A stretch of 64,000 nt of DNA, taken from the NCBI GenBank assembly GCA_002086835.1, contig MVIG01000027.1, forward strand, positions 1-64,000. The letters run 5' to 3'. How positions within the stretch are numbered: the stretch's first letter is position 1; every line of letters starts with the position of its first letter. The notes beneath the pieces were generated by a model. The model was not told the DNA's origin and did not search any database. It worked only from the letters and a program-made list of their open reading frames with translations. The DNA is from Mycolicibacterium porcinum. Its GTDB lineage: Bacteria > Actinomycetota > Actinomycetes > Mycobacteriales > Mycobacteriaceae. Below are positions 1 through 64,000 of the stretch, one piece after another. The translations under genes and the position numbers were made by a program.

Positions 1-576
1 GCTCCGCCCCCACCGGACACCGGCGCGGTTCCGTCCTCACCCCCGGGAGTCCTGGACACTCCCGACGGCTGGCACGTGACGGTGGCCGGCTCCAACGAGA
101 CCCTGCTCCCGGTGGCCCCGCTGACCACCGCGATCTCGTCGCGCGAGTACCTTGTCGGCGGCACGTTCACCGGAAAGGTCTCGGGCGGCGGCAAGACCAA
201 GCTCACCGGCGGCACGCTGGAGGCCGGCGCCCAGATCGGCTGCGGCATCATCAGCGACGAGACCGAGATCAACCCGGGCGCCAGCCTTACTCCGGGTATC
301 AAGATTCCGTTCACCGGTTCTGCGGGCGACGCCAGCCTCGGTACCGGAATCAGCTTGCAGGGCAAGGTGTACCTGAAGCCGGGCACGGTCACCATCGTCC
401 CGATCGACAAGAAGTCGTTCAAGGGCACCGGTACCCGCGTGACCATCACGGGCGTCCGGATCAAGTTCGATCAGTGCGCCGGTCAGTCGTTCATCCGCAC
501 CTACGCGACCCTGACCAGCTCCACCGACAACACCGATGACGTCATCACGTACCTCGGCGTCACCAAGGCCGTCTGA
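1..576 (+). CDS. MspA-like porin, 5'-truncated by window edge
   Basis: This is the C-terminal part of an MspA-family outer-membrane porin. The reading frame is open from base 1, so the signal peptide and true start lie upstream. The visible part shares a long pattern with the next gene: a PLTTAxSSREYLVG block, a QIGCGI block, a Lys-Lys-Ser-Phe-Lys block and a C-terminal TLTSST-DD-V-GVTKAV end. MspA proteins form octameric beta-barrels that let small hydrophilic solutes cross the mycobacterial outer membrane. Two conserved cysteines (in QIGCGI and in FDQCAG) could form a disulfide; I do not recall such a pair in classical MspA, so this is a divergent branch. The next gene starts about 90 bases downstream on the same strand and is probably co-transcribed. 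Confidence 0.8.
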   Translation, partial: APPPPDTGAVPSSPPGVLDTPDGWHVTVAGSNETLLPVAPLTTAISSREYLVGGTFTGKVSGGGKTKLTGGTLEAGAQIGCGIISDETEINPGASLTPGIKIPFTGSAGDASLGTGISLQGKVYLKPGTVTIVPIDKKSFKGTGTRVTITGVRIKFDQCAGQSFIRTYATLTSSTDNTDDVITYLGVTKAV

Positions 577-662
577 CCCGGCCCGGATACGACACCATGA
601 CTCGCCCCGCTCACCACGCTGATCCCTCGGATTCGAACCCCACGAGAGGCACAAGTTCCCGC

Positions 663-1349
663 ATGTTGAATCGATTCGCCACCCTGGCTGCTGTCTGCCT
701 GCTGGCCCCGGTTGCGTTGGCGCCGCTCGCGTCGGCCGACCCGCCGCCGCCCGGCGACCCCGCCGCACCGGCCGTTGACGCCGGGCCACCGCCCGACAAC
801 GGGGTCGTCGCCTCCGCCGAGCCGGGTGTCGTCAAGACCCCGGACGGCTGGACACTCACCGTCGCTGCCAAGGACGAGACCCAGCTGCCGGTCGCACCGC
901 TGACGACCGCGGCGTCGTCGCGTGAGTACCTGGTGGGCGCCACCTTCACCGGCACCGTCACCGGAGGCGGGTCCACCTCGCTGAACGGCGGCACGCTGGA
1001 CACCGGCTACCAGATCGGCTGCGGCATCGAACTCGGACAGGTCCGCCTCATCGGGTCGATCGGTCTGAGCACGTCGGGCTCCACCCTGGCCGGCATCATC
1101 CCCACCGGCGTGAGCATGCCGATCTCGGGCACCATCGAGATCCACGCCAAGCCCGGCACCGTCACCAACGTCTCGGTGAACAAGAAGTCGTTCAAGGCCG
1201 CACCCGTGCGCGTCACCGTGAAGGACGTCCACATCAAGATCGACGGTTGCGTCGGCCAGTCCTTCCTGCGGTCGTACGCGACGCTGACCAGTTCCACCAC
1301 CGACACCGACGATGTGGTGGCCTACTACGGCGTCACCAAGGCAGTCTGA
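663..1349 (+). CDS. MspA-like porin, second tandem copy
   Basis: A 228-residue secreted MspA-family porin, clearly a tandem duplicate of the truncated gene before it. I chose the ATG at 663, not the in-frame ATG at 597, because the product then starts with a normal signal peptide (MLNRF, hydrophobic core, cleavage after ASA-DP) and a purine-rich GAGAGG lies upstream. The mature protein begins with a Pro/Ala/Asp-rich linker of about 45 residues and then has the same beta-strand pattern and the same two cysteines as its neighbour. The expected role is a water-filled outer-membrane channel. The exact substrate and oligomeric state cannot be read from sequence. Confidence 0.8.
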   Translation: MLNRFATLAAVCLLAPVALAPLASADPPPPGDPAAPAVDAGPPPDNGVVASAEPGVVKTPDGWTLTVAAKDETQLPVAPLTTAASSREYLVGATFTGTVTGGGSTSLNGGTLDTGYQIGCGIELGQVRLIGSIGLSTSGSTLAGIIPTGVSMPISGTIEIHAKPGTVTNVSVNKKSFKAAPVRVTVKDVHIKIDGCVGQSFLRSYATLTSSTTDTDDVVAYYGVTKAV

Positions 1350-1380
1350 CGGTCTGGACGTGAAAGCGAAACACGAAGGC

Positions 1381-2115
1381 ATGAGCGAGAACTCGGACGG
1401 CACATTCGCGGTCAGGAACGCGATGGCCACCCTCGCCGCAGCCGGGCTGTTCGCGGTCGGTGCGGCGGTTGCCTGCTCGGCAACCGCCGCTGCCGACCCG
1501 GCACCGCCGGAGGTCCCGGGCGCCCCCGCGGGCGCCGCACCGGCCCCGGCGCCGGAACCGGCTCCTCCGCCAGGTCCTGAAGTGCCCCTGATGGGCGCGC
1601 CTCTGGGACCGAGCGGGTTGTCGGTGCTGGGACAGACCGGCACGGACACGGCGCCTGGCCGGCTCGGCGTCCCGAACGGGGTCGACATGAGCCCCGGCGC
1701 GCTGCTCGGCCAATATGCGGCTCCGTCCGCACCGGGCGGGCCGCCACCGACCGAGGCTCCCAACCTCAGGGCGTTCAACAACGGACACTTCTTCCCGCAG
1801 AACGAGAAGCCGTCGGCACCCGGGCAGGGCACCCAGGTGGGAGTTGAACCGGGTCAGGAGAACGCTGATATCTCCGGGCTCGACTGGATGCGGCAGATGC
1901 ACACGCTGTACCGCAACGGCAACCTGCGCGGTTCACTGCTGGGCCAGGTCCCCAAAGAGCAACTGGGCGAACCACTTCCGGGCACCGCTCCCCCGCCCGG
2001 AACGAACATTCCGTCCGGCCTGGGTGAGAATCTGCCGGACCCGGCGGCACCGCCCGCGCCGGGAGCGCCGCCGGCACCGGGAGCTCCGATTCCCCCCGCA
2101 CCACCTGCTCCGTAA
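1381..2115 (+). CDS. Secreted proline-rich protein, unknown function
   Basis: A 244-residue protein that I cannot assign to a named family. The ATG at 1381 follows a GAAGG ribosome site. The N-terminus (about residues 1-40) has a hydrophobic segment ending in an Ala-rich ATAAA-DP cleavage site, so it is probably exported. A Pro/Ala-rich stretch follows, then a less biased middle (about 120-200) with the tryptophan-containing motif SGLDWMRQMHTLYRNGNLRG, then a Pro/Ala/Gly tail of PAPGAP-type repeats. Such tails are common in mycobacterial cell-wall proteins. It lies 31 bases after the MspA-like gene and is followed by a strong hairpin, so it probably ends that operon. Confidence 0.65.
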   Translation: MSENSDGTFAVRNAMATLAAAGLFAVGAAVACSATAAADPAPPEVPGAPAGAAPAPAPEPAPPPGPEVPLMGAPLGPSGLSVLGQTGTDTAPGRLGVPNGVDMSPGALLGQYAAPSAPGGPPPTEAPNLRAFNNGHFFPQNEKPSAPGQGTQVGVEPGQENADISGLDWMRQMHTLYRNGNLRGSLLGQVPKEQLGEPLPGTAPPPGTNIPSGLGENLPDPAAPPAPGAPPAPGAPIPPAPPAP

Positions 2116-2127
2116 CACCGAAGCCCT

Positions 2128-2160
2128 CGGGCAGCGTCCGGCCAACCCGGACGCTGCCCG
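2128..2160 (+). terminator. Perfect hairpin after porin operon
   Basis: A 14-bp perfect inverted repeat (CGGGCAGCGTCCGG and its complement) with a 5-base loop begins 13 bases after the stop codon of the proline-rich protein and is followed by ATTTGCTTT. This is the form of a GC-rich intrinsic terminator with a short T-rich tail. Confidence 0.8.
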
Positions 2161-2332
2161 ATTTGCTTTGCTCAGCACCCCCAAGCGGTCAGCCACAAAT
2201 CGTCCGACACCAGCCGTACGAAGTTTGGCAACTTGCTGTTCATCTCCTGTACATCGGGCATACACTGGCAAATTAACGGCCGGGACTGCAGGTGAGAGCA
2301 ACAGATGAGACCCGACCGCCAGGAGGGTCGGG

Positions 2333-2650
2333 ATGCTGCTCCATGCTCGCTATACGAAAATCACCGGTATTGCCGCGGTCATGCCGGCCATTGCCATCGG
2401 GGGCGCGCCATTTGCCACGGCGGAACCGACCGCAGGCAGCGGCCAACGAGCCGACGAGACCATCTCGGCCCTGAGTGCCGAGGGCTACACCGTGGCGATC
2501 AACTGGGTCGGCGGCACCAGTACGTTGCCGCTGGATCGCTGCCGGGTCAACTCGATCCACAACCCCAACCGTGGAATTCCGGCCCTGCCGAAGTCCTCGG
2601 TGACGGTGTACGTGGACGTGCAATGCCCCGACGAGTCCGAGACCTCCTGA
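2333..2650 (+). CDS. Small secreted protein, tandem paralog 1
   Basis: A 105-residue secreted protein of unknown function. An AGGAGGG ribosome site sits just upstream of the ATG. The N-terminus is a signal peptide (cleavage near FATAEP), leaving a mature domain of about 75 residues. The core pattern is PTAG-x4-ADxTI-x2-L-x2-GY-V-INWV-G-S-PL-RC-x5-HNP, then VTVYVDVxCP. It contains two cysteines that probably form one disulfide. The next gene encodes a close paralog, so this is a local duplication. Small proteins with this INWV...YVDVxC layout are common in mycobacteria, but no function is known to me. Confidence 0.7.
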   Translation: MLLHARYTKITGIAAVMPAIAIGGAPFATAEPTAGSGQRADETISALSAEGYTVAINWVGGTSTLPLDRCRVNSIHNPNRGIPALPKSSVTVYVDVQCPDESETS

Positions 2651-2717
2651 ATCCGGCGCACCCCGGCTGATCCGGCGGCATAGACTGGCAGGACCGGTCC
2701 GAGCCGCCGGAAGGATC

Positions 2718-3059
2718 ATGATGGCGCGAGCGTCGAGTTGCACGAAGGTGTTCGCATCCTTCGGGCTGCTGTGTGCGGCGATCGTCCTGGCTCCGGCCGC
2801 CGCAGCAGATCCGACCGCAGGCACCCGATCGGCAGCCGACACGATCAACGACCTCACCGCCAAGGGCTACGACGTCCAGATCAACTGGGTCAGCGGGGTC
2901 AGCAGCGAGCCGCTCACACGATGCAGGGCGACGGCGGTGCACAATCCCGATCGGTCGCCCGGCACCGATCCGTCGAACACCACCGTCTACGTGGACGTCT
3001 CGTGCCCCAACGGGCCCGACGACGACATCTGGGGCGGCATCGGAATCGGGTTCGGTTAG
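2718..3059 (+). CDS. Small secreted protein, tandem paralog 2
   Basis: A 113-residue secreted protein and the tandem paralog of the preceding gene. The GGAAGG ribosome site precedes two adjacent ATG codons (2718 and 2721). The signal peptide ends near PAAAADP. The mature region repeats the shared pattern (ADTIN-L-x2-KGYDVQINWVSG, TRC, VHNPDR, TVYVDVSCP) with the same two cysteines. It differs by a longer, Asp- and Gly-rich C-terminus ending GIGIGFG. The 67-base gap between the two genes holds no visible terminator, so they may be one transcript. Confidence 0.7.
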   Translation: MMARASSCTKVFASFGLLCAAIVLAPAAAADPTAGTRSAADTINDLTAKGYDVQINWVSGVSSEPLTRCRATAVHNPDRSPGTDPSNTTVYVDVSCPNGPDDDIWGGIGIGFG

Positions 3060-3088
3060 CGCCCGCGAAAATTCCCGGCCGGTTCGCC

Positions 3089-3490
3089 TCAGAACGCGGC
3101 CCCATTCGGTACCGACGTGGTGGCGTAGGGATTCGACATCGTCGTGGTCGGCGGCGCGGTGGTCTCCACCGGGGCTTCCGGCGGTGGCGGTGGCGCACTC
3201 GGCATTCCGGTGTCTTCACTCGTACTCACCGGTGTTCGCGGCATGGTCACGGTGGTGCTTGTCGTCGGCCGCGGCGATGCCGGACTGGTCGGTGTCACGG
3301 GGGTGAGCCGGTCCGGTTGAACCGGCAGCACCGAGTGGTGCGACGTAGTGAGAATCGCGAACACCAGCGCACCGATGGCTACCACACCGCCGATACCTGC
3401 GACCACGATCGCCGTGGTGCTCTCATACCAGGGAGTGCTCGGCGCGCCTTCTTCTGAACCGACCCAGCGCTCCTGATCAACTTCGGGCAT
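3089..3490 (-). CDS. Single-pass membrane protein with Pro/Thr-rich tail
   Basis: A 133-residue protein of unknown function starting MPEVDQERW. It has about 25 cytoplasmic residues, one transmembrane helix (roughly residues 26-48, STTAIVVAGIGGVVAIGALVFAIL), and an extracytoplasmic tail dominated by Pro, Thr and Ser. The start overlaps the 3' end of the upstream lspA gene by 14 bases, so the two are probably translated from one message. Tails of this sort often span the periplasm or carry O-glycans in mycobacteria; that is inference only. Confidence 0.6.
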   Translation of the reverse strand: MPEVDQERWVGSEEGAPSTPWYESTTAIVVAGIGGVVAIGALVFAILTTSHHSVLPVQPDRLTPVTPTSPASPRPTTSTTVTMPRTPVSTSEDTGMPSAPPPPPEAPVETTAPPTTTMSNPYATTSVPNGAAF

Positions 3491-4031
3491 GCGACTCCGC
3501 GTTCCGGGCCGCGCCGTTGAACGGAAAACCCGACAGCGACAACGCAATCAACCAGACCACTCCCGCCAACACGGCGAGATCCGCCAGATTGAACACCGGC
3601 ATCGGCCCGACGGCCAGAAAGTCGACCACGTGTCCGCGCAACGGGCCGGGCGCGCGGAACAGCCGGTCGACGAGGTTGCCCGCCGCGCCGCCCAGGATCG
3701 TCCCGAGGCCCAGTGCCCACCACGGCGAGCGCACAAGCGCACCGATCCAGGCGATGGCGGCCGCCACGGCGAGAACGACGAGGGTCAGCATCACCGTGCG
3801 GTCCGCGGCCATCGACAAGGCGGCACCGGCATTACGAGTGAGTTCGCACACCAGCCAGTTGCCGAGCAACGGGACAGTACGACCGGGCTGGAGCGTGCCC
3901 ACGGCCAGCGCCTTGGTTCCCGCGTCGATCAGAAATACGGATCCGGCCGCCAGCAACACCAGCCGACGCCGCCTCGGCTGTACCGACCCGGCGCCCGGGG
4001 CGCCAGAAACACCGGCGATGTCGGCCGTCAC
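3477..4031 (-). CDS. lspA: Prolipoprotein signal peptidase (signal peptidase II)
   Basis: LspA cleaves the signal peptide of diacylglyceryl-modified prolipoproteins at the membrane. The 184-residue form from the GTG at 4031 has four hydrophobic segments and the family motifs: [35 protein letters not shown] and PVFNLAD. The catalytic aspartates are expected to be D122 (GNLVDR) and D151 (FNLAD), and both are present. Longer in-frame starts exist up to 4130 but would overlap the divergent gene, and no strong ribosome site favours them. The neighbours (a proline-rich membrane protein and an enoyl-CoA hydratase) differ from the usual mycobacterial lspA context beside rluD and ansA, so this may be a second copy. 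Confidence 0.85.
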
Positions 4032-4141
4032 CGAATCATTGTCCGCTCGCCCGCGCGGGACCGCTGGGCAACGAGACTGACTATTCGATGAACATTTGTG
4101 GTCACCCATGCCCGAGCGGGGACTCGGCACGGGAGGCTAGG

Positions 4142-4903
4142 GTGACCCTCGTGTCCGATTCCGTGTTGGTCAGCGTCGACGATCACATCGCAGTCATCAC
4201 CGTCAACGACCCCGATCGCCGCAATGCGGTGACCTTCGAAATGTCGGCGGCCCTGCGTGCCGCGGTCGAGGCCGCCGAAGCGAACCCCGATGTGCACGCG
4301 GTGATCGTCACCGGTGCCGGTAAGGCGTTCTGCGCCGGCGCCGACCTCACCGCGCTCGGCGAAGCCACAGAGGACGGGCTGCGCAAGATCTACGACGGGT
4401 TCCTCGCGGTCGCACATTGCACCCTCCCGACGATCGCGGCGGTCAACGGCGCCGCCGTCGGCGCGGGCCTGAACCTGGCGCTGGCCGCCGATGTCCGTAT
4501 CGCCGGCCCGGCCGCGCTGTTCGACCCGCGGTTTCAGAAGCTGGGTATCCACCCCGGCGGCGGTGCCACGTGGATGCTGCAGCGAGGTGTCGGCCCGCAG
4601 GTGGCCCGGGCGGCGCTGTTGTTCGGCATGCGGTTCGACGCCGAATCCGCGGTGCGCCACGGGTTGGCGCTGTCGGTCGCCGAGGACCCGGTGGGCGCCG
4701 CCCGTATGCTGGCCGCGGGCCCGGCCGGTGCGCCACGAGACGTGGTGATCGCCACCAAGGCCTCGATGCGAGCTACCGCCAACCCGGGCACGGTCGACGT
4801 CGACCAGCACGGGGCCGCCGTCGACATCGAACTCGGTCCGCAGGCCCGCTCCATCGAATCCCCGGAATTCGCAGCGCGTTTGGCCGCCGCCAAGCGCAAG
4901 TAG
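4142..4903 (+). CDS. Enoyl-CoA hydratase/isomerase family protein
   Basis: A 253-residue crotonase-fold protein. The GTG at 4142 is chosen because GGGAGG lies 7 bases upstream; an upstream ATG at 4088 would add a non-conserved stretch. The usual order is present: N-terminal strands, [11 protein letters not shown] (CoA-binding region), [10 protein letters not shown] (oxyanion-hole loop) and [23 protein letters not shown]. Members hydrate trans-2-enoyl-CoA or do related CoA-ester chemistry in beta-oxidation. It converges on bkdC with only three bases between stop codons, so it is not in that operon. The precise substrate is unknown. Confidence 0.85.
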
Positions 4904-4906
4904 CCG

Positions 4907-6085
4907 CTACAGGTCGATCACCGCGAGCTCGGGTGCCTCGATCAACGAGCGCAGGTCGCCCAGGAATGCGGCGGCCTGTGCGCCGTCGACGATGCGATGG
5001 TCGAAGGCACAGGTCAATGACATGGTGGGACGGGCGACGACCGCCCCGTCGACCACGACCGGTCGCGGTTTCATCGACCCCATGCCCACAATGGCGGCCT
5101 CCGGATAGTTGATCACCGGCACACCGTCGTCCAGGCCGAGCGCGCCGAAGTTCGACACCGTGAACGTCGACCCGTTCAGCTCGGCCGGGCTGAGGGTTCC
5201 GGCTCGCGCCTGCTCGATCAGCCGGGTCACCTCTGCGGCCAACGCCCGGGTTGTCTTCGATTGCGCATCCCGGATCACCGGCACCAGCAATCCGCGCGGT
5301 GCGGCCACCCCGAAACCCAGGTGTACGACCGGATGCCGGTGTATCTGAGGGCCTTCCGCGGTTTCGAGCCAGGTGGAGTTCACCATCGGATGCCTGCCGA
5401 TCGCCAGCACCAGCAACCGCAGCGTCAGCACGAACGGCGTAACGCCGAGTTGGCTGTCCACGGCCTGGATACGGTCCCGCAGTGCCAACAGCGCTGAGCA
5501 GTCCACGTCCACCCGAGCGTGGGCATCGGGTATCTCGCTGCGCGACAACGACATCCGTCGGGCCATCGCGGCCTGCACGCCACCGACATCGATGACGTCC
5601 GAGCCGCCCGCGGCGGCCAGCACATCGTCGCACGTGACGATACCTTCGGGCCCGGACCCCGGCGCTACCTTCTGGAGGTCGACGTGCAGGTCGGCGGCCA
5701 GTTTCCGCACCGGGGGTTTGGCGCGCGCCCGCGGACCTGCCGCCCGCCTGCTGACATCCATGGTGTCGTCCGCTCCGTATCCGACCAGAACCGATTTACG
5801 GGGCGCTGCACCATTTTTCACCGTCGCACTCGGCGCGGCGGCCGGCTCGCTGGTCTCGATGCGGACCAACAGCGACCCCACGGTCAACGTGGCCCCCGCC
5901 TCGCCCCCGAGCTCCAGCACCTGGCCGGCGAACGGGCTCGGAATCTCCACCTCAGCCTTGTTGGTCTCGACCGTACACAGCGTCTGATTGAGCTCGACGG
6001 TATCGCCCACCGCAACGCTCCAGCTGGTGATCGTGGCGTCTTGGAGTCCCTCGCCGAGATCGGGGACCAGGAATTCCCGGTTCAC
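4907..6085 (-). CDS. bkdC: Branched-chain keto-acid dehydrogenase E2 (lipoyl acyltransferase)
   Basis: The dihydrolipoyl acyltransferase core of the branched-chain 2-oxo acid dehydrogenase complex, 392 residues from a GTG that overlaps the bkdB stop by 4 nt (GTGA). Residues 1-80 are a lipoyl domain with the modified lysine expected at K43 (VETNKAEV). About 115-155 is a peripheral-subunit-binding domain ([29 protein letters not shown]). The rest is the catalytic domain with the active-site histidine H363 in HRIVDGA. It transfers the acyl group made by E1 to CoA. It corresponds to Rv2495c of M. tuberculosis, first named pdhC. It is the last gene of bkdA-bkdB-bkdC. Confidence 0.93.
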
Positions 6086-7167
6086 GGTTGCCCCACGGCA
6101 CGCTCGACGCAGTCGAGCAGACGATCGACGCCGGGCAGCCACACCTTCTCCAGCCGGGCCGGTGGATACGGAGTGTCGAAACCGGTGGCGCGCAACACCG
6201 GAGCCTCCAGGTCGTAGAAGCACTCCTCGGAGATCCGCGCCGCCAGTTCAGCCCCGAACCCCAGCGTGCGGGGCCCCTCATGCATGACGACAGCTCGGCC
6301 GGTGCGCTGCACCGACGCGGCAACGGTGTCGAAATCGAGCGGGTTGAGCGAGCGCAGGTCGACGACCTCGAGGCTCCACCCCTGCTCGGCGGCCAGGTCC
6401 GCGGCGGCCAGCGCCGTCGTCACCAATCCGCCATAGGTGATCACGGTGACATCGGTTCCGTTGCGGCGCACCATCGCCCGGCCGATCGGCGGAGCGGGAC
6501 TGCTGGTGTCGACCAGTTCGCGAGCCCAGTACCTCCGCTTCGGCTCCAGGAAGATCACCGGGTCGGGGCTGCTGATCGAATGGCGCAGCAGCCAGTACGC
6601 GTCGGACGGCGTGGACGGTACGACCACCTTGAGCCCCGCGGTGTGCAGCCAGTACGACTCGGTGGACTCCGAATGGTGTTCCACCGCACCGATCCCGCCG
6701 AACGACGGAATCCGAACCGTCACACCCAGGTTGATGTCGCCGTGGGTGCGCATCCGGTACTTGGCCAGGTGACTGACGATCTGGTCGAAGGCCGGATAGC
6801 TGAACCCGTCGAACTGGATCTCCGGCACTGGGGTGAACCCGCGGATCGCCAGGCCGACCGCCACACCGATGATCGCGGACTCGGCCAGCGGAGTGTCGAA
6901 ACACCGGTCTTCACCGAAGGTCTCGGACAGCCCCTCGGTGACCCGGAAGACCCCGCCGAGGGTGGCGACGTCCTCGCCGAACACGAGGACCCGGTCGTCG
7001 GCGGCCATCGCGTCGTGCAGTGCTCGGTTGATGGCCGCCACCATGGTCAGCCCGGTCGCCGGTGCGACCGGTGCCAGTGGTGCCGGCGACGCCGCCTCAG
7101 CCAGTATCGGGTCCCATGGATCCGGCGAATCCCCCTGAGCGGCAGGACGATCGATGATCTGAGTCAT
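6082..7167 (-). CDS. bkdB: Branched-chain keto-acid dehydrogenase E1 beta
   Basis: The beta subunit of the thiamine-diphosphate-dependent E1 component, 361 residues from the ATG at 7167 (GAGGAG upstream). After an Ala/Pro-rich N-terminus of about 40 residues come the transketolase pyrimidine-binding domain ([54 protein letters not shown]) and the C-terminal domain ([30 protein letters not shown]). With E1 alpha it decarboxylates 2-oxoisocaproate, 2-oxoisovalerate and 2-oxo-3-methylvalerate and loads the acyl group on E2. It is homologous to Rv2496c. It lies 31 bases after bkdA and overlaps bkdC. Confidence 0.93.
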
Positions 7168-7198
7168 TTCGCTCCTCGCGTGCGCAGTGTCATGATGC

Positions 7199-8302
7199 TC
7201 ACGCCTCCTTCGCCAGTTCGGCCGACAGGGCATCGCGTTGGCGTGCCAGATCCGGGGTGATCTCGGCATACACGGTGTCGAACAGTTCGGCCGGATCGGG
7301 ATCCGCCGCCCCGACGAGGGTGTCGCGCAATTCGGCGCACAACCGGCGTGACCGGGCGCCGACGCGTTGCTCCAGTCGCTCATCGAGCACGCCGGCGTTC
7401 TGAAGGTAGGTGCGGTACCGCGTGATCGGGTCGCGGGCCAGCCACTCGTCGACCTCGTCGGCCGACCGGTAGCGGGTGGGGTCGTCGGAGGTGGTGTGCG
7501 GCCCCATCCGGTAGGTGACGGCTTCGATGAGGGTGGGGCCCGCGCCCGTGCGGGCGCGTTCGGCGGCCTCGGCCATCACCGCATAACAGGCCAGGACATC
7601 GTTGCCGTCGACGCGGATGCCCGGCATGCCGTAGCCGATGGCCCGGTGTGCGATCGAGGGTCCGGCCTGCTGTCGGCTCACCGGCACCGAGATCGCCCAC
7701 TGGTTGTTCTGCACGAAGAACACGCACGGCGCGCGGAAAACCGATGCCAGGTTCAGCGCCTCGTGCACGTCGCCCTCGCTGGTGGCACCGTCGCCGAGAA
7801 ACGCGACCGTCACCGAGTCCTCGCCGAGGCGCTGCGCGGCCATCGCCGCGCCGACCGCGTGCAGCCCGTGGGTGCCGATCGGAATCGCGATCGGGGCGAC
7901 GCAGCGGCTGGTGAACTCGCGACCACCATGCCATTGGCCCCGCCACACCGCACCCACCTGACCTGGGCTGATCCCCCGCAGCAGGAACGCCCCGATCTCC
8001 CGGTACTGGGGAAACAGCCAGTCGGTCTTTCGGAGACAGGCAGCGGCCCCGATCTGGGCGGCCTCCTGGCCGCGGCACGAGGCATACAACGCCAGCTCAC
8101 CCTGGCGTTGCAGGTTGACGAACTCGGCGTCCAGATCGCGGGTGACCACCATGGACTCGTAGAGCCAGCCGAGCGTTTCCGGCGGCAGATCGCCGCGGTA
8201 CCGCGTCTCGTCGGTGGGTGACCCGTCGGCGTCGACCAGACGCACCGGATCCAGATCGACGCCCAGAGGTACCGGGGCCGGCTCTGCAGCTAACTCAGCC
8301 AT
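7199..8302 (-). CDS. bkdA: Branched-chain keto-acid dehydrogenase E1 alpha
   Basis: The 367-residue alpha subunit of the E1 decarboxylase. An AAGGAGG ribosome site sits just before the ATG. The thiamine-diphosphate motif is clear: GDGATSEGD ... FVQNNQWAIS. The segment RYRSADEVDEW-x-RDPITRYR is typical of branched-chain enzymes. It corresponds to Rv2497c and is the first gene of bkdA-bkdB-bkdC. The 242 bases upstream (8303-8544) carry no gene. They contain a GCTAG-N16-CTAGC inverted repeat (8400-8425) and, on the minus strand, a CATAAT that could be a -10 element, so the operon probably has its own promoter. Confidence 0.93.
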   Translation of the reverse strand: MAELAAEPAPVPLGVDLDPVRLVDADGSPTDETRYRGDLPPETLGWLYESMVVTRDLDAEFVNLQRQGELALYASCRGQEAAQIGAAACLRKTDWLFPQYREIGAFLLRGISPGQVGAVWRGQWHGGREFTSRCVAPIAIPIGTHGLHAVGAAMAAQRLGEDSVTVAFLGDGATSEGDVHEALNLASVFRAPCVFFVQNNQWAISVPVSRQQAGPSIAHRAIGYGMPGIRVDGNDVLACYAVMAEAAERARTGAGPTLIEAVTYRMGPHTTSDDPTRYRSADEVDEWLARDPITRYRTYLQNAGVLDERLEQRVGARSRRLCAELRDTLVGAADPDPAELFDTVYAEITPDLARQRDALSAELAKEA

Positions 8303-8544
8303 ACCGCCTCCTTCTCGGGTGACGGCATGTCGCGCCGCCAGTCCATGAGGTGCTCAGGGCAGCGGCGGTACGTGCAAAACCCCTGGTGAGAGGCCTCCGG
8401 CTAGATGCCTGGGTGTGGCGCTAGCTGGACGATCCGCTCGGCCCGTCGCAGCACTGGGGCATACGGCCATTATGCGCCCGAACCGAAACGACGGTGCTCA
8501 CCGTGAGTAACGGATTGGAGGCGTGTCGGATACGCCGACCGAGC

Positions 8545-9888
8545 TCAGGCGTCCTTGATCCGCTGGACAGTCACGGCAAGGAGCTGGTCGAGGGTATCGG
8601 TCGGCAATGGCGGTGCGTCGCCGCGGAACAGGTATCCACCTTGGCCCGCGCTGGCGAGGACCACAAGTGGTCCGATCTGGGCCGCTCGCATCGCCTCGAC
8701 GCCCTCGCTGCACATGTGCCCACCACGAACCTCGGCCTCGCCCATCCACCGACGGGTGTACCGCAGGACCTCCTGACCGTCAGCCACTGCCGAATCAGCA
8801 TCGATGAACGTGCGATTCTCCCGATCCCCGCACACCGCCGGTTTCTGGTCCAGACGTGCGGTGCAGGTGGCAATCTCACGCCGCAACGCGGCCAGGTAGT
8901 CAACACCTGGCCGGGCCCGGCCGATCGTCACCGTGGGCCGCAACGGCTTTCCCTCATCCCACTTCGACTGATCGAAGCTGTGCCAGGTCGCCAGAGTGTC
9001 GTATCGCGCGGTCTGATCGCGGTTACCATCCGAGCAGATCGAACCGACGGAGCCCGGCTCGGTCCGTGCGGTGACGGCACTGTCGCCCGCCAGAGGCGGG
9101 AGCAGGGTCGAGATTCCGGCGGCGTTCCACTCATCGAGCTGGGCCGGCAGCGTGGCACGAGGCCGCGGTCGTCCGGCCGCGGCGAGCAGCTGTGACAGCC
9201 GTTGTGCGCGTGAGGTCTCCGATGGCTCGTCGGTCCGGTACCACGCCTGCACGATCACCCCGTTGGGCAGCTGGGTTACCGCCGTGTGGGTCACGAAGGG
9301 CCACTGGTTCGCGGTGTCGCCAGACCGGTACCGGCTCAGCTTCTCTGCGGACTCGGCGACCATCCATCCGTGGATCGGGCCGTCTGTCATCGTGGGGGCG
9401 ATCCCCCACATCGGGCACCTGCCGGCCCACGCACTCATCTCACCCGGCACGTCCACGTTGTCGTCTGCTGCGGTGAACCGGACATCGACGGACGCCTCGC
9501 TGGTGGCGAAGCCGGGCGTTCCGGTGGCGGCCCGGTACGTCACATCGAGTTCGGCTCCGCCGTCAGCTCCGAACTGCGGCAGTTTTCGGCAGCCCTCCGG
9601 CGCGGCATCGCGTGCCGAACCGGGTGGCATCCAACCGAAGTCGGACATCGGCGTGTACACGCTGACTTCGTCGAACGGTGCACCGTCAATGTCGGCCAGG
9701 CCGGGAACACAGCGCACCAATCGATCCGCGGCGCATCGGCCGGTATCCGCGGGCGCTCCGGTGAGGGTTGTGCGAACCGGCCCCGATTCCGGTTCGGGCG
9801 TCGTGCAGGCGCCACTGACCAGCACCAGGCTCAAGGCAGCCACCGCCCCGGCCAACCCACGACCGAGTCCCCCGCGATCCGACGCCAC
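8545..9888 (-). CDS. Secreted lipoprotein, mycobacterial DUF7373-like
   Basis: A 447-residue lipoprotein starting at a GTG. Residues 1-28 are a type II signal with lipobox LVLVSGAC; the acylated cysteine is expected at C28 and the mature N-terminus starts C-TTPEPE. The body looks like the large family of 400-450-residue mycobacterial and nocardial lipoproteins with few named members (I recall this as DUF7373; moderately sure). It carries several cysteines and Trp-rich segments and ends in an amphipathic LDQLLAVTVQRIKDA helix. In M. tuberculosis bkdA and citE are neighbours, so here the gene is inserted between the two halves of the leucine block. I see no enzymatic motif. Confidence 0.75.
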   Translation of the reverse strand: MASDRGGLGRGLAGAVAALSLVLVSGACTTPEPESGPVRTTLTGAPADTGRCAADRLVRCVPGLADIDGAPFDEVSVYTPMSDFGWMPPGSARDAAPEGCRKLPQFGADGGAELDVTYRAATGTPGFATSEASVDVRFTAADDNVDVPGEMSAWAGRCPMWGIAPTMTDGPIHGWMVAESAEKLSRYRSGDTANQWPFVTHTAVTQLPNGVIVQAWYRTDEPSETSRAQRLSQLLAAAGRPRPRATLPAQLDEWNAAGISTLLPPLAGDSAVTARTEPGSVGSICSDGNRDQTARYDTLATWHSFDQSKWDEGKPLRPTVTIGRARPGVDYLAALRREIATCTARLDQKPAVCGDRENRTFIDADSAVADGQEVLRYTRRWMGEAEVRGGHMCSEGVEAMRAAQIGPLVVLASAGQGGYLFRGDAPPLPTDTLDQLLAVTVQRIKDA

Positions 9889-9929
9889 GCGTCGACTGTA
9901 CGAGGAACGACCCGGCCGCGGGCCCGATC

Positions 9930-10742
9930 TCAGCCCTGCGGAGCCAGCGCGACGATCCGCTCGGCGCGCCGCAGCACCGGAGCGTCGACCATCAGTCCGT
10001 CGTGCTGGAAGACGCCGCGTTCGGTGGCGACGCGGTCGAGCACCGCGCGCGCCCAGGCGATCTGCTCGTCGGTCGGCGCATAGGCCGACCGGATGACCGC
10101 GACCTGGGTCGGGTGGATCGCCACCTTGGCATCGAAACCGACGGCGACCGCGTCATCGGACTCCGCCCGCAGGCCGTCCAGATCCTTGATGTCGAGGTAC
10201 ACCGAATCCAGCGCCAGCTTGCCGTAGGCCTTGGCGGCCAGCAGCGTCTGCGAACGCACGTGCTGGGCGACGTCGCGGTACGTGCCGTCGGACCGGCGGT
10301 TGGCGGTGCCGCCGGTGACCGCGAACAGATCCTCGGCTCCCCACATCACCGCGAAGGCGTTGTCGGGCTGCACCAGCTCCGCCACGTTCAGCGCGGCCAG
10401 TGGGGTCTCGATCAGCACCACGACATCCAGTGGCGCCAGGGCCTTCACCTGCGCGGCGTGCTCGGACTTGGCGAGCATCACGGTGGTGTAGTCGGTGGCG
10501 GCAACCGCCTGGAGGTCCAGCTGGTGGTCGGCGGTGTCGGTCGGGTTGACCCGCACCACGGTGCGGGCCGGATCGAGCGGGGTGTCGATCAGGGCCTGCC
10601 GGGCGGCCGGGCGGTCCTTGGCCGCGCACCCGTCCTCGAGGTCGAGGATCACCACATCGGCGGCCGCCGCGGCCTTTTCGAAGCGCTCCTGGCGATCGGC
10701 GGGGCAGAACAGCCAGCCCGGCCCCGGTGCCTGCAGGGCCAT
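9930..10742 (-). CDS. citE: CitE-like citramalyl-/3-hydroxyacyl-CoA lyase
   Basis: A 270-residue HpcH/HpaI TIM-barrel lyase and homologue of Rv2498c. Key elements are GWLFCPADRQERFEKA, VVILDLEDG (metal-binding acid), VVRVNP (Arg for the substrate), VVVLIETP, WGAEDL (metal-binding Glu/Asp) and KVAIHPTQ. The M. tuberculosis enzyme is a stereospecific beta-hydroxyacyl-CoA lyase acting in leucine catabolism and itaconate breakdown (citramalyl-CoA to acetyl-CoA plus pyruvate). The stop of the upstream maoC overlaps this start by one base (TGATG). A GGAGGG ribosome site is present. It is the last gene of the accD1 operon. Confidence 0.9.
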   Translation of the reverse strand: MALQAPGPGWLFCPADRQERFEKAAAAADVVILDLEDGCAAKDRPAARQALIDTPLDPARTVVRVNPTDTADHQLDLQAVAATDYTTVMLAKSEHAAQVKALAPLDVVVLIETPLAALNVAELVQPDNAFAVMWGAEDLFAVTGGTANRRSDGTYRDVAQHVRSQTLLAAKAYGKLALDSVYLDIKDLDGLRAESDDAVAVGFDAKVAIHPTQVAVIRSAYAPTDEQIAWARAVLDRVATERGVFQHDGLMVDAPVLRRAERIVALAPQG

Positions 10743-11230
10743 CAGGAATCTCCCTCCGGGCGCATGCGCACCATGGTCTTGCGCGACGCCGTCGCCACGA
10801 TGTCGCCATGCTGGTTGCGGCCGGTGTGGGCGAAGGTCACGATGCCCTCCCCCGGCCGGCTCTTGGACGCCCGCTTCTCGGTGATCTCGGTTTCGGCGTA
10901 CAGCGTGTCACCGTGGAAAAGCGGCTTGGGGAAGGCGATCTCGGAGAATCCGAGGTTGCCCACGATGGTGCCCTGGGTCAGCTGCGCCACCGACAGACCG
11001 ACGAGCGTCGACAGGGTGAACATCGAGTTGACCAACCGGGCGTTGAACGGCGGCAGGGCGTCGGAGAACGCCGCATCCAGGTGCAGTGCCTGGGTGTTCA
11101 TCGTGAGCGTGGTGAACAGCACGTTGTCGGCCTCGGTGATGGTCCGCCCGGGCCGGTGCAGGTAGCGCACGCCGATCTCGAACTCCTCGAACCACAACCC
11201 GCGCTGCTCGATGACCTTCTGCTCGCTCAC
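10742..11230 (-). CDS. MaoC-family hotdog dehydratase
   Basis: A 162-residue single-hotdog protein equivalent to Rv2499c. The GTG start at 11230 overlaps the fadE19 stop (GTGA). Visible features are the N-terminal W-FEEFEIG-RY-HRPGRTITEADN segment, in which Asp/Asn are typical of MaoC hydratases, and the hotdog helix FN-RLVNSMFTLSTLVGLSV. It probably hydrates an unsaturated branched acyl-CoA such as a methylglutaconyl- or methylcrotonyl-CoA intermediate. The assignment to leucine breakdown rests on the operon, in which dehydrogenase, carboxylase, hydratase and lyase follow each other. Confidence 0.85.
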   Translation of the reverse strand: MSEQKVIEQRGLWFEEFEIGVRYLHRPGRTITEADNVLFTTLTMNTQALHLDAAFSDALPPFNARLVNSMFTLSTLVGLSVAQLTQGTIVGNLGFSEIAFPKPLFHGDTLYAETEITEKRASKSRPGEGIVTFAHTGRNQHGDIVATASRKTMVRMRPEGDS

Positions 11231-12386
11231 AGGCCGGCCTCCCGCGCGATCAGCATCAGCTGCACTTCCGTTGTCCCCTCGCCGATTTCGAGAATCTTGC
11301 TGTCCCGGTAGTGGCGCGCCACCGGGTATTCGTTCATGAATCCGTATCCGCCGAAGATCTGGGTGGCGTCGCGGGCGTTGTCCATCGCCGCCTCGCTCGA
11401 CACCAGCTTGGCCACCGAGGCCGCCTTCTTGAACGGCTTGCCGGACAGCATCAGCGCGGCCGCGTCGTAGTAGGCCGCCCGGGCCGTGTGGGCGCGGGCC
11501 TCCATCCGGGCGATCTTGAAGGCGATCGCCTGGTACGTGCCGATCGCGGCGCCGAACGCCTGACGTTCCTTGGCGTACTTCACACATTCGTCCACACAGC
11601 CCTGCGCGACACCGACCGACAGTGCCGCGATGGCGATGCGGCCCTCGTCGAGGATGCGCAGGAAGTTGGCGTAACCGCGGCCCCGCTCGCCGAGCAGGTT
11701 CTCGGCGGGCACCCGCACGTCGTCGAAGCTGAGCGGGTGGGTGTCCGAGGCGTTCCAGCCGACCTTGTTGTAGGCCGGTTCGGCGGTGAACCCCTCGATC
11801 GGCACGGGCACCAGGATCGAGGAGATCTCCTTCTTGCCACCCTCACGCTCACCGGTCACCGCAGTGACCGTCACCAGCTTGGTGATGTCGGTGCCGGAGT
11901 TGGTGATGAACTGCTTGGAGCCGTTGATTATCCAGTGGCCGTCGTCCATTTTCGCGGTGGTCTTGGTGGCCCCGGCGTCACTGCCGCCGCCTGCCTCGGT
12001 GAGGCCGAACGCGCCGAGCGCCTTTCCACTGGCCAGCAGCGGCAGCCACTCCTGTTTCTGGGCCTCGTTGCCGAACCGGTAGACGGGCATGGCGCCCAGC
12101 GAAACTCCGGCTTCCAGCGTGATGGCCACGCTCTGGTCGACCTTGCCGAGTTCCTCCAGGGCCAGGCACAGCGCGAAGTAGTCGCCCCCCATACCGCCGT
12201 ACTCCTCGGGGAACGGCAGCCCGAACAGCCCCATGTCGGCCATGCCGGCAACGACCTCGTACGGGAACGAGTGTTCCTCATCGTGTTTGGCAGCCACCGG
12301 GGCGACCACGCTCTGGGCGAAGTCACGGACGGTCTTGGCCAGTTGTTCGTAGTGATCCGGCAGCGTGCCGGTGGACAGAAAGTCCG

Positions 12387-12390
<4 letters not shown>
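11227..12390 (-). CDS. fadE19: Acyl-CoA dehydrogenase (isovaleryl-CoA dehydrogenase-like)
   Basis: A 387-residue FAD-dependent acyl-CoA dehydrogenase, homologue of Rv2500c. The start overlaps the accA1 stop (ATGA). Family signatures are [19 protein letters not shown] (FAD/substrate loop), [14 protein letters not shown], the [15 protein letters not shown] helix, [13 protein letters not shown] and the C-terminal [13 protein letters not shown]. In the leucine pathway it would oxidise isovaleryl-CoA to 3-methylcrotonyl-CoA, the substrate of the AccA1/AccD1 carboxylase encoded upstream. A role on other short branched acyl-CoAs is possible. Confidence 0.9.
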
Positions 12391-16033
<3,643 letters not shown>

Positions 16034-16059
16034 TGAGTTGTCTACCCTCCGGAGGCGCA

Positions 16060-16656
16060 ATGCCCGACAGCGCCGTCACCCGTCGCAGTAAGGCCAAATC
16101 CGATCGCCGCGGCCAGCTGATCGCTGCCGCCGAACGGCTCATGGCCGAACGTGGTTATCTCGCGGTGCGGCTGGAGGACATCGGCTCGGCCGTCGGCATC
16201 AGCGGGCCTGCCATCTACCGGCATTTCCCCAATAAGGAAGCGCTACTGGTCGAACTGCTGGTCGGGATCAGCACCCGCCTGCTGGCCGGGGCACAGGAAG
16301 TCACCGCCACGATCGAGGACCCCGCGGAGTCACTGGACAGGCTGGTCGACTTCCACCTCGACTTCGTCTTCGGCGAATCCGATCTGATCCGCATCCAGGA
16401 CCGCGACCTGGCCCACCTGCCCGACGCCGCCAAACGACAGGTACGCCGCGCCCAGCGTCAGTACGTGGAGATCTGGGTGACTGTGCTGACGCGGCTGAAC
16501 CCGGACCTGGCCGAGGAGGATGCCCGGGTGATGGCGCACGCCGCCTTCGGCCTGCTGAACTCCACTCCGTACAGCGTGAGACCCGCTGCGTCCAAGACAC
16601 ATTCACGCGCAGTGTTGCGCCGGATGACATTGGCGGCACTCACCTCGGACCGCTGA
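16060..16656 (+). CDS. bkaR: TetR repressor of branched-chain keto-acid catabolism
   Basis: A 198-residue TetR regulator equivalent to Rv2506 (BkaR). A GGAGG ribosome site precedes the ATG. The N-terminal helix-turn-helix is typical: RRGQLIAAAERLMAERGYLAVRLEDIGSAVGISGPAIYRHFPNKEALL. The C-terminal ligand domain is helical and ends in an Ala/Leu-rich helix. It is divergent from accD1 with the 41-base operator in between, so it should repress both the leucine catabolic operon and itself. The inducer is probably an acyl-CoA intermediate (inference). Confidence 0.9.
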   Translation: MPDSAVTRRSKAKSDRRGQLIAAAERLMAERGYLAVRLEDIGSAVGISGPAIYRHFPNKEALLVELLVGISTRLLAGAQEVTATIEDPAESLDRLVDFHLDFVFGESDLIRIQDRDLAHLPDAAKRQVRRAQRQYVEIWVTVLTRLNPDLAEEDARVMAHAAFGLLNSTPYSVRPAASKTHSRAVLRRMTLAALTSDR

Positions 16657-17076
16657 ACGGCCGCCGGCCCAGTCGTTACACGTTGTTCGCCTGGCGAAAC
16701 ATTGCCGTTGCATCCTCGCTCTAAGGTCTCGATATCTGACAGCTCGAGGAGAAGGTGCGAATCATGGTCGTCCGAGGCGCGTCCTTGGCGATGAGGGTGT
16801 CGGGTATCACCTTCACCGTTGAAGAGTGCCTCCGTGCGACGGCGTCGCATCGGGTGCCGCTGGCAATCATGTCCTTGCAGAGAAGCCGAACCTTCGGCTA
16901 GAAGTCTGCGTCCTGCACGTGCAGAGACAACCGTAATTGCGCTCGTTGCAGCCCTGTACCCATTCGTAGCTCGGTGGCCATTCGCGAGTCCTCGATTCCA
17001 CCGCGGGCAGCCGACCCGGCGTCGTTTCGTCAACCCTTCGCGCCCACGGGCGCCCACCCCTTCTTGGAGTTCGACA
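16657..17076. other. Intergenic leader of NCS1 operon, possible 45-aa ORF
   Basis: 420 bases without a clear gene between bkaR and the transporter. A strong GAGGAGAAGG ribosome-like site is followed 8 bases later by an ATG at 16764 opening a 45-codon frame (MVVRGASLAMRVSG..., stop 16899-16901). It matches no family I recognise. It could be a leader peptide, a remnant, or chance. The remaining bases to 17076 show no obvious hairpin terminator or riboswitch fold that I can name. Confidence 0.35.
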
Positions 17077-18564
17077 ATGGCCGTACTACCTGATGAACAG
17101 GTCTCAGTTCCACCAGCGAATTCGCCGTCGCCGCGGCTTTACAACGAAGACCTCGCACCGGTGCGCCACCGCAACTGGGGCGTGTACAACATCTTCGCCA
17201 TGTGGATGCAAGACATCCACAGCATCACCGTCTATACGTTCGCCGCATCACTATTCTTCATGGGCCTCAACGGGATTCAGGTTTTCATCGCACTGGCGGT
17301 CAGCGTGGTCATCATCTGGGGGCTGATGAACCTCAGCGGGCTGGCCGGCCAGCGCACCGGTGTGCCGTTCCCAGTCCTGGCCAGATCCAGTTTTGGGGTC
17401 TGGGGAGCCAATATCCCAGCCATGATCCGCGCCGGCATCGCCGTCATCTACTACGGGATACTGACCTACCTGGGATCCACCGGGCTGCAGATCGCCGCCC
17501 TGCGGATGGCCCGCCCGTTCACCGAACCGCTGACCCACCACAGTTTTTTGGGGTTGCACACCTTGGGCTGGATTTGTTTTGGCGCGATGTGGCTGATCCA
17601 ACTGCTCGTCGTACGACACGGGATGGATGCCATCCGGCGCTTCCAGGACTGGGCCGGACCCGCGGTGTGGCTGGTGATGTTCACCCTGGCCATCTGGATG
17701 ATCGTCAAGTCCTCCGGCGACGTGTCCTTCGATTTGAGTCCCGATCAAGCGCACGGCTGGAATCTGGGATATGAACTGATCGCCGCGATCGCGCTCAACG
17801 TGTCGTTCTTCGCCACGTTTCTGGTCAACTTCGCCGATTTCGGCCGCCTCGCACCCAACGCCCGAACGGTCGTGCGGGGCAACTTCTTCGGGTTGCCGGT
17901 CAACTTCATACTGTTCGCGATGGTCGCAGTCACGGTGACCTCTGCCAGCATCGTGGTGTTCGGGGAAGCGATCACTGACCCCGTCAAATTGATAGAGCTC
18001 ACCGACAGCACACCCGTAATCCTTTTCGGTGCCTTGGTTTTCACGGTCGCTACGATCGGAATCAACATCGTCGCCGACTTCATCTCTTGTGCATACGATT
18101 TCTCAAACCTGTTCCCCCAACGGATCAACTTCTTCCGCGGCGGGGTCATCGCCGCTGTGCTGTCCGTGCTGCCTCTGCCCTGGCACCTCTACAACAACCC
18201 CGAATCCATCGCCTACTTCGTCGGCGGCCTCGGCGCGTTCCTCGGCCCACTGTTTGGAGTTCTCATGAGCGATTTCTGGATCATCCGCCGAGGTCACGTC
18301 GACATCGACGAGCTCTTCCGATCCGACCCAGCAGGCAGGTACTACTTCCATCGCGGATTCAATCCGCGCGCTCTGGGCGCCGTGGGTGTGGCCACCCTCG
18401 TCGCGGCGGTCTTGGCCCTGGTGCCGGCGTTCGCAGTGTGGGCGCCGTTCTCGTGGGCGATCGGCGCACTGCTCGCGGCCGTCGTTTATCTGCCGCTGTC
18501 GTGGTCGTCGCGCGCCGACCATGACTCGGAGAAGACCGCATCGACTCCCCGACAAGGACTCTGA
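17077..18564 (+). CDS. NCS1-family nucleobase/hydantoin-type permease
   Basis: A 495-residue membrane transporter of the nucleobase:cation symporter-1 family (Mhp1, cytosine, uracil, allantoin permeases). The ATG at 17077 follows TTGGAG. About 12 hydrophobic segments are present. Family signatures are RNWGVYNIFAMWMQDIHSI, LARSSFGVWGANIPAMIRAGIAVIYYGI, a broken helix around NVSFFATFLVNFADFGR, and SDFWIIRRGHVDIDELF near the end. The next gene starts 2 bases after the stop, so transporter and dioxygenase are one operon. The substrate is likely a nucleobase, hydantoin or related ring. It lies where M. tuberculosis has Rv2506 and Rv2507 adjacent, so it is an accessory insertion. Confidence 0.87.
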   Translation: MAVLPDEQVSVPPANSPSPRLYNEDLAPVRHRNWGVYNIFAMWMQDIHSITVYTFAASLFFMGLNGIQVFIALAVSVVIIWGLMNLSGLAGQRTGVPFPVLARSSFGVWGANIPAMIRAGIAVIYYGILTYLGSTGLQIAALRMARPFTEPLTHHSFLGLHTLGWICFGAMWLIQLLVVRHGMDAIRRFQDWAGPAVWLVMFTLAIWMIVKSSGDVSFDLSPDQAHGWNLGYELIAAIALNVSFFATFLVNFADFGRLAPNARTVVRGNFFGLPVNFILFAMVAVTVTSASIVVFGEAITDPVKLIELTDSTPVILFGALVFTVATIGINIVADFISCAYDFSNLFPQRINFFRGGVIAAVLSVLPLPWHLYNNPESIAYFVGGLGAFLGPLFGVLMSDFWIIRRGHVDIDELFRSDPAGRYYFHRGFNPRALGAVGVATLVAAVLALVPAFAVWAPFSWAIGALLAAVVYLPLSWSSRADHDSEKTASTPRQGL

Positions 18565-18566
18565 TC

Positions 18567-19547
18567 ATGACCGACACCATCACCGTGATCGATCTCGAGC
18601 ACGCCCGCCGCAGCCCCCGTGACCGACGACAGGTCGCCCGACAGATCGATGACGCCAACTCCAGCATCGGATTTCTCAGCTTGATCAACCACGGCGTCTC
18701 GTCGCGCCTGCTCAGCGACATGTACGACGTGACTGCCGAATTCTTCGATCTTCCCGATGAGGACAAGAACGCGCTACGGGCACAGCCGGGGACCAGCCGC
18801 GGCTACATGCCTCCCAAGTCGCGCGCACTCGCCAAGACCCGCGGCCGCTCCGCACCTGCCGATCTCGTCGAATTCTTCTCCGCGGGCCTGCCGGCGATAC
18901 CCCGCGACGATCCCTGGTTCTCCGCCGCCCGCGCCATGGGCCACTTCCACGACAATGTCTGGCCCGACCAGCTCCCGCACTTCCGCCGCATCTGGGTGAA
19001 CTACTTCGACGAGATGTCTGCTCTCGCTTTCGAGATGATGCAACTGTTCGCCCTGGCCCTGGGCCTCGACGAACACTGGTTCGACGACAAAGTCGACCGC
19101 CCCATCAGCAATCTGTTCGCCAACCACTATCCGCCCCTGACCGAACAGCCCGAAGACGGCCAACTGCGCGTCGGCGAACATACCGACTACGGCAGTCTCA
19201 CCCTGCTGTATCAACGCGACACCGTCGGTGGCCTCGAAGTCTGTATCGACGACACCTGGACAGCCATCGACCCCACCCCGAACTCGTTTGTTGTCAATAT
19301 CGGAGACCTCATGGCCCGATGGACCAACGACCGCTGGACGTCCACCCTCCACCGAGTCCAAAACCCCTCGATGGCCGGCCCCGCAAGCCGACGCATCTCA
19401 CTGCCGTTCTTCTGCCAACCCAACTACGACACCCTCGTCGAGACCATTCCCACGTGCATCCCAGCCGACCAACGCCCCCGCTACGTCCCGATCACGTCCG
19501 GAGACAATGTCACCAACAAGACCAACACCAGCTTCGCCGCCAACTGA
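18567..19547 (+). CDS. Fe(II)/2-oxoglutarate dioxygenase, IPNS-like
   Basis: A 326-residue non-haem iron oxygenase of the isopenicillin-N-synthase/thymine-7-hydroxylase superfamily. The N-terminal DIOX_N region includes SIGFLSLINHGVSSRLL and FFDLP-EDKNAL. The catalytic jelly roll has the iron triad H205-x-D207 (GEHTDYGSLTLL) and H262 (TSTLHRV), and the 2-oxoglutarate-binding R276-x-S278. It is translationally coupled to the NCS1 permease upstream, so it probably hydroxylates the imported compound. Fungal thymine and uracil-type oxygenases belong to this superfamily, which makes a pyrimidine- or hydantoin-like substrate plausible but unproven. It converges on the S9 peptidase. Confidence 0.85.
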   Translation: MTDTITVIDLEHARRSPRDRRQVARQIDDANSSIGFLSLINHGVSSRLLSDMYDVTAEFFDLPDEDKNALRAQPGTSRGYMPPKSRALAKTRGRSAPADLVEFFSAGLPAIPRDDPWFSAARAMGHFHDNVWPDQLPHFRRIWVNYFDEMSALAFEMMQLFALALGLDEHWFDDKVDRPISNLFANHYPPLTEQPEDGQLRVGEHTDYGSLTLLYQRDTVGGLEVCIDDTWTAIDPTPNSFVVNIGDLMARWTNDRWTSTLHRVQNPSMAGPASRRISLPFFCQPNYDTLVETIPTCIPADQRPRYVPITSGDNVTNKTNTSFAAN

Positions 19548-19549
19548 AG

Positions 19550-21451
19550 CTAGATCCCGAACGCCTTGGACAACCACCGGGTGGCGGCATCGACCAGTGC
19601 CGCGCGATTCTCCCGTTTCATGATCTCGTGCCCGTCGTCGTCGAAGATCAGCAGTTCGACGGTGCGCCCCAGCGCCGTGAGCGCGTCGTACATCTGGCGC
19701 GACTCGTCGGGCGGCACGTTGGTGTCGTTGCCTCCGTGCACCAGCAGCAGCGGCGCGATCAGTTCCTGCGCCCTCGGCAGTGGCGAAAGCCGTTCCAGCA
19801 GATCATGATCCGCCACCGGATGACCGTATTCGGGATAGGACGCCGCCGCGATCCAAGGTTCGGTCGTGCGATAGAAGGTGTTCAGATCACTCATCCCGCA
19901 GATGCTGATCCCGGCGACGAACAGCTCCGGGTGAAATGCCAACGCCGCCTGGGTCAGATAGCCGCCGTACGACCATCCGGTGCAGGCGAGCCGGTCGGCC
20001 CGCGCAATGCCCTGGTCCACCAGATACCGAGCACAGTCGGCGACATCGTCGATCGCGGCGAATCGCAGCTCCTTGTCGTCGGCGTGCACGAAGGCCCGGC
20101 CGAACCCGCCCGAACCACGCACATTCGGCGTCAGCACCGCAAAACCCGCATCCAGCAGGGCCGGGAAGATCTCGTTGTATTCGGGCCGCGCCTGCCCTTC
20201 AGGGCCGCCATGCAGGAACATCACCGCGCCCACCACTTCGTCCTGCGGCCGGTACAACCAGGCGGTCAGTTCCAGCCCGTCGCGCGCGGTGATCCGCTCC
20301 AGGGTCGGCAACGCGGTGACGGGCCCGCGGCTGGGTTCCCGGTCGATGCGCTCCCATTCCAGCGATCGCGGGTCGACCAGCTCGACGGTGCGCGGCAACG
20401 ACGGCCCTTGCACTGTCACGGCCACCATCGACCCGCCGGCGCTGATGCTCAGCTCACCGGCGACCGGGCCGGGCAACGGAATCGGCACCGACAGCGTCTC
20501 GTCGGCGTACTCAAGGACCTGCAGCTCGCTGCGTCCGTCGATGTTCCACAACAATGCGACGGTCGACAGGTCGTCGCTGACCACGAACTCGTCGAGCTCG
20601 TAGCCGGGCCGCTCGGCGACGACGTGATACGTGACGCCTTCGGCCGTGACGGTGACTTCCAGCAGCCGGGCGTGCGCGGCGCCGTTGTCACTGCGGATCA
20701 GTGCCCGCACAAAGCCTTCGGTGCTGTTCGGCCCGTAGGTGCTTGCCGGGTGATAGAGCCTGGTCTCACCGTCGTAACCAGTGCGGAGCCGGCGCGGGGT
20801 GTGGTCGTCGAGGATCACACCGAAATCGGTGACCGATCCGGGATCTGAAGGCAGCAGCGCGATTTCGGTGAGCCCCCACAGCATGATGAGCTCCTGATAG
20901 CCACGCGGGCCGACCCGCACCAGCGAGGCCCCGGCCCAGGCGTCGACGAGCCGACCACCCGAACGCCGGTCCAGCACCAGGGTGTCCCCGGTGGCCGGAT
21001 CGATCAGGCACGAACTGCCGACGCCATCCTCTCCGGTGAGGATCGCCGCGACCTGTGTGCCGTCCCAACTGATCAGTTCGGCGGTGCCCTCGGCGCTGTC
21101 GGCCGGCCAGTAGTCGATCCGGCGCGCGTCCCGGTCGTCGGGATCTGTCGTCACCACCCAGATCTGGCTGCGGGTCGCACCTTCCGGTGCCACCTGGCAG
21201 GCCAGCCAGTGCCCGTCGGCCGAATGAATGACCTTCGTCACGGGACCGATCACCGGCAGCTCGACGTCACGCGAAGAGCTGGCCCGCCACCCGCGCAGGA
21301 ACCGCTGCACCGCCCGCGGATAGCCGCCATCATCGACCAAGTGGGCGAATGCCGTCGCATCGGGCGACAACGACGCGCCGTAGTTCACCCGCACATGCCG
21401 GTCTACGGCCACTTCGCGTTCTCCCGTCACGTCCGCAGTTTCCTCTAGCAT
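19550..21451 (-). CDS. S9 family prolyl oligopeptidase-like serine peptidase
   Basis: A 633-residue two-domain enzyme. Residues 1 to about 370 form a WD/beta-propeller-like domain, and the C-terminus is an alpha/beta hydrolase. The catalytic triad is visible: S494 in GWSYGG, D576 in GGNDTNVP and H608 in DDDGHEI; the oxyanion element is FLHGGPEGQ. Such cytoplasmic enzymes cut short peptides, sometimes after acylated or proline residues. The start may instead be the GTG at 21430, which has AGAGGAA upstream. The stop lies 2 bases from the stop of the convergent dioxygenase gene. Confidence 0.87.
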   Translation of the reverse strand: MLEETADVTGEREVAVDRHVRVNYGASLSPDATAFAHLVDDGGYPRAVQRFLRGWRASSSRDVELPVIGPVTKVIHSADGHWLACQVAPEGATRSQIWVVTTDPDDRDARRIDYWPADSAEGTAELISWDGTQVAAILTGEDGVGSSCLIDPATGDTLVLDRRSGGRLVDAWAGASLVRVGPRGYQELIMLWGLTEIALLPSDPGSVTDFGVILDDHTPRRLRTGYDGETRLYHPASTYGPNSTEGFVRALIRSDNGAAHARLLEVTVTAEGVTYHVVAERPGYELDEFVVSDDLSTVALLWNIDGRSELQVLEYADETLSVPIPLPGPVAGELSISAGGSMVAVTVQGPSLPRTVELVDPRSLEWERIDREPSRGPVTALPTLERITARDGLELTAWLYRPQDEVVGAVMFLHGGPEGQARPEYNEIFPALLDAGFAVLTPNVRGSGGFGRAFVHADDKELRFAAIDDVADCARYLVDQGIARADRLACTGWSYGGYLTQAALAFHPELFVAGISICGMSDLNTFYRTTEPWIAAASYPEYGHPVADHDLLERLSPLPRAQELIAPLLLVHGGNDTNVPPDESRQMYDALTALGRTVELLIFDDDGHEIMKRENRAALVDAATRWLSKAFGI

Positions 21452-21533
21452 CTCTCATCGCCGGTCGATCGCCGGACCTCGGCGGCAGCGGACTGAGCAT
21501 CCGCACAGGTACCCTCGCAGCCATGAGGTGGGC

Positions 21534-22310
21534 ATGACCGATTCACCACGCCGCGACGGTTCCGAGCCGACCCAATCGTTCGGTAGCGGATACCCCGTGG
21601 ACTATCCAGATCCGGCGTACTCGAACCAGCCGCCGTATCAGGGCTCGTACCCGGCTGTGCCCGGTGCGGCGCCACAGGGGACCCCGAATCCCACCCAGCA
21701 GCTGCCGCCCTATCCGCCCTACGGATACGACGCCGGCGTCACCGGGCAGTACGGTGCCGGCTCCCCGCCACCGCCAGGTGCTCCCACCCCTCCGGAGCCC
21801 GACAATCATGAACCCCGGCTGTGGCTGTGGATCCTGGCCGCGGTCGCGGTCCTGGTGGTCCTCGGCCTGGTCATCGCCCTCGTGATCGCCAACGGGTCGA
21901 GCCAGGAGACCGTGGTCGCCCCGCAACCGGTCACCCCGCAGCCCGGCTTCACCACGTCGCCGACGCCGCCCACGACCACCAGGCGTGCGCCCCGGCCGGT
22001 CCCACCGCCCAGCACCGCCCCGCCGACGGAGGCCACTCCCGGACCGACCGAGACCGTCACCTACGAGGTGACCGGTGAGGGCCGGGCCATCAACATCACC
22101 TACCTTGACACCGGCAACATGCTGCAGACCGAGTTCAACGTCCCGCTGCCGTGGAGCAAGCAGGTCGAACTCGCGGCACCCGCGACCGAAACCGCCAGCG
22201 TCAGCGTCGTGAACTTCGGCCCCGACGTGGCCTGCACGGTGAGCGTCAACGGAGTTCAGACCCAGCACCGCACCGGGTCGGGCATCACGATCTGCGTCGG
22301 GACACCCTGA
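21534..22310 (+). CDS. Rv2507-like proline-rich membrane protein, MmpS-like domain
   Basis: A 258-residue protein: residues 1-95 are Pro/Gly/Tyr/Gln-rich and cytoplasmic, then one transmembrane helix (about 98-122, LWLWILAAVAVLVVLGLVIALVIA), a Pro/Thr-rich linker, and a C-terminal domain (about 175-258) resembling MmpS accessory proteins (VTYEVTGEGRAINITYLDTGNMLQTEFNVPLPW, then VSVNGV). The ATG at 21534 is preferred because GAGGTGGG precedes it. It corresponds by position and layout to Rv2507, next to Rv2508c and Rv2509 homologues. MmpS proteins support MmpL lipid exporters, but no MmpL gene is nearby. Confidence 0.8.
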   Translation: MTDSPRRDGSEPTQSFGSGYPVDYPDPAYSNQPPYQGSYPAVPGAAPQGTPNPTQQLPPYPPYGYDAGVTGQYGAGSPPPPGAPTPPEPDNHEPRLWLWILAAVAVLVVLGLVIALVIANGSSQETVVAPQPVTPQPGFTTSPTPPTTTRRAPRPVPPPSTAPPTEATPGPTETVTYEVTGEGRAINITYLDTGNMLQTEFNVPLPWSKQVELAAPATETASVSVVNFGPDVACTVSVNGVQTQHRTGSGITICVGTP

Positions 22311-22320
22311 GTCCGTCGGC

Positions 22321-23628
22321 TCAGGGAGCCGGCACGACGGGGCCCGGGTGCCGCGCGGGCACCCGCACCGCGAGCATGCCTGCCAGCCCGACGGCCAGCA
22401 CCAGGACCAAGCCGCCCATCCCGGCGCGGTCGGCGCCGAAGAAGTCGATGAAGGTGAAGAACAGCCACGGGGCCAGGAACGAGGCCGCGCGACCCACGGT
22501 TGTGTAGAGCCCGAACGCCACGCCTTCCTTGCCGTCCGCGGTGATCCGCAGCATCAAGTTGCGTGCCGCCGACAGCGTCGGTCCGATGAACAGGCACAGC
22601 AGCAGTCCGCACACCCAGAAGGCCACCGGCCCGGACAGCACCAGCAGGGCCAGCCCCACCGCGATCAGGCAGACCAGCGATCCGACGATGACCGGCTTGG
22701 AACCCACCCGATCGTCGAGCAGGCCACCGGTGACGGCCCCGACCGCCGCGATCACGCACGCACTGATCCCGAACAACAGCACGTCCGCCTGCGAGATGCC
22801 GTAGACGTTGACCCCCAGCACCGCGCCGAACGCGAAGACCCCGGCCAACCCGTCGCGGAACACCGCGCTCGCCACCAGGTAGTAGACGACGTTGTGGTCG
22901 CGCTGCCACTCGCCCCGGATCTCGGTCCACAACTTGCGGTAGGCGCCGAAGAAGCCGATGCGCTCTACCGGGGCCGCATCGGTCACTTTCGGCACCATCA
23001 CGAAGATCGGCAGCGCGAACAACACGAACCAGACGGCGGTGAGCAGCATCACCGCTCGCACGTTCTGCCCGTCTGCGGCCGGAATGCCCAGCAGCCCACG
23101 GGTATCCCCGTCACCGGCGATGAACCCGACATAGGCCAGCAGCAACAGCACGACGCTGCCCCCGTAGCCCAACGCCAGGCCGAGCCCCGAGATCCGGCCG
23201 GACGTGTTCGGTGTGGACAGCTGTCTCAACATGGCGTTGTACGGCACGGTGGCCAGCTCGTTGCAGGCCGCGGTACACGCCAGGAGGACGAGGCCGGGCA
23301 TCAGGTAGCGGTGGTCGTCGCGGATCAGGCTCATCGCCGCCGTGAACATGACAGCCGCACCGGTCATCGCGGCCAGCACCCGGCGCCGCCGCTGCGGGGC
23401 ATCGACCCAGATCCCGGTGACGGGGGCCAGCAAGGCCACCACGAGACCGGCGACCGTCATGGCGCGGCCCAGCCAGCTGGCCGGCGTGGTGTCCCCGGGC
23501 AGGTCCGCGCCGACACTGCCGGTCAGGTACACCGAGAACACGAAGGTGACGACGATGGCGTTGAGGCCCGTCGCGCCGCAGTCCCACAATGCCCACGCGA
23601 GCACCCTCGTTCGCCCAGGGTTCGTCAT
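22321..23628 (-). CDS. MFS transporter, UMF1/Atg22-like (Rv2508c homologue)
   Basis: A 435-residue major facilitator protein with about 12 hydrophobic segments, starting MTNPGRTRVLAWALWDCGATG. The opening WALWDCGATGLNAIVVTFVFSVYL resembles the UMF1 group, where ALYDWANS-type motifs occur at this place. It occupies the Rv2508c position, divergent from cmrA with 43 bases between starts, so the two share a promoter region. The substrate is unknown. Its fixed place beside the mycolate reductase suggests, but does not show, a role in envelope metabolism. Confidence 0.82.
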   Translation of the reverse strand: MTNPGRTRVLAWALWDCGATGLNAIVVTFVFSVYLTGSVGADLPGDTTPASWLGRAMTVAGLVVALLAPVTGIWVDAPQRRRRVLAAMTGAAVMFTAAMSLIRDDHRYLMPGLVLLACTAACNELATVPYNAMLRQLSTPNTSGRISGLGLALGYGGSVVLLLLAYVGFIAGDGDTRGLLGIPAADGQNVRAVMLLTAVWFVLFALPIFVMVPKVTDAAPVERIGFFGAYRKLWTEIRGEWQRDHNVVYYLVASAVFRDGLAGVFAFGAVLGVNVYGISQADVLLFGISACVIAAVGAVTGGLLDDRVGSKPVIVGSLVCLIAVGLALLVLSGPVAFWVCGLLLCLFIGPTLSAARNLMLRITADGKEGVAFGLYTTVGRAASFLAPWLFFTFIDFFGADRAGMGGLVLVLAVGLAGMLAVRVPARHPGPVVPAP

Positions 23629-23671
23629 GCCCGCCACCCTATGGCCTCCCGCTCCTCTTAGGATTGGCCGC

Positions 23672-24478
23672 ATGCCAGTACCCGCACCCAGTCCGGATGC
23701 CCGTGCCGTCGTCACCGGCGCCTCGCAGAACATCGGCGAAGCGTTGGCCAGCGAACTCGCTGCCCGCGGCCACAACCTGATCATCACCGCGCGCCGCGAG
23801 GAGGTGCTGACGTCCCTGGCGCAGCGCCTCACCGAGCGGTACGGAGTCACCGTCGAGGTGCGCGCCGTCGACCTCACCGACCCGGCGGCCCGGGACGTGC
23901 TCTGCCAGGAACTGGCCCAGCGCGAGATCTCGATCCTGTGCGCCAATGCCGGCACCGCGACCTTCGGCCCGGTCATCGATCTGGACCCGGCCGGCGAGAA
24001 GGCCCAGGTGCAGCTGAACGTCCTCGGGGTGCACGACCTGGTGCTGGCCGTGCTACCCGGGATGGTGAAGCGCGGCTCCGGCGGCATCCTCACCTCCGGA
24101 TCGGCCGCAGGTAACTCACCGATCCCCAACAACGCCACCTACGCCGCATCGAAGGCATTCGCCAACACGTTCAGCGAGTCGCTGCGCGGCGAGCTCAAGA
24201 GTGCGGGCGTCCACGTCACGGTGCTGGCGCCCGGACCGGTGCGCACCGAGCTGCCCGACGCCTCCGAGCAGTCCCTCGTGGAGCGGCTGATCCCCGACTT
24301 CCTGTGGATCTCAACCGAATACACCGCCAAGCTGTCGCTGGACGGCCTGGACAAGAACAAGATGCGCGTGGTCCCCGGCGTGACGTCCAAGGCCATGTCG
24401 ATGGCCAGCGGCTACGCACCGCGCGCCATCGTCACCCCGATCGTCGGCGCCGTCTACAAGAAGCTCGGCGGCGGTTAA
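23672..24478 (+). CDS. cmrA: Mycolate reductase (short-chain dehydrogenase)
   Basis: A 268-residue short-chain dehydrogenase, matching Rv2509 (CmrA) in length and in nearly every block I remember. The coenzyme motif is TGASQNIG (residues 15-22), the NAG element is CANAGTATFG, and the catalytic residues are Y157-xxx-K161 with an upstream serine in TSGSAAGNSPIPNN. CmrA reduces the 3-oxo intermediate left by the Pks13 condensation, giving the beta-hydroxy of mature mycolic acids. A Shine-Dalgarno-like TTAGGA precedes the ATG. It is divergent from the MFS gene and followed by a long hairpin before the convergent ATPase gene. Confidence 0.93.
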   Translation: MPVPAPSPDARAVVTGASQNIGEALASELAARGHNLIITARREEVLTSLAQRLTERYGVTVEVRAVDLTDPAARDVLCQELAQREISILCANAGTATFGPVIDLDPAGEKAQVQLNVLGVHDLVLAVLPGMVKRGSGGILTSGSAAGNSPIPNNATYAASKAFANTFSESLRGELKSAGVHVTVLAPGPVRTELPDASEQSLVERLIPDFLWISTEYTAKLSLDGLDKNKMRVVPGVTSKAMSMASGYAPRAIVTPIVGAVYKKLGGG

Positions 24479-24505
24479 GTTCTCGGCGCAGTTTCTCGGC
24501 ATCGC

Positions 24506-24569
24506 GCGCCGATTTCGACATCAGGGCTGCTGATCTCGAGGATCACGACCCTCTTGTCGAAATCGGCGC
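24506..24569. repeat. Long 15-bp inverted repeat between convergent genes
   Basis: Perfect 15-bp arms GCGCCGATTTCGACA (24506-24520) and its complement (24555-24569) enclose 34 bases that themselves contain AGGG/CCCT and GATC/GATC pairs. It lies 28 bases after cmrA and before the repeat array at the end of the HerA-like gene. It may act as a two-way terminator or as a dispersed REP-like hairpin. Confidence 0.7.
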
Positions 24570-24572
24570 AAT

Positions 24573-24637
24573 GCTCAGCGGCTCCAGCCTCATTCGCCGC
24601 TCAGCGGCTCCAGCCTCATTCGCCGCTCAGCGGCGGC
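24573..24637. repeat. 26-bp tandem repeat, two full copies plus part
   Basis: Two identical 26-bp units (24573-24598 and 24599-24624) and a partial third that contains the stop codon of the HerA-like gene. Read on the minus strand each unit holds the palindrome GCCGCTGAGCGGC followed by a short AATGAGGCTGGA spacer. A related 26-bp array with the same palindrome lies at 34046-34110. Confidence 0.85.
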
Positions 24638-26198
24638 GGCCCGTCCCGAAGATGCTCCGGGTGATCTCCCGGCCGATCACGGTGCCCGCCGAGCGCATGG
24701 CGCTCTTGAACGCCGAACTCTTGAGCACCTGCTCGAGCATCCCCGGCTCTTCGCGCTGCGCTGGTGCGGGCATCGCCTCGATTTCACCCGAGGCCTCGAC
24801 CCCGCCGAACCCGCCCGGATCCTCTGCGGTCGTCGGCGGAGCCATCTTCGCCGCCAGCCGCTCGTAGGCGGAATCCCGGTCCACGGTCTGGCCATAGGTG
24901 GCCTGCAGCGGGCTGGCCTGGGCGGCGGCCTTGATGGCGTCGTCGCCGATCGCGGCCATCAGCGACCGCGGCGCCCGCATACGGGTCCAGGCCACCGGTG
25001 TCGGAGCGCCCTGCTCGGACAGCACCGTCACGATCGCCTCACCGATGCCCAGCGAGGTCAGCGCCTTCTCCAGGTCGTAGACGTCGGTCTTCGGGTAGGT
25101 GCGGACGGTCTTCGACAGCGCCTTCTGGTCGTCGGGGGTGAAGGCACGCAACGCGTGCTGCACCCGAGCACCCAACTGTGACAGCACGTTGTTGGGCACG
25201 TCGGTGGGCAGCTGCGTGCAGAAGAACACGCCGACTCCCTTCGACCGGATCAGCTTGACGGTCTGTTCGACCTGCTCCAGGAACGCCTTGGACGCGTCGG
25301 CGAAGAGCAGGTGCGCCTCGTCGAAGAAGAACACGAGCTTCGGCTTGTCGACGTCGCCGACCTCGGGCAGCGTGGTGAACAGATCGGCCAGCACCCACAT
25401 CAGGAACGTCGAGAACATCACCGGCCGCGCGGCCTGGGCGCCCAGCTCCAGCAGGCTGATGATGCCGCGGCCCTGCGCATCGGTGCGCAGCAGATCCTTG
25501 GGCTCGAGCTCGGGCTCGCCGAAGAACGTGTCGGCGCCCTCGGCCTCCAGGTTCACCAGGGCGCGCAGGATCACCCCGGCCGTCGTGGCCGACACCGCGC
25601 CCAGCGCCTTGAGCTCGGGCTTGCCTTCGTCACTGGTGAGGAACTGGATCACCGACCGCAGGTCCTTGATGTCCAGCAGCGGCAGGCCCTTCTGATCGGC
25701 CCAATGGAAGATCAGGCCGAGCGTGGACTCCTGAGTTGCGTTGAGGCCCAACACCTTTGCCAGCAGAATCGGGCCGAAACTGGTGATGGTGGCGCGTACC
25801 GGGACCCCGATGCCCTCGGTGCCCAGCGAGAGGAACTCCACCGGGAACGCGGTCGGCGCCCAGCTGTCGCCGGTGTCCTTGGCGCGCTGCTCGGTCTTCT
25901 CGTTCGCCTCACCGGCGCGCGACAGCCCCGACAGGTCGCCCTTGACGTCGGCCATCACCACCGGCACACCCGCGGCCGACAACTGCTCGGCGATCACCTG
26001 CAACGTCTTGGTCTTACCGGTACCCGTGGCGCCCGCGATCAACCCGTGCCGGTTGACCGTGGCCAACGGGATACGGACCTGTGCGGCCGGATCGACGGAT
26101 CCGTCGACGACAACGGTGCCAAGCTCCAGTGCCTGGCCTTCGACTGCGTAACCGGCAGCGATCTGCTGCGCGGGGGTGGCTGTCGATTCGGTGGTCAT
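24627..26198 (-). CDS. HerA-like DUF853 ATPase (Rv2510c homologue)
   Basis: A 523-residue P-loop ATPase of the HerA/FtsK-related DUF853 family. The ATG at 26198 follows GGGAGGA. Walker A is GATGTGKT (residues 56-63) and Walker B is KLVFFFDEAHLLF; LIRSKGVGVFFCTQ looks like the sensor strand. The C-terminus is Pro/Glu-rich and ends GTGRRR. It corresponds to Rv2510c, divergent from orn. HerA ATPases act in DNA end processing with NurA, but the biological role of this mycobacterial branch is not known to me. The stop codon lies inside the 26-bp repeat palindrome. Confidence 0.88.
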   Translation of the reverse strand: MTTESTATPAQQIAAGYAVEGQALELGTVVVDGSVDPAAQVRIPLATVNRHGLIAGATGTGKTKTLQVIAEQLSAAGVPVVMADVKGDLSGLSRAGEANEKTEQRAKDTGDSWAPTAFPVEFLSLGTEGIGVPVRATITSFGPILLAKVLGLNATQESTLGLIFHWADQKGLPLLDIKDLRSVIQFLTSDEGKPELKALGAVSATTAGVILRALVNLEAEGADTFFGEPELEPKDLLRTDAQGRGIISLLELGAQAARPVMFSTFLMWVLADLFTTLPEVGDVDKPKLVFFFDEAHLLFADASKAFLEQVEQTVKLIRSKGVGVFFCTQLPTDVPNNVLSQLGARVQHALRAFTPDDQKALSKTVRTYPKTDVYDLEKALTSLGIGEAIVTVLSEQGAPTPVAWTRMRAPRSLMAAIGDDAIKAAAQASPLQATYGQTVDRDSAYERLAAKMAPPTTAEDPGGFGGVEASGEIEAMPAPAQREEPGMLEQVLKSSAFKSAMRSAGTVIGREITRSIFGTGRRR

Positions 26199-26315
26199 GC
26201 CGCGGTCCTCCCAGTTGTCGCGAACGAGCCAATCGGCATCTGACACTACTTGGCGGGCGGCACGCGCGGTGGGTGTGACGGCTCGCCGCCCGGTGTAGGA
26301 ATACTGTGGATCTTC

Positions 26316-26963
26316 GTGCGAGACGAACTGGTATGGATCGACTGCGAGATGACCGGCCTGGACCTCAAGTCCGATCGCCTGATCGAGATTGCGGTTCTGG
26401 TCACCGACGCGGACCTCAACATCCTCGGTGACGGCCTGGACGTGGTCATTCACACCGACGACGAGGCCCTGTCATCCATGGTCGACGTGGTCAAGACGAT
26501 GCACACCCGCTCGGGACTGATCGAAGAAGTCCGAGCCTCCACCGTCGATGTGGCCACCGCCGAAGAGATGGTGCTCGACTACATCCGCGGGCACGTCAAG
26601 ACGGCCAAGGCCGCTCCCCTGGCCGGCAACTCGATCGCCACCGACCGCGGGTTCATCGCCCGTGACATGCCCAAACTCGACGATTACCTGCACTACCGGA
26701 TGATCGACGTCAGCTCGATCAAGGAGCTGTGCCGGCGCTGGTACCCCCGGATCTACTTCGGCCAGCCCGAAAAAGGTCTCGCCCACCGCGCGCTGGCCGA
26801 TATCCACGAGTCGATCCGTGAACTCAAGTACTACCGCTCGACCGCGTTCGTCGCCCAGCCCGGGCCGTCTACCAGCGACATTGCTGCGATCGCGGCCGAG
26901 CTCGGCCCGCCGAAGGATGACTCGCCCGAAACCGATTCGGCTGTAGAGCACCCGAGCAGTTAG
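26316..26963 (+). CDS. orn: Oligoribonuclease
   Basis: A 215-residue DEDDh exonuclease, the same length as M. tuberculosis Orn (Rv2511). The GTG at 26316 opens [16 protein letters not shown], where D9 and E11 are metal ligands; later elements are [39 protein letters not shown] and [12 protein letters not shown] (catalytic His and last Asp). It degrades 2-5-nt RNA and pGpG to mononucleotides, finishing RNA turnover. No clear ribosome site precedes the GTG, so a short or leaderless message is possible. tRNA-His follows. Confidence 0.95.
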
Positions 26964-27003
26964 TATCTACGAGCCGCATACGCCGAAAGGCTGCGCGGCG
27001 ATG

Positions 27004-27076
27004 GTGGCTGTAGTTCAGTTGGTAGAGCACCAGGTTGTGATCCTGGCTGTCGCGGGTTCGAGTCCCGTCAGCCACC
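27004..27076 (+). tRNA. tRNA-His (GTG)
   Basis: A complete cloverleaf: acceptor GTGGCTG pairs with CAGCCAC; the D arm contains TTCAGTTGGTAGAGC; the anticodon stem CCAGG/CCTGG holds anticodon GTG; the T arm is GCGGGTTCGAGTCCCGT. A G at 27003 gives the special G-1 of tRNA-His opposite the C at 27076. CCA is not encoded. It directly follows orn, as in M. tuberculosis. Confidence 0.96.
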
Positions 27077-27087
27077 CCGATAGCGGG

Positions 27088-27116
27088 AACGCCGTCTGCG
27101 CACGCAGACGGCGTTT
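27088..27116 (+). terminator. Terminator after tRNA-His
   Basis: A 12-13-bp perfect hairpin (AACGCCGTCTGCG and its complement) followed by TTTCTCGTTT, 12 bases after the tRNA. It also sits just beyond the 3' end of the convergent PPE gene. Confidence 0.85.
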
Positions 27117-27136
27117 CTCGTTTCGACCCAGCAGGC

Positions 27137-28642
27137 TCACTCCTTCGAGTCCGGATCCCACGTAGCAGGCAGCAGCGGCACCGTCGGGCCCTCACCGAAC
27201 TCGGCACCGTCCAATGCCGTCAGACCCGTCGTCGTCGCATCCGACTTGTTCCGCACCCCAGAAAAGCCCAGCGGCCCCGCACCGCGATCCGACGCTTTCG
27301 GCCGCGCCTGCGGTGTGGCGGCCGGCGGCTGACCGGCCTCGATGTCCATGTACTCGTTGCCGTGGCCTCGATCCCGCATCGCGGCGCGTCGCCTGCGGCG
27401 CGCTCGCGCCTCGCGGGCCTGCTCCCCGGTCCCGGCCGCGGCCATGTCGGGCTCCGGAGCTTTGCGCTTGGCGGAGGTCGCGGATGTGGCCCGCGCCGCG
27501 GCGGGGACGGCGGCGCCGGGCGAGCCGATCAGGTACGGCGGGAAGAACCCCGGCCCGCCCCCTGGTGCGGCCGACGGCGCTGGGCCGGTGGTGACGGTCG
27601 CGGTCGCCGACACACCGGTCGACGGAGCCGCCGGGGCCGAGGACGCGGTCGGAGCCGGTGCGCCGCCGGACACCGTCGATGGGGCCCCGGCCGCAGGCCA
27701 CGATTCGGGCTCGGCTCCGGCCGGAATCTCCGCGACACCGGCCGGCACCGCCGGCTGGATCGCGGCCAGACCCGCGATCGCCCATCCGAGGTTGGCGGTC
27801 ACGACCCCCAGAGCCGGCTGAATCAGGGCCGGGGACAGTTGCACAACGACCTGCAGCAACTGTGCCGCATGGAAAGCCATGTCGGCCAACACCATCGGCA
27901 GGTTGGTCAACAGAGCTGCCGGGTCGTTCAGCAGGTTGTCGATCAGAAGACCGATGTTCTCGATCTGCTCATGCCCGACTTCCAGCCACCACCGCGGGTC
28001 AAGTGGGCTGAGGTCTCCGTGGCCATGGTCGTCGTGATCGTGGTCCCCGCCGTGGTCGTGATCATGGTCGTGGTCGTGCTCGTCATCATGGTCATGGCCG
28101 TGGTCGTCGTGCAGGATCCTCGGCGCCGCCGGTGTCGACGGGCTGGATGCCACGGCAGCCTCTGACACTCCCTGGTAACCCTCCATCGTGACGGCAGCCT
28201 GGACCCACATCCGCACGTAGTCGGCCTCGTTCACCGCGATCGGAATGGTATTGATCCCAAAGAAGTTGGTGGACACCAGGATTGCGTTTCTGGCGTGGTT
28301 GGCGGCCAACTCGGCCAGGGTGGGCATCGTCGCCAGGGCACCGGTATACGCACCGGCAGCGGTTTCATGCCGGGCCGCGATCGCCGCACTGTCAGCACTG
28401 GCCTGATGCAGCCACGCCAGATACGGAAGATGGGCGGCGACATACTGTTCAGCGCTCGGGCCCTGCCAGGCTCCGGCCTGCACCGCACCCAGCACCGCCG
28501 CGAGTTCTTCTGCCACCGCGGCATATTCGACGCTCAACGCCGACCATGCGCCCGCGGCGGCCAGCAGCGCACCCGACCCGGGGCCACTGCTCAGCAACGT
28601 GGAATGCACCTCTGGTGGCGAGGCCATCCATACCGCGGCCAT
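27137..28642 (-). CDS. PPE family protein with histidine-rich insert (PPE-PPW type)
   Basis: A 501-residue PPE protein. The N-terminal PPE domain (about 1-170) starts [22 protein letters not shown] and has the helical-hairpin motif W59-x-G61. Residues 178-210 are an insert almost wholly of His, Asp and Gly with 13 histidines, a likely zinc-binding stretch. The C-terminal third is Pro/Ala-rich, with a basic patch, and ends in the PPW signature ([23 protein letters not shown], then PLLPATW). PPE proteins are exported by type VII secretion, normally with a PE partner, but none is adjacent. AAGGAGGG precedes the ATG. A zinc-regulator-like box lies 43 bases upstream, which suggests induction by zinc shortage. 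Confidence 0.9.
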
Positions 28643-28684
28643 AGAACCCTCCTTGTAGACCGGCTACCCGAAGGGTTCAACTTA

Positions 28685-28707
28685 TTGAATATGATTGTCA
28701 TTATCAA
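28685..28707. promoter_or_regulatory. Zur-like (FurB) box upstream of His-rich PPE
   Basis: A 23-base AT-rich dyad in GC-rich DNA, TTGA-N2-ATGA-N5-TCAT-N2-TCAA. This resembles the mycobacterial Zur/FurB box, which has TGA-x-AATGAT and ATCATT-x-TCA arms. It lies upstream of the PPE start and fits zinc-dependent repression. The match is from memory of the consensus, not from a matrix score. Confidence 0.65.
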
Positions 28708-28857
28708 TCAATTCATCGACAACTCATAGAAAGGCCGACCGGAGGCAGGTTCAGGTACTGCGAGCGCACCCCAGGCACGCCAGATCGATCCAAAGGCCTT
28801 GCGACCTTGGCGATATCACAACGGCCGGAATCACCGGCCGAGGAACTGAATCGCGGA

Positions 28858-29625
28858 CTATTCCGCCGCGTCAGCCCGACGCCGAATCCGCGGAGCCAGC
28901 TGCACGATCTCGGGGACCACGGTCGGATTCTCGTAGGCGGTGGCCACGAGCGACACCAGGGTGTTGGCGACGTCGCGCAGTGCCGACATCCGGGCGGGCA
29001 GGGCGCCTTGAGCGACCCACGTCTTGACCAACTGGTCCAGCAGGTCGCGGTCGGCGCCGCGCAGGATCTCCGTGTCATCGGTGGGCCCGACGCCGACCCG
29101 GATCAGCGAGAGCTCAGGGTGCTCGATGCGCCAGGAGTGCAGGATCTCGTCGAGGGCCGCCTTGCTCGCGCTGTATGCCGCCACCCCGGCACGCGGACGG
29201 CCGACGTCATAGCTGGACGCCACCAGGACCACACCGCTCTCGGCGAGTCGGGGCGTCGCGGCGCGCAGCACGTTGTTGGCCCCGACGGTGTTGACGCTGA
29301 ACGCGTGCAGCCAGGTGGCCACATCGGTGTCCTCGATGTAGGCGAACGGGATCACCGTGCTGGTGAACACCACGGCATCGAGACCGCCCAGCGCGTCGGC
29401 CGCGTCATTGACCACGCGGTTGATCGCCGCGGCGTCCTCGACATCGAGCTCGAAGGCGTATCCGCCTATCGCGTCGGCCAGGGAATTCAGCAGGTCGATG
29501 CGCCGTGCGGCCACGGCCACCTTGGCGCCGCGTTCGGTGGCACTCATCGCGACCGCGTGGCCGATACCCGACGAGGCACCGACGACGAGGAGACGCAGCG
29601 CTGCATCGGCTCGCTGACCGCTCAT
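28858..29625 (-). CDS. Short-chain dehydrogenase/reductase
   Basis: A 255-residue classical SDR. The Rossmann motif is VVGASSGIG (about 14-22), and the catalytic residues are S138 (VASSYDVG), Y151 and K155 (YSASK). The usual NAG element is replaced by FTST at about 87-90. GGAGG lies 10 bases before the ATG. It is divergent from the DUF899 gene and follows the PPE gene on the same strand after 215 gene-free bases that contain the zinc-type box. The substrate is unknown. Confidence 0.85.
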   Translation of the reverse strand: MSGQRADAALRLLVVGASSGIGHAVAMSATERGAKVAVAARRIDLLNSLADAIGGYAFELDVEDAAAINRVVNDAADALGGLDAVVFTSTVIPFAYIEDTDVATWLHAFSVNTVGANNVLRAATPRLAESGVVLVASSYDVGRPRAGVAAYSASKAALDEILHSWRIEHPELSLIRVGVGPTDDTEILRGADRDLLDQLVKTWVAQGALPARMSALRDVANTLVSLVATAYENPTVVPEIVQLAPRIRRRADAAE

Positions 29626-29728
29626 TCTGGATCAACCTCCATGGTTCATCTCGAGGTGTTAGGTCACCCTTCGCTCGTCGGACATTACCGGGTGCGATGA
29701 ATTCCGGACGTTCGGTGGGTCCACTTAA

Positions 29729-29743
29729 GAGAACGAGATTCTC
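29729..29743. promoter_or_regulatory. GAGAA-N5-TTCTC palindrome upstream of DUF899 gene
   Basis: A perfect short dyad GAGAACGAGATTCTC 23 bases before the DUF899 start, in the divergent region with the SDR. It has the same GAGAA-N5-TTCTC geometry as the site at 57207, so a TetR-type regulator could bind here. It may be unrelated to the 54-64 kb sites. Confidence 0.45.
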
Positions 29744-29766
29744 CGAGCAGCAATCAGGAGCCCCAC

Positions 29767-30450
29767 ATGACGACAGGAAAACCCCCGATAGTCGACCAGC
29801 AGGCCTGGCGCACCGCCGTCGACGACCTGCGACGTCGGGAGAAGGCAGCGACCCGGGAACTGGACGCGATCGCCGCCGCGCGCCGCCGGCTGCCGATGGT
29901 GGAGCTGCCGGAGTACACACTGAACGGCGCGGACGGCCCGGTGCGGCTGGCCGACGTATTCGACGGACGCGCCCAGTTGATCACCTACCACCACATGTGG
30001 ACCGACGGCGCCGAATGGCAGTGCGGCGGCTGCACGGGGTTCACATCGCAGTTCACCCGTCTCGATTTCCTGGACAACTACGATGCCCGCTTCGTCATCG
30101 TCACCAACGGGCCCATCGAAGAGGCACTGGCCTACCGCGACAAGGTCGGCAACCGCATGGCCTGGTACTCGTCGTCGGAGAGCTCCTTCGGATCCGACGT
30201 CGACGCCGCCCCTGGCGGTGGATTCGCCGTCAACGTGTTCTTTCGCGACGGCGAAACCGTGTACCGCACCTGGCATACCAACGGCCGTGGCACCGAACAA
30301 CTCAGCCACTCGTTCGCGCTGATCGACCTGCTGCCGTGGGGACGGCAGGAGGAATGGCAGGACTCGCCCGACGGGTGGCCCAAACAACCGACCTACTCGG
30401 GCTGGCTCGACAGCCCCGACATCGCCCACCTGTACGGAAAGGACTCCTGA
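29767..30450 (+). CDS. DUF899 thioredoxin-like protein
   Basis: A 227-residue DUF899 protein with a thioredoxin-like fold. The opening is a basic helix (DLRRREKAATRELDAIAAARRRLPMVEL), then the conserved LITYHHMW segment, the CxxC-like centre QCGGCTGF, FVIVTNGPIEEALAYRDKVG and a C-terminal GWLDSPDIAHLYGK. The family is usually called a predicted dithiol-disulfide oxidoreductase; its physiological role is unclear. CAGGAG precedes the ATG. The stop overlaps the next start by one base (TGATG), so the two are co-translated. Confidence 0.85.
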   Translation: MTTGKPPIVDQQAWRTAVDDLRRREKAATRELDAIAAARRRLPMVELPEYTLNGADGPVRLADVFDGRAQLITYHHMWTDGAEWQCGGCTGFTSQFTRLDFLDNYDARFVIVTNGPIEEALAYRDKVGNRMAWYSSSESSFGSDVDAAPGGGFAVNVFFRDGETVYRTWHTNGRGTEQLSHSFALIDLLPWGRQEEWQDSPDGWPKQPTYSGWLDSPDIAHLYGKDS

Positions 30451-30944
30451 TGACTTCATCGACCGACACGACGGCAACCGATCAGCAACGCTACGTCGTC
30501 ACCCGCACCATCGCCGCCTCCCCGGCCCAGGTGTTCGCCGTCCTGGCCGACCCGGCTCGGCACTGTGAGACCGAGCCGGGCGACTGGGTGCGCGACGCGA
30601 TCGACCCCGAACCGATCACCGGGACCGGCCAGATCTTCGCGGTCAACATGTTCCTTCCGGCGGCCGGTGGCCACTACGTCATGCACAACCTGGTGACCGA
30701 ATTCGACCAGGACCGGACCATCGCCTGGTTGCCCGGACAACTCGACGAGCAGGGCCACCACGCGCCCGGCGGTTGGTGGTGGCGCTACGACCTGGCTCCC
30801 AACGGCGACCGGACCGCCGTCACTCTCACCTACGACTGGACCGACACGCCGCAGAGCTTCCGGGACCAGATCGGCGGGATGCCACCGTTCGGAACCGACT
30901 TCCTAGACGAATCGCTTGCGGCGCTGGACCGTTCGTCGACATAG
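30450..30944 (+). CDS. SRPBCC/START-like domain protein
   Basis: A 164-residue protein whose start overlaps the DUF899 stop by one base. It has the helix-grip pattern: VTRTIAASPAQVFAVLADPARHCET, GTGQIFAVNMFL, a beta-rich centre with NLVTEFDQDRTIAWLPG and WWWRYDLAPNGDRTAVTLTYDW, and a C-terminal helix. SRPBCC proteins bind small hydrophobic ligands or act as cyclases; without close relatives I cannot name the ligand. The DUF899 pairing is recurrent in actinobacteria as far as I recall. Confidence 0.8.
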   Translation: MTSSTDTTATDQQRYVVTRTIAASPAQVFAVLADPARHCETEPGDWVRDAIDPEPITGTGQIFAVNMFLPAAGGHYVMHNLVTEFDQDRTIAWLPGQLDEQGHHAPGGWWWRYDLAPNGDRTAVTLTYDWTDTPQSFRDQIGGMPPFGTDFLDESLAALDRSST

Positions 30945-31307
30945 TCAGGCCGGCACCTGGTCCAGGAAGCCGAGCACGGTCTGGATCCGGCCTTGGCCGT
31001 CTGTGGCCAGCACATCGAACCCGACCACCACCGGATCAGCGTCGCGCGGGCCGAGGCCCCACTGAAAACGCGCCTGCCGGTGGTGGGCATCGGGTCCGCT
31101 GACGAGCGTGAACACGAACCCCGGAAACTGGTTGTGAACCGCTTCGATGGCACCGGACACTCCCTCGTGACCACTCACCTGGGCCAGCGGGTCGGTGTAG
31201 GTGACCTCCGGCGCCCAATGCTGTTCCAGCAGCGCCTGCCGCTCGGCGGCATCGGTGGCATTCCAGGTGCTGAGGTACGCGGTGACGGTGTCGTCGAACT
31301 CGGCCAT
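30945..31307 (-). CDS. SnoaL-like/NTF2-fold protein
   Basis: A 120-residue NTF2-like protein, convergent with the SRPBCC gene (stop codons abut). The ATG at 31307 follows AAAGAGG; an upstream in-frame extension lacks a ribosome site. Visible elements are LSTWNATDAAERQALLEQHWAPEVTYTDPLAQVSGHEGV, then FVFTLVSGPDAHHRQARFQWGLG and GFDVLATDGQGRIQTVLGFLD, which is the usual cone-shaped fold with a polar pocket. Such proteins are isomerases, cyclases or of unknown function. Confidence 0.82.
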   Translation of the reverse strand: MAEFDDTVTAYLSTWNATDAAERQALLEQHWAPEVTYTDPLAQVSGHEGVSGAIEAVHNQFPGFVFTLVSGPDAHHRQARFQWGLGPRDADPVVVGFDVLATDGQGRIQTVLGFLDQVPA

Positions 31308-31370
31308 TTTCGCCTCTTTCACGGTAATCAACTGGGACTCAGTCAGATTCACCGATTCGAGAGGTGTTGT

Positions 31371-31391
31371 CGATTACCGCGCAGGTAATCG
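31371..31391 (-). terminator. Short hairpin after ldtB
   Basis: CGATTACC-N5-GGTAATCG, a perfect 8-bp stem that begins 15 bases beyond the ldtB stop on the minus strand. No T-tract follows, so it may be a weak or factor-assisted terminator. Confidence 0.5.
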
Positions 31392-31405
31392 GGCGGCGGC
31401 GAGAA

Positions 31406-32626
31406 TCAGGTGCTGGCGTTGCCGGTGCGCCACTGGTCCCAGGGAATGTTCCAGTCCCCCAGGCCCTCGGTGCCCGGCAACACCGAACCCACGGTGTTGG
31501 TCACTTCGACGATGTCACCGCGCTTGGTGTTCTCGTAGAACCAGCGGGCATTGGCGGTGCTGACGTTGAGGCAGCCGTGGCTGACATTGCTGTAGCCCTG
31601 ACTACCCACCGACCACGGTGCCCCGTGCACGTAGATCCCGCTGTAGGACATCTGGGTCGCGAAGTCGACCTCGGTGCGATAACCGTTGGGCGAGTTGACC
31701 GGTACCCCGTACGTCGACGAATCCATCACCATGTGGTCGAAGCGGTCACCGATGATGTACACGCCGTTGTTCGTCGGAGAACTGTTCTTGCCCATCGAGA
31801 TCGGCATCGCCTTGATGACCTCACCGTTGCGCCGGACGGTCAGTGTCTTGGTGTTGTCGTCTGCCGACGCGATCACCTCGTCGCCGATCGTGAAGTGGGT
31901 GGTCACGTTGCCCTGGCCGAACAAGCCGTCGCCCAACGCGACGCCGTAGGTGTTCACGGATACATCCACCGTGGTGCCCGGCTTCCAGTATTTGGCTGGA
32001 CGCCAACGCACTTCGCGGTTGTTGAGCCAGTAGAAGGCGCCTTCGACGGGCGGATCGGTCTTGACCGTGATGGCCCGCTGGGCCGCCACCCGGTCGGTGA
32101 TGTTCTCGTCGAAGCGGACGGCAATGGGCTGCCCCACTCCGACCACTTCCCCGTCGTTGGGCAGGACATAAGGCATCGTCAGGTTCGCCGGCGAGTGTGT
32201 CTCGAACCGCAGACGCCGGTTGGCGACGCCGCCAAGTCCCAGTGACTGTGCGTTGAGCGTGTACTGCTCGTTGTAGTCCAGCGGGTCGGTGGTCGACCAG
32301 GTCAGCCCGTCCGCGCTGAACTTCCCTGCGACGCTGGCGCCTTCTTCGTTGGTCATGGTGACCCCGCCGAGCACACCGTTCTCTGCGCTCACCGTGACCG
32401 GTGCATCGACGGTCACCCCGACCGCGCCATCGGTCACCGACGCGTTGACCCTGGGGACCAGCAGGTCACCGTAGGGAGTCCCCTTGTCGGCGATCACCGG
32501 CGGTGGCCCCTGTGTCTCCTGTCCCCCGCACGCCGTCAGGCCCAACATCATCGCGGGCACCATGGCAACCACCGCTCGCCGGAAGACATCCCGATACGGA
32601 CGGGTCAGCGTCTGGGCCTGCCCCAT
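31406..32626 (-). CDS. ldtB: L,D-transpeptidase 2 (LdtMt2-type lipoprotein)
   Basis: A 406-residue cell-wall cross-linking enzyme, homologue of Rv2518c (LdtB/LdtMt2). A basic N-terminus and hydrophobic helix lead to lipobox LGLTACGG. Two Ig-like domains follow (about 50-250), then the YkuD catalytic domain with IYVHGAPW and the motif VSHGCLNVS. The nucleophile is C352, close to Cys354 of the M. tuberculosis enzyme. It forms 3-3 (mDAP-mDAP) cross-links, which make up most of mycobacterial peptidoglycan cross-linking and are inhibited by carbapenems. The ATG at 32626 is preferred over a longer in-frame start by comparison with the 408-residue homologue. Confidence 0.93.
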
Positions 32627-32772
32627 GTTCGTCCTACCCCTCGCACGGTCAACAGCAAATCTTGGCAATAGTCTAAGGGTTCCGCGGGACCCCGGCTCAC
32701 CAGAACCTGGTTCCAGGCCCGCGACCAGCGGATTTCACTGTTGAGCGAAACTCCTGTTATTGTCTCTCACGC

Positions 32773-32848
<76 letters not shown>

Positions 32849-32851
32849 ACC

Positions 32852-32877
32852 AAAAACCCTGCCTCGGCAGGGTTTTT
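32852..32877. terminator. Two-way terminator after tRNA-Lys
   Basis: AAAAACCCTGCC-TC-GGCAGGGTTTTT, a 12-bp perfect stem with A-tract and T-tract on the two sides. It can end the tRNA transcript on the plus strand and the 60-aa gene on the minus strand. Confidence 0.92.
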
Positions 32878-32913
32878 GCGTTTAAGCGTTTGAGAGTTAC
32901 TGCGGCAGTACAT

Positions 32914-33096
32914 CTATCTGGCTCGATATCGCTCGGCGAACCGGTCCCCGACGCTGGGTTCAGCTTCTTCCAACAACATCTCCACCGCACCGGCCAGGTG
33001 CGCGGCCGCATAGCCGTTGTCCCGGTACTGCTCGGTTTTGAAGCGGTCGAGTTCCCGGCGTAGATCGCCGAGAGTTTCATCGCTCACATGCGCCAT
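32914..33096 (-). CDS. Small conserved-looking 60-aa protein
   Basis: A 60-residue charged helical protein (MAHVSDETLGDLRRELDRFKTEQYRDNGYAAAHLAGAVEMLLEE...). GGAGG lies 8 bases before the ATG, and a two-way terminator lies 37 bases after the stop, so this is a well-delimited single gene. No signal peptide, membrane helix or metal motif is present. The composition suggests a small helical cytoplasmic protein. Function unknown. Confidence 0.7.
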   Translation of the reverse strand: MAHVSDETLGDLRRELDRFKTEQYRDNGYAAAHLAGAVEMLLEEAEPSVGDRFAERYRAR

Positions 33097-33749
33097 ATGG
33101 CTACCTCCAGTCGGTGTGACCATGGCCCACATCCGTACCTAGAGGTTCGACATGAGCCATTGGGTGTCGTCAGCGAATCCCGACGATGACTCGGTCGAGT
33201 TCAGCTGTACCGGCGAAGGCACATGCAGCGATCCTGGCAAACGAAAAATAAGTTAGCTGCAACGCAATACCCCCTTGTCACACGATCGTCCCGTGTTGCG
33301 GCCGAGATCAAGACCCAGGTCCGACTCCCCTATCCTGACCCGAAGTAGACCTTAGCTGGACACCTATGCACTAGCAACCGGTTCGACGAGAAACAGCCGT
33401 TCCCGCCCTGCAATGCAGTGGATTTCAGCTACCCCGGCAGATACGCACCGAGTTGCGCGGAGCGCCCCGGATTACCAGACCAACCCGGGTTTGCCAATCG
33501 TTTTCTCCACCAAACCACCGGGAAGCAGCCGACACAGTGGCGCGCGTCACTGTAGTCACAGCAAACATCCAGTACGTCACACTCACCACAGACGGCGCCA
33601 CCGAGCGCGGTCCGACCGCCCCTGCGGGACCGGCGGGAAAAATTTGCGGTGTGCCACCCGAGATTCGCCGAACGCGACCCCGCTGACGCGTGTCGATAAT
33701 GTGCTGACGACGATTCAGCAACCCAGCCCGTCGAACGTCACGCCATCTG
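33097..33749. other. Gene-poor region upstream of the 33.75 kb promoter
   Basis: About 650 bases without a convincing coding frame. The frames that are open on both strands have unlike-mycobacterial composition and no ribosome sites. Local base content is less GC-rich than the surroundings, with short AT-rich tracts such as AAACGAAAAATAAG near 33240. The first part must hold the promoter of the 60-aa gene (minus strand). Confidence 0.5.
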
Positions 33750-33779
33750 TTGACGTACCAGTAAGTTACTGCCTACAAT
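33750..33779 (+). promoter_or_regulatory. Sigma-A-like promoter
   Basis: TTGACG (33750-33755), an 18-base spacer, then TACAAT (33774-33779): near-consensus housekeeping -35 and -10 boxes. Transcription would begin about 33786, in a sequence able to fold as CTGA...CAGC-N6-GCTG...TCAG (33779-33805), and would run into the 52-aa small ORF. Confidence 0.7.
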
Positions 33780-33894
33780 CTGACATCAGCACTTCCGCTG
33801 GTCAGACGCAGGAAACCGTGTTAATCTCAAGTTAGCTGATTTGTTGTGGTTCGTTTCCGGGTGGCGTTTACGCCAAGATAAGAGGTGTTAGCTG

Positions 33895-34053
33895 ATGGCT
33901 ACCGCTGGCGGCGTCGACCCCACAGCTGCATCAACCTCAGCGTTTGTTGCTGCGAATCAGCCCGTCATGGTGTATAGCTGCAACCGTCTCGGACGTATCG
34001 CCAATCCCCCGAGTTTCTCGCTGGCGGACTGGCTCCTGTTCCGCCGCCGCTGA
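33895..34053 (+). CDS. Candidate 52-aa small protein
   Basis: An ATG-started frame of 52 codons (MATAGGVDPTAASTSAF...LADWLLFRRR) with AAGAGG 9 bases upstream, an in-frame TAG just before that, a small TGGCG-TTTA-CGCCA hairpin at 33862-33875, and a near-consensus promoter 110 bases further up. It has an Ala/Thr-rich start, one cysteine in VYSCNRLGR, and a basic RRR end. The stop lies inside the first palindrome of the downstream repeat array. I recognise no family. It could instead be a regulatory RNA. Confidence 0.45.
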   Translation: MATAGGVDPTAASTSAFVAANQPVMVYSCNRLGRIANPPSFSLADWLLFRRR

Positions 34054-34110
34054 GCGGCGCATCAAGCTGGGGCCGCTAAGCGGCGCATCAAGCTGGAGCC
34101 GCTGAGCGGC
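34046..34110. repeat. 26-bp tandem repeat after small ORF
   Basis: Three copies of the palindrome GCCGCT(G/A)AGCGGC at 34046, 34072 and 34098, spaced exactly 26 bases, with spacers close to GCATCAAGCTGG(A/G)G. It is the same repeat family as at 24573-24637. The small-ORF stop TGA is in the centre of the first copy. Confidence 0.85.
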
Positions 34111-34131
34111 AGAAAGCCCCGCAAAAATGCC

Positions 34132-34176
34132 TGAGCCGTTGAGCGGCGCGAAAGTACCTCGCCACTCAACGGCTCA
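34132..34176. terminator. 12-bp hairpin downstream of repeat array
   Basis: TGAGCCGTTGAG (34132-34143) and CTCAACGGCTCA (34165-34176) are perfect inverted arms around 21 bases. It follows the A-rich GCAAAAATGC and lies between convergent transcription from the small ORF and the Rv2520c-like gene. Confidence 0.6.
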
Positions 34177-34211
34177 TCACGTCACGGCGCGTATCGCGCC
34201 CCGTGGTCGGC

Positions 34212-34439
34212 TCAGCGCCGCTTGATCCGCCGAATGACGACGACCACCACCAGCACGCCCGCACCGGCCAACGACGCAGTCACGGCCGGCTTCTTGATGA
34301 AGCCGATCACTGCCGTCTTGAAATCGTCGGCCAGCCGCTGGGGGTTGGCCCGCTCGGCCAGGGAGTCGACAGTCACCGCCAGTTGATCGCGAGCCTGATC
34401 GATGTCCCGCTTGATGCTCTCCGGGTCCCGGTTCGCCAC
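34212..34439 (-). CDS. DUF3618-type membrane protein (Rv2520c homologue)
   Basis: A 75-residue protein, the same length as Rv2520c. The GTG at 34439 follows GGAGGA. It has an N-terminal amphipathic part (DPESIKRDIDQARDQLAVTVDSLAERANPQRLADDFK), which is the DUF3618 signature, and a C-terminal transmembrane helix (about 51-70) ending in the basic RRIKRR. The function is unknown. Its place beside bcp and the M20 peptidase matches M. tuberculosis. It is divergent from bcp. Confidence 0.87.
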   Translation of the reverse strand: MANRDPESIKRDIDQARDQLAVTVDSLAERANPQRLADDFKTAVIGFIKKPAVTASLAGAGVLVVVVVIRRIKRR

Positions 34440-34544
34440 TGTTTGCTCCTCCAAGCCGCTCCGTGTCGTGCTGCCCTGCCGCACTACCCTAGATCAGCCG
34501 GCTCCGTGACGACGGAACCGGTCGACAAGAAGGGATACCCGCGC

Positions 34545-35018
34545 ATGCCGCCAACCCCGCGCCTCGAGGTGGGAGACACCGCCCCGGCTTTCAGCCTGCC
34601 CGATGCCGACGGCAACGTCGTCAAGCTCTCCGACTACAAGGGCCGCAAGGTCATCGTGTACTTCTACCCGGCGGCGTCGACGCCGGGTTGTACCAAGCAG
34701 GCGTGCGATTTCCGCGACAGCCTCGCCGAACTCAACGATGCCGGCCTGGACGTCGTCGGCATCTCCCCTGACAAGCCGGAGAAACTCGCCAAGTTCCGGG
34801 ACAAGGAAGGCCTGACGTTTCCGTTGCTGTCCGATCCGGACCGTGCGGTGCTGACAGCCTGGGGTGCCTTCGGCGAAAAGACCATGTACGGCAAGACCGT
34901 TCAGGGCGTCATCCGCTCGACGTTCCTGGTCGACGAGAAGGGCAAGATCGCCGTCGCGCAGTACAACGTGCGCGCCACCGGTCATGTCGCCAAGTTGCGT
35001 CGCGACCTTTCGGTCTGA
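34545..35018 (+). CDS. bcp: Peroxiredoxin Q (bacterioferritin comigratory protein)
   Basis: A 157-residue thiol peroxidase, the same length as M. tuberculosis Bcp (Rv2521). The motif ASTPGCTKQACDF contains the peroxidatic C49 and, five residues on, the resolving C54 of atypical two-Cys PrxQ enzymes. VVGISPDKPEKLAKFRDKEGLTFPLLSD and STFLVDEKGKI are standard. It reduces hydroperoxides using thioredoxin-type donors in the cytosol. A GTG at 34507 could extend the N-terminus by 13 residues, but the ATG at 34545 fits the family start. Confidence 0.92.
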   Translation: MPPTPRLEVGDTAPAFSLPDADGNVVKLSDYKGRKVIVYFYPAASTPGCTKQACDFRDSLAELNDAGLDVVGISPDKPEKLAKFRDKEGLTFPLLSDPDRAVLTAWGAFGEKTMYGKTVQGVIRSTFLVDEKGKIAVAQYNVRATGHVAKLRRDLSV

Positions 35019-35028
35019 CCTGGACCGC

Positions 35029-36007
35029 TCAAGACTGGGTGGTCAGCAGGAACACCAGGTAGCCGAGGTAGGCCGTGACCATCGCGGCCGCCGCGCCCCG
35101 GCGCACCTGCCGGCCTGAGATGAAGATCGGGATACAGGCCAGGCTGGCGGCCACCATGAGTGGGATGTCGATCCACACGAGGTTGTGCGTGAGTTCCAGC
35201 CCGTTCGCCGGTACCAGGCAAGTGATGCCCAGGATCAGCAGGATGTTGTAGACGCTGCTGCCCAGCAGGTTGCCCACCGCGATGTCACGTTCGCCGCGCA
35301 CTGTCGAGACGATCGTCGTGACCAACTCCGGTGCCGAGGTCCCGATCGCCACGACGGTCAGACCGATCAGCGCGTCCGACACCCCGAATCCACGGGCGAT
35401 CCCCACCCAAGCCATTCGGCCCCCAGAATCACCACGGCGATGCCGCTGACCGTCATCACCGTATCCTGAAGTGCGCCACGGCCAATCGGTTTCGTAGCGC
35501 CGCCACCAACCTGTCCCGACGGGAAGGCGTCGGCGTACCCGCCACGGTGGCCTGGCTCTCCCGCCGCGACATGCGGATCAGGACCGCTGTGTAGACGATG
35601 GCTCCGACGACCAGGATCAGCCCGTCCACGCGGGACAACACGCCGTTGACGGCCAGCAGCCAGAGCAACACCGCCGATCCGGCCATCACCGGCAGATCGA
35701 AGCGCAGAGTGCGCTGTTCGATCGCCAACGGACGGATCAACGCGCTGAGCCCGAGGATGAACAAGATGTTGACGACGTTGGTGCCTGCGATGTTGCCGAC
35801 GGCGAGGTCGCCGCTGCCCGTGGTGGCTGCGGTGATACCGACAGCGAGTTCGGGAAGGCTGGTGCCGATCGATACGACGGTCAGACCGATCAGGATCGGG
35901 CTGATTCCCAGGCGCGCAGCGAGTTTGGCACCGCCGCGGACCATCACCTCGGCGCCGACCGCCAGCGCGATCAGGCCGACGACGAACCAGCCGACGCTGC
36001 CGGTCAT
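35029..36007 (-). pseudogene. CaCA-family cation/calcium antiporter broken by two frameshifts
   Basis: An inner-membrane antiporter of the YrbG/CaCA type whose parts lie in three frames. Part one (36007 to about 35470) holds the first alpha repeat (VVSIGTSLPELAVG, GNIAGTNVVNI). A middle piece of about 20 residues (LQDTVMTVSGIAVVILGAEWLG) is in a second frame. The last part (about 35415 to 35029) holds the second repeat (VVAIGTSAPELVTTIV, GNLLGSSVYNI) in a third frame. Each junction is explained by one missing base (or two extra); the second is in a TGGGTGGGG run. Joined, it would be about 325 residues, the normal length. It is either a recent pseudogene or a pair of sequencing errors. Confidence 0.85.
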
Positions 36008-36013
36008 CCCGGT

Positions 36014-37342
36014 CTAGCGGGCCAGGGCTTCGAGCAGCAGCGCCTCGGCCGTGGCCGCCTTCTCGAGCACGCCCAGGTGCAGGCTTTCGTTGACACTGTG
36101 CGCCTGGGTACCGGGATCCTCGACTCCGGTCACCAGAATGGTCGCGGCCGGAAACGCTTCGGCGAACTCGGCGATGAACGGGATCGAGCCGCCCATACCC
36201 ATGTCCACCGGATCCGTTCCCCAGGCGGTGCGGAACGCCGAACGGGCCGCGTCGTACACCGCCCCTGAGGCGTCGATCGCGTAGGGCTGGCCGACATCGC
36301 CCGGACTGACCGTAACCCGGGCGCCCCACGGAACATGAGCCTCCAGGTGACGGGTCAGCGCCTCCAGATGCGCGTGGGCGTCGCCGCCGGGTGCGACGCG
36401 CATGCTGATCTTCGCCCGGGCACGTGGGATCAGGGTGTTCGACGACTTGTCGATGGGTGTGGTGTCGATACCGATGACGGTGATGGCGGGCTTGGCCCAC
36501 ATGCGTTGCACCACTGAGCCGGAACCGATCTCGGACACACCGTCGAGCAGGCCGGACTCCTGGCGGACCCACTGATCGCCACGGTCCACGTCGGCCGCGG
36601 TCGCCTCGTGCAACCCGGCGACCGCGACGTTGCCGTCGTCGTCGTGCAGGCTGGCCAGCAGCCGCACCAGCACGCTCAACGCGTCGGGCACGACCCCGCC
36701 CCACAGGCCCGAATGCAGGCCGTGGTCCAGGGTGGCCACCTCGACCACACAGTCGGCCAGGCCGCGCAGGGTGACGGTCAACGCCGGGATTTCGGTACTC
36801 CAGTTGTCGGAGTCGGCGATGACGATGACATCGGCGGCCAGCGCCTCCTTGTGCGCGGCCAGCAATGCGCCCAGTGACGGCGAACCGGATTCCTCCTCGC
36901 CTTCGACGAAGACCGTGACCCCTACCGGAGGCTTGCCGTCGAAAGCCCGGACGGCTGCCAAATGTGTTGCGATACCGGCCTTGTCGTCGGCGGTGCCGCG
37001 ACCGTAGAGCCGGCCGTCGCGTTCGGTGGGTTCGAACGGCGCGGAGTCCCACTGGGCCGGATCGCCTTCTGGCTGCACATCGTGGTGGGCGTATAGCAGC
37101 ACCGTTGGCGCGCCCGCCGGTGGCGGGTAGTGCGCGATCACGGCAGGCGCACCGCCTTCGCTGACGATCCGGACGTCGGGAAAGCCCGCTTCCGACAACA
37201 GCTTTGCGACGGCCTCGGCACTGCGGTGCACCTCGTCCCGGCGGGCCGGGTCGGCCCAGACCGATTGGATGCGGACCAGATCCTCCAGATCGGACCGGAC
37301 CGACGGCAACACCTGCTGTACCCGCTGCACGACATCAGTCAT
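36014..37342 (-). CDS. M20 family metallopeptidase (Rv2522c homologue)
   Basis: A 442-residue M20 dipeptidase/deacylase. The ATG at 37342 is preferred over a longer start at 37387. Metal ligands are evident in LLYAHHDVQPEG, GRGTADDKAG (bridging Asp) and VEGEEESGSPS (general base and ligand Glu); LDHGLHSG lies in the dimerisation/lid part and SVNESLHLG near the end carries the last His. It hydrolyses dipeptides or N-acyl amino acids. It follows acpS on the same strand by 102 bases that hold a long inverted repeat, so it probably has its own promoter. Confidence 0.88.
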   Translation of the reverse strand: MTDVVQRVQQVLPSVRSDLEDLVRIQSVWADPARRDEVHRSAEAVAKLLSEAGFPDVRIVSEGGAPAVIAHYPPPAGAPTVLLYAHHDVQPEGDPAQWDSAPFEPTERDGRLYGRGTADDKAGIATHLAAVRAFDGKPPVGVTVFVEGEEESGSPSLGALLAAHKEALAADVIVIADSDNWSTEIPALTVTLRGLADCVVEVATLDHGLHSGLWGGVVPDALSVLVRLLASLHDDDGNVAVAGLHEATAADVDRGDQWVRQESGLLDGVSEIGSGSVVQRMWAKPAITVIGIDTTPIDKSSNTLIPRARAKISMRVAPGGDAHAHLEALTRHLEAHVPWGARVTVSPGDVGQPYAIDASGAVYDAARSAFRTAWGTDPVDMGMGGSIPFIAEFAEAFPAATILVTGVEDPGTQAHSVNESLHLGVLEKAATAEALLLEALAR

Positions 37343-37374
37343 GGTGACGACCCTAGCCGCTCTGTCGAGCCCGC

Positions 37375-37433
37375 CGAGCGTGCGCAAACTGTTGCCCGAA
37401 CACGGCGTGTCCAGCAGCAGACGCGCACGCTCG
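37375..37433. repeat. 11-bp inverted repeat between acpS and M20 peptidase
   Basis: CGAGCGTGCGC (37375-37385) and GCGCACGCTCG (37423-37433) enclose 37 bases. It fills most of the gap between the acpS stop and the peptidase start, and in size and design resembles the hairpin at 24506-24569. Confidence 0.65.
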
Positions 37434-37444
37434 CGGTGCAGAAG

Positions 37445-37837
37445 TTAGAGCTCCTCGATGATCGCCACCGCGGCGGCGGTGTCGGCCTCGTGGGTGAGCG
37501 AGACGTGAATGGTCACCGTTTCAAGGTGCTTGGCGATCTCGCCGGACAACCGCACCTTGGGCCGGCCCCACATGTCGGTGACCACCTCGATGTCGCGGTG
37601 GATCCCCTCCGGCAGAGCCGGCCGCTTGGAGAACCGTGAGCTCGACCAGGCCTTGATCACGGCTTCCTTTGCCGCCCACCGGGCCGCCAGGTGCCGGGCC
37701 GCCGACGAACTCTTGTCCGCGGCGTCCCGGCGCTCACCTGGCGTGAACGTCTCGGCGAATACCGTTCCCGGTCGGTCCACCTGCTCGGCGAACTCAGGTA
37801 TGGAAACCAGATCGATGCCTACTCCCACAATCGCCAT
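37445..37837 (-). CDS. acpS: Holo-[acyl carrier protein] synthase
   Basis: A 130-residue phosphopantetheinyl transferase, identical in length to Rv2523c. The signature VGIDLVSIPEF carries the magnesium ligand D9, and RWAAKEAVIKA carries E58 and K62. It transfers 4'-phosphopantetheine from CoA to ACPs, in mycobacteria notably the ACP domain of the FAS-I protein encoded just upstream. The 35 bases between fas and acpS suggest one transcript. Confidence 0.95.
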   Translation of the reverse strand: MAIVGVGIDLVSIPEFAEQVDRPGTVFAETFTPGERRDAADKSSSAARHLAARWAAKEAVIKAWSSSRFSKRPALPEGIHRDIEVVTDMWGRPKVRLSGEIAKHLETVTIHVSLTHEADTAAAVAIIEEL

Positions 37838-37872
37838 GGAAGCGAACCTAGCTCACCGCTCGATGCACGGAT

Positions 37873-40800
37873 TCACCGCACATAGAGATCGTCGTCACCG
37901 AGTCGGGCGTCGGCGTTCAGCAACATCGCTGCTTCCTGACGCTTCTCCGGCACGTCGTGGTCGAACCGGCGGTCGGCGGGCTTCTCGTACATCGGACGCC
38001 CACCGGCGATCGCCCCGGCCAGTCGACGCTGACCGGCCAGTGTGCGCTGCTCGGCACGCTTGCGGTAGTCGTCGCGCTCGGCCGGATCCAGCGCCGCGAT
38101 GAACGCCTCCGGGTGCACCAGGGCAACCAGGCCCGACACGTGACCGAAGCCGAGGCTGGTGACCAGACCGGCCTTGAGCGGGAATTTCCCGCGCAGGTCG
38201 AGGGCTTCGCGCACCCAGACGAAGTGGCCGGAGGTGGCCAGCTCGTCGTCGACGCAGTCCAGGCTGCGGTTCGGCGGGATGACGCCGTCACGCAGGATCT
38301 GGCACAGACCCATCATCTGGAACACCGCGGCGCCGCCCTTGGCGTGCCCGGTCAGCGTCTTCTGGCTGACGATGAACAGCGGCGCACCCGCCGAGCGACC
38401 CATGGAGTCGGCCAGCCGCTCGTGCAGCTCGGTCTCGTTGGGATCATTGGCCAGCGTTGAGGTGTCGTGCTTGGAGATCACCGCGATGTCGTCGGCACCC
38501 ACCCCCAGCTTGGCCAGCGAGCGGGCCAGCTGCGAATCCTTGCCGCCCCGCCCGGCGCCCAGGGCACCAAGGCCCGGAGCCGGGATCGAGGTGTGCACAC
38601 CGTCGGCGAAGCTCTGCGCGTAACCGACGACGGCCAGCACCGGCAGACCCATCTTGGCGGCGAGGTCGCCGCGGGCCAGCAGGATCGTGCCACCACCCTG
38701 GGCTTCCAGGAAGCCGAGACGACGACGGTCGTTGGCGCGGGAGAACTTCGAGTCGCTGATGCCCTTGGCGCGCATCATCTCGGTGTCGGCCGTGGCGGCC
38801 ATGTCACCGAAGCCGATGATCGCTTCCAGGGTCAGGTCGTCGAAGCCGCCGGCGATGACCAGGTCGGCCTTGCCGAGCCGGATCTTGTCCACACCCTCCT
38901 CGACCGAGACCGCTGCGGTGGCGCAGGCGCCGACCGGGTGGACCATCGCGCCGTAGCCACCGACGTAGCTCTGCATGACGTGTGCCGCAACAACGTTCGG
39001 CAGCACCTCCTGCAGGATGTCGTTCGGCTTGGCGCGGCCCAGCAGGTTGCCGTGGTACATGGTCTGCATCGAGGTCATGCCGCCCATGCCGGTGCCCTGT
39101 GTGGACGCCACCAGGCTCGGGTGCACCCAGCGCATCAGCTCGGTCGGGGTGAAGCCCGAGGACAGGAACGCATCCACGGTCGCCACGATGTTCCACAGCG
39201 CAACCCGGTCGATCGAGTTGGCCATGTCCGGGGTGATGCCCCACACCGTCGGGTCGAACCCGGTGGGGATCTGGGCGCCGACCGTGCGCGACAGCTTGGT
39301 CTTGCGCGGAACCCGAATCTCGGTGCCCGCCTTGCGGATCACCTGCCAGTCGCTGGAGTCCGGCACCGGCCGGGCCACCGTGTGCTCGGGATCGAAGGAC
39401 ACGAACGCCCGGGCGTCGGCCTCACTGGAGACCACGAACGAGAAGTCCTTGTCCAGGAACACGCTGACCAGCAGCGGCGAGGCGTGATCGGGATCGATCG
39501 CGCCGTCGTCGACGAACTCACGGATACCGCAACGCTCGACAACGGCGTCGTGGTAGCGCTCCACGATCTCCGATTCGGGCACCAGTTCACCGGTCTGGGT
39601 GTCGTACCAGCCGGCCTTGGGATCGTCTTCCCACTTGACCAGACCGGTCGTCCAGGCCAGCTCCAGCACACCGGCCGCCGACAGCTCGCCGGAGACCTCC
39701 ATCTCGAAGCGGGTCCGCGACGAACCGTACGGTCCGAGCTCGGCGCCACCGACGATGACCACCAGGTCGGCCGGGTCGACGTCGAGATCCGCCCACTCCG
39801 GCGCGGGCGCCGGGTTGTGCCCGCGCGGCGGGGACGGCAGGGCCGAGATCGCGCCCTCGTCCTCGTCGTCGTCGGAGGCCGAAGCAGCCTTGGCTTCCAT
39901 GTCTTCACGGGCCTTGGCGGCCAGCTCGGCCATGTCGATCTTGATGTCGCCGAGACCGCCGGTCAGATCGGCCTTGATCGGCGCGTTGGCCGCGGCCACC
40001 TTGGCCTCCACCGTGCACAGGTTCAGCAGCATGGCTGCCATCTCCGCGGTGCTGTAGGTGGTGACACCGGCTTCCTCGACCGCGCTGACGATGGCGTCGT
40101 TGTGCCCCATCAGCCCGGTGCCCTTGGTCCAGCCGATCAGCGCATGCGCCAGGCTGACCCGCTCGGCCCACGACGACTCGGCGCTCCAGCGGTTCACCAG
40201 CGCGTCGAGCGCGGACTTGGATTCGCCGTAGGCACCGTCGCCACCGAACATGCCGCGGTTCGGCGAGCCCGGAAGCACCACGTGCAGGCGCGAGGCGATG
40301 TCACGCTCGGCACCGATCGTCGACAGCCCGCCGATGAGCCGCTGAACGGCCCACAGCAGCACCTTCATCTCCATCTCGGAGCGTGAACCCGCCTCCGACA
40401 GGTCCCCGGCCACGCGCGGTGCGGCGAACGGGAACAGCAGCGTCGGGGTCTGCGCATCCTTGAGGTGGATCGATTGCGGCCCAAGGCTTTCGATCTGCTC
40501 GCTACCGACCCACTCGACCAGCTTGTCGATGTCGGAGTAGGACGCCATGTTGGCCGGGACCACCCACAGGGTGGCGCCGAAGCGGGCGTTCTCGCGGTAG
40601 AGCTCCTTGTAGAACGCCAACCGGTCGTCGTCCAGACGCGAGGTGGTGGCGATGACGGTGGCGCCGCCGTCGAGCAGTTGCCCGACGACCGACGACGCGA
40701 TCGAGCCCTTCGACGCGCCGGTCACCACGGCGACCTCGTTTGAATACCGACCGGTTCCGGGGTTTTCAGCACCGGCCGCGATGCGGCCGAACAGCGAGGC

Positions 40801-43800
40801 GTGGATGGTTCGGCCGGCGGCAAGTGCCTTGCCCTGCCACCAATTCGCTTGCGTGGCAACGACGTGCCCGGCACCCTCGAACCGCTCCGAGAGGCGCGGC
40901 CATTCGGTGTCGATCTCGTCCTCGTCGGCGAGCCACAGCTTGACCAGATCCTCACGGGCGCTGGCCCAGCGGTCGTCGAACACGACGGCCTTCTTGCCGT
41001 CGAACGCCGGCGCCACCAATCGCGGCCAGTCCGAACCGAGTTCGGTGGTCACCAGGTCGATCAGCTCCGCGTCGGTCGCGGCCTCCGGGGCACCCACCGG
41101 GGTGTCCAGACCGAGCTGGCCAAGGATCGTGCGCGCGGCCGAGGCCAGCACACCGTCGGCACCGGTGACCTTCTCGGCGAACTCGTTGAGCGCGGCCGAA
41201 TCGACCACGCCGCCGCCACCGGCTCCGCCGGCCGAGGGCAGGCTCACGGGCACACCCTGGCGGGCACCCACCGCGGCCACCGCCGCATCGATGACCTTGT
41301 CGACGTCGGCCGCACTCGCCAGCGCGCCCGGGTGCAGACCGCCCAGGTCGCCGCCGCGAACGCTGCTGCCCTCGCGGGTGCCCAGCGCCACCTCGACCGT
41401 GACGTGCTTGGCCCAGCCCGGACCCAGCTCCCAGGTCTTGGTGACCCGCTCGGCGATGTAACCCGGGCGCTTGCCCGACGGCCCGAACACCGTGCGCAGC
41501 TGATCGTTGATGGCGTCGGACAGCACCGGACCGAACGGCTTGTAGGTACGGGCCAGCTTGCTGACCTGTCCCTTGAGCGCGCCCAGATCGGCTTCGGCGG
41601 CACCGTCGATGGCGCCGAGGTTCAGCTCGGAACCGAGATCGACCAGCAGCTGGTTACGGCGCGAGGACGCACCGTCGGTGATGGACTCGATGGAGTCCAG
41701 CGCCTCGATCTGGTCGATGCGCATCTTGGCGCTCAGTGCGATGAGACCCACCGTGGCGTCGGCTGCGTCGAAGGTCAGATCCTCGGGCCGCGGGCCGCCG
41801 GACGGAGCAGCCGGGGCGGCTGCCGGGGCCGGTGCTGCCTCGGCGGCCGGAGCGGCGTCGGATGCAGGAGCCTGCACAGCCTCCTCCGCCTCCGGCTCGG
41901 GCTCCGGATCCGTGTCGCTGGCGAACAGCACCGCGGCATCGCGCTCGGCGTTGAGCACCTCGACGGTGCTGTGGGCGTATTCGGGCAGCTTGAGCGTGTT
42001 GGTGGCCAGTCCGGCGACCGTCGGCGCGTTCTTCACACCGATCTCGACGAACCGCTCCACCCCGAGTCCGCCGGCAGCCTCCTCGATGAAGAGCAGGTCC
42101 TGGGTCTCGATCCAGCGCACCGGGCTGGCGAACTGCCAAGCCAGCAGCTCGATGACGATCTTGCGGCACAACTCGATCGGCCGCTCGTTACGCCAGGTGT
42201 CGTAGTCGGCGAGGATCTCGTCGAGCGGCTCGGCCGGGACCAGGTCGCGGATCTCCTGGATGAAGTCGCGGTCGAGCGTGAACGGCCGGGGCACCAGGTT
42301 CGGGATGTAGCGGCCGACGACCAACTCCGGATCGCGGTCGCGCGGCAGGACGCGTTCCAGGCTGCGCCGGAAGTCGTCCACGCCCACCCGCAGCACGCTG
42401 GAGTGGAACGGCACGTCGATACCGGGCACCAGGATGAACGACCGCTTGCCGCCGCTGATCTCGCGACGACGCTCGACCTCCTCCTCCAGCGCCTCCAGAC
42501 CGCGCACGGTTCCGGCGATCGCGTACTGCGAACCGCGCAGGTTGAAGTTCACGATCTGCAGGAATTCACCTGTGCGCTCGGCGATCTCGGCAACGAAGGT
42601 CTCGACGTCCTCGTCGGCGAGGTCGATCTGCGACGGCCGGATCGCGGCCAGCCGGTAGTTGGACCTACCCCGCTCGTCGCGCGGCACGATGTCGTGCATC
42701 TTGGAACCGCGGTGGAACACCGCCTCCAGCAGACCTTCGAGTTCGATGACGCCGGACACGCATGCCAGCGCGGTGTACTCACCGACGGAGTGACCGCAGG
42801 CGATCGCGCCTTCGACGAACGCTCCCTGCTCACGCATCTCGGCGACCTGGGCCGCCGCCGTGGTGGCCATGGCGACCTGGGTGAACTGCGTCAGGTACAG
42901 CACGCCCTCGGGGTGCTCGTAGTGCACGCCGGAGGCGATCAACGACGTCGGGTTGTCGCGGACCACGTGCAGCACGGAGAAGCCCAGCGTCTCGCGGGTG
43001 AACTTGTCGGCCTTGTCCCACACCTTGCGGGCGGCCTTGGACCGGGCCCGGACCTCCATGCCCATGCCCTTGGACTGGATGCCCTGGCCGGGGAACGCGT
43101 AGACGGTCTTGGGTGCGGCCAGCCGTGCGGTCGCGGCCATCACCAGCTCGGAGCCGATCCGGGCCTGAACCTCGACAACCTCTGCGCCGACGTCGATTCC
43201 GACTCGGTCGACGCGGAAGTCGACCTCGTCACCCGGCTTGACCATGCCCAGGAAGCGGGCGGTCCAGCCGACCAGCTTGGCCGGCGGAATCGGCTTGCCG
43301 TCGGTGGCGGTCAGGACGTGCTGCGCCGCGGCCGACAGCCACATGCCGTGCACGATCGGCGATTCCAGGCCGGCCAGCAGCGCCGCTGCCCGGTCGGTGT
43401 GGATCGGGTTGTGGTCTCCGGACACCACGGCGAACGGCCGCATGTCCACTGGTGCACCGACCGTGACGTCGCGACGACGCCGGCGCGGGGTGTCGGTGGC
43501 GTTGTCCGAGATCGCCCCACCGGCCCGGACCGGGTCGGTCAGCTCGGCCTCGCCGGTACGGCCGCGGATCGCGAACCGCTCCTCCAGCTTCGCCAGCTCG
43601 GTGCCATCGGCTGCCTTCACGACCACCGAAACCGGAACCACCCGGCCGACCTCGGTGTCGGTGGCGGCCGAAGCCGTTGCGGTGACGGTCAATTCGGCCG
43701 GCTCGGCCGGCAGCTCGGCCAGCAGGTGCGCGGCGTGATCCAGGTGGACCAGGCTCAGCAGGCCCTCGACTACCGGGAATCCGGAGTCGGTGACTGCCGA

Positions 43801-46800
43801 ACCGATCGCGGCGAACACCGCGGGCCAGCAGCGTCCGACCAGCGCGTCCGGCACGACGGTGAGCGTCGGCGCCAGCGGTGCACCGAAGGTCGCGGTGACG
43901 CCGGTGTGATCGGCGACCTGCTCGGGGTTCCAGGCCACGGTGACCTTGGCGGTTCCGTCGACGACCGGCGGCAATGCGTCCGGGCCGTCGACACCGGCGG
44001 CGATGGCGAGCACCGACCGCATGGCGGTCGCGGCGTCGGCAACCTCGACGACCGGTGCGCCACCGCTGCGGATGGCCTCGGTCAGGGTGAACCGGATGTC
44101 GATCCAGGTTCCCGACAGCGGCACCGACAGCACCACGTGCCGATCGTCGGCGACCTCGAGCCGGGCCCCGGTGGACGGATGAGAAGCAGAACGCTTTGCA
44201 GACCCTTCGCGGACCAACCACTCTGAGGCAGGCGCGATCCGGTGCACCGGGTTGACCGAGGTGCGACCGGCCCACAACACGTCGGGGGCGTCGAGCAGCA
44301 CAGCCAGCGGACCGGTGACGTCGTCGCGGCCCTGACGGCGCGACAGCACGGCCTGCGGCTGGGCCCCGGCGGCCAGCACCTCGTCGACGGCGGCCTGCTC
44401 GAAGCGGTCGAGCAGCTCACCGACGGGCTCGTCGACCCGGGTGATGCCGGCCACCGCGGCAGTGCCGGGGATGACGCAGACCTGATCCGCGTCGTAGCGC
44501 GCATCGTGGGCCTGCCACAGCGAATCGCTGCGCCACCAACGGCGCACGTCCTTGTCGATGACCGGGACGAAGTTGACTGGCTTGCCGAGCGTCTTGCAGA
44601 GCTCGACGAAGAACGGCACGTCGGCCGGGTGCAGCTGCACGGCGGCGGCATCGGGGTAGGCCGAGACCAGCGCGGCCAGCGCGCCCTTCGGGTCCTCGAG
44701 CAGCTGCTCGTCGTCGAAGAGGGTCTCGATCGGGCCGAAATCCTTTGCGTGCAAACGTGCTTCGGCACGCTTGAGCATCTGTTCGAAGCGGTCCCGCCAG
44801 GTGACGTCCAGCCACTGCGAGTCGTCGCGCTTGGTGTCGGCGGTGCTGTTGCCCTCGCCGATCGCCAGTTCGATGTAGCGGCGCAGCCACTGCAGGTAGG
44901 TCATGTCGGCGACATCGCCGAAGTACGGCTTGGCGGTATTGGCCATCGCGGCGATGATCTCGTCGCGGCGGGCGGCCACCGCGTCGGCGTCACCGGCCAC
45001 CTCGTCGAGCAGCCGGCCACAGCGCGACGCGGTGTTGTCGATCTCGTGGATGTCGGCGCCGAGCTGGCTGCGGCCGGAGGCCATCCCGCCCGAAGCCTTG
45101 CCCGCACCCACCCATGCCTCGGTGCCCTTGGTGTCCACCAGCAGCTGCTTGACCTGCGGGCTCGTGGTGGCCTCGAGGGTGGCCATGGCGGCGGTGCCGA
45201 CCAGGATGCCGTCGATCGGCATCAGCGGGTAGCCGTGGGCGGCCGACCAGCGGCCGGACAGGTACTCGGCGGAACGCTCGGGGGTGCCGATGCCGCCGCC
45301 GACGCAGATGGTGATGTTGGACCGGCTGCGCAGCTCGGAGTAGGTGGCCAGCAGCAGGTCGTCGAGGTCCTCCCACGAGTGGTGGCCACCGGCGCGGCCG
45401 CCCTCGATGTGCACGATGACCGGCTTGGTCGGCACCTCGGCCGCGATCCGGATGACCGAGCGGATCTGCTCGACGGTGCCCGGCTTGAACACCACGTGGC
45501 TGATGCCCAGGTCATTCAGCTCGCCGATCAGCTCGACGGCCTCTTCCAGGTCCGGGATGCCGGCGCTGACGACGACGCCGTCGATCGGCGCACCGGACTG
45601 ACGGGCCCGCTGCACCAGGCGCTTGCCGCCGACCTGCAGCTTCCACAGGTACGGATCGAGGAACAGGGTGTTGAACTGGATGGCCCGGCCGGGCTCCAGC
45701 AGCTCACCCAACTCGGCGATGCGGTTGTTGAAGATCGGCTCGGTGACCTGCCCGCCGCCGGCGAGTTCGGCCCAGTGGCCGGCGTTTGCTGCAGCCGCGA
45801 CGATCTTGGCGTCGACTGTGGTGGGGGTCATACCGGCCAGCAGGATCGGCGAGCGTCCGGTCAGTCGGGTGAACTTGGTCGAGAGTTTGACCGATCCGTC
45901 GGGCAGGCTCACCACCGTCGGGGCGTAGCTCGTCCACGGCCGGGCCACCTCGGGCACCGCGCCGATGGTGAACAGATTGCGCTGGCCTCCGCGGGTGGCC
46001 GCGGGCACGATCCCGATGCCGAGCCCGCGCACCACGGGGGCGGTCAGGCGGGTCAGGATGTCGCCGGGGCCGAGGTCGAGGATCCAGCGGGCACCGGCCT
46101 CACTGATCTCTGAGATCTCGTCGACCCAGTCCACCTGGCTGACCAGGATGGCCTCGGTCATCGCGCGGGCGAGCTCGACGTCGATGCCGACGGCCTCGGC
46201 CCAACGCGCGACGATCTCGATGCCGTCGGCCAGACGCGGGGTGTGGAAACCGACCTCGACCTGCACCGGGTCGAAGACCGGGGCGAAGACCGCGCCGCCG
46301 CGGACTTTGCTCTTACGCTCGGCCTCTTCCTTCTCAGCGATCTGGTTGCAGTACAGCTCGAACCGCGACAGCTGCTCGGGTGTGCCGGTGATCACAACGG
46401 AGCGCCGGCCGTTTCGGATCGACAGCACCGGAGGCAGCACGGTGCGCACGTCCTGGCTGAACTCTTCGAGCAGCTCGTAGATGCGCTCGGGCTCGGCGTT
46501 GGTCACCGAAACCATCGGCGGGCGGTCACCCAGCACGGTGATCCCGCGGCGACGGGCCACGAGGGTGCCCGCCGCGCCGATCAGCTGTGCCAGTGCCAGC
46601 AGCTGCACATCCTTGGCGCCCTTGGCGGCCAGGGCCTCGACGGCCAGCACGCCCTGGGAATGCCCGGCGACGGCGACCGGCGGGGTGGCGACCAGGTCCA
46701 TGCCCTGTCGCGCCAGCGCCCGCACCGCGGCGATCTGGGTGAGCAGCACGCCGGGGACCGACACAGCGGCAGAGGTCAGCTGCTTGTCGGACGGCACCGG

Positions 46801-47121
46801 CTCCTCGGCGGCCAGGGCCCGGACCCACTGCAGCGGCTCGAACCCGATGGGCCGCACCACGACGAGTTCGGCGGCCACCGGCTCGAGCAGCAATTCGGCC
46901 TCGCCGGCCAGGGTCGCCAGCTCGGCTTCGATCCCGGCCGAGGACACCAGCTCCTCGAGCGTCTCCAGCCAGGCGCTGCCCTGGCCACCAAAGGCCACGG
47001 CGTAGGGCTCTCCGGCGCTCAGCCGGTCCACGAGGGCGTGGGTGGAGTCAGCCTGCCGACCAACGGATCCTTCATCGTCGTTGCGACCGGCGGACACCCG
47101 GTCGTGTTCGTAGATCGTCAC
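37873..47121 (-). CDS. fas: Type I fatty acid synthase
   Basis: A 3082-residue multifunctional synthase (Rv2524c, 3069 residues). The GTG at 47121 has GAGGAG 9 bases upstream. Domains in order: acetyltransferase with S155 (GHSQG); enoyl reductase (GGGQVTEPIFNNR); dehydratase with hotdog motif GDHNPIHTD near 1237; malonyl/palmitoyl transferase with CGHSVGEYTAL near 1443; ACP with the pantetheine serine in ALDSIESITDGASS near 1810; ketoreductase (VTGASKGSIASS) near 2137; ketosynthase with the catalytic Cys in VGACATAAVSVEEG near 2732, then HDTSTLANDPNE and LTGHAKGG. It makes C16-C18 and C24-C26 acyl-CoA for membranes and for mycolate synthesis. AcpS follows and activates it. Confidence 0.97.
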   Translation of the reverse strand: MTIYEHDRVSAGRNDDEGSVGRQADSTHALVDRLSAGEPYAVAFGGQGSAWLETLEELVSSAGIEAELATLAGEAELLLEPVAAELVVVRPIGFEPLQWVRALAAEEPVPSDKQLTSAAVSVPGVLLTQIAAVRALARQGMDLVATPPVAVAGHSQGVLAVEALAAKGAKDVQLLALAQLIGAAGTLVARRRGITVLGDRPPMVSVTNAEPERIYELLEEFSQDVRTVLPPVLSIRNGRRSVVITGTPEQLSRFELYCNQIAEKEEAERKSKVRGGAVFAPVFDPVQVEVGFHTPRLADGIEIVARWAEAVGIDVELARAMTEAILVSQVDWVDEISEISEAGARWILDLGPGDILTRLTAPVVRGLGIGIVPAATRGGQRNLFTIGAVPEVARPWTSYAPTVVSLPDGSVKLSTKFTRLTGRSPILLAGMTPTTVDAKIVAAAANAGHWAELAGGGQVTEPIFNNRIAELGELLEPGRAIQFNTLFLDPYLWKLQVGGKRLVQRARQSGAPIDGVVVSAGIPDLEEAVELIGELNDLGISHVVFKPGTVEQIRSVIRIAAEVPTKPVIVHIEGGRAGGHHSWEDLDDLLLATYSELRSRSNITICVGGGIGTPERSAEYLSGRWSAAHGYPLMPIDGILVGTAAMATLEATTSPQVKQLLVDTKGTEAWVGAGKASGGMASGRSQLGADIHEIDNTASRCGRLLDEVAGDADAVAARRDEIIAAMANTAKPYFGDVADMTYLQWLRRYIELAIGEGNSTADTKRDDSQWLDVTWRDRFEQMLKRAEARLHAKDFGPIETLFDDEQLLEDPKGALAALVSAYPDAAAVQLHPADVPFFVELCKTLGKPVNFVPVIDKDVRRWWRSDSLWQAHDARYDADQVCVIPGTAAVAGITRVDEPVGELLDRFEQAAVDEVLAAGAQPQAVLSRRQGRDDVTGPLAVLLDAPDVLWAGRTSVNPVHRIAPASEWLVREGSAKRSASHPSTGARLEVADDRHVVLSVPLSGTWIDIRFTLTEAIRSGGAPVVEVADAATAMRSVLAIAAGVDGPDALPPVVDGTAKVTVAWNPEQVADHTGVTATFGAPLAPTLTVVPDALVGRCWPAVFAAIGSAVTDSGFPVVEGLLSLVHLDHAAHLLAELPAEPAELTVTATASAATDTEVGRVVPVSVVVKAADGTELAKLEERFAIRGRTGEAELTDPVRAGGAISDNATDTPRRRRRDVTVGAPVDMRPFAVVSGDHNPIHTDRAAALLAGLESPIVHGMWLSAAAQHVLTATDGKPIPPAKLVGWTARFLGMVKPGDEVDFRVDRVGIDVGAEVVEVQARIGSELVMAATARLAAPKTVYAFPGQGIQSKGMGMEVRARSKAARKVWDKADKFTRETLGFSVLHVVRDNPTSLIASGVHYEHPEGVLYLTQFTQVAMATTAAAQVAEMREQGAFVEGAIACGHSVGEYTALACVSGVIELEGLLEAVFHRGSKMHDIVPRDERGRSNYRLAAIRPSQIDLADEDVETFVAEIAERTGEFLQIVNFNLRGSQYAIAGTVRGLEALEEEVERRREISGGKRSFILVPGIDVPFHSSVLRVGVDDFRRSLERVLPRDRDPELVVGRYIPNLVPRPFTLDRDFIQEIRDLVPAEPLDEILADYDTWRNERPIELCRKIVIELLAWQFASPVRWIETQDLLFIEEAAGGLGVERFVEIGVKNAPTVAGLATNTLKLPEYAHSTVEVLNAERDAAVLFASDTDPEPEPEAEEAVQAPASDAAPAAEAAPAPAAAPAAPSGGPRPEDLTFDAADATVGLIALSAKMRIDQIEALDSIESITDGASSRRNQLLVDLGSELNLGAIDGAAEADLGALKGQVSKLARTYKPFGPVLSDAINDQLRTVFGPSGKRPGYIAERVTKTWELGPGWAKHVTVEVALGTREGSSVRGGDLGGLHPGALASAADVDKVIDAAVAAVGARQGVPVSLPSAGGAGGGGVVDSAALNEFAEKVTGADGVLASAARTILGQLGLDTPVGAPEAATDAELIDLVTTELGSDWPRLVAPAFDGKKAVVFDDRWASAREDLVKLWLADEDEIDTEWPRLSERFEGAGHVVATQANWWQGKALAAGRTIHASLFGRIAAGAENPGTGRYSNEVAVVTGASKGSIASSVVGQLLDGGATVIATTSRLDDDRLAFYKELYRENARFGATLWVVPANMASYSDIDKLVEWVGSEQIESLGPQSIHLKDAQTPTLLFPFAAPRVAGDLSEAGSRSEMEMKVLLWAVQRLIGGLSTIGAERDIASRLHVVLPGSPNRGMFGGDGAYGESKSALDALVNRWSAESSWAERVSLAHALIGWTKGTGLMGHNDAIVSAVEEAGVTTYSTAEMAAMLLNLCTVEAKVAAANAPIKADLTGGLGDIKIDMAELAAKAREDMEAKAASASDDDEDEGAISALPSPPRGHNPAPAPEWADLDVDPADLVVIVGGAELGPYGSSRTRFEMEVSGELSAAGVLELAWTTGLVKWEDDPKAGWYDTQTGELVPESEIVERYHDAVVERCGIREFVDDGAIDPDHASPLLVSVFLDKDFSFVVSSEADARAFVSFDPEHTVARPVPDSSDWQVIRKAGTEIRVPRKTKLSRTVGAQIPTGFDPTVWGITPDMANSIDRVALWNIVATVDAFLSSGFTPTELMRWVHPSLVASTQGTGMGGMTSMQTMYHGNLLGRAKPNDILQEVLPNVVAAHVMQSYVGGYGAMVHPVGACATAAVSVEEGVDKIRLGKADLVIAGGFDDLTLEAIIGFGDMAATADTEMMRAKGISDSKFSRANDRRRLGFLEAQGGGTILLARGDLAAKMGLPVLAVVGYAQSFADGVHTSIPAPGLGALGAGRGGKDSQLARSLAKLGVGADDIAVISKHDTSTLANDPNETELHERLADSMGRSAGAPLFIVSQKTLTGHAKGGAAVFQMMGLCQILRDGVIPPNRSLDCVDDELATSGHFVWVREALDLRGKFPLKAGLVTSLGFGHVSGLVALVHPEAFIAALDPAERDDYRKRAEQRTLAGQRRLAGAIAGGRPMYEKPADRRFDHDVPEKRQEAAMLLNADARLGDDDLYVR

Positions 47122-47651
47122 TGGCGCTATCTCCTCGGTGCTGCTGTGGTTCTGCGGTGAATGGGGTCGCGGGTGGCTGTCGCGTGCGGTCTTCGGTGTC
47201 TGCGTGTCTGGGGCGGTGTGGCTGCCCGGGCGACAGGCCAACGGCGATTCAGCGTCGAATCAGGCTGGAACGTGGGCCGCCGGAGCTCTCCGGACGGTGT
47301 CACTCACATTCCCGCCGTACTAAGAGTGTCATAAGAACGGGTGGGCGTTTTCCGCCCAGATTGGTTACTGGCGAGTTCTACGCATGGGTAACCGCCGGTA
47401 ACGTAACGCGGCACCGACTGGCGGCCAAAGCCATTCGGGACAAACGTCCTGTTGGCAGGTGGTTACGGTCGAGTAGCCATAACTGCGCAGATCAAGGCAG
47501 TATTGTTATCGAATCGTTATCTAAATTTTCCGCCACATCGAAGGCCTCGAAGTGGCCTCCGACCAGCAGACAATCGGGCCGATTCTGTCCAGCGAATCCT
47601 GAGCGTCTGAACAAAAAGTTTGCTGGATTATCTTACTCGTCGGTAACTATT
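47122..47651. promoter_or_regulatory. fas upstream region with clustered GTAAC motifs
   Basis: 530 bases without a gene between fas and the Rv2525c-like gene. At 47363-47407 there are GGTTAC, then GGTAACC 18 bases later, then GGTAACGTAAC: the first pair is an inverted repeat and the last a direct repeat. A small GGGCG-N5-CGCCC hairpin lies at 47343-47357. The fas promoter is known to be controlled by FasR through inverted repeats, so these are candidate operator elements. I cannot confirm them against the FasR consensus. Confidence 0.45.
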
Positions 47652-48374
47652 TCAGTCCCACTGGCCGAATCGCGGCTTGAGGATGTGGTTGACGTCGACC
47701 CCGATCCCACCGACCTTGCGCTTGTCGATCTCAACCTGATGCAGGTGTGCAGCCGGATGGGCGACCCGCCCGGGCGAGCCCCAGTTGTGCTGCCAGAAGT
47801 ACGAGCCCAAACCGTCTTGCACCGCCCATTCGATCGTCTTGGAATTGGCGTACACGCCGACCCGCTGATGCCCCAGCACGCTCTCCCAGCCGCGGAGATA
47901 GGGCGCCACCTGCCGCTTGTACTCCTCAAAACTGGGATCGTCGTCGATCGACGCGTACACCGGGGCACCCACCGAACCACCTGCGGCGGTGTGCAACTGC
48001 CAACCGCGCTTGGCGTGCTGGATCCCGGCGTTCTGCCCGCCCAGCCAGTCGGCGGTGTCCGCCTTGCCGAACTGATAGCAGGACACGACCTTCAAACCGT
48101 TCTGATACAGGTCGCGAGCTTCGGGCAGCAGAATCGGCTTGCCGAGCATCCACGCCCCGTCGGGCCTGCGATCGGAAACGTAGCGAATTGCCCCGATGGC
48201 ACCTGACGTGCGGATATCACTGGCAGGGATGACACCCGCGGCGTAATCGAGAAGGACGCCCAACGGCGCGGCCCCGGCCGGCGGGGTGGTCACCCCGGCG
48301 CCGACGGACGCCAGGCCGAGGAGCGCGGGCGCCGCGGCCGCGCACTTCAGCAATTCGCGCCGGGACATCGACAC
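47652..48374 (-). CDS. Tat-exported DUF1906 glycoside-hydrolase-like protein (Rv2525c homologue)
   Basis: A 240-residue protein, the same length as Rv2525c. It starts with a twin-arginine signal (MSMSRRELLKCAAAAPALLGLASVGAGV, cleavage near GAA-PLG). The mature part is a DUF1906 TIM-barrel: GVLLDYAAGVIPASDI, IGAIRYVSDRRP, VVSCYQFGK, YASIDDDP and VGVYANSKTI, ending near DVNHI. Fold and acidic residues resemble GH25-type lysozymes, though enzymatic activity is not established to my knowledge. The M. tuberculosis protein affects growth and beta-lactam susceptibility, in line with a cell-wall role. It lies beside fas as in other mycobacteria. Confidence 0.92.
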   Translation of the reverse strand: MSMSRRELLKCAAAAPALLGLASVGAGVTTPPAGAAPLGVLLDYAAGVIPASDIRTSGAIGAIRYVSDRRPDGAWMLGKPILLPEARDLYQNGLKVVSCYQFGKADTADWLGGQNAGIQHAKRGWQLHTAAGGSVGAPVYASIDDDPSFEEYKRQVAPYLRGWESVLGHQRVGVYANSKTIEWAVQDGLGSYFWQHNWGSPGRVAHPAAHLHQVEIDKRKVGGIGVDVNHILKPRFGQWD

Positions 48375-48473
48375 GTGCCTCAGATTACGACAAGTTCCTC
48401 AATACCCACTTCAACGCCACCAGCCACAGGCATATCAAGGTTCACAGCTGCACCAACTACCTGCTGGGGATGG

Positions 48474-49091
48474 TTAATCGGCGGTGGCGAGGCCCGCCCG
48501 CAGAGCCCGATCCACCCCGGCCGAGATGACGGCACGGGCCAGCTCCCGCAGGTCGTCGGCATCGGATGAGGCGCCGCGGCATTCGGTGAGCGCCGCGACG
48601 ACCGACTCGGCCACCCGATCGATCGCAGGGTCCGCCGACCGGGCCAGGTGGGCGATGATCCGGATACAGCGCCGCTGGTCCTCCGCGTCGGCGACCAATG
48701 CGGCCAGTACCGGGTCGGGCATCTCCACGGAGCCGTCGACGATGCGCAACAGCCCGAAGTCCACGAGCGTGCGGACATCGTCGTCGGCCGGCTCCACATT
48801 CAGTGTCAGCGTGCTCGGCCGAATCCAGTCCGAAGCTTCGATGCCCAGGGCGCCCGGCAGATCCTTGCCGCTGCGCAATCCCGCGAAGAACTCGGCGATG
48901 TGCGCCGAGTTGAAACCCTTGGCCAGTAGCTGGCTGATCGCCGCCAACTGCGCCAGGTGTCGCTCGCCGTAGTACGCCGAGCGCCCGACGCGACGCGGCG
49001 AGTCCAGCAGTCCGCGCTCTCGATAGGCGCGGATATTGCGGGCGCTGACGCCCGAAATCCGCGCCAGATCCTCAAGGCGGTACTCAACCAA
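48474..49091 (-). CDS. MerR family transcriptional regulator
   Basis: A 205-residue regulator starting at a TTG with GGAGG 8 bases upstream. The N-terminal MerR helix-turn-helix is clear: YRLEDLARISGVSARNIRAYRERGLLDSPRRVGRSAYYGERHLAQLAAI. The effector part has no paired cysteines, so it is more likely a small-molecule or stress sensor than a metal sensor. The middle is Asp-rich (EPADDDVRTLVDFG). It is divergent from the MFS gene and may control it. Confidence 0.87.
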   Translation of the reverse strand: MVEYRLEDLARISGVSARNIRAYRERGLLDSPRRVGRSAYYGERHLAQLAAISQLLAKGFNSAHIAEFFAGLRSGKDLPGALGIEASDWIRPSTLTLNVEPADDDVRTLVDFGLLRIVDGSVEMPDPVLAALVADAEDQRRCIRIIAHLARSADPAIDRVAESVVAALTECRGASSDADDLRELARAVISAGVDRALRAGLATAD

Positions 49092-49410
49092 GCCGACGTC
49101 CTCCGCGTCGGTTTGAACATCGATTCATGCCGACACCCTACTCTCACGTTAATGCCGCGAGCGAATTTACACCAAGATGCATCGATCATCCGAATGGTTC
49201 ACAAGTACCCTGACCATCAGCGGATATGTAACACCACCCGCCTCAATTTGCACGCGAAGATGCATTTTCAGCCAACTCATTGAATCGTCGCAAAGCCGGC
49301 CCGCAGACCACATTCACAGCCGCCACAAAGAACCGCCGTTCGCTTCGGCGGCCGCGGTGCGAGAGCATGTACGTCTGCCCCGACAAACACATTTGACGAA
49401 AGGTGCCCGC
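49092..49410. other. Divergent promoter region merR/MFS
   Basis: 319 bases without a supported gene between the divergent MerR and MFS starts. It is less GC-rich than the genes and contains GATGCATCGATCATC (49174-49188), but I find no clear 18-20-bp spacer with a MerR-type dyad that I would call an operator. Both promoters must lie here. Confidence 0.4.
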
Positions 49411-50679
49411 GTGCGCCCCTGGATCGTTTGGGCCGCCGGGCTGCTCGCCTACATCATCGCGGTCCTCGACCGCACCACCCTCGGCGTCTCGGGCCTACAG
49501 GCCGCTGACAGGTTTGCCGCCAGCCCGGGTGTGCTGTCCACGTTCGTCGTGCTGCAGGTGATCGTCTACGCCGCCGCCCAGGTTCCGGCCGGACTGCTGC
49601 TGGACCGGTTCGGGTCCCGCGCGCTCATCGTCTGCGGAGCCGCGCTGATGACCGCAGGCCAGCTCGTCCTGGCGCTGAGCGAGTCGCTTCCGGCCGCCAT
49701 CGGTGCCCGGGCCATCGTCGGTCTGGGCGACGCGTTGACCTTCATCTCGGTACTTCGCCTGGTGCCGTACTGGTTCGAGCCGGAGCGCGTCCCGTTGGTG
49801 GCGCAGCTGACCGGAATCTGCGGACAGTTGGGGCAGGTCCTGTCCGCGGTCCCCTTCCTCGCCATCCTCACCGGCTCCGGCTGGACACCGGCCTACCTGT
49901 CGGTCGCGGCGTTCGGAATCGTGGTGATCGTGTTGGCGCTGGCCCTGATTCGCAATACGCCGCATGGTTCCGCGCTGACGTCCGAGCCGATCTCCTTACA
50001 TACCACCTTGTCCCGGATCAAGACCGTGTGGCTACGGCCGGGAACCAGGCTCGGATTCTTTACCCACATGGGCACCCAGTTCTCCGTCACGGTGTTCGCG
50101 CTGATGTGGGGAGTGCCCTACCTGACGGTGGCACAGGGACTTTCGGAAACCGCGGCAGGCTCCCTGCTGACCGTCTCGGTGGTCGCCGCCATCTCGGCCG
50201 GAATCATGATCGGGATATTCACCGGCCGTCATCCGCACCGCAGGTCACGGCTGGTGCTGTGGATCATCGCCAGCAATGCCCTGATCTGGACCGTGGTGCT
50301 GGCCTTGCCCGGCCCGGCGCCCGTGTGGCTGTTGGTCGTGCTCATCGTCGTCATCTCGGTCGGCGGTCCGGGTTCGATGGTCGGCTTCGACTTCGCCAGG
50401 ACCTTCAATCCGAGCCACACGCTCGGCACGGCCCAGGGCATGGTGAACATGGGCGGCTTCCTGGCGGCCCTGCTGGTGATGCAGGCCATGGGCCTGATCC
50501 TGTCGGGCACCGACAGCTACTCGTTCGCGTCGTTCCGGCTGGCCTGGTCGGTGCAGTACGCGGTGTGGATCCTGGCCACGATCGGAATCCTGATCACCCG
50601 CACCAAGACCCGACGGCTGCTCGCCGCCGAGCAGGAACGAATGCTGTTGGAAAGCTTCGAGACTCACCCCGGCCGGTGA
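49411..50679 (+). CDS. MFS transporter
   Basis: A 422-residue major facilitator protein from the GTG at 49411 (GAAAGG upstream; a TTG at 49393 is the alternative). It has about 12 transmembrane segments, the loop 2-3 motif GLLLDRFGSRALIV, the ARAIVGLGDALTFISVLRLVPYWF segment of the nitrate/sialate-type branch, and the fifth-helix region. The C-terminus is basic and Glu-rich (RTKTRRLLAAEQERMLLESFETHPGR). The divergent MerR gene is its likely regulator. The last 16 bases overlap tail-to-tail with the ltrA-like gene. The substrate is unknown. Confidence 0.85.
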   Translation: MRPWIVWAAGLLAYIIAVLDRTTLGVSGLQAADRFAASPGVLSTFVVLQVIVYAAAQVPAGLLLDRFGSRALIVCGAALMTAGQLVLALSESLPAAIGARAIVGLGDALTFISVLRLVPYWFEPERVPLVAQLTGICGQLGQVLSAVPFLAILTGSGWTPAYLSVAAFGIVVIVLALALIRNTPHGSALTSEPISLHTTLSRIKTVWLRPGTRLGFFTHMGTQFSVTVFALMWGVPYLTVAQGLSETAAGSLLTVSVVAAISAGIMIGIFTGRHPHRRSRLVLWIIASNALIWTVVLALPGPAPVWLLVVLIVVISVGGPGSMVGFDFARTFNPSHTLGTAQGMVNMGGFLAALLVMQAMGLILSGTDSYSFASFRLAWSVQYAVWILATIGILITRTKTRRLLAAEQERMLLESFETHPGR

Positions 50680-51932
50680 ACATCCAGGCGCCGGCCGACG
50701 ATCTCGGCGGCGTGCCGATGCCCGACCGCCTCGAAGCCGACGACCACCACCACCGGCGCCGCGGTGACGACCAGCAGGCAGACCGCCATCGGCGTCCCAT
50801 GGGCGGCCAGTGCGACCGCGCCGACAAGCGCCCCCGCGGCCAGCACCAGCAGAAGTGCGTGCAGCAGATCGAAATCCGCCACCAGGAATGAGTAGATGAC
50901 GAACATCGCCACCAGATAGACGCCCACCGGGATCGCCACCGCCAGCACCGTGCCGACGGAATCCATCTTCGATTCGCCGTCGATGTAATAGGCCGCGACG
51001 TGCAAGCCCGCCCCGGTGGCCACGATCGCCGCGAACACCGCGAGATGCAGATACCCGTACCAGAACGACAGCGTGCGCTGGGCATGCAGCAACGCGCCGG
51101 CCGGCACCAGGAAATACACCCACCACATCCCGAAGGTCAGCCCGATGCCGGCGGCCACGAACAGGATCGCGTCGGTGGACCAGCCGTGCTCCCCCACCGC
51201 CGCCGTCAGGGATGCCACCGTGCCGACCACGCCTTCGCCCAACGCGATGATCGCGAGCAGTCCGTAGCGCTCGGCGACGTGGTGCGCATGCCACGGGGTG
51301 CCGCCCATCCGGCGTTCGGCCAGGATGGGCCCGCTGATCTCCACGACCATCAGCACCAGGGCGGTGACGAAGAAGACCGTCAGGGAGGTCTGGACGAAGA
51401 TCTGCACCACCCATCCGATCTGGGCTATGACCACGGCGCACGCGTAGGTCAGGCAAGCGGACCGGCGCGGCGGATCCTGCACGGCAGCCCGTAACCACTG
51501 CCCCACCAAGGCAATTCGCATCACCACATAACCGGCCACCATCACCTCGTTGTCGACGTGCCCGCCGTGTTCGATGGAGGCGAAGACGGGCGGTATGCCC
51601 ATCGCCAGGATGATGACGCCGACCATCTGCAGCATCGTCATCACCCGGTAGATCCAGTCGTCGGTGTCGTAGGCGGATGCGAACCAGGTGAAGTTCATCC
51701 ACGCCCACCAGATCGCGAAGGCGGAGAACCCGAAACCCGCGAGCCCGGCCGACACGTGGCCCTCTGCCATCAGATGCGCGAGCTGCGAGGCCGCCACCCC
51801 GAAGGCGATCACAAAAGTCAGGTCGAACAGCAATTCCAGCGGGGTGGCCACCCGGTGCTGCTCATGCGGGTCACGCCCGGTCATCCGGCTCAAGCGATGA
51901 GTTTGAACCGGACTCGGCCTCTCCTCGTTCAC
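50664..51932 (-). CDS. Low temperature requirement A (LtrA) family membrane protein
   Basis: A 422-residue integral membrane protein of the LtrA family, with about ten hydrophobic helices. Family marks are HRVATPLELLFDLTFVIAFG near the start, WWAWMNFTWFASAYDTDDW, and AERYGLLAIIALGEGVVG in the middle. The family was named from a Listeria gene needed for growth in the cold; its biochemical function is unknown. The GTG at 51932 has AAAGGG upstream; an in-frame GTG at 51962 is possible. It overlaps the convergent MFS gene by 16 bases. Confidence 0.85.
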   Translation of the reverse strand: MNEERPSPVQTHRLSRMTGRDPHEQHRVATPLELLFDLTFVIAFGVAASQLAHLMAEGHVSAGLAGFGFSAFAIWWAWMNFTWFASAYDTDDWIYRVMTMLQMVGVIILAMGIPPVFASIEHGGHVDNEVMVAGYVVMRIALVGQWLRAAVQDPPRRSACLTYACAVVIAQIGWVVQIFVQTSLTVFFVTALVLMVVEISGPILAERRMGGTPWHAHHVAERYGLLAIIALGEGVVGTVASLTAAVGEHGWSTDAILFVAAGIGLTFGMWWVYFLVPAGALLHAQRTLSFWYGYLHLAVFAAIVATGAGLHVAAYYIDGESKMDSVGTVLAVAIPVGVYLVAMFVIYSFLVADFDLLHALLLVLAAGALVGAVALAAHGTPMAVCLLVVTAAPVVVVVGFEAVGHRHAAEIVGRRLDVHRPG

Positions 51933-52037
51933 CTTGTATGTCCCTTTCTCGCCGGATATCACCGCAATTCCACCGCATCAGGGCACCGGGCCACGGATTG
52001 GCTACGGCGTGGTGGCGGAATTGTGCGCGAAATACAG

Positions 52038-52049
52038 GTAGTGCACTAC
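52038..52049. promoter_or_regulatory. 12-bp palindrome upstream of mini-SARP gene
   Basis: GTAGTGCACTAC, a perfect dyad 38 bases before the SARP-like start and within the divergent region with the ltrA-like gene. It may be an operator, possibly an autoregulatory site. Confidence 0.4.
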
Positions 52050-52086
52050 TGATGTCACGGCCGCGGCCAACCTCGAGGATGATCGT

Positions 52087-52665
52087 GTGTCCAAGCAATT
52101 CACGCTGAACCTCCTCGGCGAGTTCGCCGTCTACCGAGACATGGAGCCGGTGGCATTGCCGCCGTCATGTCGCCGGTTGGTGGCGCTGGCCGCCGTGAAG
52201 CGTCGCGAGCTGCACCGCAGCTGGGTGTGTGACCTGCTGTGGCCGGACAGCCCGCCGCACAAGGCGGTGTCATCGCTGCGCTCCGCCCTGTGGCGACTGC
52301 GACCGCTGGGCGCCGACTGCCTGCTCGTGGTGCGTCATCAGTACGTCAGCCTGGCGCCCGAGGTGCAGGTCGACTGGCACGAGGCCCTCGCATTGCACGA
52401 AGCAATGGCGGTGATCGACGGTCGACCGGCACCTGCGGCCACCCACCCCGTCCTGCGCCGGCTGGCGCGCAGCGGTGACCTGCTCGAGGGCTGGCCCGAT
52501 TCCTGGTGTGCCGCCGAGCGCGACCGCTATCGGGCCATCAAACGATCCGTCCTGGATGCACCCGACAGCCCCGCAAGGCAGGTAACGCACTACGCAGTCC
52601 CGGGTTCACGTCCGGGGTCGCACGGCGGCCGCCACCACAACGACAACGCGGGGTGCCGGCCATGA
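52087..52665 (+). CDS. Truncated SARP/BTAD-type transcriptional regulator
   Basis: A 192-residue protein from a GTG (GAGGATG upstream). Residues 1-95 are an OmpR-like winged helix as in SARP activators: FTLNLLGEFAVYRDMEPVALPPSCRRLVALAAVKRRELHRSWVCDLLWPDSPPHKAVSSLRSALWRLRP. The region 96-165 resembles only the first helices of a BTAD domain (WHEALALHEAM, GDLLEGWPDSWCAAERDRYRAIKRSVL). Normal SARPs are 250 residues or more, so this is a minimal form. The stop overlaps the start of a 38-aa membrane peptide gene (ATGA). Confidence 0.78.
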   Translation: MSKQFTLNLLGEFAVYRDMEPVALPPSCRRLVALAAVKRRELHRSWVCDLLWPDSPPHKAVSSLRSALWRLRPLGADCLLVVRHQYVSLAPEVQVDWHEALALHEAMAVIDGRPAPAATHPVLRRLARSGDLLEGWPDSWCAAERDRYRAIKRSVLDAPDSPARQVTHYAVPGSRPGSHGGRHHNDNAGCRP

Positions 52666-52778
52666 GTGCGATACTGCTCGTCCTCGCCGGGGTCAGCGCG
52701 CTGATCACCGCGTTGGCCGTGCACGAACTGCAGACCTGGCTGGAGCGGTGGGCGTACGAGCGTCACGCGCAGGACTGA
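52662..52778 (+). CDS. 38-aa single-pass membrane peptide coupled to SARP gene
   Basis: A 38-residue peptide (MSAILLVLAGVSALITALAVHELQTWLERWAYERHAQD) whose ATG overlaps the stop of the regulator gene by 4 bases. Residues 3-20 form one hydrophobic helix, and the rest is an amphipathic, Trp- and Arg-rich tail. The overlap argues for translational coupling. I know no family; it could anchor or modulate the regulator, or be an independent membrane microprotein. Confidence 0.55.
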   Translation: MSAILLVLAGVSALITALAVHELQTWLERWAYERHAQD

Positions 52779-52800
52779 TCCCGCGGCGCGGCACGGGCCA

Positions 52801-53475
52801 CTACACCGGGTCGAACGACGAGATCAGCCAGTTGCCGTCGATCTTGCTCATCCCGACTTTGACCGCGCTGGCCGCGAAGCTCCCGTTGGGGTTCTCCTGG
52901 CTGGTGGTCGCCTGATTGACGAACACCAGCACGGTCGCCGAATCGGGGTGGATCTCCGAGACGGCCGAGCGCACGATCGCCGCGGCGGTCTTGACCGACT
53001 TCTGCTTGGCAGCGGGTGCGACGATCTCCTGCGTGAACTGGGTGTAGTACGACAGGAAATCTCCGGTCAGGTGTGACTTGGCGGCGGTGAAATCGCGGTC
53101 GAGGCTGTCGGGCGCATAGCTCAACAGGGCCACTGTGCCGTCGTTGGCAGCCTTGAGCACCGTCGCCGATGCGGCAGGCCCGGTCTGCTGGTCGGTGCGG
53201 AACTGGGCGAAGTACAGCCATCCGGCCAGGGCGGCCGACGCGATCAGCGCGACCACGAGTGCCAGCGGGAACCACTGCCTCTTGAGCTTCTCGAGCCAGC
53301 CCGCCGGGGCATCGGAAGCCGCCGCGTCCGAATCGCCGGTCGTATCGGCCTCTGCCTGCTGCTCGCCGGCTTCGACGGTTTCTTCCGTCGCGGCGGTCGC
53401 CTCGGTGTCCTCGACCTCGACGGCCGTCGAGGTGTCGTCGTTCACGGTCTCTTTGGTTTCCTGATCCAGGCTCAC
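52801..53475 (-). CDS. Mce-associated membrane protein
   Basis: A 224-residue Mce-associated (Mam) type protein: an acidic Thr/Glu/Ala-rich cytoplasmic N-terminus (1-65), one transmembrane helix (about 70-92, WFPLALVVALIASAALAGWLYF), then a periplasmic domain with an NTF2-like layout (AANDGTVALLSYAPDSLDRDFTAAKSHLTGDFLSYYTQF ... VLVFVNQATT ... SKIDGNWLISSFDPV). The GTG start overlaps the stop of the preceding gene (GTGA). Mam proteins stabilise Mce lipid-import complexes. No mce genes are in the window, so the pair is orphaned. Confidence 0.85.
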   Translation of the reverse strand: MSLDQETKETVNDDTSTAVEVEDTEATAATEETVEAGEQQAEADTTGDSDAAASDAPAGWLEKLKRQWFPLALVVALIASAALAGWLYFAQFRTDQQTGPAASATVLKAANDGTVALLSYAPDSLDRDFTAAKSHLTGDFLSYYTQFTQEIVAPAAKQKSVKTAAAIVRSAVSEIHPDSATVLVFVNQATTSQENPNGSFAASAVKVGMSKIDGNWLISSFDPV

Positions 53476-54341
53476 GGCACGAACTCGACTTTCGACAACT
53501 TGATCTGGTCACCCTCGCGGACCATGTTCACGGCAACCCGCCACGGTCGTGGCTGCTGGTTGGCCCCCGTGGTGTTGGTGACCTTGGTGTTCACCGCAAC
53601 CAGCACGACCGCCTTGTCGTCGCTCATGCTGTCCACGGCGGCGCCGGTGACGTTGGCCTCGGTGACCACCTTCGCGTCCTGAGCCAGCTTGACGAAGTCT
53701 TTCGACTGAGCCTCGAAATCTTCCCGGAACTCGCCGGTGGAGTTGTCGAGGATGTTCTTGACGGCATCTTGGGCGTGGTTGAAGTCCAGCGACATCAGGG
53801 TGACGACGGTCTGGCGAGCCGCTGCGGTGTACTCCGCTGTCAACTGCTCGCGGTGCTGGGCCTGTCGGTGGTGCCAGATCATCCAGCCGCTGGCTGCGAG
53901 CAGTCCGGCGATGACGATGAGCGTCAGGCAGCTCGCCAGCACCTTCCAGAACAGACGGGACACCCGCACTCGTGGCAGCCTCGATGACTTGGCCTCCACT
54001 AATTCTGCGTCCGCCCCGGTATCCGCTCCCTGGGCTTCCTCGACCGGCTGGGCCTCGACGGCCTCTGTCCCCGCGTCTGCCGCGGTCGTGTCGGTGATCT
54101 CCGGGGTATCGGTGTCGTCGGTCTCGCCGGCATCCGCCTCAGTGGCCTCCGTGGCGGTGGCGTCGGCAGCAGCCTCGTTGCGCAGCCGGATGGCGCGGGC
54201 ACGGGCGCGTGCGGCAGCCGCCACGGCCTCGGCCTCCGCGGCTTCCGCTTCGGCTTGCTCGGCCAGTTTCTGTGCGTCGCTCGGTGACGCGTCATCTTCG
54301 CTAGTATCGAGTACCGGCGACGAAGGCTTGCGGGACGGCAT
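53472..54341 (-). CDS. Mce-associated membrane protein, upstream partner
   Basis: A 289-residue Mam-type protein. Residues 20-55 form an Ala/Glu/Arg-rich helix (probably coiled coil), followed by an acidic Thr/Asp-rich region, a transmembrane helix (about 133-155), and a periplasmic domain built like that of the next gene (AARQTVVTLMSLDFNHAQDAVKNILDNSTGEFREDF ... VVLVAVNTKV ... WRVAVNMVREGDQIKLSKVEFVP). It is the first gene of the pair, with a GAGAATTACGTTATC element 35 bases upstream like those in the 54-64 kb module, which links it to that module. Confidence 0.85.
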   Translation of the reverse strand: MPSRKPSSPVLDTSEDDASPSDAQKLAEQAEAEAAEAEAVAAAARARARAIRLRNEAAADATATEATEADAGETDDTDTPEITDTTAADAGTEAVEAQPVEEAQGADTGADAELVEAKSSRLPRVRVSRLFWKVLASCLTLIVIAGLLAASGWMIWHHRQAQHREQLTAEYTAAARQTVVTLMSLDFNHAQDAVKNILDNSTGEFREDFEAQSKDFVKLAQDAKVVTEANVTGAAVDSMSDDKAVVLVAVNTKVTNTTGANQQPRPWRVAVNMVREGDQIKLSKVEFVP

Positions 54342-54375
54342 GCCGACCTCCTGTCCGTTCAGCAGCCTGCTTAAC

Positions 54376-54390
54376 GAGAATTACGTTATC
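54376..54390. promoter_or_regulatory. GAGAAT-type operator upstream of Mce-associated pair
   Basis: ACGAGAATTACGTTATC, an imperfect GAGAA-N5-TT(A/C)TC dyad in the 143-base gap between the ligase gene and the Mce-associated gene. It shares ACGAGAATTAC with the site at 60173-60183. Confidence 0.55.
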
Positions 54391-54484
54391 AGTTTGCGGT
54401 AGTGACCCGAGAGTACATCATCGGCAGTAGGCACTTAAATGGCCATTTACCTGCGGAAATGATGTTTACGCGCTGTGCGTTCAC

Positions 54485-55990
54485 TTAGCCCGGATTGGCC
54501 GCTACCTGCGCCTCAAGCTCATTCTTCATCACCTTGCCGGTGGCGTTGAGTGGCAGTTCGTCGAGGAACTCGACATACCGGGGCACTTTGTAGCCGGCCA
54601 TTCGCTCGCGGCTCCAGGCGATCAATTCCTCGGCGACGGTCGCCGGAGCACCCGGCTCGTCCCGCAGCACCACGAACGCCTTGCCGACCTGGCCCATCCG
54701 CTCGTCGGCGACACCGATGACAGCGACCTGCGCGATCGCCGGATGCTCCAGCAGGAACCCCTCGATCTCGGCCGGATAGGCGTTGAATCCGCCGACGATG
54801 AACATGTCCTTCTTGCGCCCGACGATCCGCAGCCGACCGGACTCCGTGAATTCGCCGAGGTCGCCGGTGTGCAGCCAACCGTCGGCGTCGATCGCCTCAG
54901 CGGTGGCGGCCGGATCATCCAGGTAGCCCTGCATCACGTTGTATCCGCGCACCAGCACCTCGGTGTCGTCGGCGATGCGGACCTCGACCCCCTCACAGGG
55001 CAGCCCGGCGGTGGTGGCCACCTCCTCGGCCGAGTCGCCGGGGCGGGACAGCGTGACGTTGCCCGCCTCGGTGAGGCCGTACCCGGTCATCAACGTCTGG
55101 AATGGCAACTCGTCCCGGATGCGGCGCACGAGTTCCACCGGGATGTCGGCGGCACCGGTCACCCCGGCCCGCAGCGTCGACAGCCGGTCACGGTCCGCGA
55201 CAGCCAGTAGTGAGTGGTACAGCGTGGGTGGACCCGGCAGCATCGTGATGCGTTCGCGTTCAATGAGTTCCACGACGTTGTCGACGTCGAACACAGCCAA
55301 CGGAACCATCGTGGCGCCCCGGAGGAAGGACGCCACCAGCCCCGCCTTCAACCCGAAAGTGTGAAAGTACGGGTTGATCATCAGATAGCGGTCACCCTCG
55401 CGCAGATCCGCCAGGGTGGCCCACTCCTCGTAAGCCCGCAGCGTCTGGCAGTGGTTCATCATCGCGCCCTTGGGCCTGCCGGTGGTACCCGAGGTGAAGA
55501 TGACATCAGCGATGTCGGTGGGCGCGACGTCCCGCGTGAAAGATCTGCCACTGGCCAGGAAGTCAGACTTCAGGTCGATGACCGAGACATCGAGACCAGT
55601 CTCGGCGAAGGTGAAATCCTGCCCGAGGAAACCCTTTTGGACCATCACCGCCTTGGCACCGCTGCGCGCCACCACGTCGGCGGCCTCGTCGGTCTTGAAC
55701 CGGGTGTTGACCGGGACCAGCACGCCGCCAGCGGCCATGATGCCGAAGGCCGCGATGATCCACTCGGCCGAGTTGGGGGCCCAGACCGCGACCCGGTCTC
55801 CTTTATCGACGCCGAACTCGGCGAACGCACCCGAGGCTTTCCGGATGCGCTGCGCGAGTTCGGTGAAGGACAGGCGCAGCGGACCGTCGGCCCCGGCCGG
55901 ATTGTCGCCATAGTCGACGACCGCCTCCGCGTCGCCGAACCGGTCCGCTGCGCTCAAGACCATCGCGGGGATGGTCTGCCACGATGACAC
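54485..55990 (-). CDS. Acyl-CoA synthetase, FadD3-like
   Basis: A 501-residue AMP-forming acyl-CoA ligase from a GTG three bases after the amidohydrolase stop. Motifs: P-loop IFTSGTTGRPKGAMMNH, YGLTEAG, TGDLGEFTESGRLRIVGRKKDMFIVGGFNAYPAEIE (A8 hinge) and C-terminal PLNATGKVMKNEL with the catalytic lysine. Block by block it resembles FadD3, the ligase that activates the cholesterol ring-derived propanoate HIP, for example in NPYFHTFGLKAGLVASFLRGATMVPLAVFD. So it probably adds CoA to a cyclic or branched carboxylic acid. It forms an operon with the amidohydrolase gene. Confidence 0.87.
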   Translation of the reverse strand: MSSWQTIPAMVLSAADRFGDAEAVVDYGDNPAGADGPLRLSFTELAQRIRKASGAFAEFGVDKGDRVAVWAPNSAEWIIAAFGIMAAGGVLVPVNTRFKTDEAADVVARSGAKAVMVQKGFLGQDFTFAETGLDVSVIDLKSDFLASGRSFTRDVAPTDIADVIFTSGTTGRPKGAMMNHCQTLRAYEEWATLADLREGDRYLMINPYFHTFGLKAGLVASFLRGATMVPLAVFDVDNVVELIERERITMLPGPPTLYHSLLAVADRDRLSTLRAGVTGAADIPVELVRRIRDELPFQTLMTGYGLTEAGNVTLSRPGDSAEEVATTAGLPCEGVEVRIADDTEVLVRGYNVMQGYLDDPAATAEAIDADGWLHTGDLGEFTESGRLRIVGRKKDMFIVGGFNAYPAEIEGFLLEHPAIAQVAVIGVADERMGQVGKAFVVLRDEPGAPATVAEELIAWSRERMAGYKVPRYVEFLDELPLNATGKVMKNELEAQVAANPG

Positions 55991-55993
55991 GCG

Positions 55994-57184
55994 TCAGGTC
56001 GTAACGAGGCGACCGAGATTGCCACCCATGATCTTGGCCTGGTCCTCGACAGCGAGGTGCTCAAGGGCGGTCACGTAGTGGGTTGGCTCCGCCAGACCCT
56101 CGGGATGCGGCCAGTCGGACCCGTACAGCACCTGATCGACGCCGATCAGGTTGATCAGGTCGTCGATGCCTTCCTCGTAGAACGGGCTGACGTAGATGCG
56201 GTTCTTGATCTCCTCGATCGGGTTGCCCAGGAAGGCCTCCGGGGCCTTCTTGTAAACCTCGGCCATCGAATCCAGAAGCGGGAACATCCATTTCGAGCCG
56301 GCCTCGACGATGCCCACCTTGAGCTTCGGATGGCGGAACAGCGCGCCGTGGATCACCCAGGAGGCCACGGCATCCTGGATCGGGCGCCACTCGTTGAGGA
56401 TCGACATGGCGTTGGTCTGGAACGGCAGCATCTCCTGCACCGTGCCATCCCATTCCGAGGTGTAGCGCGAGTAGCCGCTGTCCGAGGAATGCATGCCGAC
56501 GAACACGTCGTACTCGACGCAGCGCTCCCAGAAGGGGTCGAACTCGGGCAGCGCGAACGACCGCGGGCCACGGAAGCCGGGCACCGGGGCCGGGCGGACG
56601 AGGATGGCCCGGGCACCGCGCTTGACCGCCCATTCCAGCTCCTCGATCGCCTTCTCGACGATCGGCAGGGTGATGACAGGGGTGACGAAGATGCGGTTCT
56701 GGTAATTGAAGCCCCAGACCTCGTCGAGCCACTGGTTGAGCGAGTGGATGATCACGTGGATGGCGACCGGGTTGTCGCGCAGCCGCTCCTCGATGAGGCT
56801 GGCCAGCGTCGGGAACATCAGCGAGCGGTCGACGCCGAGCTCGTTCATCAGCTCCAGGCGCGGAGCCGGCTCGAAGAAGGCCGGGATGGACCGCATCGGC
56901 TCACCGAACAGCTCACGTTTGCTCTTGCCGTCAGGGTTGCCGAACTTGAAGTACTCCTCCCAGGCGCCCGGCTTGGCGACATGCGAGAACGTCGGGTTCG
57001 GGATGTAGTTGCTGATGTGGCCGTCGATCGCGATCTTGGTACGGCCGTTGACCTCGACGTACTGGACGAGGTCCTTGTACTCCTTGGGGAGGTACTTGGT
57101 CATCGCCTCCGGCGGCTCGTAGAGATGGTTGTCCGCGTCGAACAGCGGAAACGGAATGTCGACCCTATGCGACAGTTGCCCCAT
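55994..57184 (-). CDS. Amidohydrolase-2 family metal-dependent hydrolase
   Basis: A 396-residue protein of the ACMS decarboxylase/amidohydrolase-2 group. The N-terminal FDADNHLYEPPEA is a DxDxH-like metal site; VGMHSSDSGYSRY and YGSDWPHPEGL (the Asp of the barrel end) complete a TIM-barrel metal centre. Members hydrolyse or decarboxylate ring compounds; in mycobacteria large sets of them lie beside steroid and lipid catabolic genes. GGAAAACTCC lies upstream. A perfect GAGAATCATATTCTC operator sits 23 bases before the start. It leads an operon with the FadD3-like ligase. Confidence 0.85.
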   Translation of the reverse strand: MGQLSHRVDIPFPLFDADNHLYEPPEAMTKYLPKEYKDLVQYVEVNGRTKIAIDGHISNYIPNPTFSHVAKPGAWEEYFKFGNPDGKSKRELFGEPMRSIPAFFEPAPRLELMNELGVDRSLMFPTLASLIEERLRDNPVAIHVIIHSLNQWLDEVWGFNYQNRIFVTPVITLPIVEKAIEELEWAVKRGARAILVRPAPVPGFRGPRSFALPEFDPFWERCVEYDVFVGMHSSDSGYSRYTSEWDGTVQEMLPFQTNAMSILNEWRPIQDAVASWVIHGALFRHPKLKVGIVEAGSKWMFPLLDSMAEVYKKAPEAFLGNPIEEIKNRIYVSPFYEEGIDDLINLIGVDQVLYGSDWPHPEGLAEPTHYVTALEHLAVEDQAKIMGGNLGRLVTT

Positions 57185-57206
57185 GGAAAACTCCTTTGCA
57201 ATTCGA

Positions 57207-57221
57207 GAGAATCATATTCTC
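57207..57221. promoter_or_regulatory. Perfect GAGAAT-CAT-ATTCTC operator
   Basis: A 15-base perfect dyad 23 bases upstream of the amidohydrolase gene, typical in size for a TetR operator. It shares the GAGAAT half site with three other promoters in the next 3 kb and with the Mce-associated promoter. Confidence 0.75.
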
Positions 57222-57263
57222 ACTTGATGCCTACCGCAATGCCCATCTCGGCCCGAGGGCTGC

Positions 57264-58805
57264 TCACCGGGCGATTGCAGCAATCTCCTGACGGATGACG
57301 AACTTCTGCACCTTCCCGCTGGCCGTGCGGGGAAAGTCTTCGGCCAGATGTAGCTCTTCCGGCCATTTCTGCCGGGCGACGCCACTGGACTCGAAATGCG
57401 ACCGGACCTGATCGAGGGTGGGCATCGTGCCGCCGTCGCGCACCCGCAGCACGGCGGCCACCCGCTCCCCCAGGCGTGCGTCCGGAGCGGCCACCACGAT
57501 CGCCTCGATCACATCCGGCAGACCGAGTAGCACCTCCTCGACCTCCAGCGCGCTGATGTTCTCGCCGCCGCGGATGATGAGATCGGTGGTGCGGTCGGTG
57601 ATGGTCAGGTACCCGTCCTCGTCCAGCACCCCGATGTCCCCGGTGCGGTACCAGCCATCGGCGTCGAAATGCTTTGCGGTGAGGGCATCGTCGGTGTAGC
57701 CGAGGCACAGGTCCGGTCCGCGGCTGAAGATCTCGCCGTCCGGCCCCAACCGGATCTCCACGCCGGGCCGCACGTTGCCGTCGGTGTACAACCGCTTCGC
57801 CTCCGGGGCCCCCGCACCCGATCCGGTGATCGAGGGGTGCTCGGTGCTGCCGTAGGAGCGGAAGACGAACAGGCCCAGATCGGCCAGCCGCCGCGTGACG
57901 GCCGCCGGCACCGTCGAGCCGCCAAGACCGACCGTGGTGAACCGCGCCAGATGGCGTTCGTCGAACCGTGGATGGTCCATCAGGCTCGTGACGAAATACG
58001 GCGGCCCACCGCCGATCGACAGCTCGTCGCGCTCGATCAACTCCAGCACCTTGCCGGGATCCCAGACGTCGCACAGATCGATCGGCGCGCCTTCGAGTAC
58101 GGGGATCAGGAATGCGCCGAGCATGCCGATGAAATGGCCTACCGGGGTGGCGGTGAGCTGGCGGCCGCGGTCCGGCGGGTAGTTCTCCAGCAGCTGGCGG
58201 GTTTCGAAGCCCAGCGTCTGATGACTGTGGATGACGCCCTTGGGCTCGCGGGTGGTTCCGGACGTGAACGCGATCAGCGCAGGCGCTGCCGGATCCGCGG
58301 TCAGGGTGCCGCTCATCGGTTCCTCGGCGACGAGCTCGGTGAACGACGATCGACCGACCAGGGCGATGATCGGCACCTCGGCGCACAGGTCGGGCTCGAA
58401 CTTCATCCGCCCGAACTGCTCGGTGCTGATGAACACCTTCGGCTGCGCCGTGGCCATGATGTGGCCGAGTTCCTTGCGTCCGTAGAAGTGCACGATCGGC
58501 ACCGTGACCGCGCCGAGGAAGGCCGACGCCCAGAATGCGACCGCTGCCTCCATCCAGTTCGGCAGTTGCATGGCCACCACGTCGCCGGGTCCGACGCCGC
58601 GATCCCGGAGCCCGGCCGCCAGGCGCCGGGCAGTGTGCTCGACCTCCCCGAACGTGCCCTGATACGGACGTGTCGCGGAGTGCACGTAGAACCCGGCATC
58701 GGGGCTGGCCGCCAGACCGTCGGCCAGCATCTGGCCCAGGGTTTCCGGCCGCCACCAGCCTTCTTCGACGTACCGTTTGGTCAGCTCAACGGGGATGTCG
58801 CGCAC
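57264..58805 (-). CDS. Acyl-CoA synthetase (AMP-forming)
   Basis: A 513-residue acyl-CoA ligase. Motifs: IAFTSGTTREPKGVIHSH (P-loop), FRSYGSTEHPS, GYTDDALTAKHFDADGWYRTGDIG, DRTTDLIIRGGENISALEVEE (hinge) and PRTASGKVQKF with the catalytic Lys. The start is taken as the GTG at 58805 (VRDIPVELTKRYVEEGWWRPETLG); no ribosome site precedes it, and the operator lies within 15-30 bases, so a leaderless message is likely. It resembles mycobacterial ligases for cyclohexane- or steroid-derived acids more than long-chain FadDs, but the substrate is open. It is divergent from the enoyl-CoA hydratase gene. Confidence 0.85.
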   Translation of the reverse strand: MRDIPVELTKRYVEEGWWRPETLGQMLADGLAASPDAGFYVHSATRPYQGTFGEVEHTARRLAAGLRDRGVGPGDVVAMQLPNWMEAAVAFWASAFLGAVTVPIVHFYGRKELGHIMATAQPKVFISTEQFGRMKFEPDLCAEVPIIALVGRSSFTELVAEEPMSGTLTADPAAPALIAFTSGTTREPKGVIHSHQTLGFETRQLLENYPPDRGRQLTATPVGHFIGMLGAFLIPVLEGAPIDLCDVWDPGKVLELIERDELSIGGGPPYFVTSLMDHPRFDERHLARFTTVGLGGSTVPAAVTRRLADLGLFVFRSYGSTEHPSITGSGAGAPEAKRLYTDGNVRPGVEIRLGPDGEIFSRGPDLCLGYTDDALTAKHFDADGWYRTGDIGVLDEDGYLTITDRTTDLIIRGGENISALEVEEVLLGLPDVIEAIVVAAPDARLGERVAAVLRVRDGGTMPTLDQVRSHFESSGVARQKWPEELHLAEDFPRTASGKVQKFVIRQEIAAIAR

Positions 58806-58817
58806 ATCGGTGATGTT

Positions 58818-58836
58818 ATTCTCATCAAACGAGAAT
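58818..58836. promoter_or_regulatory. ATTCTC-N7-GAGAAT operator between ligase and hydratase
   Basis: ATTCTC (58818-58823), 7 bases, GAGAAT (58831-58836): outward-facing half sites in the 58-base gap between two divergent genes. The same TTCTC-N7-GAGAA spacing recurs at 60163-60179. Confidence 0.7.
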
Positions 58837-58863
58837 GCCAATCCCGGAACTGGAGAACGTTTG

Positions 58864-59580
58864 ATGGTCGACCTTGAAATCGACGGCGAACTGGCGGTCG
58901 TCACGATCGACCGCCCGCAGGCGCGCAATGCCATCTCGCTGGACACCATGGATGCGCTGAACAAGGCGCTGGACGGGGCCGTCGGCGCCCGCGCCCTGGT
59001 GATCACCGGTGGCGGCGACCGCGCCTTCGTGTCCGGCGGCGACCTCAAGGAACTGGCGGCACTGCGCACCGAGCTCGAGGCCTCCGAGATGGCCTGGCGG
59101 ATGCGCACGATCTGCGACCGCATCGCCGGTTTCGACGGACCGGTCATCGCGGCACTCAACGGCCACGCGCTCGGCGGTGGGGCCGAAGTGGCGGTGGCAG
59201 CAGACATCCGAATCGCCGCCGATGACATCAAGATCGGCTTCAACCAGGTGGCTTTGGCGATCATGCCGGCCTGGGGCGGGGCCGAACGGCTCGCCAAACT
59301 GGTCGGCCCCAGCCGGGCGCTACTGCTGGCCGGGACCGGCCGCATCCTCGGCGCACGCGAAGCCGAGCAGGTCGGGCTGATCGACCAGGTGATTCCCCGG
59401 GCCGAGTTCGCCGAGACGTGGCGGACGACGGCGCAACTGCTGGCCCGGCGTCAGGCCGGCGAGGTCAAGCGCGTGATCAACGGGGTTTCGACGACCGAGG
59501 CGGTTGCCGCGTTCGCCCGGCTCTGGTGCTCCGATGAGCACTGGGCCGCCGCGGACAAGGTGATGAACAAGGGCAAGTAG
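58864..59580 (+). CDS. Enoyl-CoA hydratase family protein
   Basis: A 238-residue crotonase. The ATG at 58864 follows TGGAGA. Motifs: VVTIDRPQARNAISL, DRAFVSGGDLKEL (oxyanion loop) and AALNGHALGGGAEVAVAADIRIA, then GFNQVALAIMPAWGGAERL, where the usual catalytic-Glu position of hydratases should be checked. It would hydrate or isomerise an enoyl-CoA made from the acid activated by the divergent ligase. Confidence 0.85.
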   Translation: MVDLEIDGELAVVTIDRPQARNAISLDTMDALNKALDGAVGARALVITGGGDRAFVSGGDLKELAALRTELEASEMAWRMRTICDRIAGFDGPVIAALNGHALGGGAEVAVAADIRIAADDIKIGFNQVALAIMPAWGGAERLAKLVGPSRALLLAGTGRILGAREAEQVGLIDQVIPRAEFAETWRTTAQLLARRQAGEVKRVINGVSTTEAVAAFARLWCSDEHWAAADKVMNKGK

Positions 59581-59676
59581 GCGGCGCTCAGCCGCCCAAC
59601 TCCCGTACGGGATCACTGCCGTCCCAGCCCATGGCCTGTCCGCGCACGTACGCCGCCATACCCGCCGACGCCTCAG

Positions 59677-60105
59677 TCAGCGGCTCTCGACGATCGCGGC
59701 CCCGGTCGGCGGTTCGAAGTAGGCGAAGCGCAACCCTTCCCCCTCGCCCCCGGACCACACCCGAGGCCAGCCGGCCTCGGCCAGCTTGGCCATCGCAGCA
59801 TCGAAATCTTCTGCCCAGTAAGCCAGTTGGTGGAATCCTCCCCCGGTGGCGGCCAGGAACTCGGTGAAGATGCTGGGCGTCTCGTCGAGTTGCTGGATCA
59901 GCTCGACTTGTAGATCACCGCTGTTGGACAACGCGAGGGACAGCGTCACCTCGCACGGAGCATCTCGATAGGTCACCCGCTGTGACAGGCCGCGGATCAC
60001 GAACCACGGGCCGACGCCCATCGTGAGCCAACCCGCTATGGCGTCGTCCAAGTCGGTCACCACGTACCCGATCTGGCGGACCTCGCCCGGTAGCACCTCG
60101 CCCAC
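59677..60105 (-). CDS. VOC (glyoxalase-fold) protein
   Basis: A 142-residue vicinal-oxygen-chelate protein from a GTG preceded by AAGGAGG. The two beta-alpha-beta3 modules are visible: VRQIGYVVTDLDDAIAGWLTMGVGPWF and GFHQLAYWAEDFDAAMAKLAEAGWPRVW. Histidine and Glu at VELIQQ, FHQLAY and AAIVE may bind a metal. Similar mycobacterial VOC proteins lie in steroid and lipid catabolic clusters, where epimerase or lyase roles are proposed. Divergent from the DUF35 gene. Confidence 0.82.
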   Translation of the reverse strand: MGEVLPGEVRQIGYVVTDLDDAIAGWLTMGVGPWFVIRGLSQRVTYRDAPCEVTLSLALSNSGDLQVELIQQLDETPSIFTEFLAATGGGFHQLAYWAEDFDAAMAKLAEAGWPRVWSGGEGEGLRFAYFEPPTGAAIVESR

Positions 60106-60162
60106 GCCGCCTCCTTGTATCCGTGCTGGCTCAGCTGCGATCGTGAGCCTACCGAGAGTCGG

Positions 60163-60179
60163 TTCTCACTAGACGAGAA
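60163..60179. promoter_or_regulatory. TTCTC-N7-GAGAA operator upstream of DUF35 gene
   Basis: TTCTC (60163-60167), 7 bases, GAGAA (60175-60179), continuing as TTACATTTCC. It lies 26 bases before the DUF35 start in the divergent region with the VOC gene, with the same spacing as at 58818. Confidence 0.7.
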
Positions 60180-60205
60180 TTACATTTCCAGTTATCGTCA
60201 GCGAC

Positions 60206-60637
60206 GTGTCAACACAGATTGCTCTGGCGCCCGAGATTTCGACGTGGCCGGACGCCGAACCCCAGCTGATCGGCAGCCGCTGCACCGACTGCACGGCCAC
60301 CACCTTCCCGGCCCAGGCCCGCTGCCCCAAGTGCTCCGGCGGCAACACCGAACAGGTGCGCCTGCCCCGCCGCGGCACCGTCATCGCCTGGACCACCCAG
60401 GGCTTCCCACCCGGCGCCCCCTACAAGGGCCCCACCGGAAAAGCCTTCGTGCCCTTCGGCGTCGGCCTCGTCGAACTCACCGACGACACCGGACCCGTCA
60501 TCCGCGTCGAAGGCCGCCTCACCGAAAACGACCCGGCCAAACTGCGATTCGGCATGGACGTCGAACTCACCATGATCCCGTTCACCACCGACGAAGACGG
60601 CAACGAAATTGTCACCTTCGCCTTCCAGCCGGTGTAG
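60206..60637 (+). CDS. DUF35 Zn-ribbon/OB-fold protein, thiolase partner
   Basis: A 143-residue protein with a rubredoxin-like zinc ribbon (CTDC about 26-29, CPKC about 40-43) followed by an OB-fold (RRGTVIAWTTQGF ... FGVGLVELTDDTGPVIRVEGRL). These proteins bind next to SCP2-type thiolases; in cholesterol side-chain breakdown the DUF35 domain of ChsH2 combines with the aldolase Ltp2. The next gene, 12 bases on, is such a thiolase. The GTG start lacks a ribosome site and may be leaderless. Confidence 0.9.
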   Translation: MSTQIALAPEISTWPDAEPQLIGSRCTDCTATTFPAQARCPKCSGGNTEQVRLPRRGTVIAWTTQGFPPGAPYKGPTGKAFVPFGVGLVELTDDTGPVIRVEGRLTENDPAKLRFGMDVELTMIPFTTDEDGNEIVTFAFQPV

Positions 60638-60649
60638 AGAGGCACAACC

Positions 60650-61795
60650 ATGAGCAATGATGTCGCCATCATCGGCGTCGGCCTGCACCCCTTCGGCCGG
60701 TTCGACAAGACCGCGATGCAAATGGGCTCGGAGGCAATCCAATTCGCCCTCGAGGATGCCGGCCTGGAGTGGAAGGACATCCAGTTCGGCTTCGGCGGCA
60801 GCTACGAGGTTTCCAACCCCGATGCGGTGACCCGCCTGGTCGGGCTGACCGGCATCACGTTCACCAACGTGTTCAACGCCTGCGCCACCGCCGCCAGTGC
60901 CATCCAGCAGACCGCTGACACGATCCGGTTGGGCAAGTACGACATCGGGATCGCGATCGGCTTGGACAAGCACCCCCGCGGCGCATTCACCGACGACCCG
61001 GCCAAACTCGCGCTGCCGCAGTGGTATGCCGAGAACGGCCAGTTCGTCACCACCAAGTTCTTCGGCATGAAGGCCAACCACTACATCCACAAGCACAACA
61101 TCTCCGAGGAGACGCTGGCGCGGGTGGCCAACAAGAACTTCCGCAACGGCGAGAAGAACCCGAATGCGTTCCGGCGCAAGGAGATTTCCGTCGAGGAGAT
61201 CATGGCATCGCCGGTACTGAACTACCCGTTGCGGCAGTACATGTTCTGCGCGCCGGACGAAGGCGCGGCCGCGGTGATCATGTGCCGTGCCGACCTCGCC
61301 CACAAATACACCGACAAGCCGGTATACGTGCGGGCCAGCGAGATCCGGACCCGCACCTTCGGCGCGTACGAGGTGCACGCCACCTCGGCGCCGCTCGACG
61401 AGGATCCCTCACCGACGGTGTTCGCGGCCAAGGCCGCCTACGAAGCCGCGGGCATCGGGCCCGAGGACGTGGACATCGCCCAACTGCAGGACACCGATGC
61501 GGGTGCCGAGGTGATCCACATGGCAGAGACCGGACTGTGTGCCGATGGCGAGCAGGAGAAGCTGCTGGCCGACGGCGCAACCGAGATCGGCGGATCGATC
61601 CCCGTCAACACCGACGGCGGCCTGATCGCCAACGGTGAGCCGATCGGCGCTTCGGGCCTCCGCCAGATGCACGAGTTGGTGCGTCAGCTCCGTGGCGAGG
61701 CAGGCGAACGCCAGGTACCGGGCACCCCCCGCGTCGGCCTGGCCCAGGTGTACGGCGCACCGGGCACGGCCTCGGCCACCATCCTGTCGCTCTAG
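60650..61795 (+). CDS. SCP2-type thiolase/aldolase (Ltp family)
   Basis: A 381-residue lipid-transfer-protein thiolase. GAGAGG precedes the ATG. Key parts: VAIIGVGLHPFGRF, FNACATAASAI (cysteine at the thiolase nucleophile position), MKANHYIHKHNISEETLARVANKNFRNGEKNPNAF, DVDIAQLQDTDAGAEVIHMAETG, and C-terminal QVYGAPGTASATIL in place of the usual CGG loop. Ltp proteins with DUF35 partners cleave beta-hydroxyacyl-CoA side chains by retro-aldol reaction. With the P450, ligases and hydratase nearby it completes a side-chain degradation set. A hairpin terminator follows. Confidence 0.88.
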   Translation: MSNDVAIIGVGLHPFGRFDKTAMQMGSEAIQFALEDAGLEWKDIQFGFGGSYEVSNPDAVTRLVGLTGITFTNVFNACATAASAIQQTADTIRLGKYDIGIAIGLDKHPRGAFTDDPAKLALPQWYAENGQFVTTKFFGMKANHYIHKHNISEETLARVANKNFRNGEKNPNAFRRKEISVEEIMASPVLNYPLRQYMFCAPDEGAAAVIMCRADLAHKYTDKPVYVRASEIRTRTFGAYEVHATSAPLDEDPSPTVFAAKAAYEAAGIGPEDVDIAQLQDTDAGAEVIHMAETGLCADGEQEKLLADGATEIGGSIPVNTDGGLIANGEPIGASGLRQMHELVRQLRGEAGERQVPGTPRVGLAQVYGAPGTASATILSL

Positions 61796-61807
61796 CTGTG
61801 CAGACGT

Positions 61808-61843
61808 GAATGTCCCCCGCAACCACTGGTTCGGGGGACATTC
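61808..61843 (+). terminator. Terminator after Ltp gene
   Basis: GAATGTCCCCCG and its complement CGGGGGACATTC form a 12-bp stem with a 12-base loop, 12 bases after the thiolase stop and between convergent genes. The stem is GC-rich without a clear T-tract. Confidence 0.8.
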
Positions 61844-61868
61844 GCGCTTGCCTGGGCGGAGATGGGCC

Positions 61869-62474
61869 TCAGGCAGGCAGTTCCAGCGGCTGCGGCTCGC
61901 CTTCGAGGCGCCGCAACCAGTCCTCACAGAACTTCAGCACCTCGGCGTGGCCCGCCGTCATACCGAGCGCCTGCTCCATGACCATCACGCGCGACACACT
62001 GGCCGCGATGAACGTCCACACGACCGGCGGCACATCGGAGGCGTCGACGCCGTAGCGCCGCAGCGCCCCGTCGATCGCCTTGGTCTCCGCTTCGCGGAAC
62101 ATCTCGGCGTAGCGGCCGATCTCGGCCCGCAGCGCCGGCCGGTGGTTGGCCAGCCCCGTCATCTCCATCGTCAAGCGTGTGGCGCTCGGGTCGGTGCCGA
62201 ACCGCCACAGCGCCCACAGCGGCTGCGGCGAGTTGAGAGCTTCGGCCTGCGCCACCAGCCCCTCCTCGGCACGCCGCACGAACACCGCCAGGAACAGGTC
62301 ATCCATGGTGCGGAAGTAGTAGTGCACCAGCTGGGGCTTGAGGCCGGCCCGCTCGGCCACCCGGCGCGACGTGACCGCGACGTACCCCTCCTCGATCATC
62401 AGCGCCTCGGCAGCGTCGAGCAGCACGATCCGGTTCTTCGCGTCGGGCGCCCCGATCCTTCGCGCCGATGCCAT
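61869..62474 (-). CDS. TetR family regulator
   Basis: A 201-residue TetR protein. The DNA-binding part is AKNRIVLLDAAEALMIEEGYVAVTSRRVAERAGLKPQLVHYYFRTMDDLFLAVF. The C-terminal domain has an Arg/Glu-rich dimer helix and a Trp-containing pocket (PPVVWTFIAASVSRVMVMEQAL). It is divergent from the P450 gene with a 20-base palindrome between, so it should control itself and the P450. Whether it also binds the GAGAAT sites of the module is open; those have a different sequence. Confidence 0.87.
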   Translation of the reverse strand: MASARRIGAPDAKNRIVLLDAAEALMIEEGYVAVTSRRVAERAGLKPQLVHYYFRTMDDLFLAVFVRRAEEGLVAQAEALNSPQPLWALWRFGTDPSATRLTMEMTGLANHRPALRAEIGRYAEMFREAETKAIDGALRRYGVDASDVPPVVWTFIAASVSRVMVMEQALGMTAGHAEVLKFCEDWLRRLEGEPQPLELPA

Positions 62475-62563
62475 CGATCCTCCTCACGACATGTCCACGA
62501 CAACGTCTGGCTGATCGTAACTTTCGCACCAGCCAGATGACCTTGACCACGACTCTATCGCCA

Positions 62564-62583
62564 TGCTAAGCAGGTGCTCAGCA
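62564..62583. promoter_or_regulatory. TetR operator candidate between tetR and P450
   Basis: TGCTAAGC-AGGT-GCTCAGCA, a 20-base dyad with 7 of 8 arm positions matching, centred in the 188-base divergent region. It is the best operator candidate for the neighbouring TetR protein. Confidence 0.65.
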
Positions 62584-62662
62584 ATTTCGAGATTTCTTCG
62601 CGCGGAGCAGCCCGTCGCGAAACCACCGCAGCGCATATCGATTTCGGGAGGCAGCGCACAAC

Positions 62663-63955
62663 ATGTCCGATTCCAGCACCACCGATTACGACACAATCGA
62701 CTACTTCACCGACCCGTCGCTGGTTCCCGACCCACACCCGTATTTCGACCACCTGCGCAGCAAGTGCCCGGTCGTGAGGGAACCGAACTACGGCGTGATG
62801 GCGATCACCGGGTTCGAGGAGGCCACCACGGTCCTCAAGGACACCGACACGTTCTCGTCCTGCATCGCGGTGGCCGGACCGTTCCCACCGCTGCCGTTCA
62901 CGCCCGAGGGCGACGACATCACCGAGCAGATCGCCGCGCACCGCGCCCAGATGCCGATGTTCGAGCACATGGTCACCATGGACCCGCCCGACCACACCAA
63001 CGCCCGTTCCCTGCTCAACCGGCTGCTCACACCACGCCGGCTGAAGGAGAACGAGGACTTCATGTGGCGGCTGGCCGACCAGTGTCTTGACGACTTCATC
63101 GCCGACGGCAAGTGCGAGTTCCTCAGCGCCTACGCAAAACCCTTCTCCCTCTTGGTGATCGCGGACATGCTCGGCGTGCCGGAGGAAGATCACGAGGAAT
63201 TCCGCACCGTGCTGGGCGCTCCCCGGCCCGGAGCCCAGGTCGGCTCCCTCGACGGCGACCTGGTGGCCAGCAATCCGCTGGAATGGCTCGACGAGAAGTT
63301 CATCAGCTACCTCGAAGACCGGCGGAAGGAACCCCGTGACGACGTGCTGACGGCACTCGCCACGGCGAACTACCCGGACGGCTCAGTGCCGCCCGTCATC
63401 GAGGTGGTTCGGTCGGCGACCTTCCTCTTCGCGGCCGGACAAGAGACCACCACCAAGCTGCTCTCGGCCTCGCTGCGGGTACTCGGCGACCGCCCCGACA
63501 TCCAGCAGGCCCTGCGCGACGACCGTAGCCGCATCCCGACCTTCGTCGAGGAAGCCCTGCGGATGGACGCCCCGGTCAAGAGCCAGTTCCGGCTGGCCAA
63601 GAAGAACACCAAACTCGGCGACATCGATGTGCCGGCCGGCACCACCATGATGGTGTGCCCGGGCGCGGTGAACCGCGATCCGGTCCGCTTCGAGGACCCG
63701 CACACGTTCAGCCTGGATCGCAAGAACGTGCGTGAGCACATCGCGTTCGGCCGCGGCGTCCACAGCTGCCCGGGTGGCCCGCTGGCCCGCGTGGAGGGCC
63801 GGGTGTCGTTGGAGCGGATCCTGGACCGGATGGCCGATATCGGTATCGACGAGCAGTTCCACGGCCCCGCCGACGACCGTCGCTACAACTACGAGCCGAC
63901 GTTCATCCTGCGCGGGCTCACCGAACTGAACATCACGTTCAAGCCCGTGCGCTGA
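62663..63955 (+). CDS. Cytochrome P450
   Basis: A 430-residue soluble bacterial P450. A GGGAGG site precedes the ATG. Signatures: I-helix FAAGQETTT (oxygen activation), K-helix EALRMD (ExxR), and the haem loop FGRGVHSCPGGPLAR, whose cysteine ligates iron. The 62-residue N-terminus before the B-helix is normal for actinobacterial class I enzymes that use ferredoxin; no ferredoxin gene is adjacent within the window. Its place beside Ltp/DUF35 and acyl-CoA ligase genes suggests hydroxylation of an alicyclic or isoprenoid substrate. The stop codon is inside the palindrome GTGCGCTGAGCGCAC. Confidence 0.92.
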   Translation: MSDSSTTDYDTIDYFTDPSLVPDPHPYFDHLRSKCPVVREPNYGVMAITGFEEATTVLKDTDTFSSCIAVAGPFPPLPFTPEGDDITEQIAAHRAQMPMFEHMVTMDPPDHTNARSLLNRLLTPRRLKENEDFMWRLADQCLDDFIADGKCEFLSAYAKPFSLLVIADMLGVPEEDHEEFRTVLGAPRPGAQVGSLDGDLVASNPLEWLDEKFISYLEDRRKEPRDDVLTALATANYPDGSVPPVIEVVRSATFLFAAGQETTTKLLSASLRVLGDRPDIQQALRDDRSRIPTFVEEALRMDAPVKSQFRLAKKNTKLGDIDVPAGTTMMVCPGAVNRDPVRFEDPHTFSLDRKNVREHIAFGRGVHSCPGGPLARVEGRVSLERILDRMADIGIDEQFHGPADDRRYNYEPTFILRGLTELNITFKPVR

Positions 63956-63961
63956 GCGCAC
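63947..63961. other. Palindrome enclosing the P450 stop codon
   Basis: GTGCGCTGAGCGCAC is a 15-base palindrome apart from its centre base, and the TGA stop occupies its middle. This repeats the arrangement at the HerA-like gene and the 52-aa ORF. The remaining 39 bases of the window hold no feature I can support. Confidence 0.6.
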
Positions 63962-64000
63962 CGCCCCGACAGACGGTTCCCGGAATCTCGCCTTCGCCGT

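Follow-up and report, generated by a model that had tools for sequence, protein, structure and literature searches.

A GAGAAT/ATTCTC operator family and a candidate TetR-type reader at a large catabolic locus of mycobacteria

We propose that a TetR-type protein, here called R1, reads a family of GAGAAT/ATTCTC sites and would act as the one repressor of a catabolic locus and of korAB; on sequence comparison, we put the probability of this reading at roughly 0.86. The sites of the window (the whole stretch of 64,000 nucleotides analyzed here) delimit one side of a very extensive gene region common to most mycobacteria examined, whose products appear to import and degrade lipid-like compounds with rings under the control of one repressor. 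Below, unprefixed positions are those of the window, positions such as C20:25131 are on numbered contigs, and G numbers denote other genomes.

Results

A sequence-only reading of the window had reported the half-site GAGAAT in dyads at four promoter regions, and the words are present at all four places (Table 1). The site at 57207 is perfect, as claimed, and the string at 58818 is exact; the string TTCTC-N7-GAGAA at 60163 is also there, with the full string carrying one mismatch. That reading spoke of five genes; the family of sites is real, with about eight genes around the four control regions. Three of the four deviate from the perfect dyad. The exact operator at 57207 is exact in 5/5 compared genomes, at a constant 37 bp upstream of the gene start, while the one at 54376 has the same two mismatches' distance and the same −49 position in G020 and G087, and is thus kept in both genomes with an orthologue. 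Read as inward dyads, the tandem at 58809 to 58845 consists of 58809-58823, with 3 mismatches, and 58831-58845, with 2, and the latter is found at ≤2 mismatches in two of the three genomes with an orthologue (five other genomes were compared). The inward dyad 60175-60189 has 2 mismatches in the window, G020, G087 and G006 and 3 in G034 (≤2 in 3/4 with an orthologue). The 22-bp offset between dyads stands out among offsets, and ATTCTC-N7-GAGAAT occurs exactly only twice in the 6.96-Mb genome, both times within the locus.

Table 1. Genes and sites in the window, with the candidate regulator and further sites elsewhere
Feature	Position	Strand	Evidence
Mce-associated-like protein, second gene of pair	52801..53475	-	0 Pfam families; name from the sequence-only reading
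Mce-associated-like protein behind the 54376 operator	53472..54341	-	Pfam TPR_21 below cutoff only; name from the sequence-only reading
Imperfect operator	54376..54390	.	GAGAATTACGTTATC, GAGAAT-TAC-GTTATC, 2 mismatches to GAGAAT-N3-ATTCTC; precedes the Mce-associated pair
FadD3-family acyl-CoA ligase, encoded behind the amidohydrolase-fold gene	54485..55990	-	NF005801, 746 bits (cutoff 657)
Amidohydrolase-fold protein	55994..57184	-	Pfam PF04909; PDB 4dzi, 277 bits; PtmU3, 78 bits
Exact operator	57207..57221	.	GAGAATCATATTCTC, GAGAAT-CAT-ATTCTC
AMP-binding acyl-CoA ligase	57264..58805	-	Pfam AMP-binding, 171 bits (scan over 57264-58823); GTG start at 58805 is our reading
Tandem operator	58809..58845	.	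Two half-degenerate dyads, centers 22 bp apart; ATTCTC-N7-GAGAAT exact at 58818-58836
Enoyl-CoA hydratase, divergent from the ligase	58864..59580	+	Pfam ECH_1 on 58825-59580; ATG at 58864 from sequence
VOC/glyoxalase-fold protein	59677..60105	-	Pfam Glyoxalase_4
Tandem operator	60154..60189	.	GTTCTC-N7-GAGAAT at 60162-60180, 1 mismatch to ATTCTC-N7-GAGAAT
DUF35/ChsH2-type OB-fold protein	60206..60637	+	Pfam PF01796, PF12172
Ltp-type thiolase-fold protein	60650..61795	+	Pfam thiolase domains; NCBIfam lipid-transfer models below cutoffs
Local TetR, T62474	61869..62474	-	Pfam TetR_N
Double dyad of a different operator-like type, between the P450 and T62474 genes	62564..62583	.	TGCTNAGCANNTGCTNAGCA
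CYP150A-type P450	62663..63955	+	716 bits to CYP150A6, PDB 6dcd
R1, TetR, 217 aa (outside the window)	C20:63555-64208		PF00440 (TetR_N), 31.3 bits (cutoff 24)
1-mismatch site outside the locus	C1:664534		
1-mismatch site outside the locus	C15:99348		

The notion that these sites are a product of chance or codon usage has a negligible probability, and for the conserved sites it is already refuted. It could draw on the weak excess at ≤3 mismatches (16 window sites against 9.1 expected, reached in 1/100 shuffles and 3/300 simulations) and on the lone sites of distant genomes, which look random. At ≤2 mismatches, however, the window holds 5 sites where 0.82 are expected, a number that none of 300 first-order Markov simulations reached (maximum 4), and four of these five lie in 54301-60250, where 0.08 are expected. 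By simple gene calls all five are intergenic, in a window with 6,791 intergenic bases of 64,000; across three stretches totaling 184 kb, 19/20 such sites are intergenic by our own gene calls, although only ~8% of bases are. Distances to gene starts are fixed and the sites are conserved, which also speaks against chance.

The family extends far beyond the window. The exact palindrome has 7 copies in the genome (0 for a reversed control) and is found in 163 of 198 genomes of the genus, with 6 to 8 copies in 126, whereas the reversed pattern occurs in 3/198. Six of the seven copies lie in one locus, split here over three contigs and contiguous in the relative G020, in which 183 kb separate the outer exact sites. 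Exact sites precede genes for a CoA ligase (C24:16753), an acyl-CoA dehydrogenase, a thiolase and R1, as well as the amidohydrolase-fold gene with the FadD3-family ligase gene behind it. Sites with 1 or 2 mismatches, kept in relatives, stand before a P450, the DUF35/Ltp pair, the Mce-associated genes and an aldehyde dehydrogenase operon that runs into mce genes. In the Mce system, two YrbE/MlaE permeases (C23:74261-75926) are followed by six genes, of which the three scanned carry MlaD and Mce4_CUP1. Outside the locus, the korAB site is exact here and in four relatives. The sequence-only reading had proposed a separate TetR-type regulon linking import and breakdown of one compound class, and had offered as its check whether hits group near mce genes and those for CoA ligases, Ltp proteins and P450s; such grouping is what we find, and neither random scatter nor loss at orthologues, which would have spoken against it, occurred.

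Among the 12 sites in the genome with one mismatch, 7 are on C20 and C23. Those at C29:60143 and C81:22881 are inside predicted coding sequence, the one at C9:91828 is intergenic, and C20:77188 showed no conservation at orthologues in the compared genomes. C20:38830 and C20:3042 are conserved near-sites whose position varies between genomes. The gene at 52801..53475 has orthologues in all five comparison genomes. A megablast search for annotated plasmid counterparts gave fragments only; regions of M. branderi and R. ruber, compared by gene content, have related gene types.

Several TetR proteins are encoded in or near the locus, and R1 is singled out by its own promoter: as is usual for autoregulated TetR-type repressors, it carries the palindrome, with an exact site 128 to 149 bp upstream of R1 in 80/80 named loci (the best 80 of 386 relatives). 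In G034, G006 and G108 the R1 site is kept, although no orthologue of the hydratase that lies divergent there in the present genome was found in the stretch examined. Across the genus, 160 genomes have R1 and exact sites, 3 R1 only, 3 sites only and 32 neither, so that 192/198 agree. Two of the three R1-only genomes retain a site at 1 mismatch, 141 bp upstream of R1 in one and 48 bp in the other. Three genomes that carry R1 (G026, G063 and G089) have no site near it at ≤1 mismatch, and the first two have none at ≤2 mismatches within 1.5 kb. G147 lacks a close R1 yet carries 8 exact sites; since one of these begins 94 bp from the end of a contig, an assembly gap is likely. In the family, the site is present in 45/46 genomes with R1 and, as a single copy each, in 12/155 without it. 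R1 and the locus are, however, inherited together, and therefore a presence profile cannot single out R1.

This applies to T62474, the TetR inside the window and the nearest to the sites, whose profile (158 genomes with both, 1 with the TetR only, 5 with sites only, 34 with neither; 192/198) equals that of R1. Nonetheless, we consider it very unlikely to read the GAGAAT sites, because it has its own operator: its promoter bears a different conserved dyad, TGCTNAGCANNTGCTNAGCA, at 0 or 1 mismatches in 6/6 genomes (here and in 5/5 others), and no GAGAAT dyad at ≤2 mismatches stands at its gene, either in this genome or in two relatives. In addition, G139 has R1 and four exact sites and no T62474 match at E 1e-20, though its assembly is 93% complete. 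T62474 belongs to the locus and is probably not the reader of these operators.

We rate just as low the prospect that the reader is another R1-like TetR, of the class with 33 to 38% identity (such as C81:48964 of this genome), or a local regulator, such as T40436 or the IclR-type protein at C24:7008. The C81 class has the SLRSFY stretch in common with R1, but G009, G098 and G155, with a weak R1-like match only (assigned to this class by E-value), have no exact site. Our first suspect was T40436, at C20:40436-41092 and divergent from a gene for a CYP150-like P450 that has near-sites; it was dropped because it is present in only 71/198 genomes.

Lower still we place KstR, the cholesterol regulator, for which the sites would form an unrecognized arm of its regulon. 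The half-sites are alike; the KstR operator has a 2-bp spacer, in contrast to the 3 bp of our sites. The KstR motif is given as a 14-bp palindrome in the accessible part of its literature, which also favors a relation. The accessible text of PMC3388012 places a KstR orthologue in all mycobacteria analyzed there except M. leprae, while the exact site is lacking from 35/198 genomes here. Spacing and this reported distribution make KstR improbable, and R1 remains our preferred reader.

A site form with a 4-bp spacer is present in 49/198 genus genomes. In 8/8 genomes tested it shares a contig with a distant R1 paralogue (29 to 31%) whose recognition-helix region resembles that of R1 (SLRAFY and SLRSFY, respectively), and it occurs in 40/43 genomes with at least three R1-like matches versus 9/155 others.

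Discussion

From the sites, their positions, conservation and co-occurrence, we infer binding by R1, repression rather than activation, a ligand and a substrate class. An R1 dimer probably binds GAGAAT-N3-ATTCTC; where a good dyad is lacking (58818, 60162), R1 probably uses two weak dyads 22 bp apart, and the tandem would seat a pair of dimers on the same side of the double helix. Ligand-free R1 would repress its own gene, most control regions of the locus and korAB, and we imagine that a CoA thioester or an oxidized intermediate would release it. As a guess, the substrate is a terpenoid or other cyclic isoprenoid, or a steroid-like compound. One can envision more, at what we regard as even odds: R1 might be the undescribed master switch of one of the largest mycobacterial catabolic loci, coordinating the Mce-dependent import, the activation and the ring breakdown of polycyclic isoprenoids, setting through korAB the ferredoxin-reducing 2-oxoglutarate branch of the tricarboxylic acid (TCA) cycle alongside beta-oxidation, and reading both the 3-bp inward dyad and the 22-bp tandem, with the distant paralogue running a second regulon with the 4-bp spacer. 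The motif predicts that regulation ties ring catabolism directly to the KOR branch of the TCA cycle, and finding what inactivates R1 would offer a route to the locus substrate.

The motif string was found in no paper of the open literature searched, and none of the matches listed, judged by title and the start of the abstract, describes this regulon.

Among the products of the locus are an Mce transporter, CoA ligases, acyl-CoA dehydrogenases, P450s, DUF35/Ltp proteins (the Ltp protein at 60650..61795 is a candidate Ltp2-like aldolase), KstD- and MhpAB-like enzymes and PF04909 "amidohydrolases." Four of the last were found: 55994-57184, C20:25131, C20:26248 and C20:53437. The name amidohydrolase, used in the sequence-only reading, holds for the fold; a role as plain hydrolases is doubtful in view of the PDB matches, by which these proteins resemble dinuclear monooxygenases and are candidate oxygenases. 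The product of 55994..57184 is possibly such a monooxygenase, with no Rieske protein among its Pfam-scanned neighbors in the window. In C20:25131, C20:26248 (PF04909) and C20:27390 (a small Rieske protein), the aibH1-aibH2-aibG order of the AibH1H2G three-component monooxygenase is repeated. PDB 6m1w and 8ful, which we take to be AibH chains, are also matched, and C20:26248 matches 8sm7 at 205 bits. In the accessible portion of PMC10811679, 8sm7 is an amidohydrolase-fold oxygenase, and PF04909 beside a small Rieske protein is a clue used for such enzymes; PtmU3 and SfbO are amidohydrolase-fold oxygenases named alongside AibH1H2G. No reductase was confirmed for the set, C20:27779-28687 giving 0 Pfam families at 1e-6. 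The candidates gain a pathway context from the regulon.

Behind a conserved site, C20:53437-54759 matches DitZ (PDB 8uyr) at 362 bits. The gene name ties DitZ to diterpenoid catabolism; a literature search on its function gave unrelated titles among the matches listed. The exact site at C24:6899 stands before genes likened to the 3-(3-hydroxyphenyl)propionate pathway, C24:4293-5972 scoring above the MhpA cutoff (1073 versus 853) and C24:3413-4336 above that of MhpB (527 versus 291). Unlike in that pathway, they are embedded with two KstD-like proteins, both below the named ketosteroid dehydrogenase cutoffs and one above a general FAD-binding subfamily cutoff.

A close likeness is to the cholesterol regulons, with their Mce importer and CoA-dependent ring and side-chain catabolism. 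KstR and KstR2, too, are described in the accessible parts of their literature as TetR-type regulators with a short palindrome. The difference is in the KstR2 motif, there given as AnCAAGnnCTTGnT, and in R1 and its gene set. As the sequence-only reading had held, our sites are of another type: compared by eye, they do not fit that motif, and they keep their 3-bp spacer. KstR and KstR2 made mycobacterial cholesterol catabolism testable, since one motif gave a gene list; the GAGAAT/ATTCTC motif and a named candidate regulator do likewise for an uncharacterized locus with its own Mce transporter.

Operator counts and site conservation

The sequence-only reading had proposed a family of GAGAAT/ATTCTC operators before five genes of a catabolic module, and its four dyads in the window are all present as described when the sequence is reread. 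The inward dyad GAGAAT-N3-ATTCTC occurs in the window once exactly, twice at ≤1 mismatch and five times at ≤2, against expectations of 0, 0.05 and 0.82; no count was matched in any of 300 simulations. All five are intergenic by our own gene calls, made with a simple codon-usage script. At ≤3 mismatches (16 versus about 9 expected), the signal was swamped. A further observation is the dyad GAGAACGAGATTCTC, with one mismatch, 25 kb off the module.

The 6.96-Mb genome has seven exact copies and none of the reversed pattern. At ≤2 mismatches the counts are 95 and 10, the reversed control being lenient here because of codon bias. Among 198 genus genomes drawn from a larger group, 163 carried at least one exact site and 35 none; copy number was six to eight (median, seven) in 126 of the 163, and the reversed control was nonzero in 3 of the 198.

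Judged from gene order, contigs C24, C20 and C23 are neighbors, parts of one locus. Their orthologues run in order in comparison genome G020 (about 5355-5554 kb), whose outer exact sites, 5364035 and 5546698, enclose extra DNA compared with the present genome; here the stretches of the three contigs that the outermost exact sites enclose sum to about 119 kb, plus the gaps between contigs. Together, C24:1-26288, C20 and C23 contain 20 sites at ≤2 mismatches (counting the one before the DUF899 gene), of which 19 are intergenic, although intergenic DNA makes up only ~8% of bases there.

Upstream regions were compared with those of five genomes (G020, G034, G087, G006 and G108), and a site was kept if it had ≤2 mismatches in the present genome or in two of the others. 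This filter left 29 rows, with unconvincing ones including C20:11215, C20:68726 and C20:76333. The site was exact in 5/5 genomes at -37 of the amidohydrolase-fold gene 55994-57184 (-), at -137 of R1, a TetR-family gene on C20, and at -45 to -50 of the acyl-CoA dehydrogenase gene C20:23809. Wherever an orthologue was available, it had 0-1 mismatch before C20:25131 (5/5), C20:53437 (5/5) and C20:54942 (4/4); before the P450 gene C20:38830 and the SDR gene C20:3042 it had 1-2 mismatches in 5/5, at variable positions. The window's weaker sites kept 2 mismatches in G020 and G087; in G034 the site of the ligase and that of DUF35 each showed 3, and the DUF35 site showed 2 in G006. The aldehyde dehydrogenase gene C20:1300 (1-2 mismatches in 4/4; no orthologue found in G108) is followed by a CoA transferase gene and then by yrbE-mce genes, which in the five genomes lie on the same strand about 295-790 bp further on. 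The mce genes may be cotranscribed from the site before C20:1300.

Far from the catabolic locus, one exact site lies upstream of 2-oxoacid:ferredoxin oxidoreductase genes, here named korAB. In six sites from six genomes, chosen for having exact sites there, the site likewise precedes korAB in G020, G034, G049 and G063 (where it is the sole exact site remaining) and other genes in G139 and G026. According to PMC2773412, KOR operates concurrently with beta-oxidation in M. tuberculosis, and so joint control would make sense.

Operator features (C, contigs of the present genome unless a comparison genome, G, is named)
Feature	Position	Context
Exact inward dyad	C20:24848	
Exact inward dyad	C20:63418	
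Exact inward dyad	C23:57207	window
Exact inward dyad	C24:6899	
Exact inward dyad	C24:12043	
Exact inward dyad	C24:18189	
Exact inward dyad	C37:260821	korAB
Everted, exact	C23:58818	
Everted, exact	C23:64008	
Everted, 1 mismatch	C20:2815	locus
Everted, 1 mismatch	C20:54786	locus
Everted, 1 mismatch	C23:60162	locus
Everted, 1 mismatch	C23:65545	locus
Everted, 1 mismatch	C23:65657	locus
Everted, 1 mismatch	C24:12052	locus
4-bp-spacer cluster	G085:C1:1061199-1128290	example
4-bp-spacer cluster	G179:C45:183520-241956	example
GAGAACGAGATTCTC	C23:29729-29743	before DUF899 gene
TGCTNAGCANNTGCTNAGCA	C23:62564-62583	before window TetR
TGCTNAGCANNTGCTNAGCA, 1 mismatch	C20:64547	before SDR gene adjoining R1
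GGGAAT/GGGAAC-N3-ATTCCC	C15:65867	beside two TetR-like genes
GGGAAT/GGGAAC-N3-ATTCCC	C15:66512	beside two TetR-like genes
GGGAAT/GGGAAC-N3-ATTCCC	C15:66548	beside two TetR-like genes

Proposed tandem arrangement

Two of the dyads had been given in the everted form, as ATTCTC-N7-GAGAAT (58818) and TTCTC-N7-GAGAA (60163). Six genomes supplied 54 sites at ≤1 mismatch for a comparison of offsets (non-independent, with orthologues included); the 15-mer 22 bp away from a site averaged 7.54 mismatches, and other offsets gave 8.3-9.7. Genome-wide, the everted string is exact at only two positions and has ten copies with one mismatch, six of them in the locus; at ≤2 mismatches there are 79 in total versus 14 for the reversed control. 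From this offset and this distribution, the N7 sites are best read as putative tandem operators with a 22-bp pitch, at which binding may be cooperative.

Candidate reader of the sites

R1 (C20:63555-64208), the favored candidate, carries a TetR_N domain. An exact site lies 128-149 bp upstream of it in 80/80 loci, the closest 80 of 386 relatives (84-99% identical). With R1 scored present at E ≤1e-80 (weaker matches in G009, G098 and G155 scored absent), the 198 genus genomes divide into 160 with R1 and sites, 3 with R1 only (G056, G089 and G177), 3 with sites only (G044, G070 and G147) and 32 with neither. A one-mismatch site precedes R1 by 141 bp in G056 and by 48 bp in G177. No gene of the compared locus stretches was found around the lone site of G044, and G070 has one exact site in an assembly that is 73% complete. 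G147 has eight exact sites and no close R1 (700 contigs, 93% complete); one of them begins 94 bp from a contig end, after the C20:60034 orthologue. Counting against R1, no near-site lies beside it in G026, G063 and G089. In the wider family, 45 of 46 genomes with R1 (E ≤1e-40) have an exact site, and 12 of the 155 without R1 have exactly one apiece.

A TetR encoded in the window itself, 61869-62474 (-), is a less likely alternative reader. Its genus tally (both, 158; TetR only, 1; sites only, 5; neither, 34) agrees with exact sites in 192/198 genomes, the same as R1, and therefore coinheritance cannot separate the two. R1 is set apart because the site precedes it, whereas TGCTNAGCANNTGCTNAGCA, a conserved double dyad unlike the GAGAAT sites, precedes the window TetR in 6/6 genomes. 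The copy of TGCTNAGCANNTGCTNAGCA beside R1 suggests a possible second control layer. Also near R1, past a divergent hydratase gene, C20:60997-62484 encodes a HAMP and adenylate/guanylate cyclase protein.

The 4-bp-spacer form, GAGAAT-N4-ATTCTC, first searched as a control, has no copy in the present genome and occurs, clustered, in 49/198 genus genomes, probably as a second regulon. Eight genomes with such sites were tested; all have R1, and in each the contig bearing the 4-bp sites also encodes, 2-63 kb from them, a paralogue of R1 with 29-31% identity. In the recognition-helix region, SLRSFY of R1 corresponds to SLRAFY of the paralogue, and this stretch differs in the window TetR and in another TetR (C20:40436-41092). 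As a rough control, 4-bp sites occur in 40/43 genomes with ≥3 R1-like matches versus 9/155 others; these match numbers rest on 15 scored candidates for each genome and do not name the paralogue. The tracking of spacer form with the paralogue, together with the similar helices, supports R1-type proteins as the predicted readers of GAGAAT half-sites.

The literature search gave no match to the exact motif string, and no description of the regulon was found among the papers listed by the searches, judged by title and abstract start. PMC3388012, PMC4482099, PMC3068626, PMC4757040 and PMC6768106 were also consulted; our motif may overlap with one of the 30 regulator motifs that PMC4482099 presents as a table of logos. 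The three dyads on C15 are perhaps another operator family.

Gene content and comparison with known systems

The window encodes a FadD3-family ligase, an amidohydrolase-fold protein, a second ligase, an enoyl-CoA hydratase, VOC, DUF35/Ltp and a CYP150A-type P450. C20 adds P450s (one weakly resembling P450cin/CYP125), acyl-CoA dehydrogenases, CoA transferases and a Rieske oxygenase; on C24, the matches to MhpA and MhpB exceed their cutoffs, and two KstD-like proteins and one alpha/beta hydrolase are also encoded there. M. marinum CYP150A5 oxidizes beta-ionone, according to PMC6237146. This comparison and the combined gene content suggest a cyclic isoprenoid or steroid-like substrate, the last ring of which would be aromatized and then opened by meta cleavage, a reading to which we give roughly even odds.

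The window also holds a very long ORF, 37873-47241 (-), encoding some 3,100 aa; its 5′ part is overlapped by a match to a Tsukamurella plasmid that is annotated as a type I polyketide synthase.

A DitZ-like protein with an amidohydrolase domain is encoded at C20:53437-54759, and C20:25131-27782 encodes a trio made up of two amidohydrolase-domain proteins and a Rieske AibG-like protein. The amidohydrolase-domain proteins at both places are likely dinuclear monooxygenases, the trio being like the AibH1-AibH2-AibG system described in PMC7782822 and PMC10811679.
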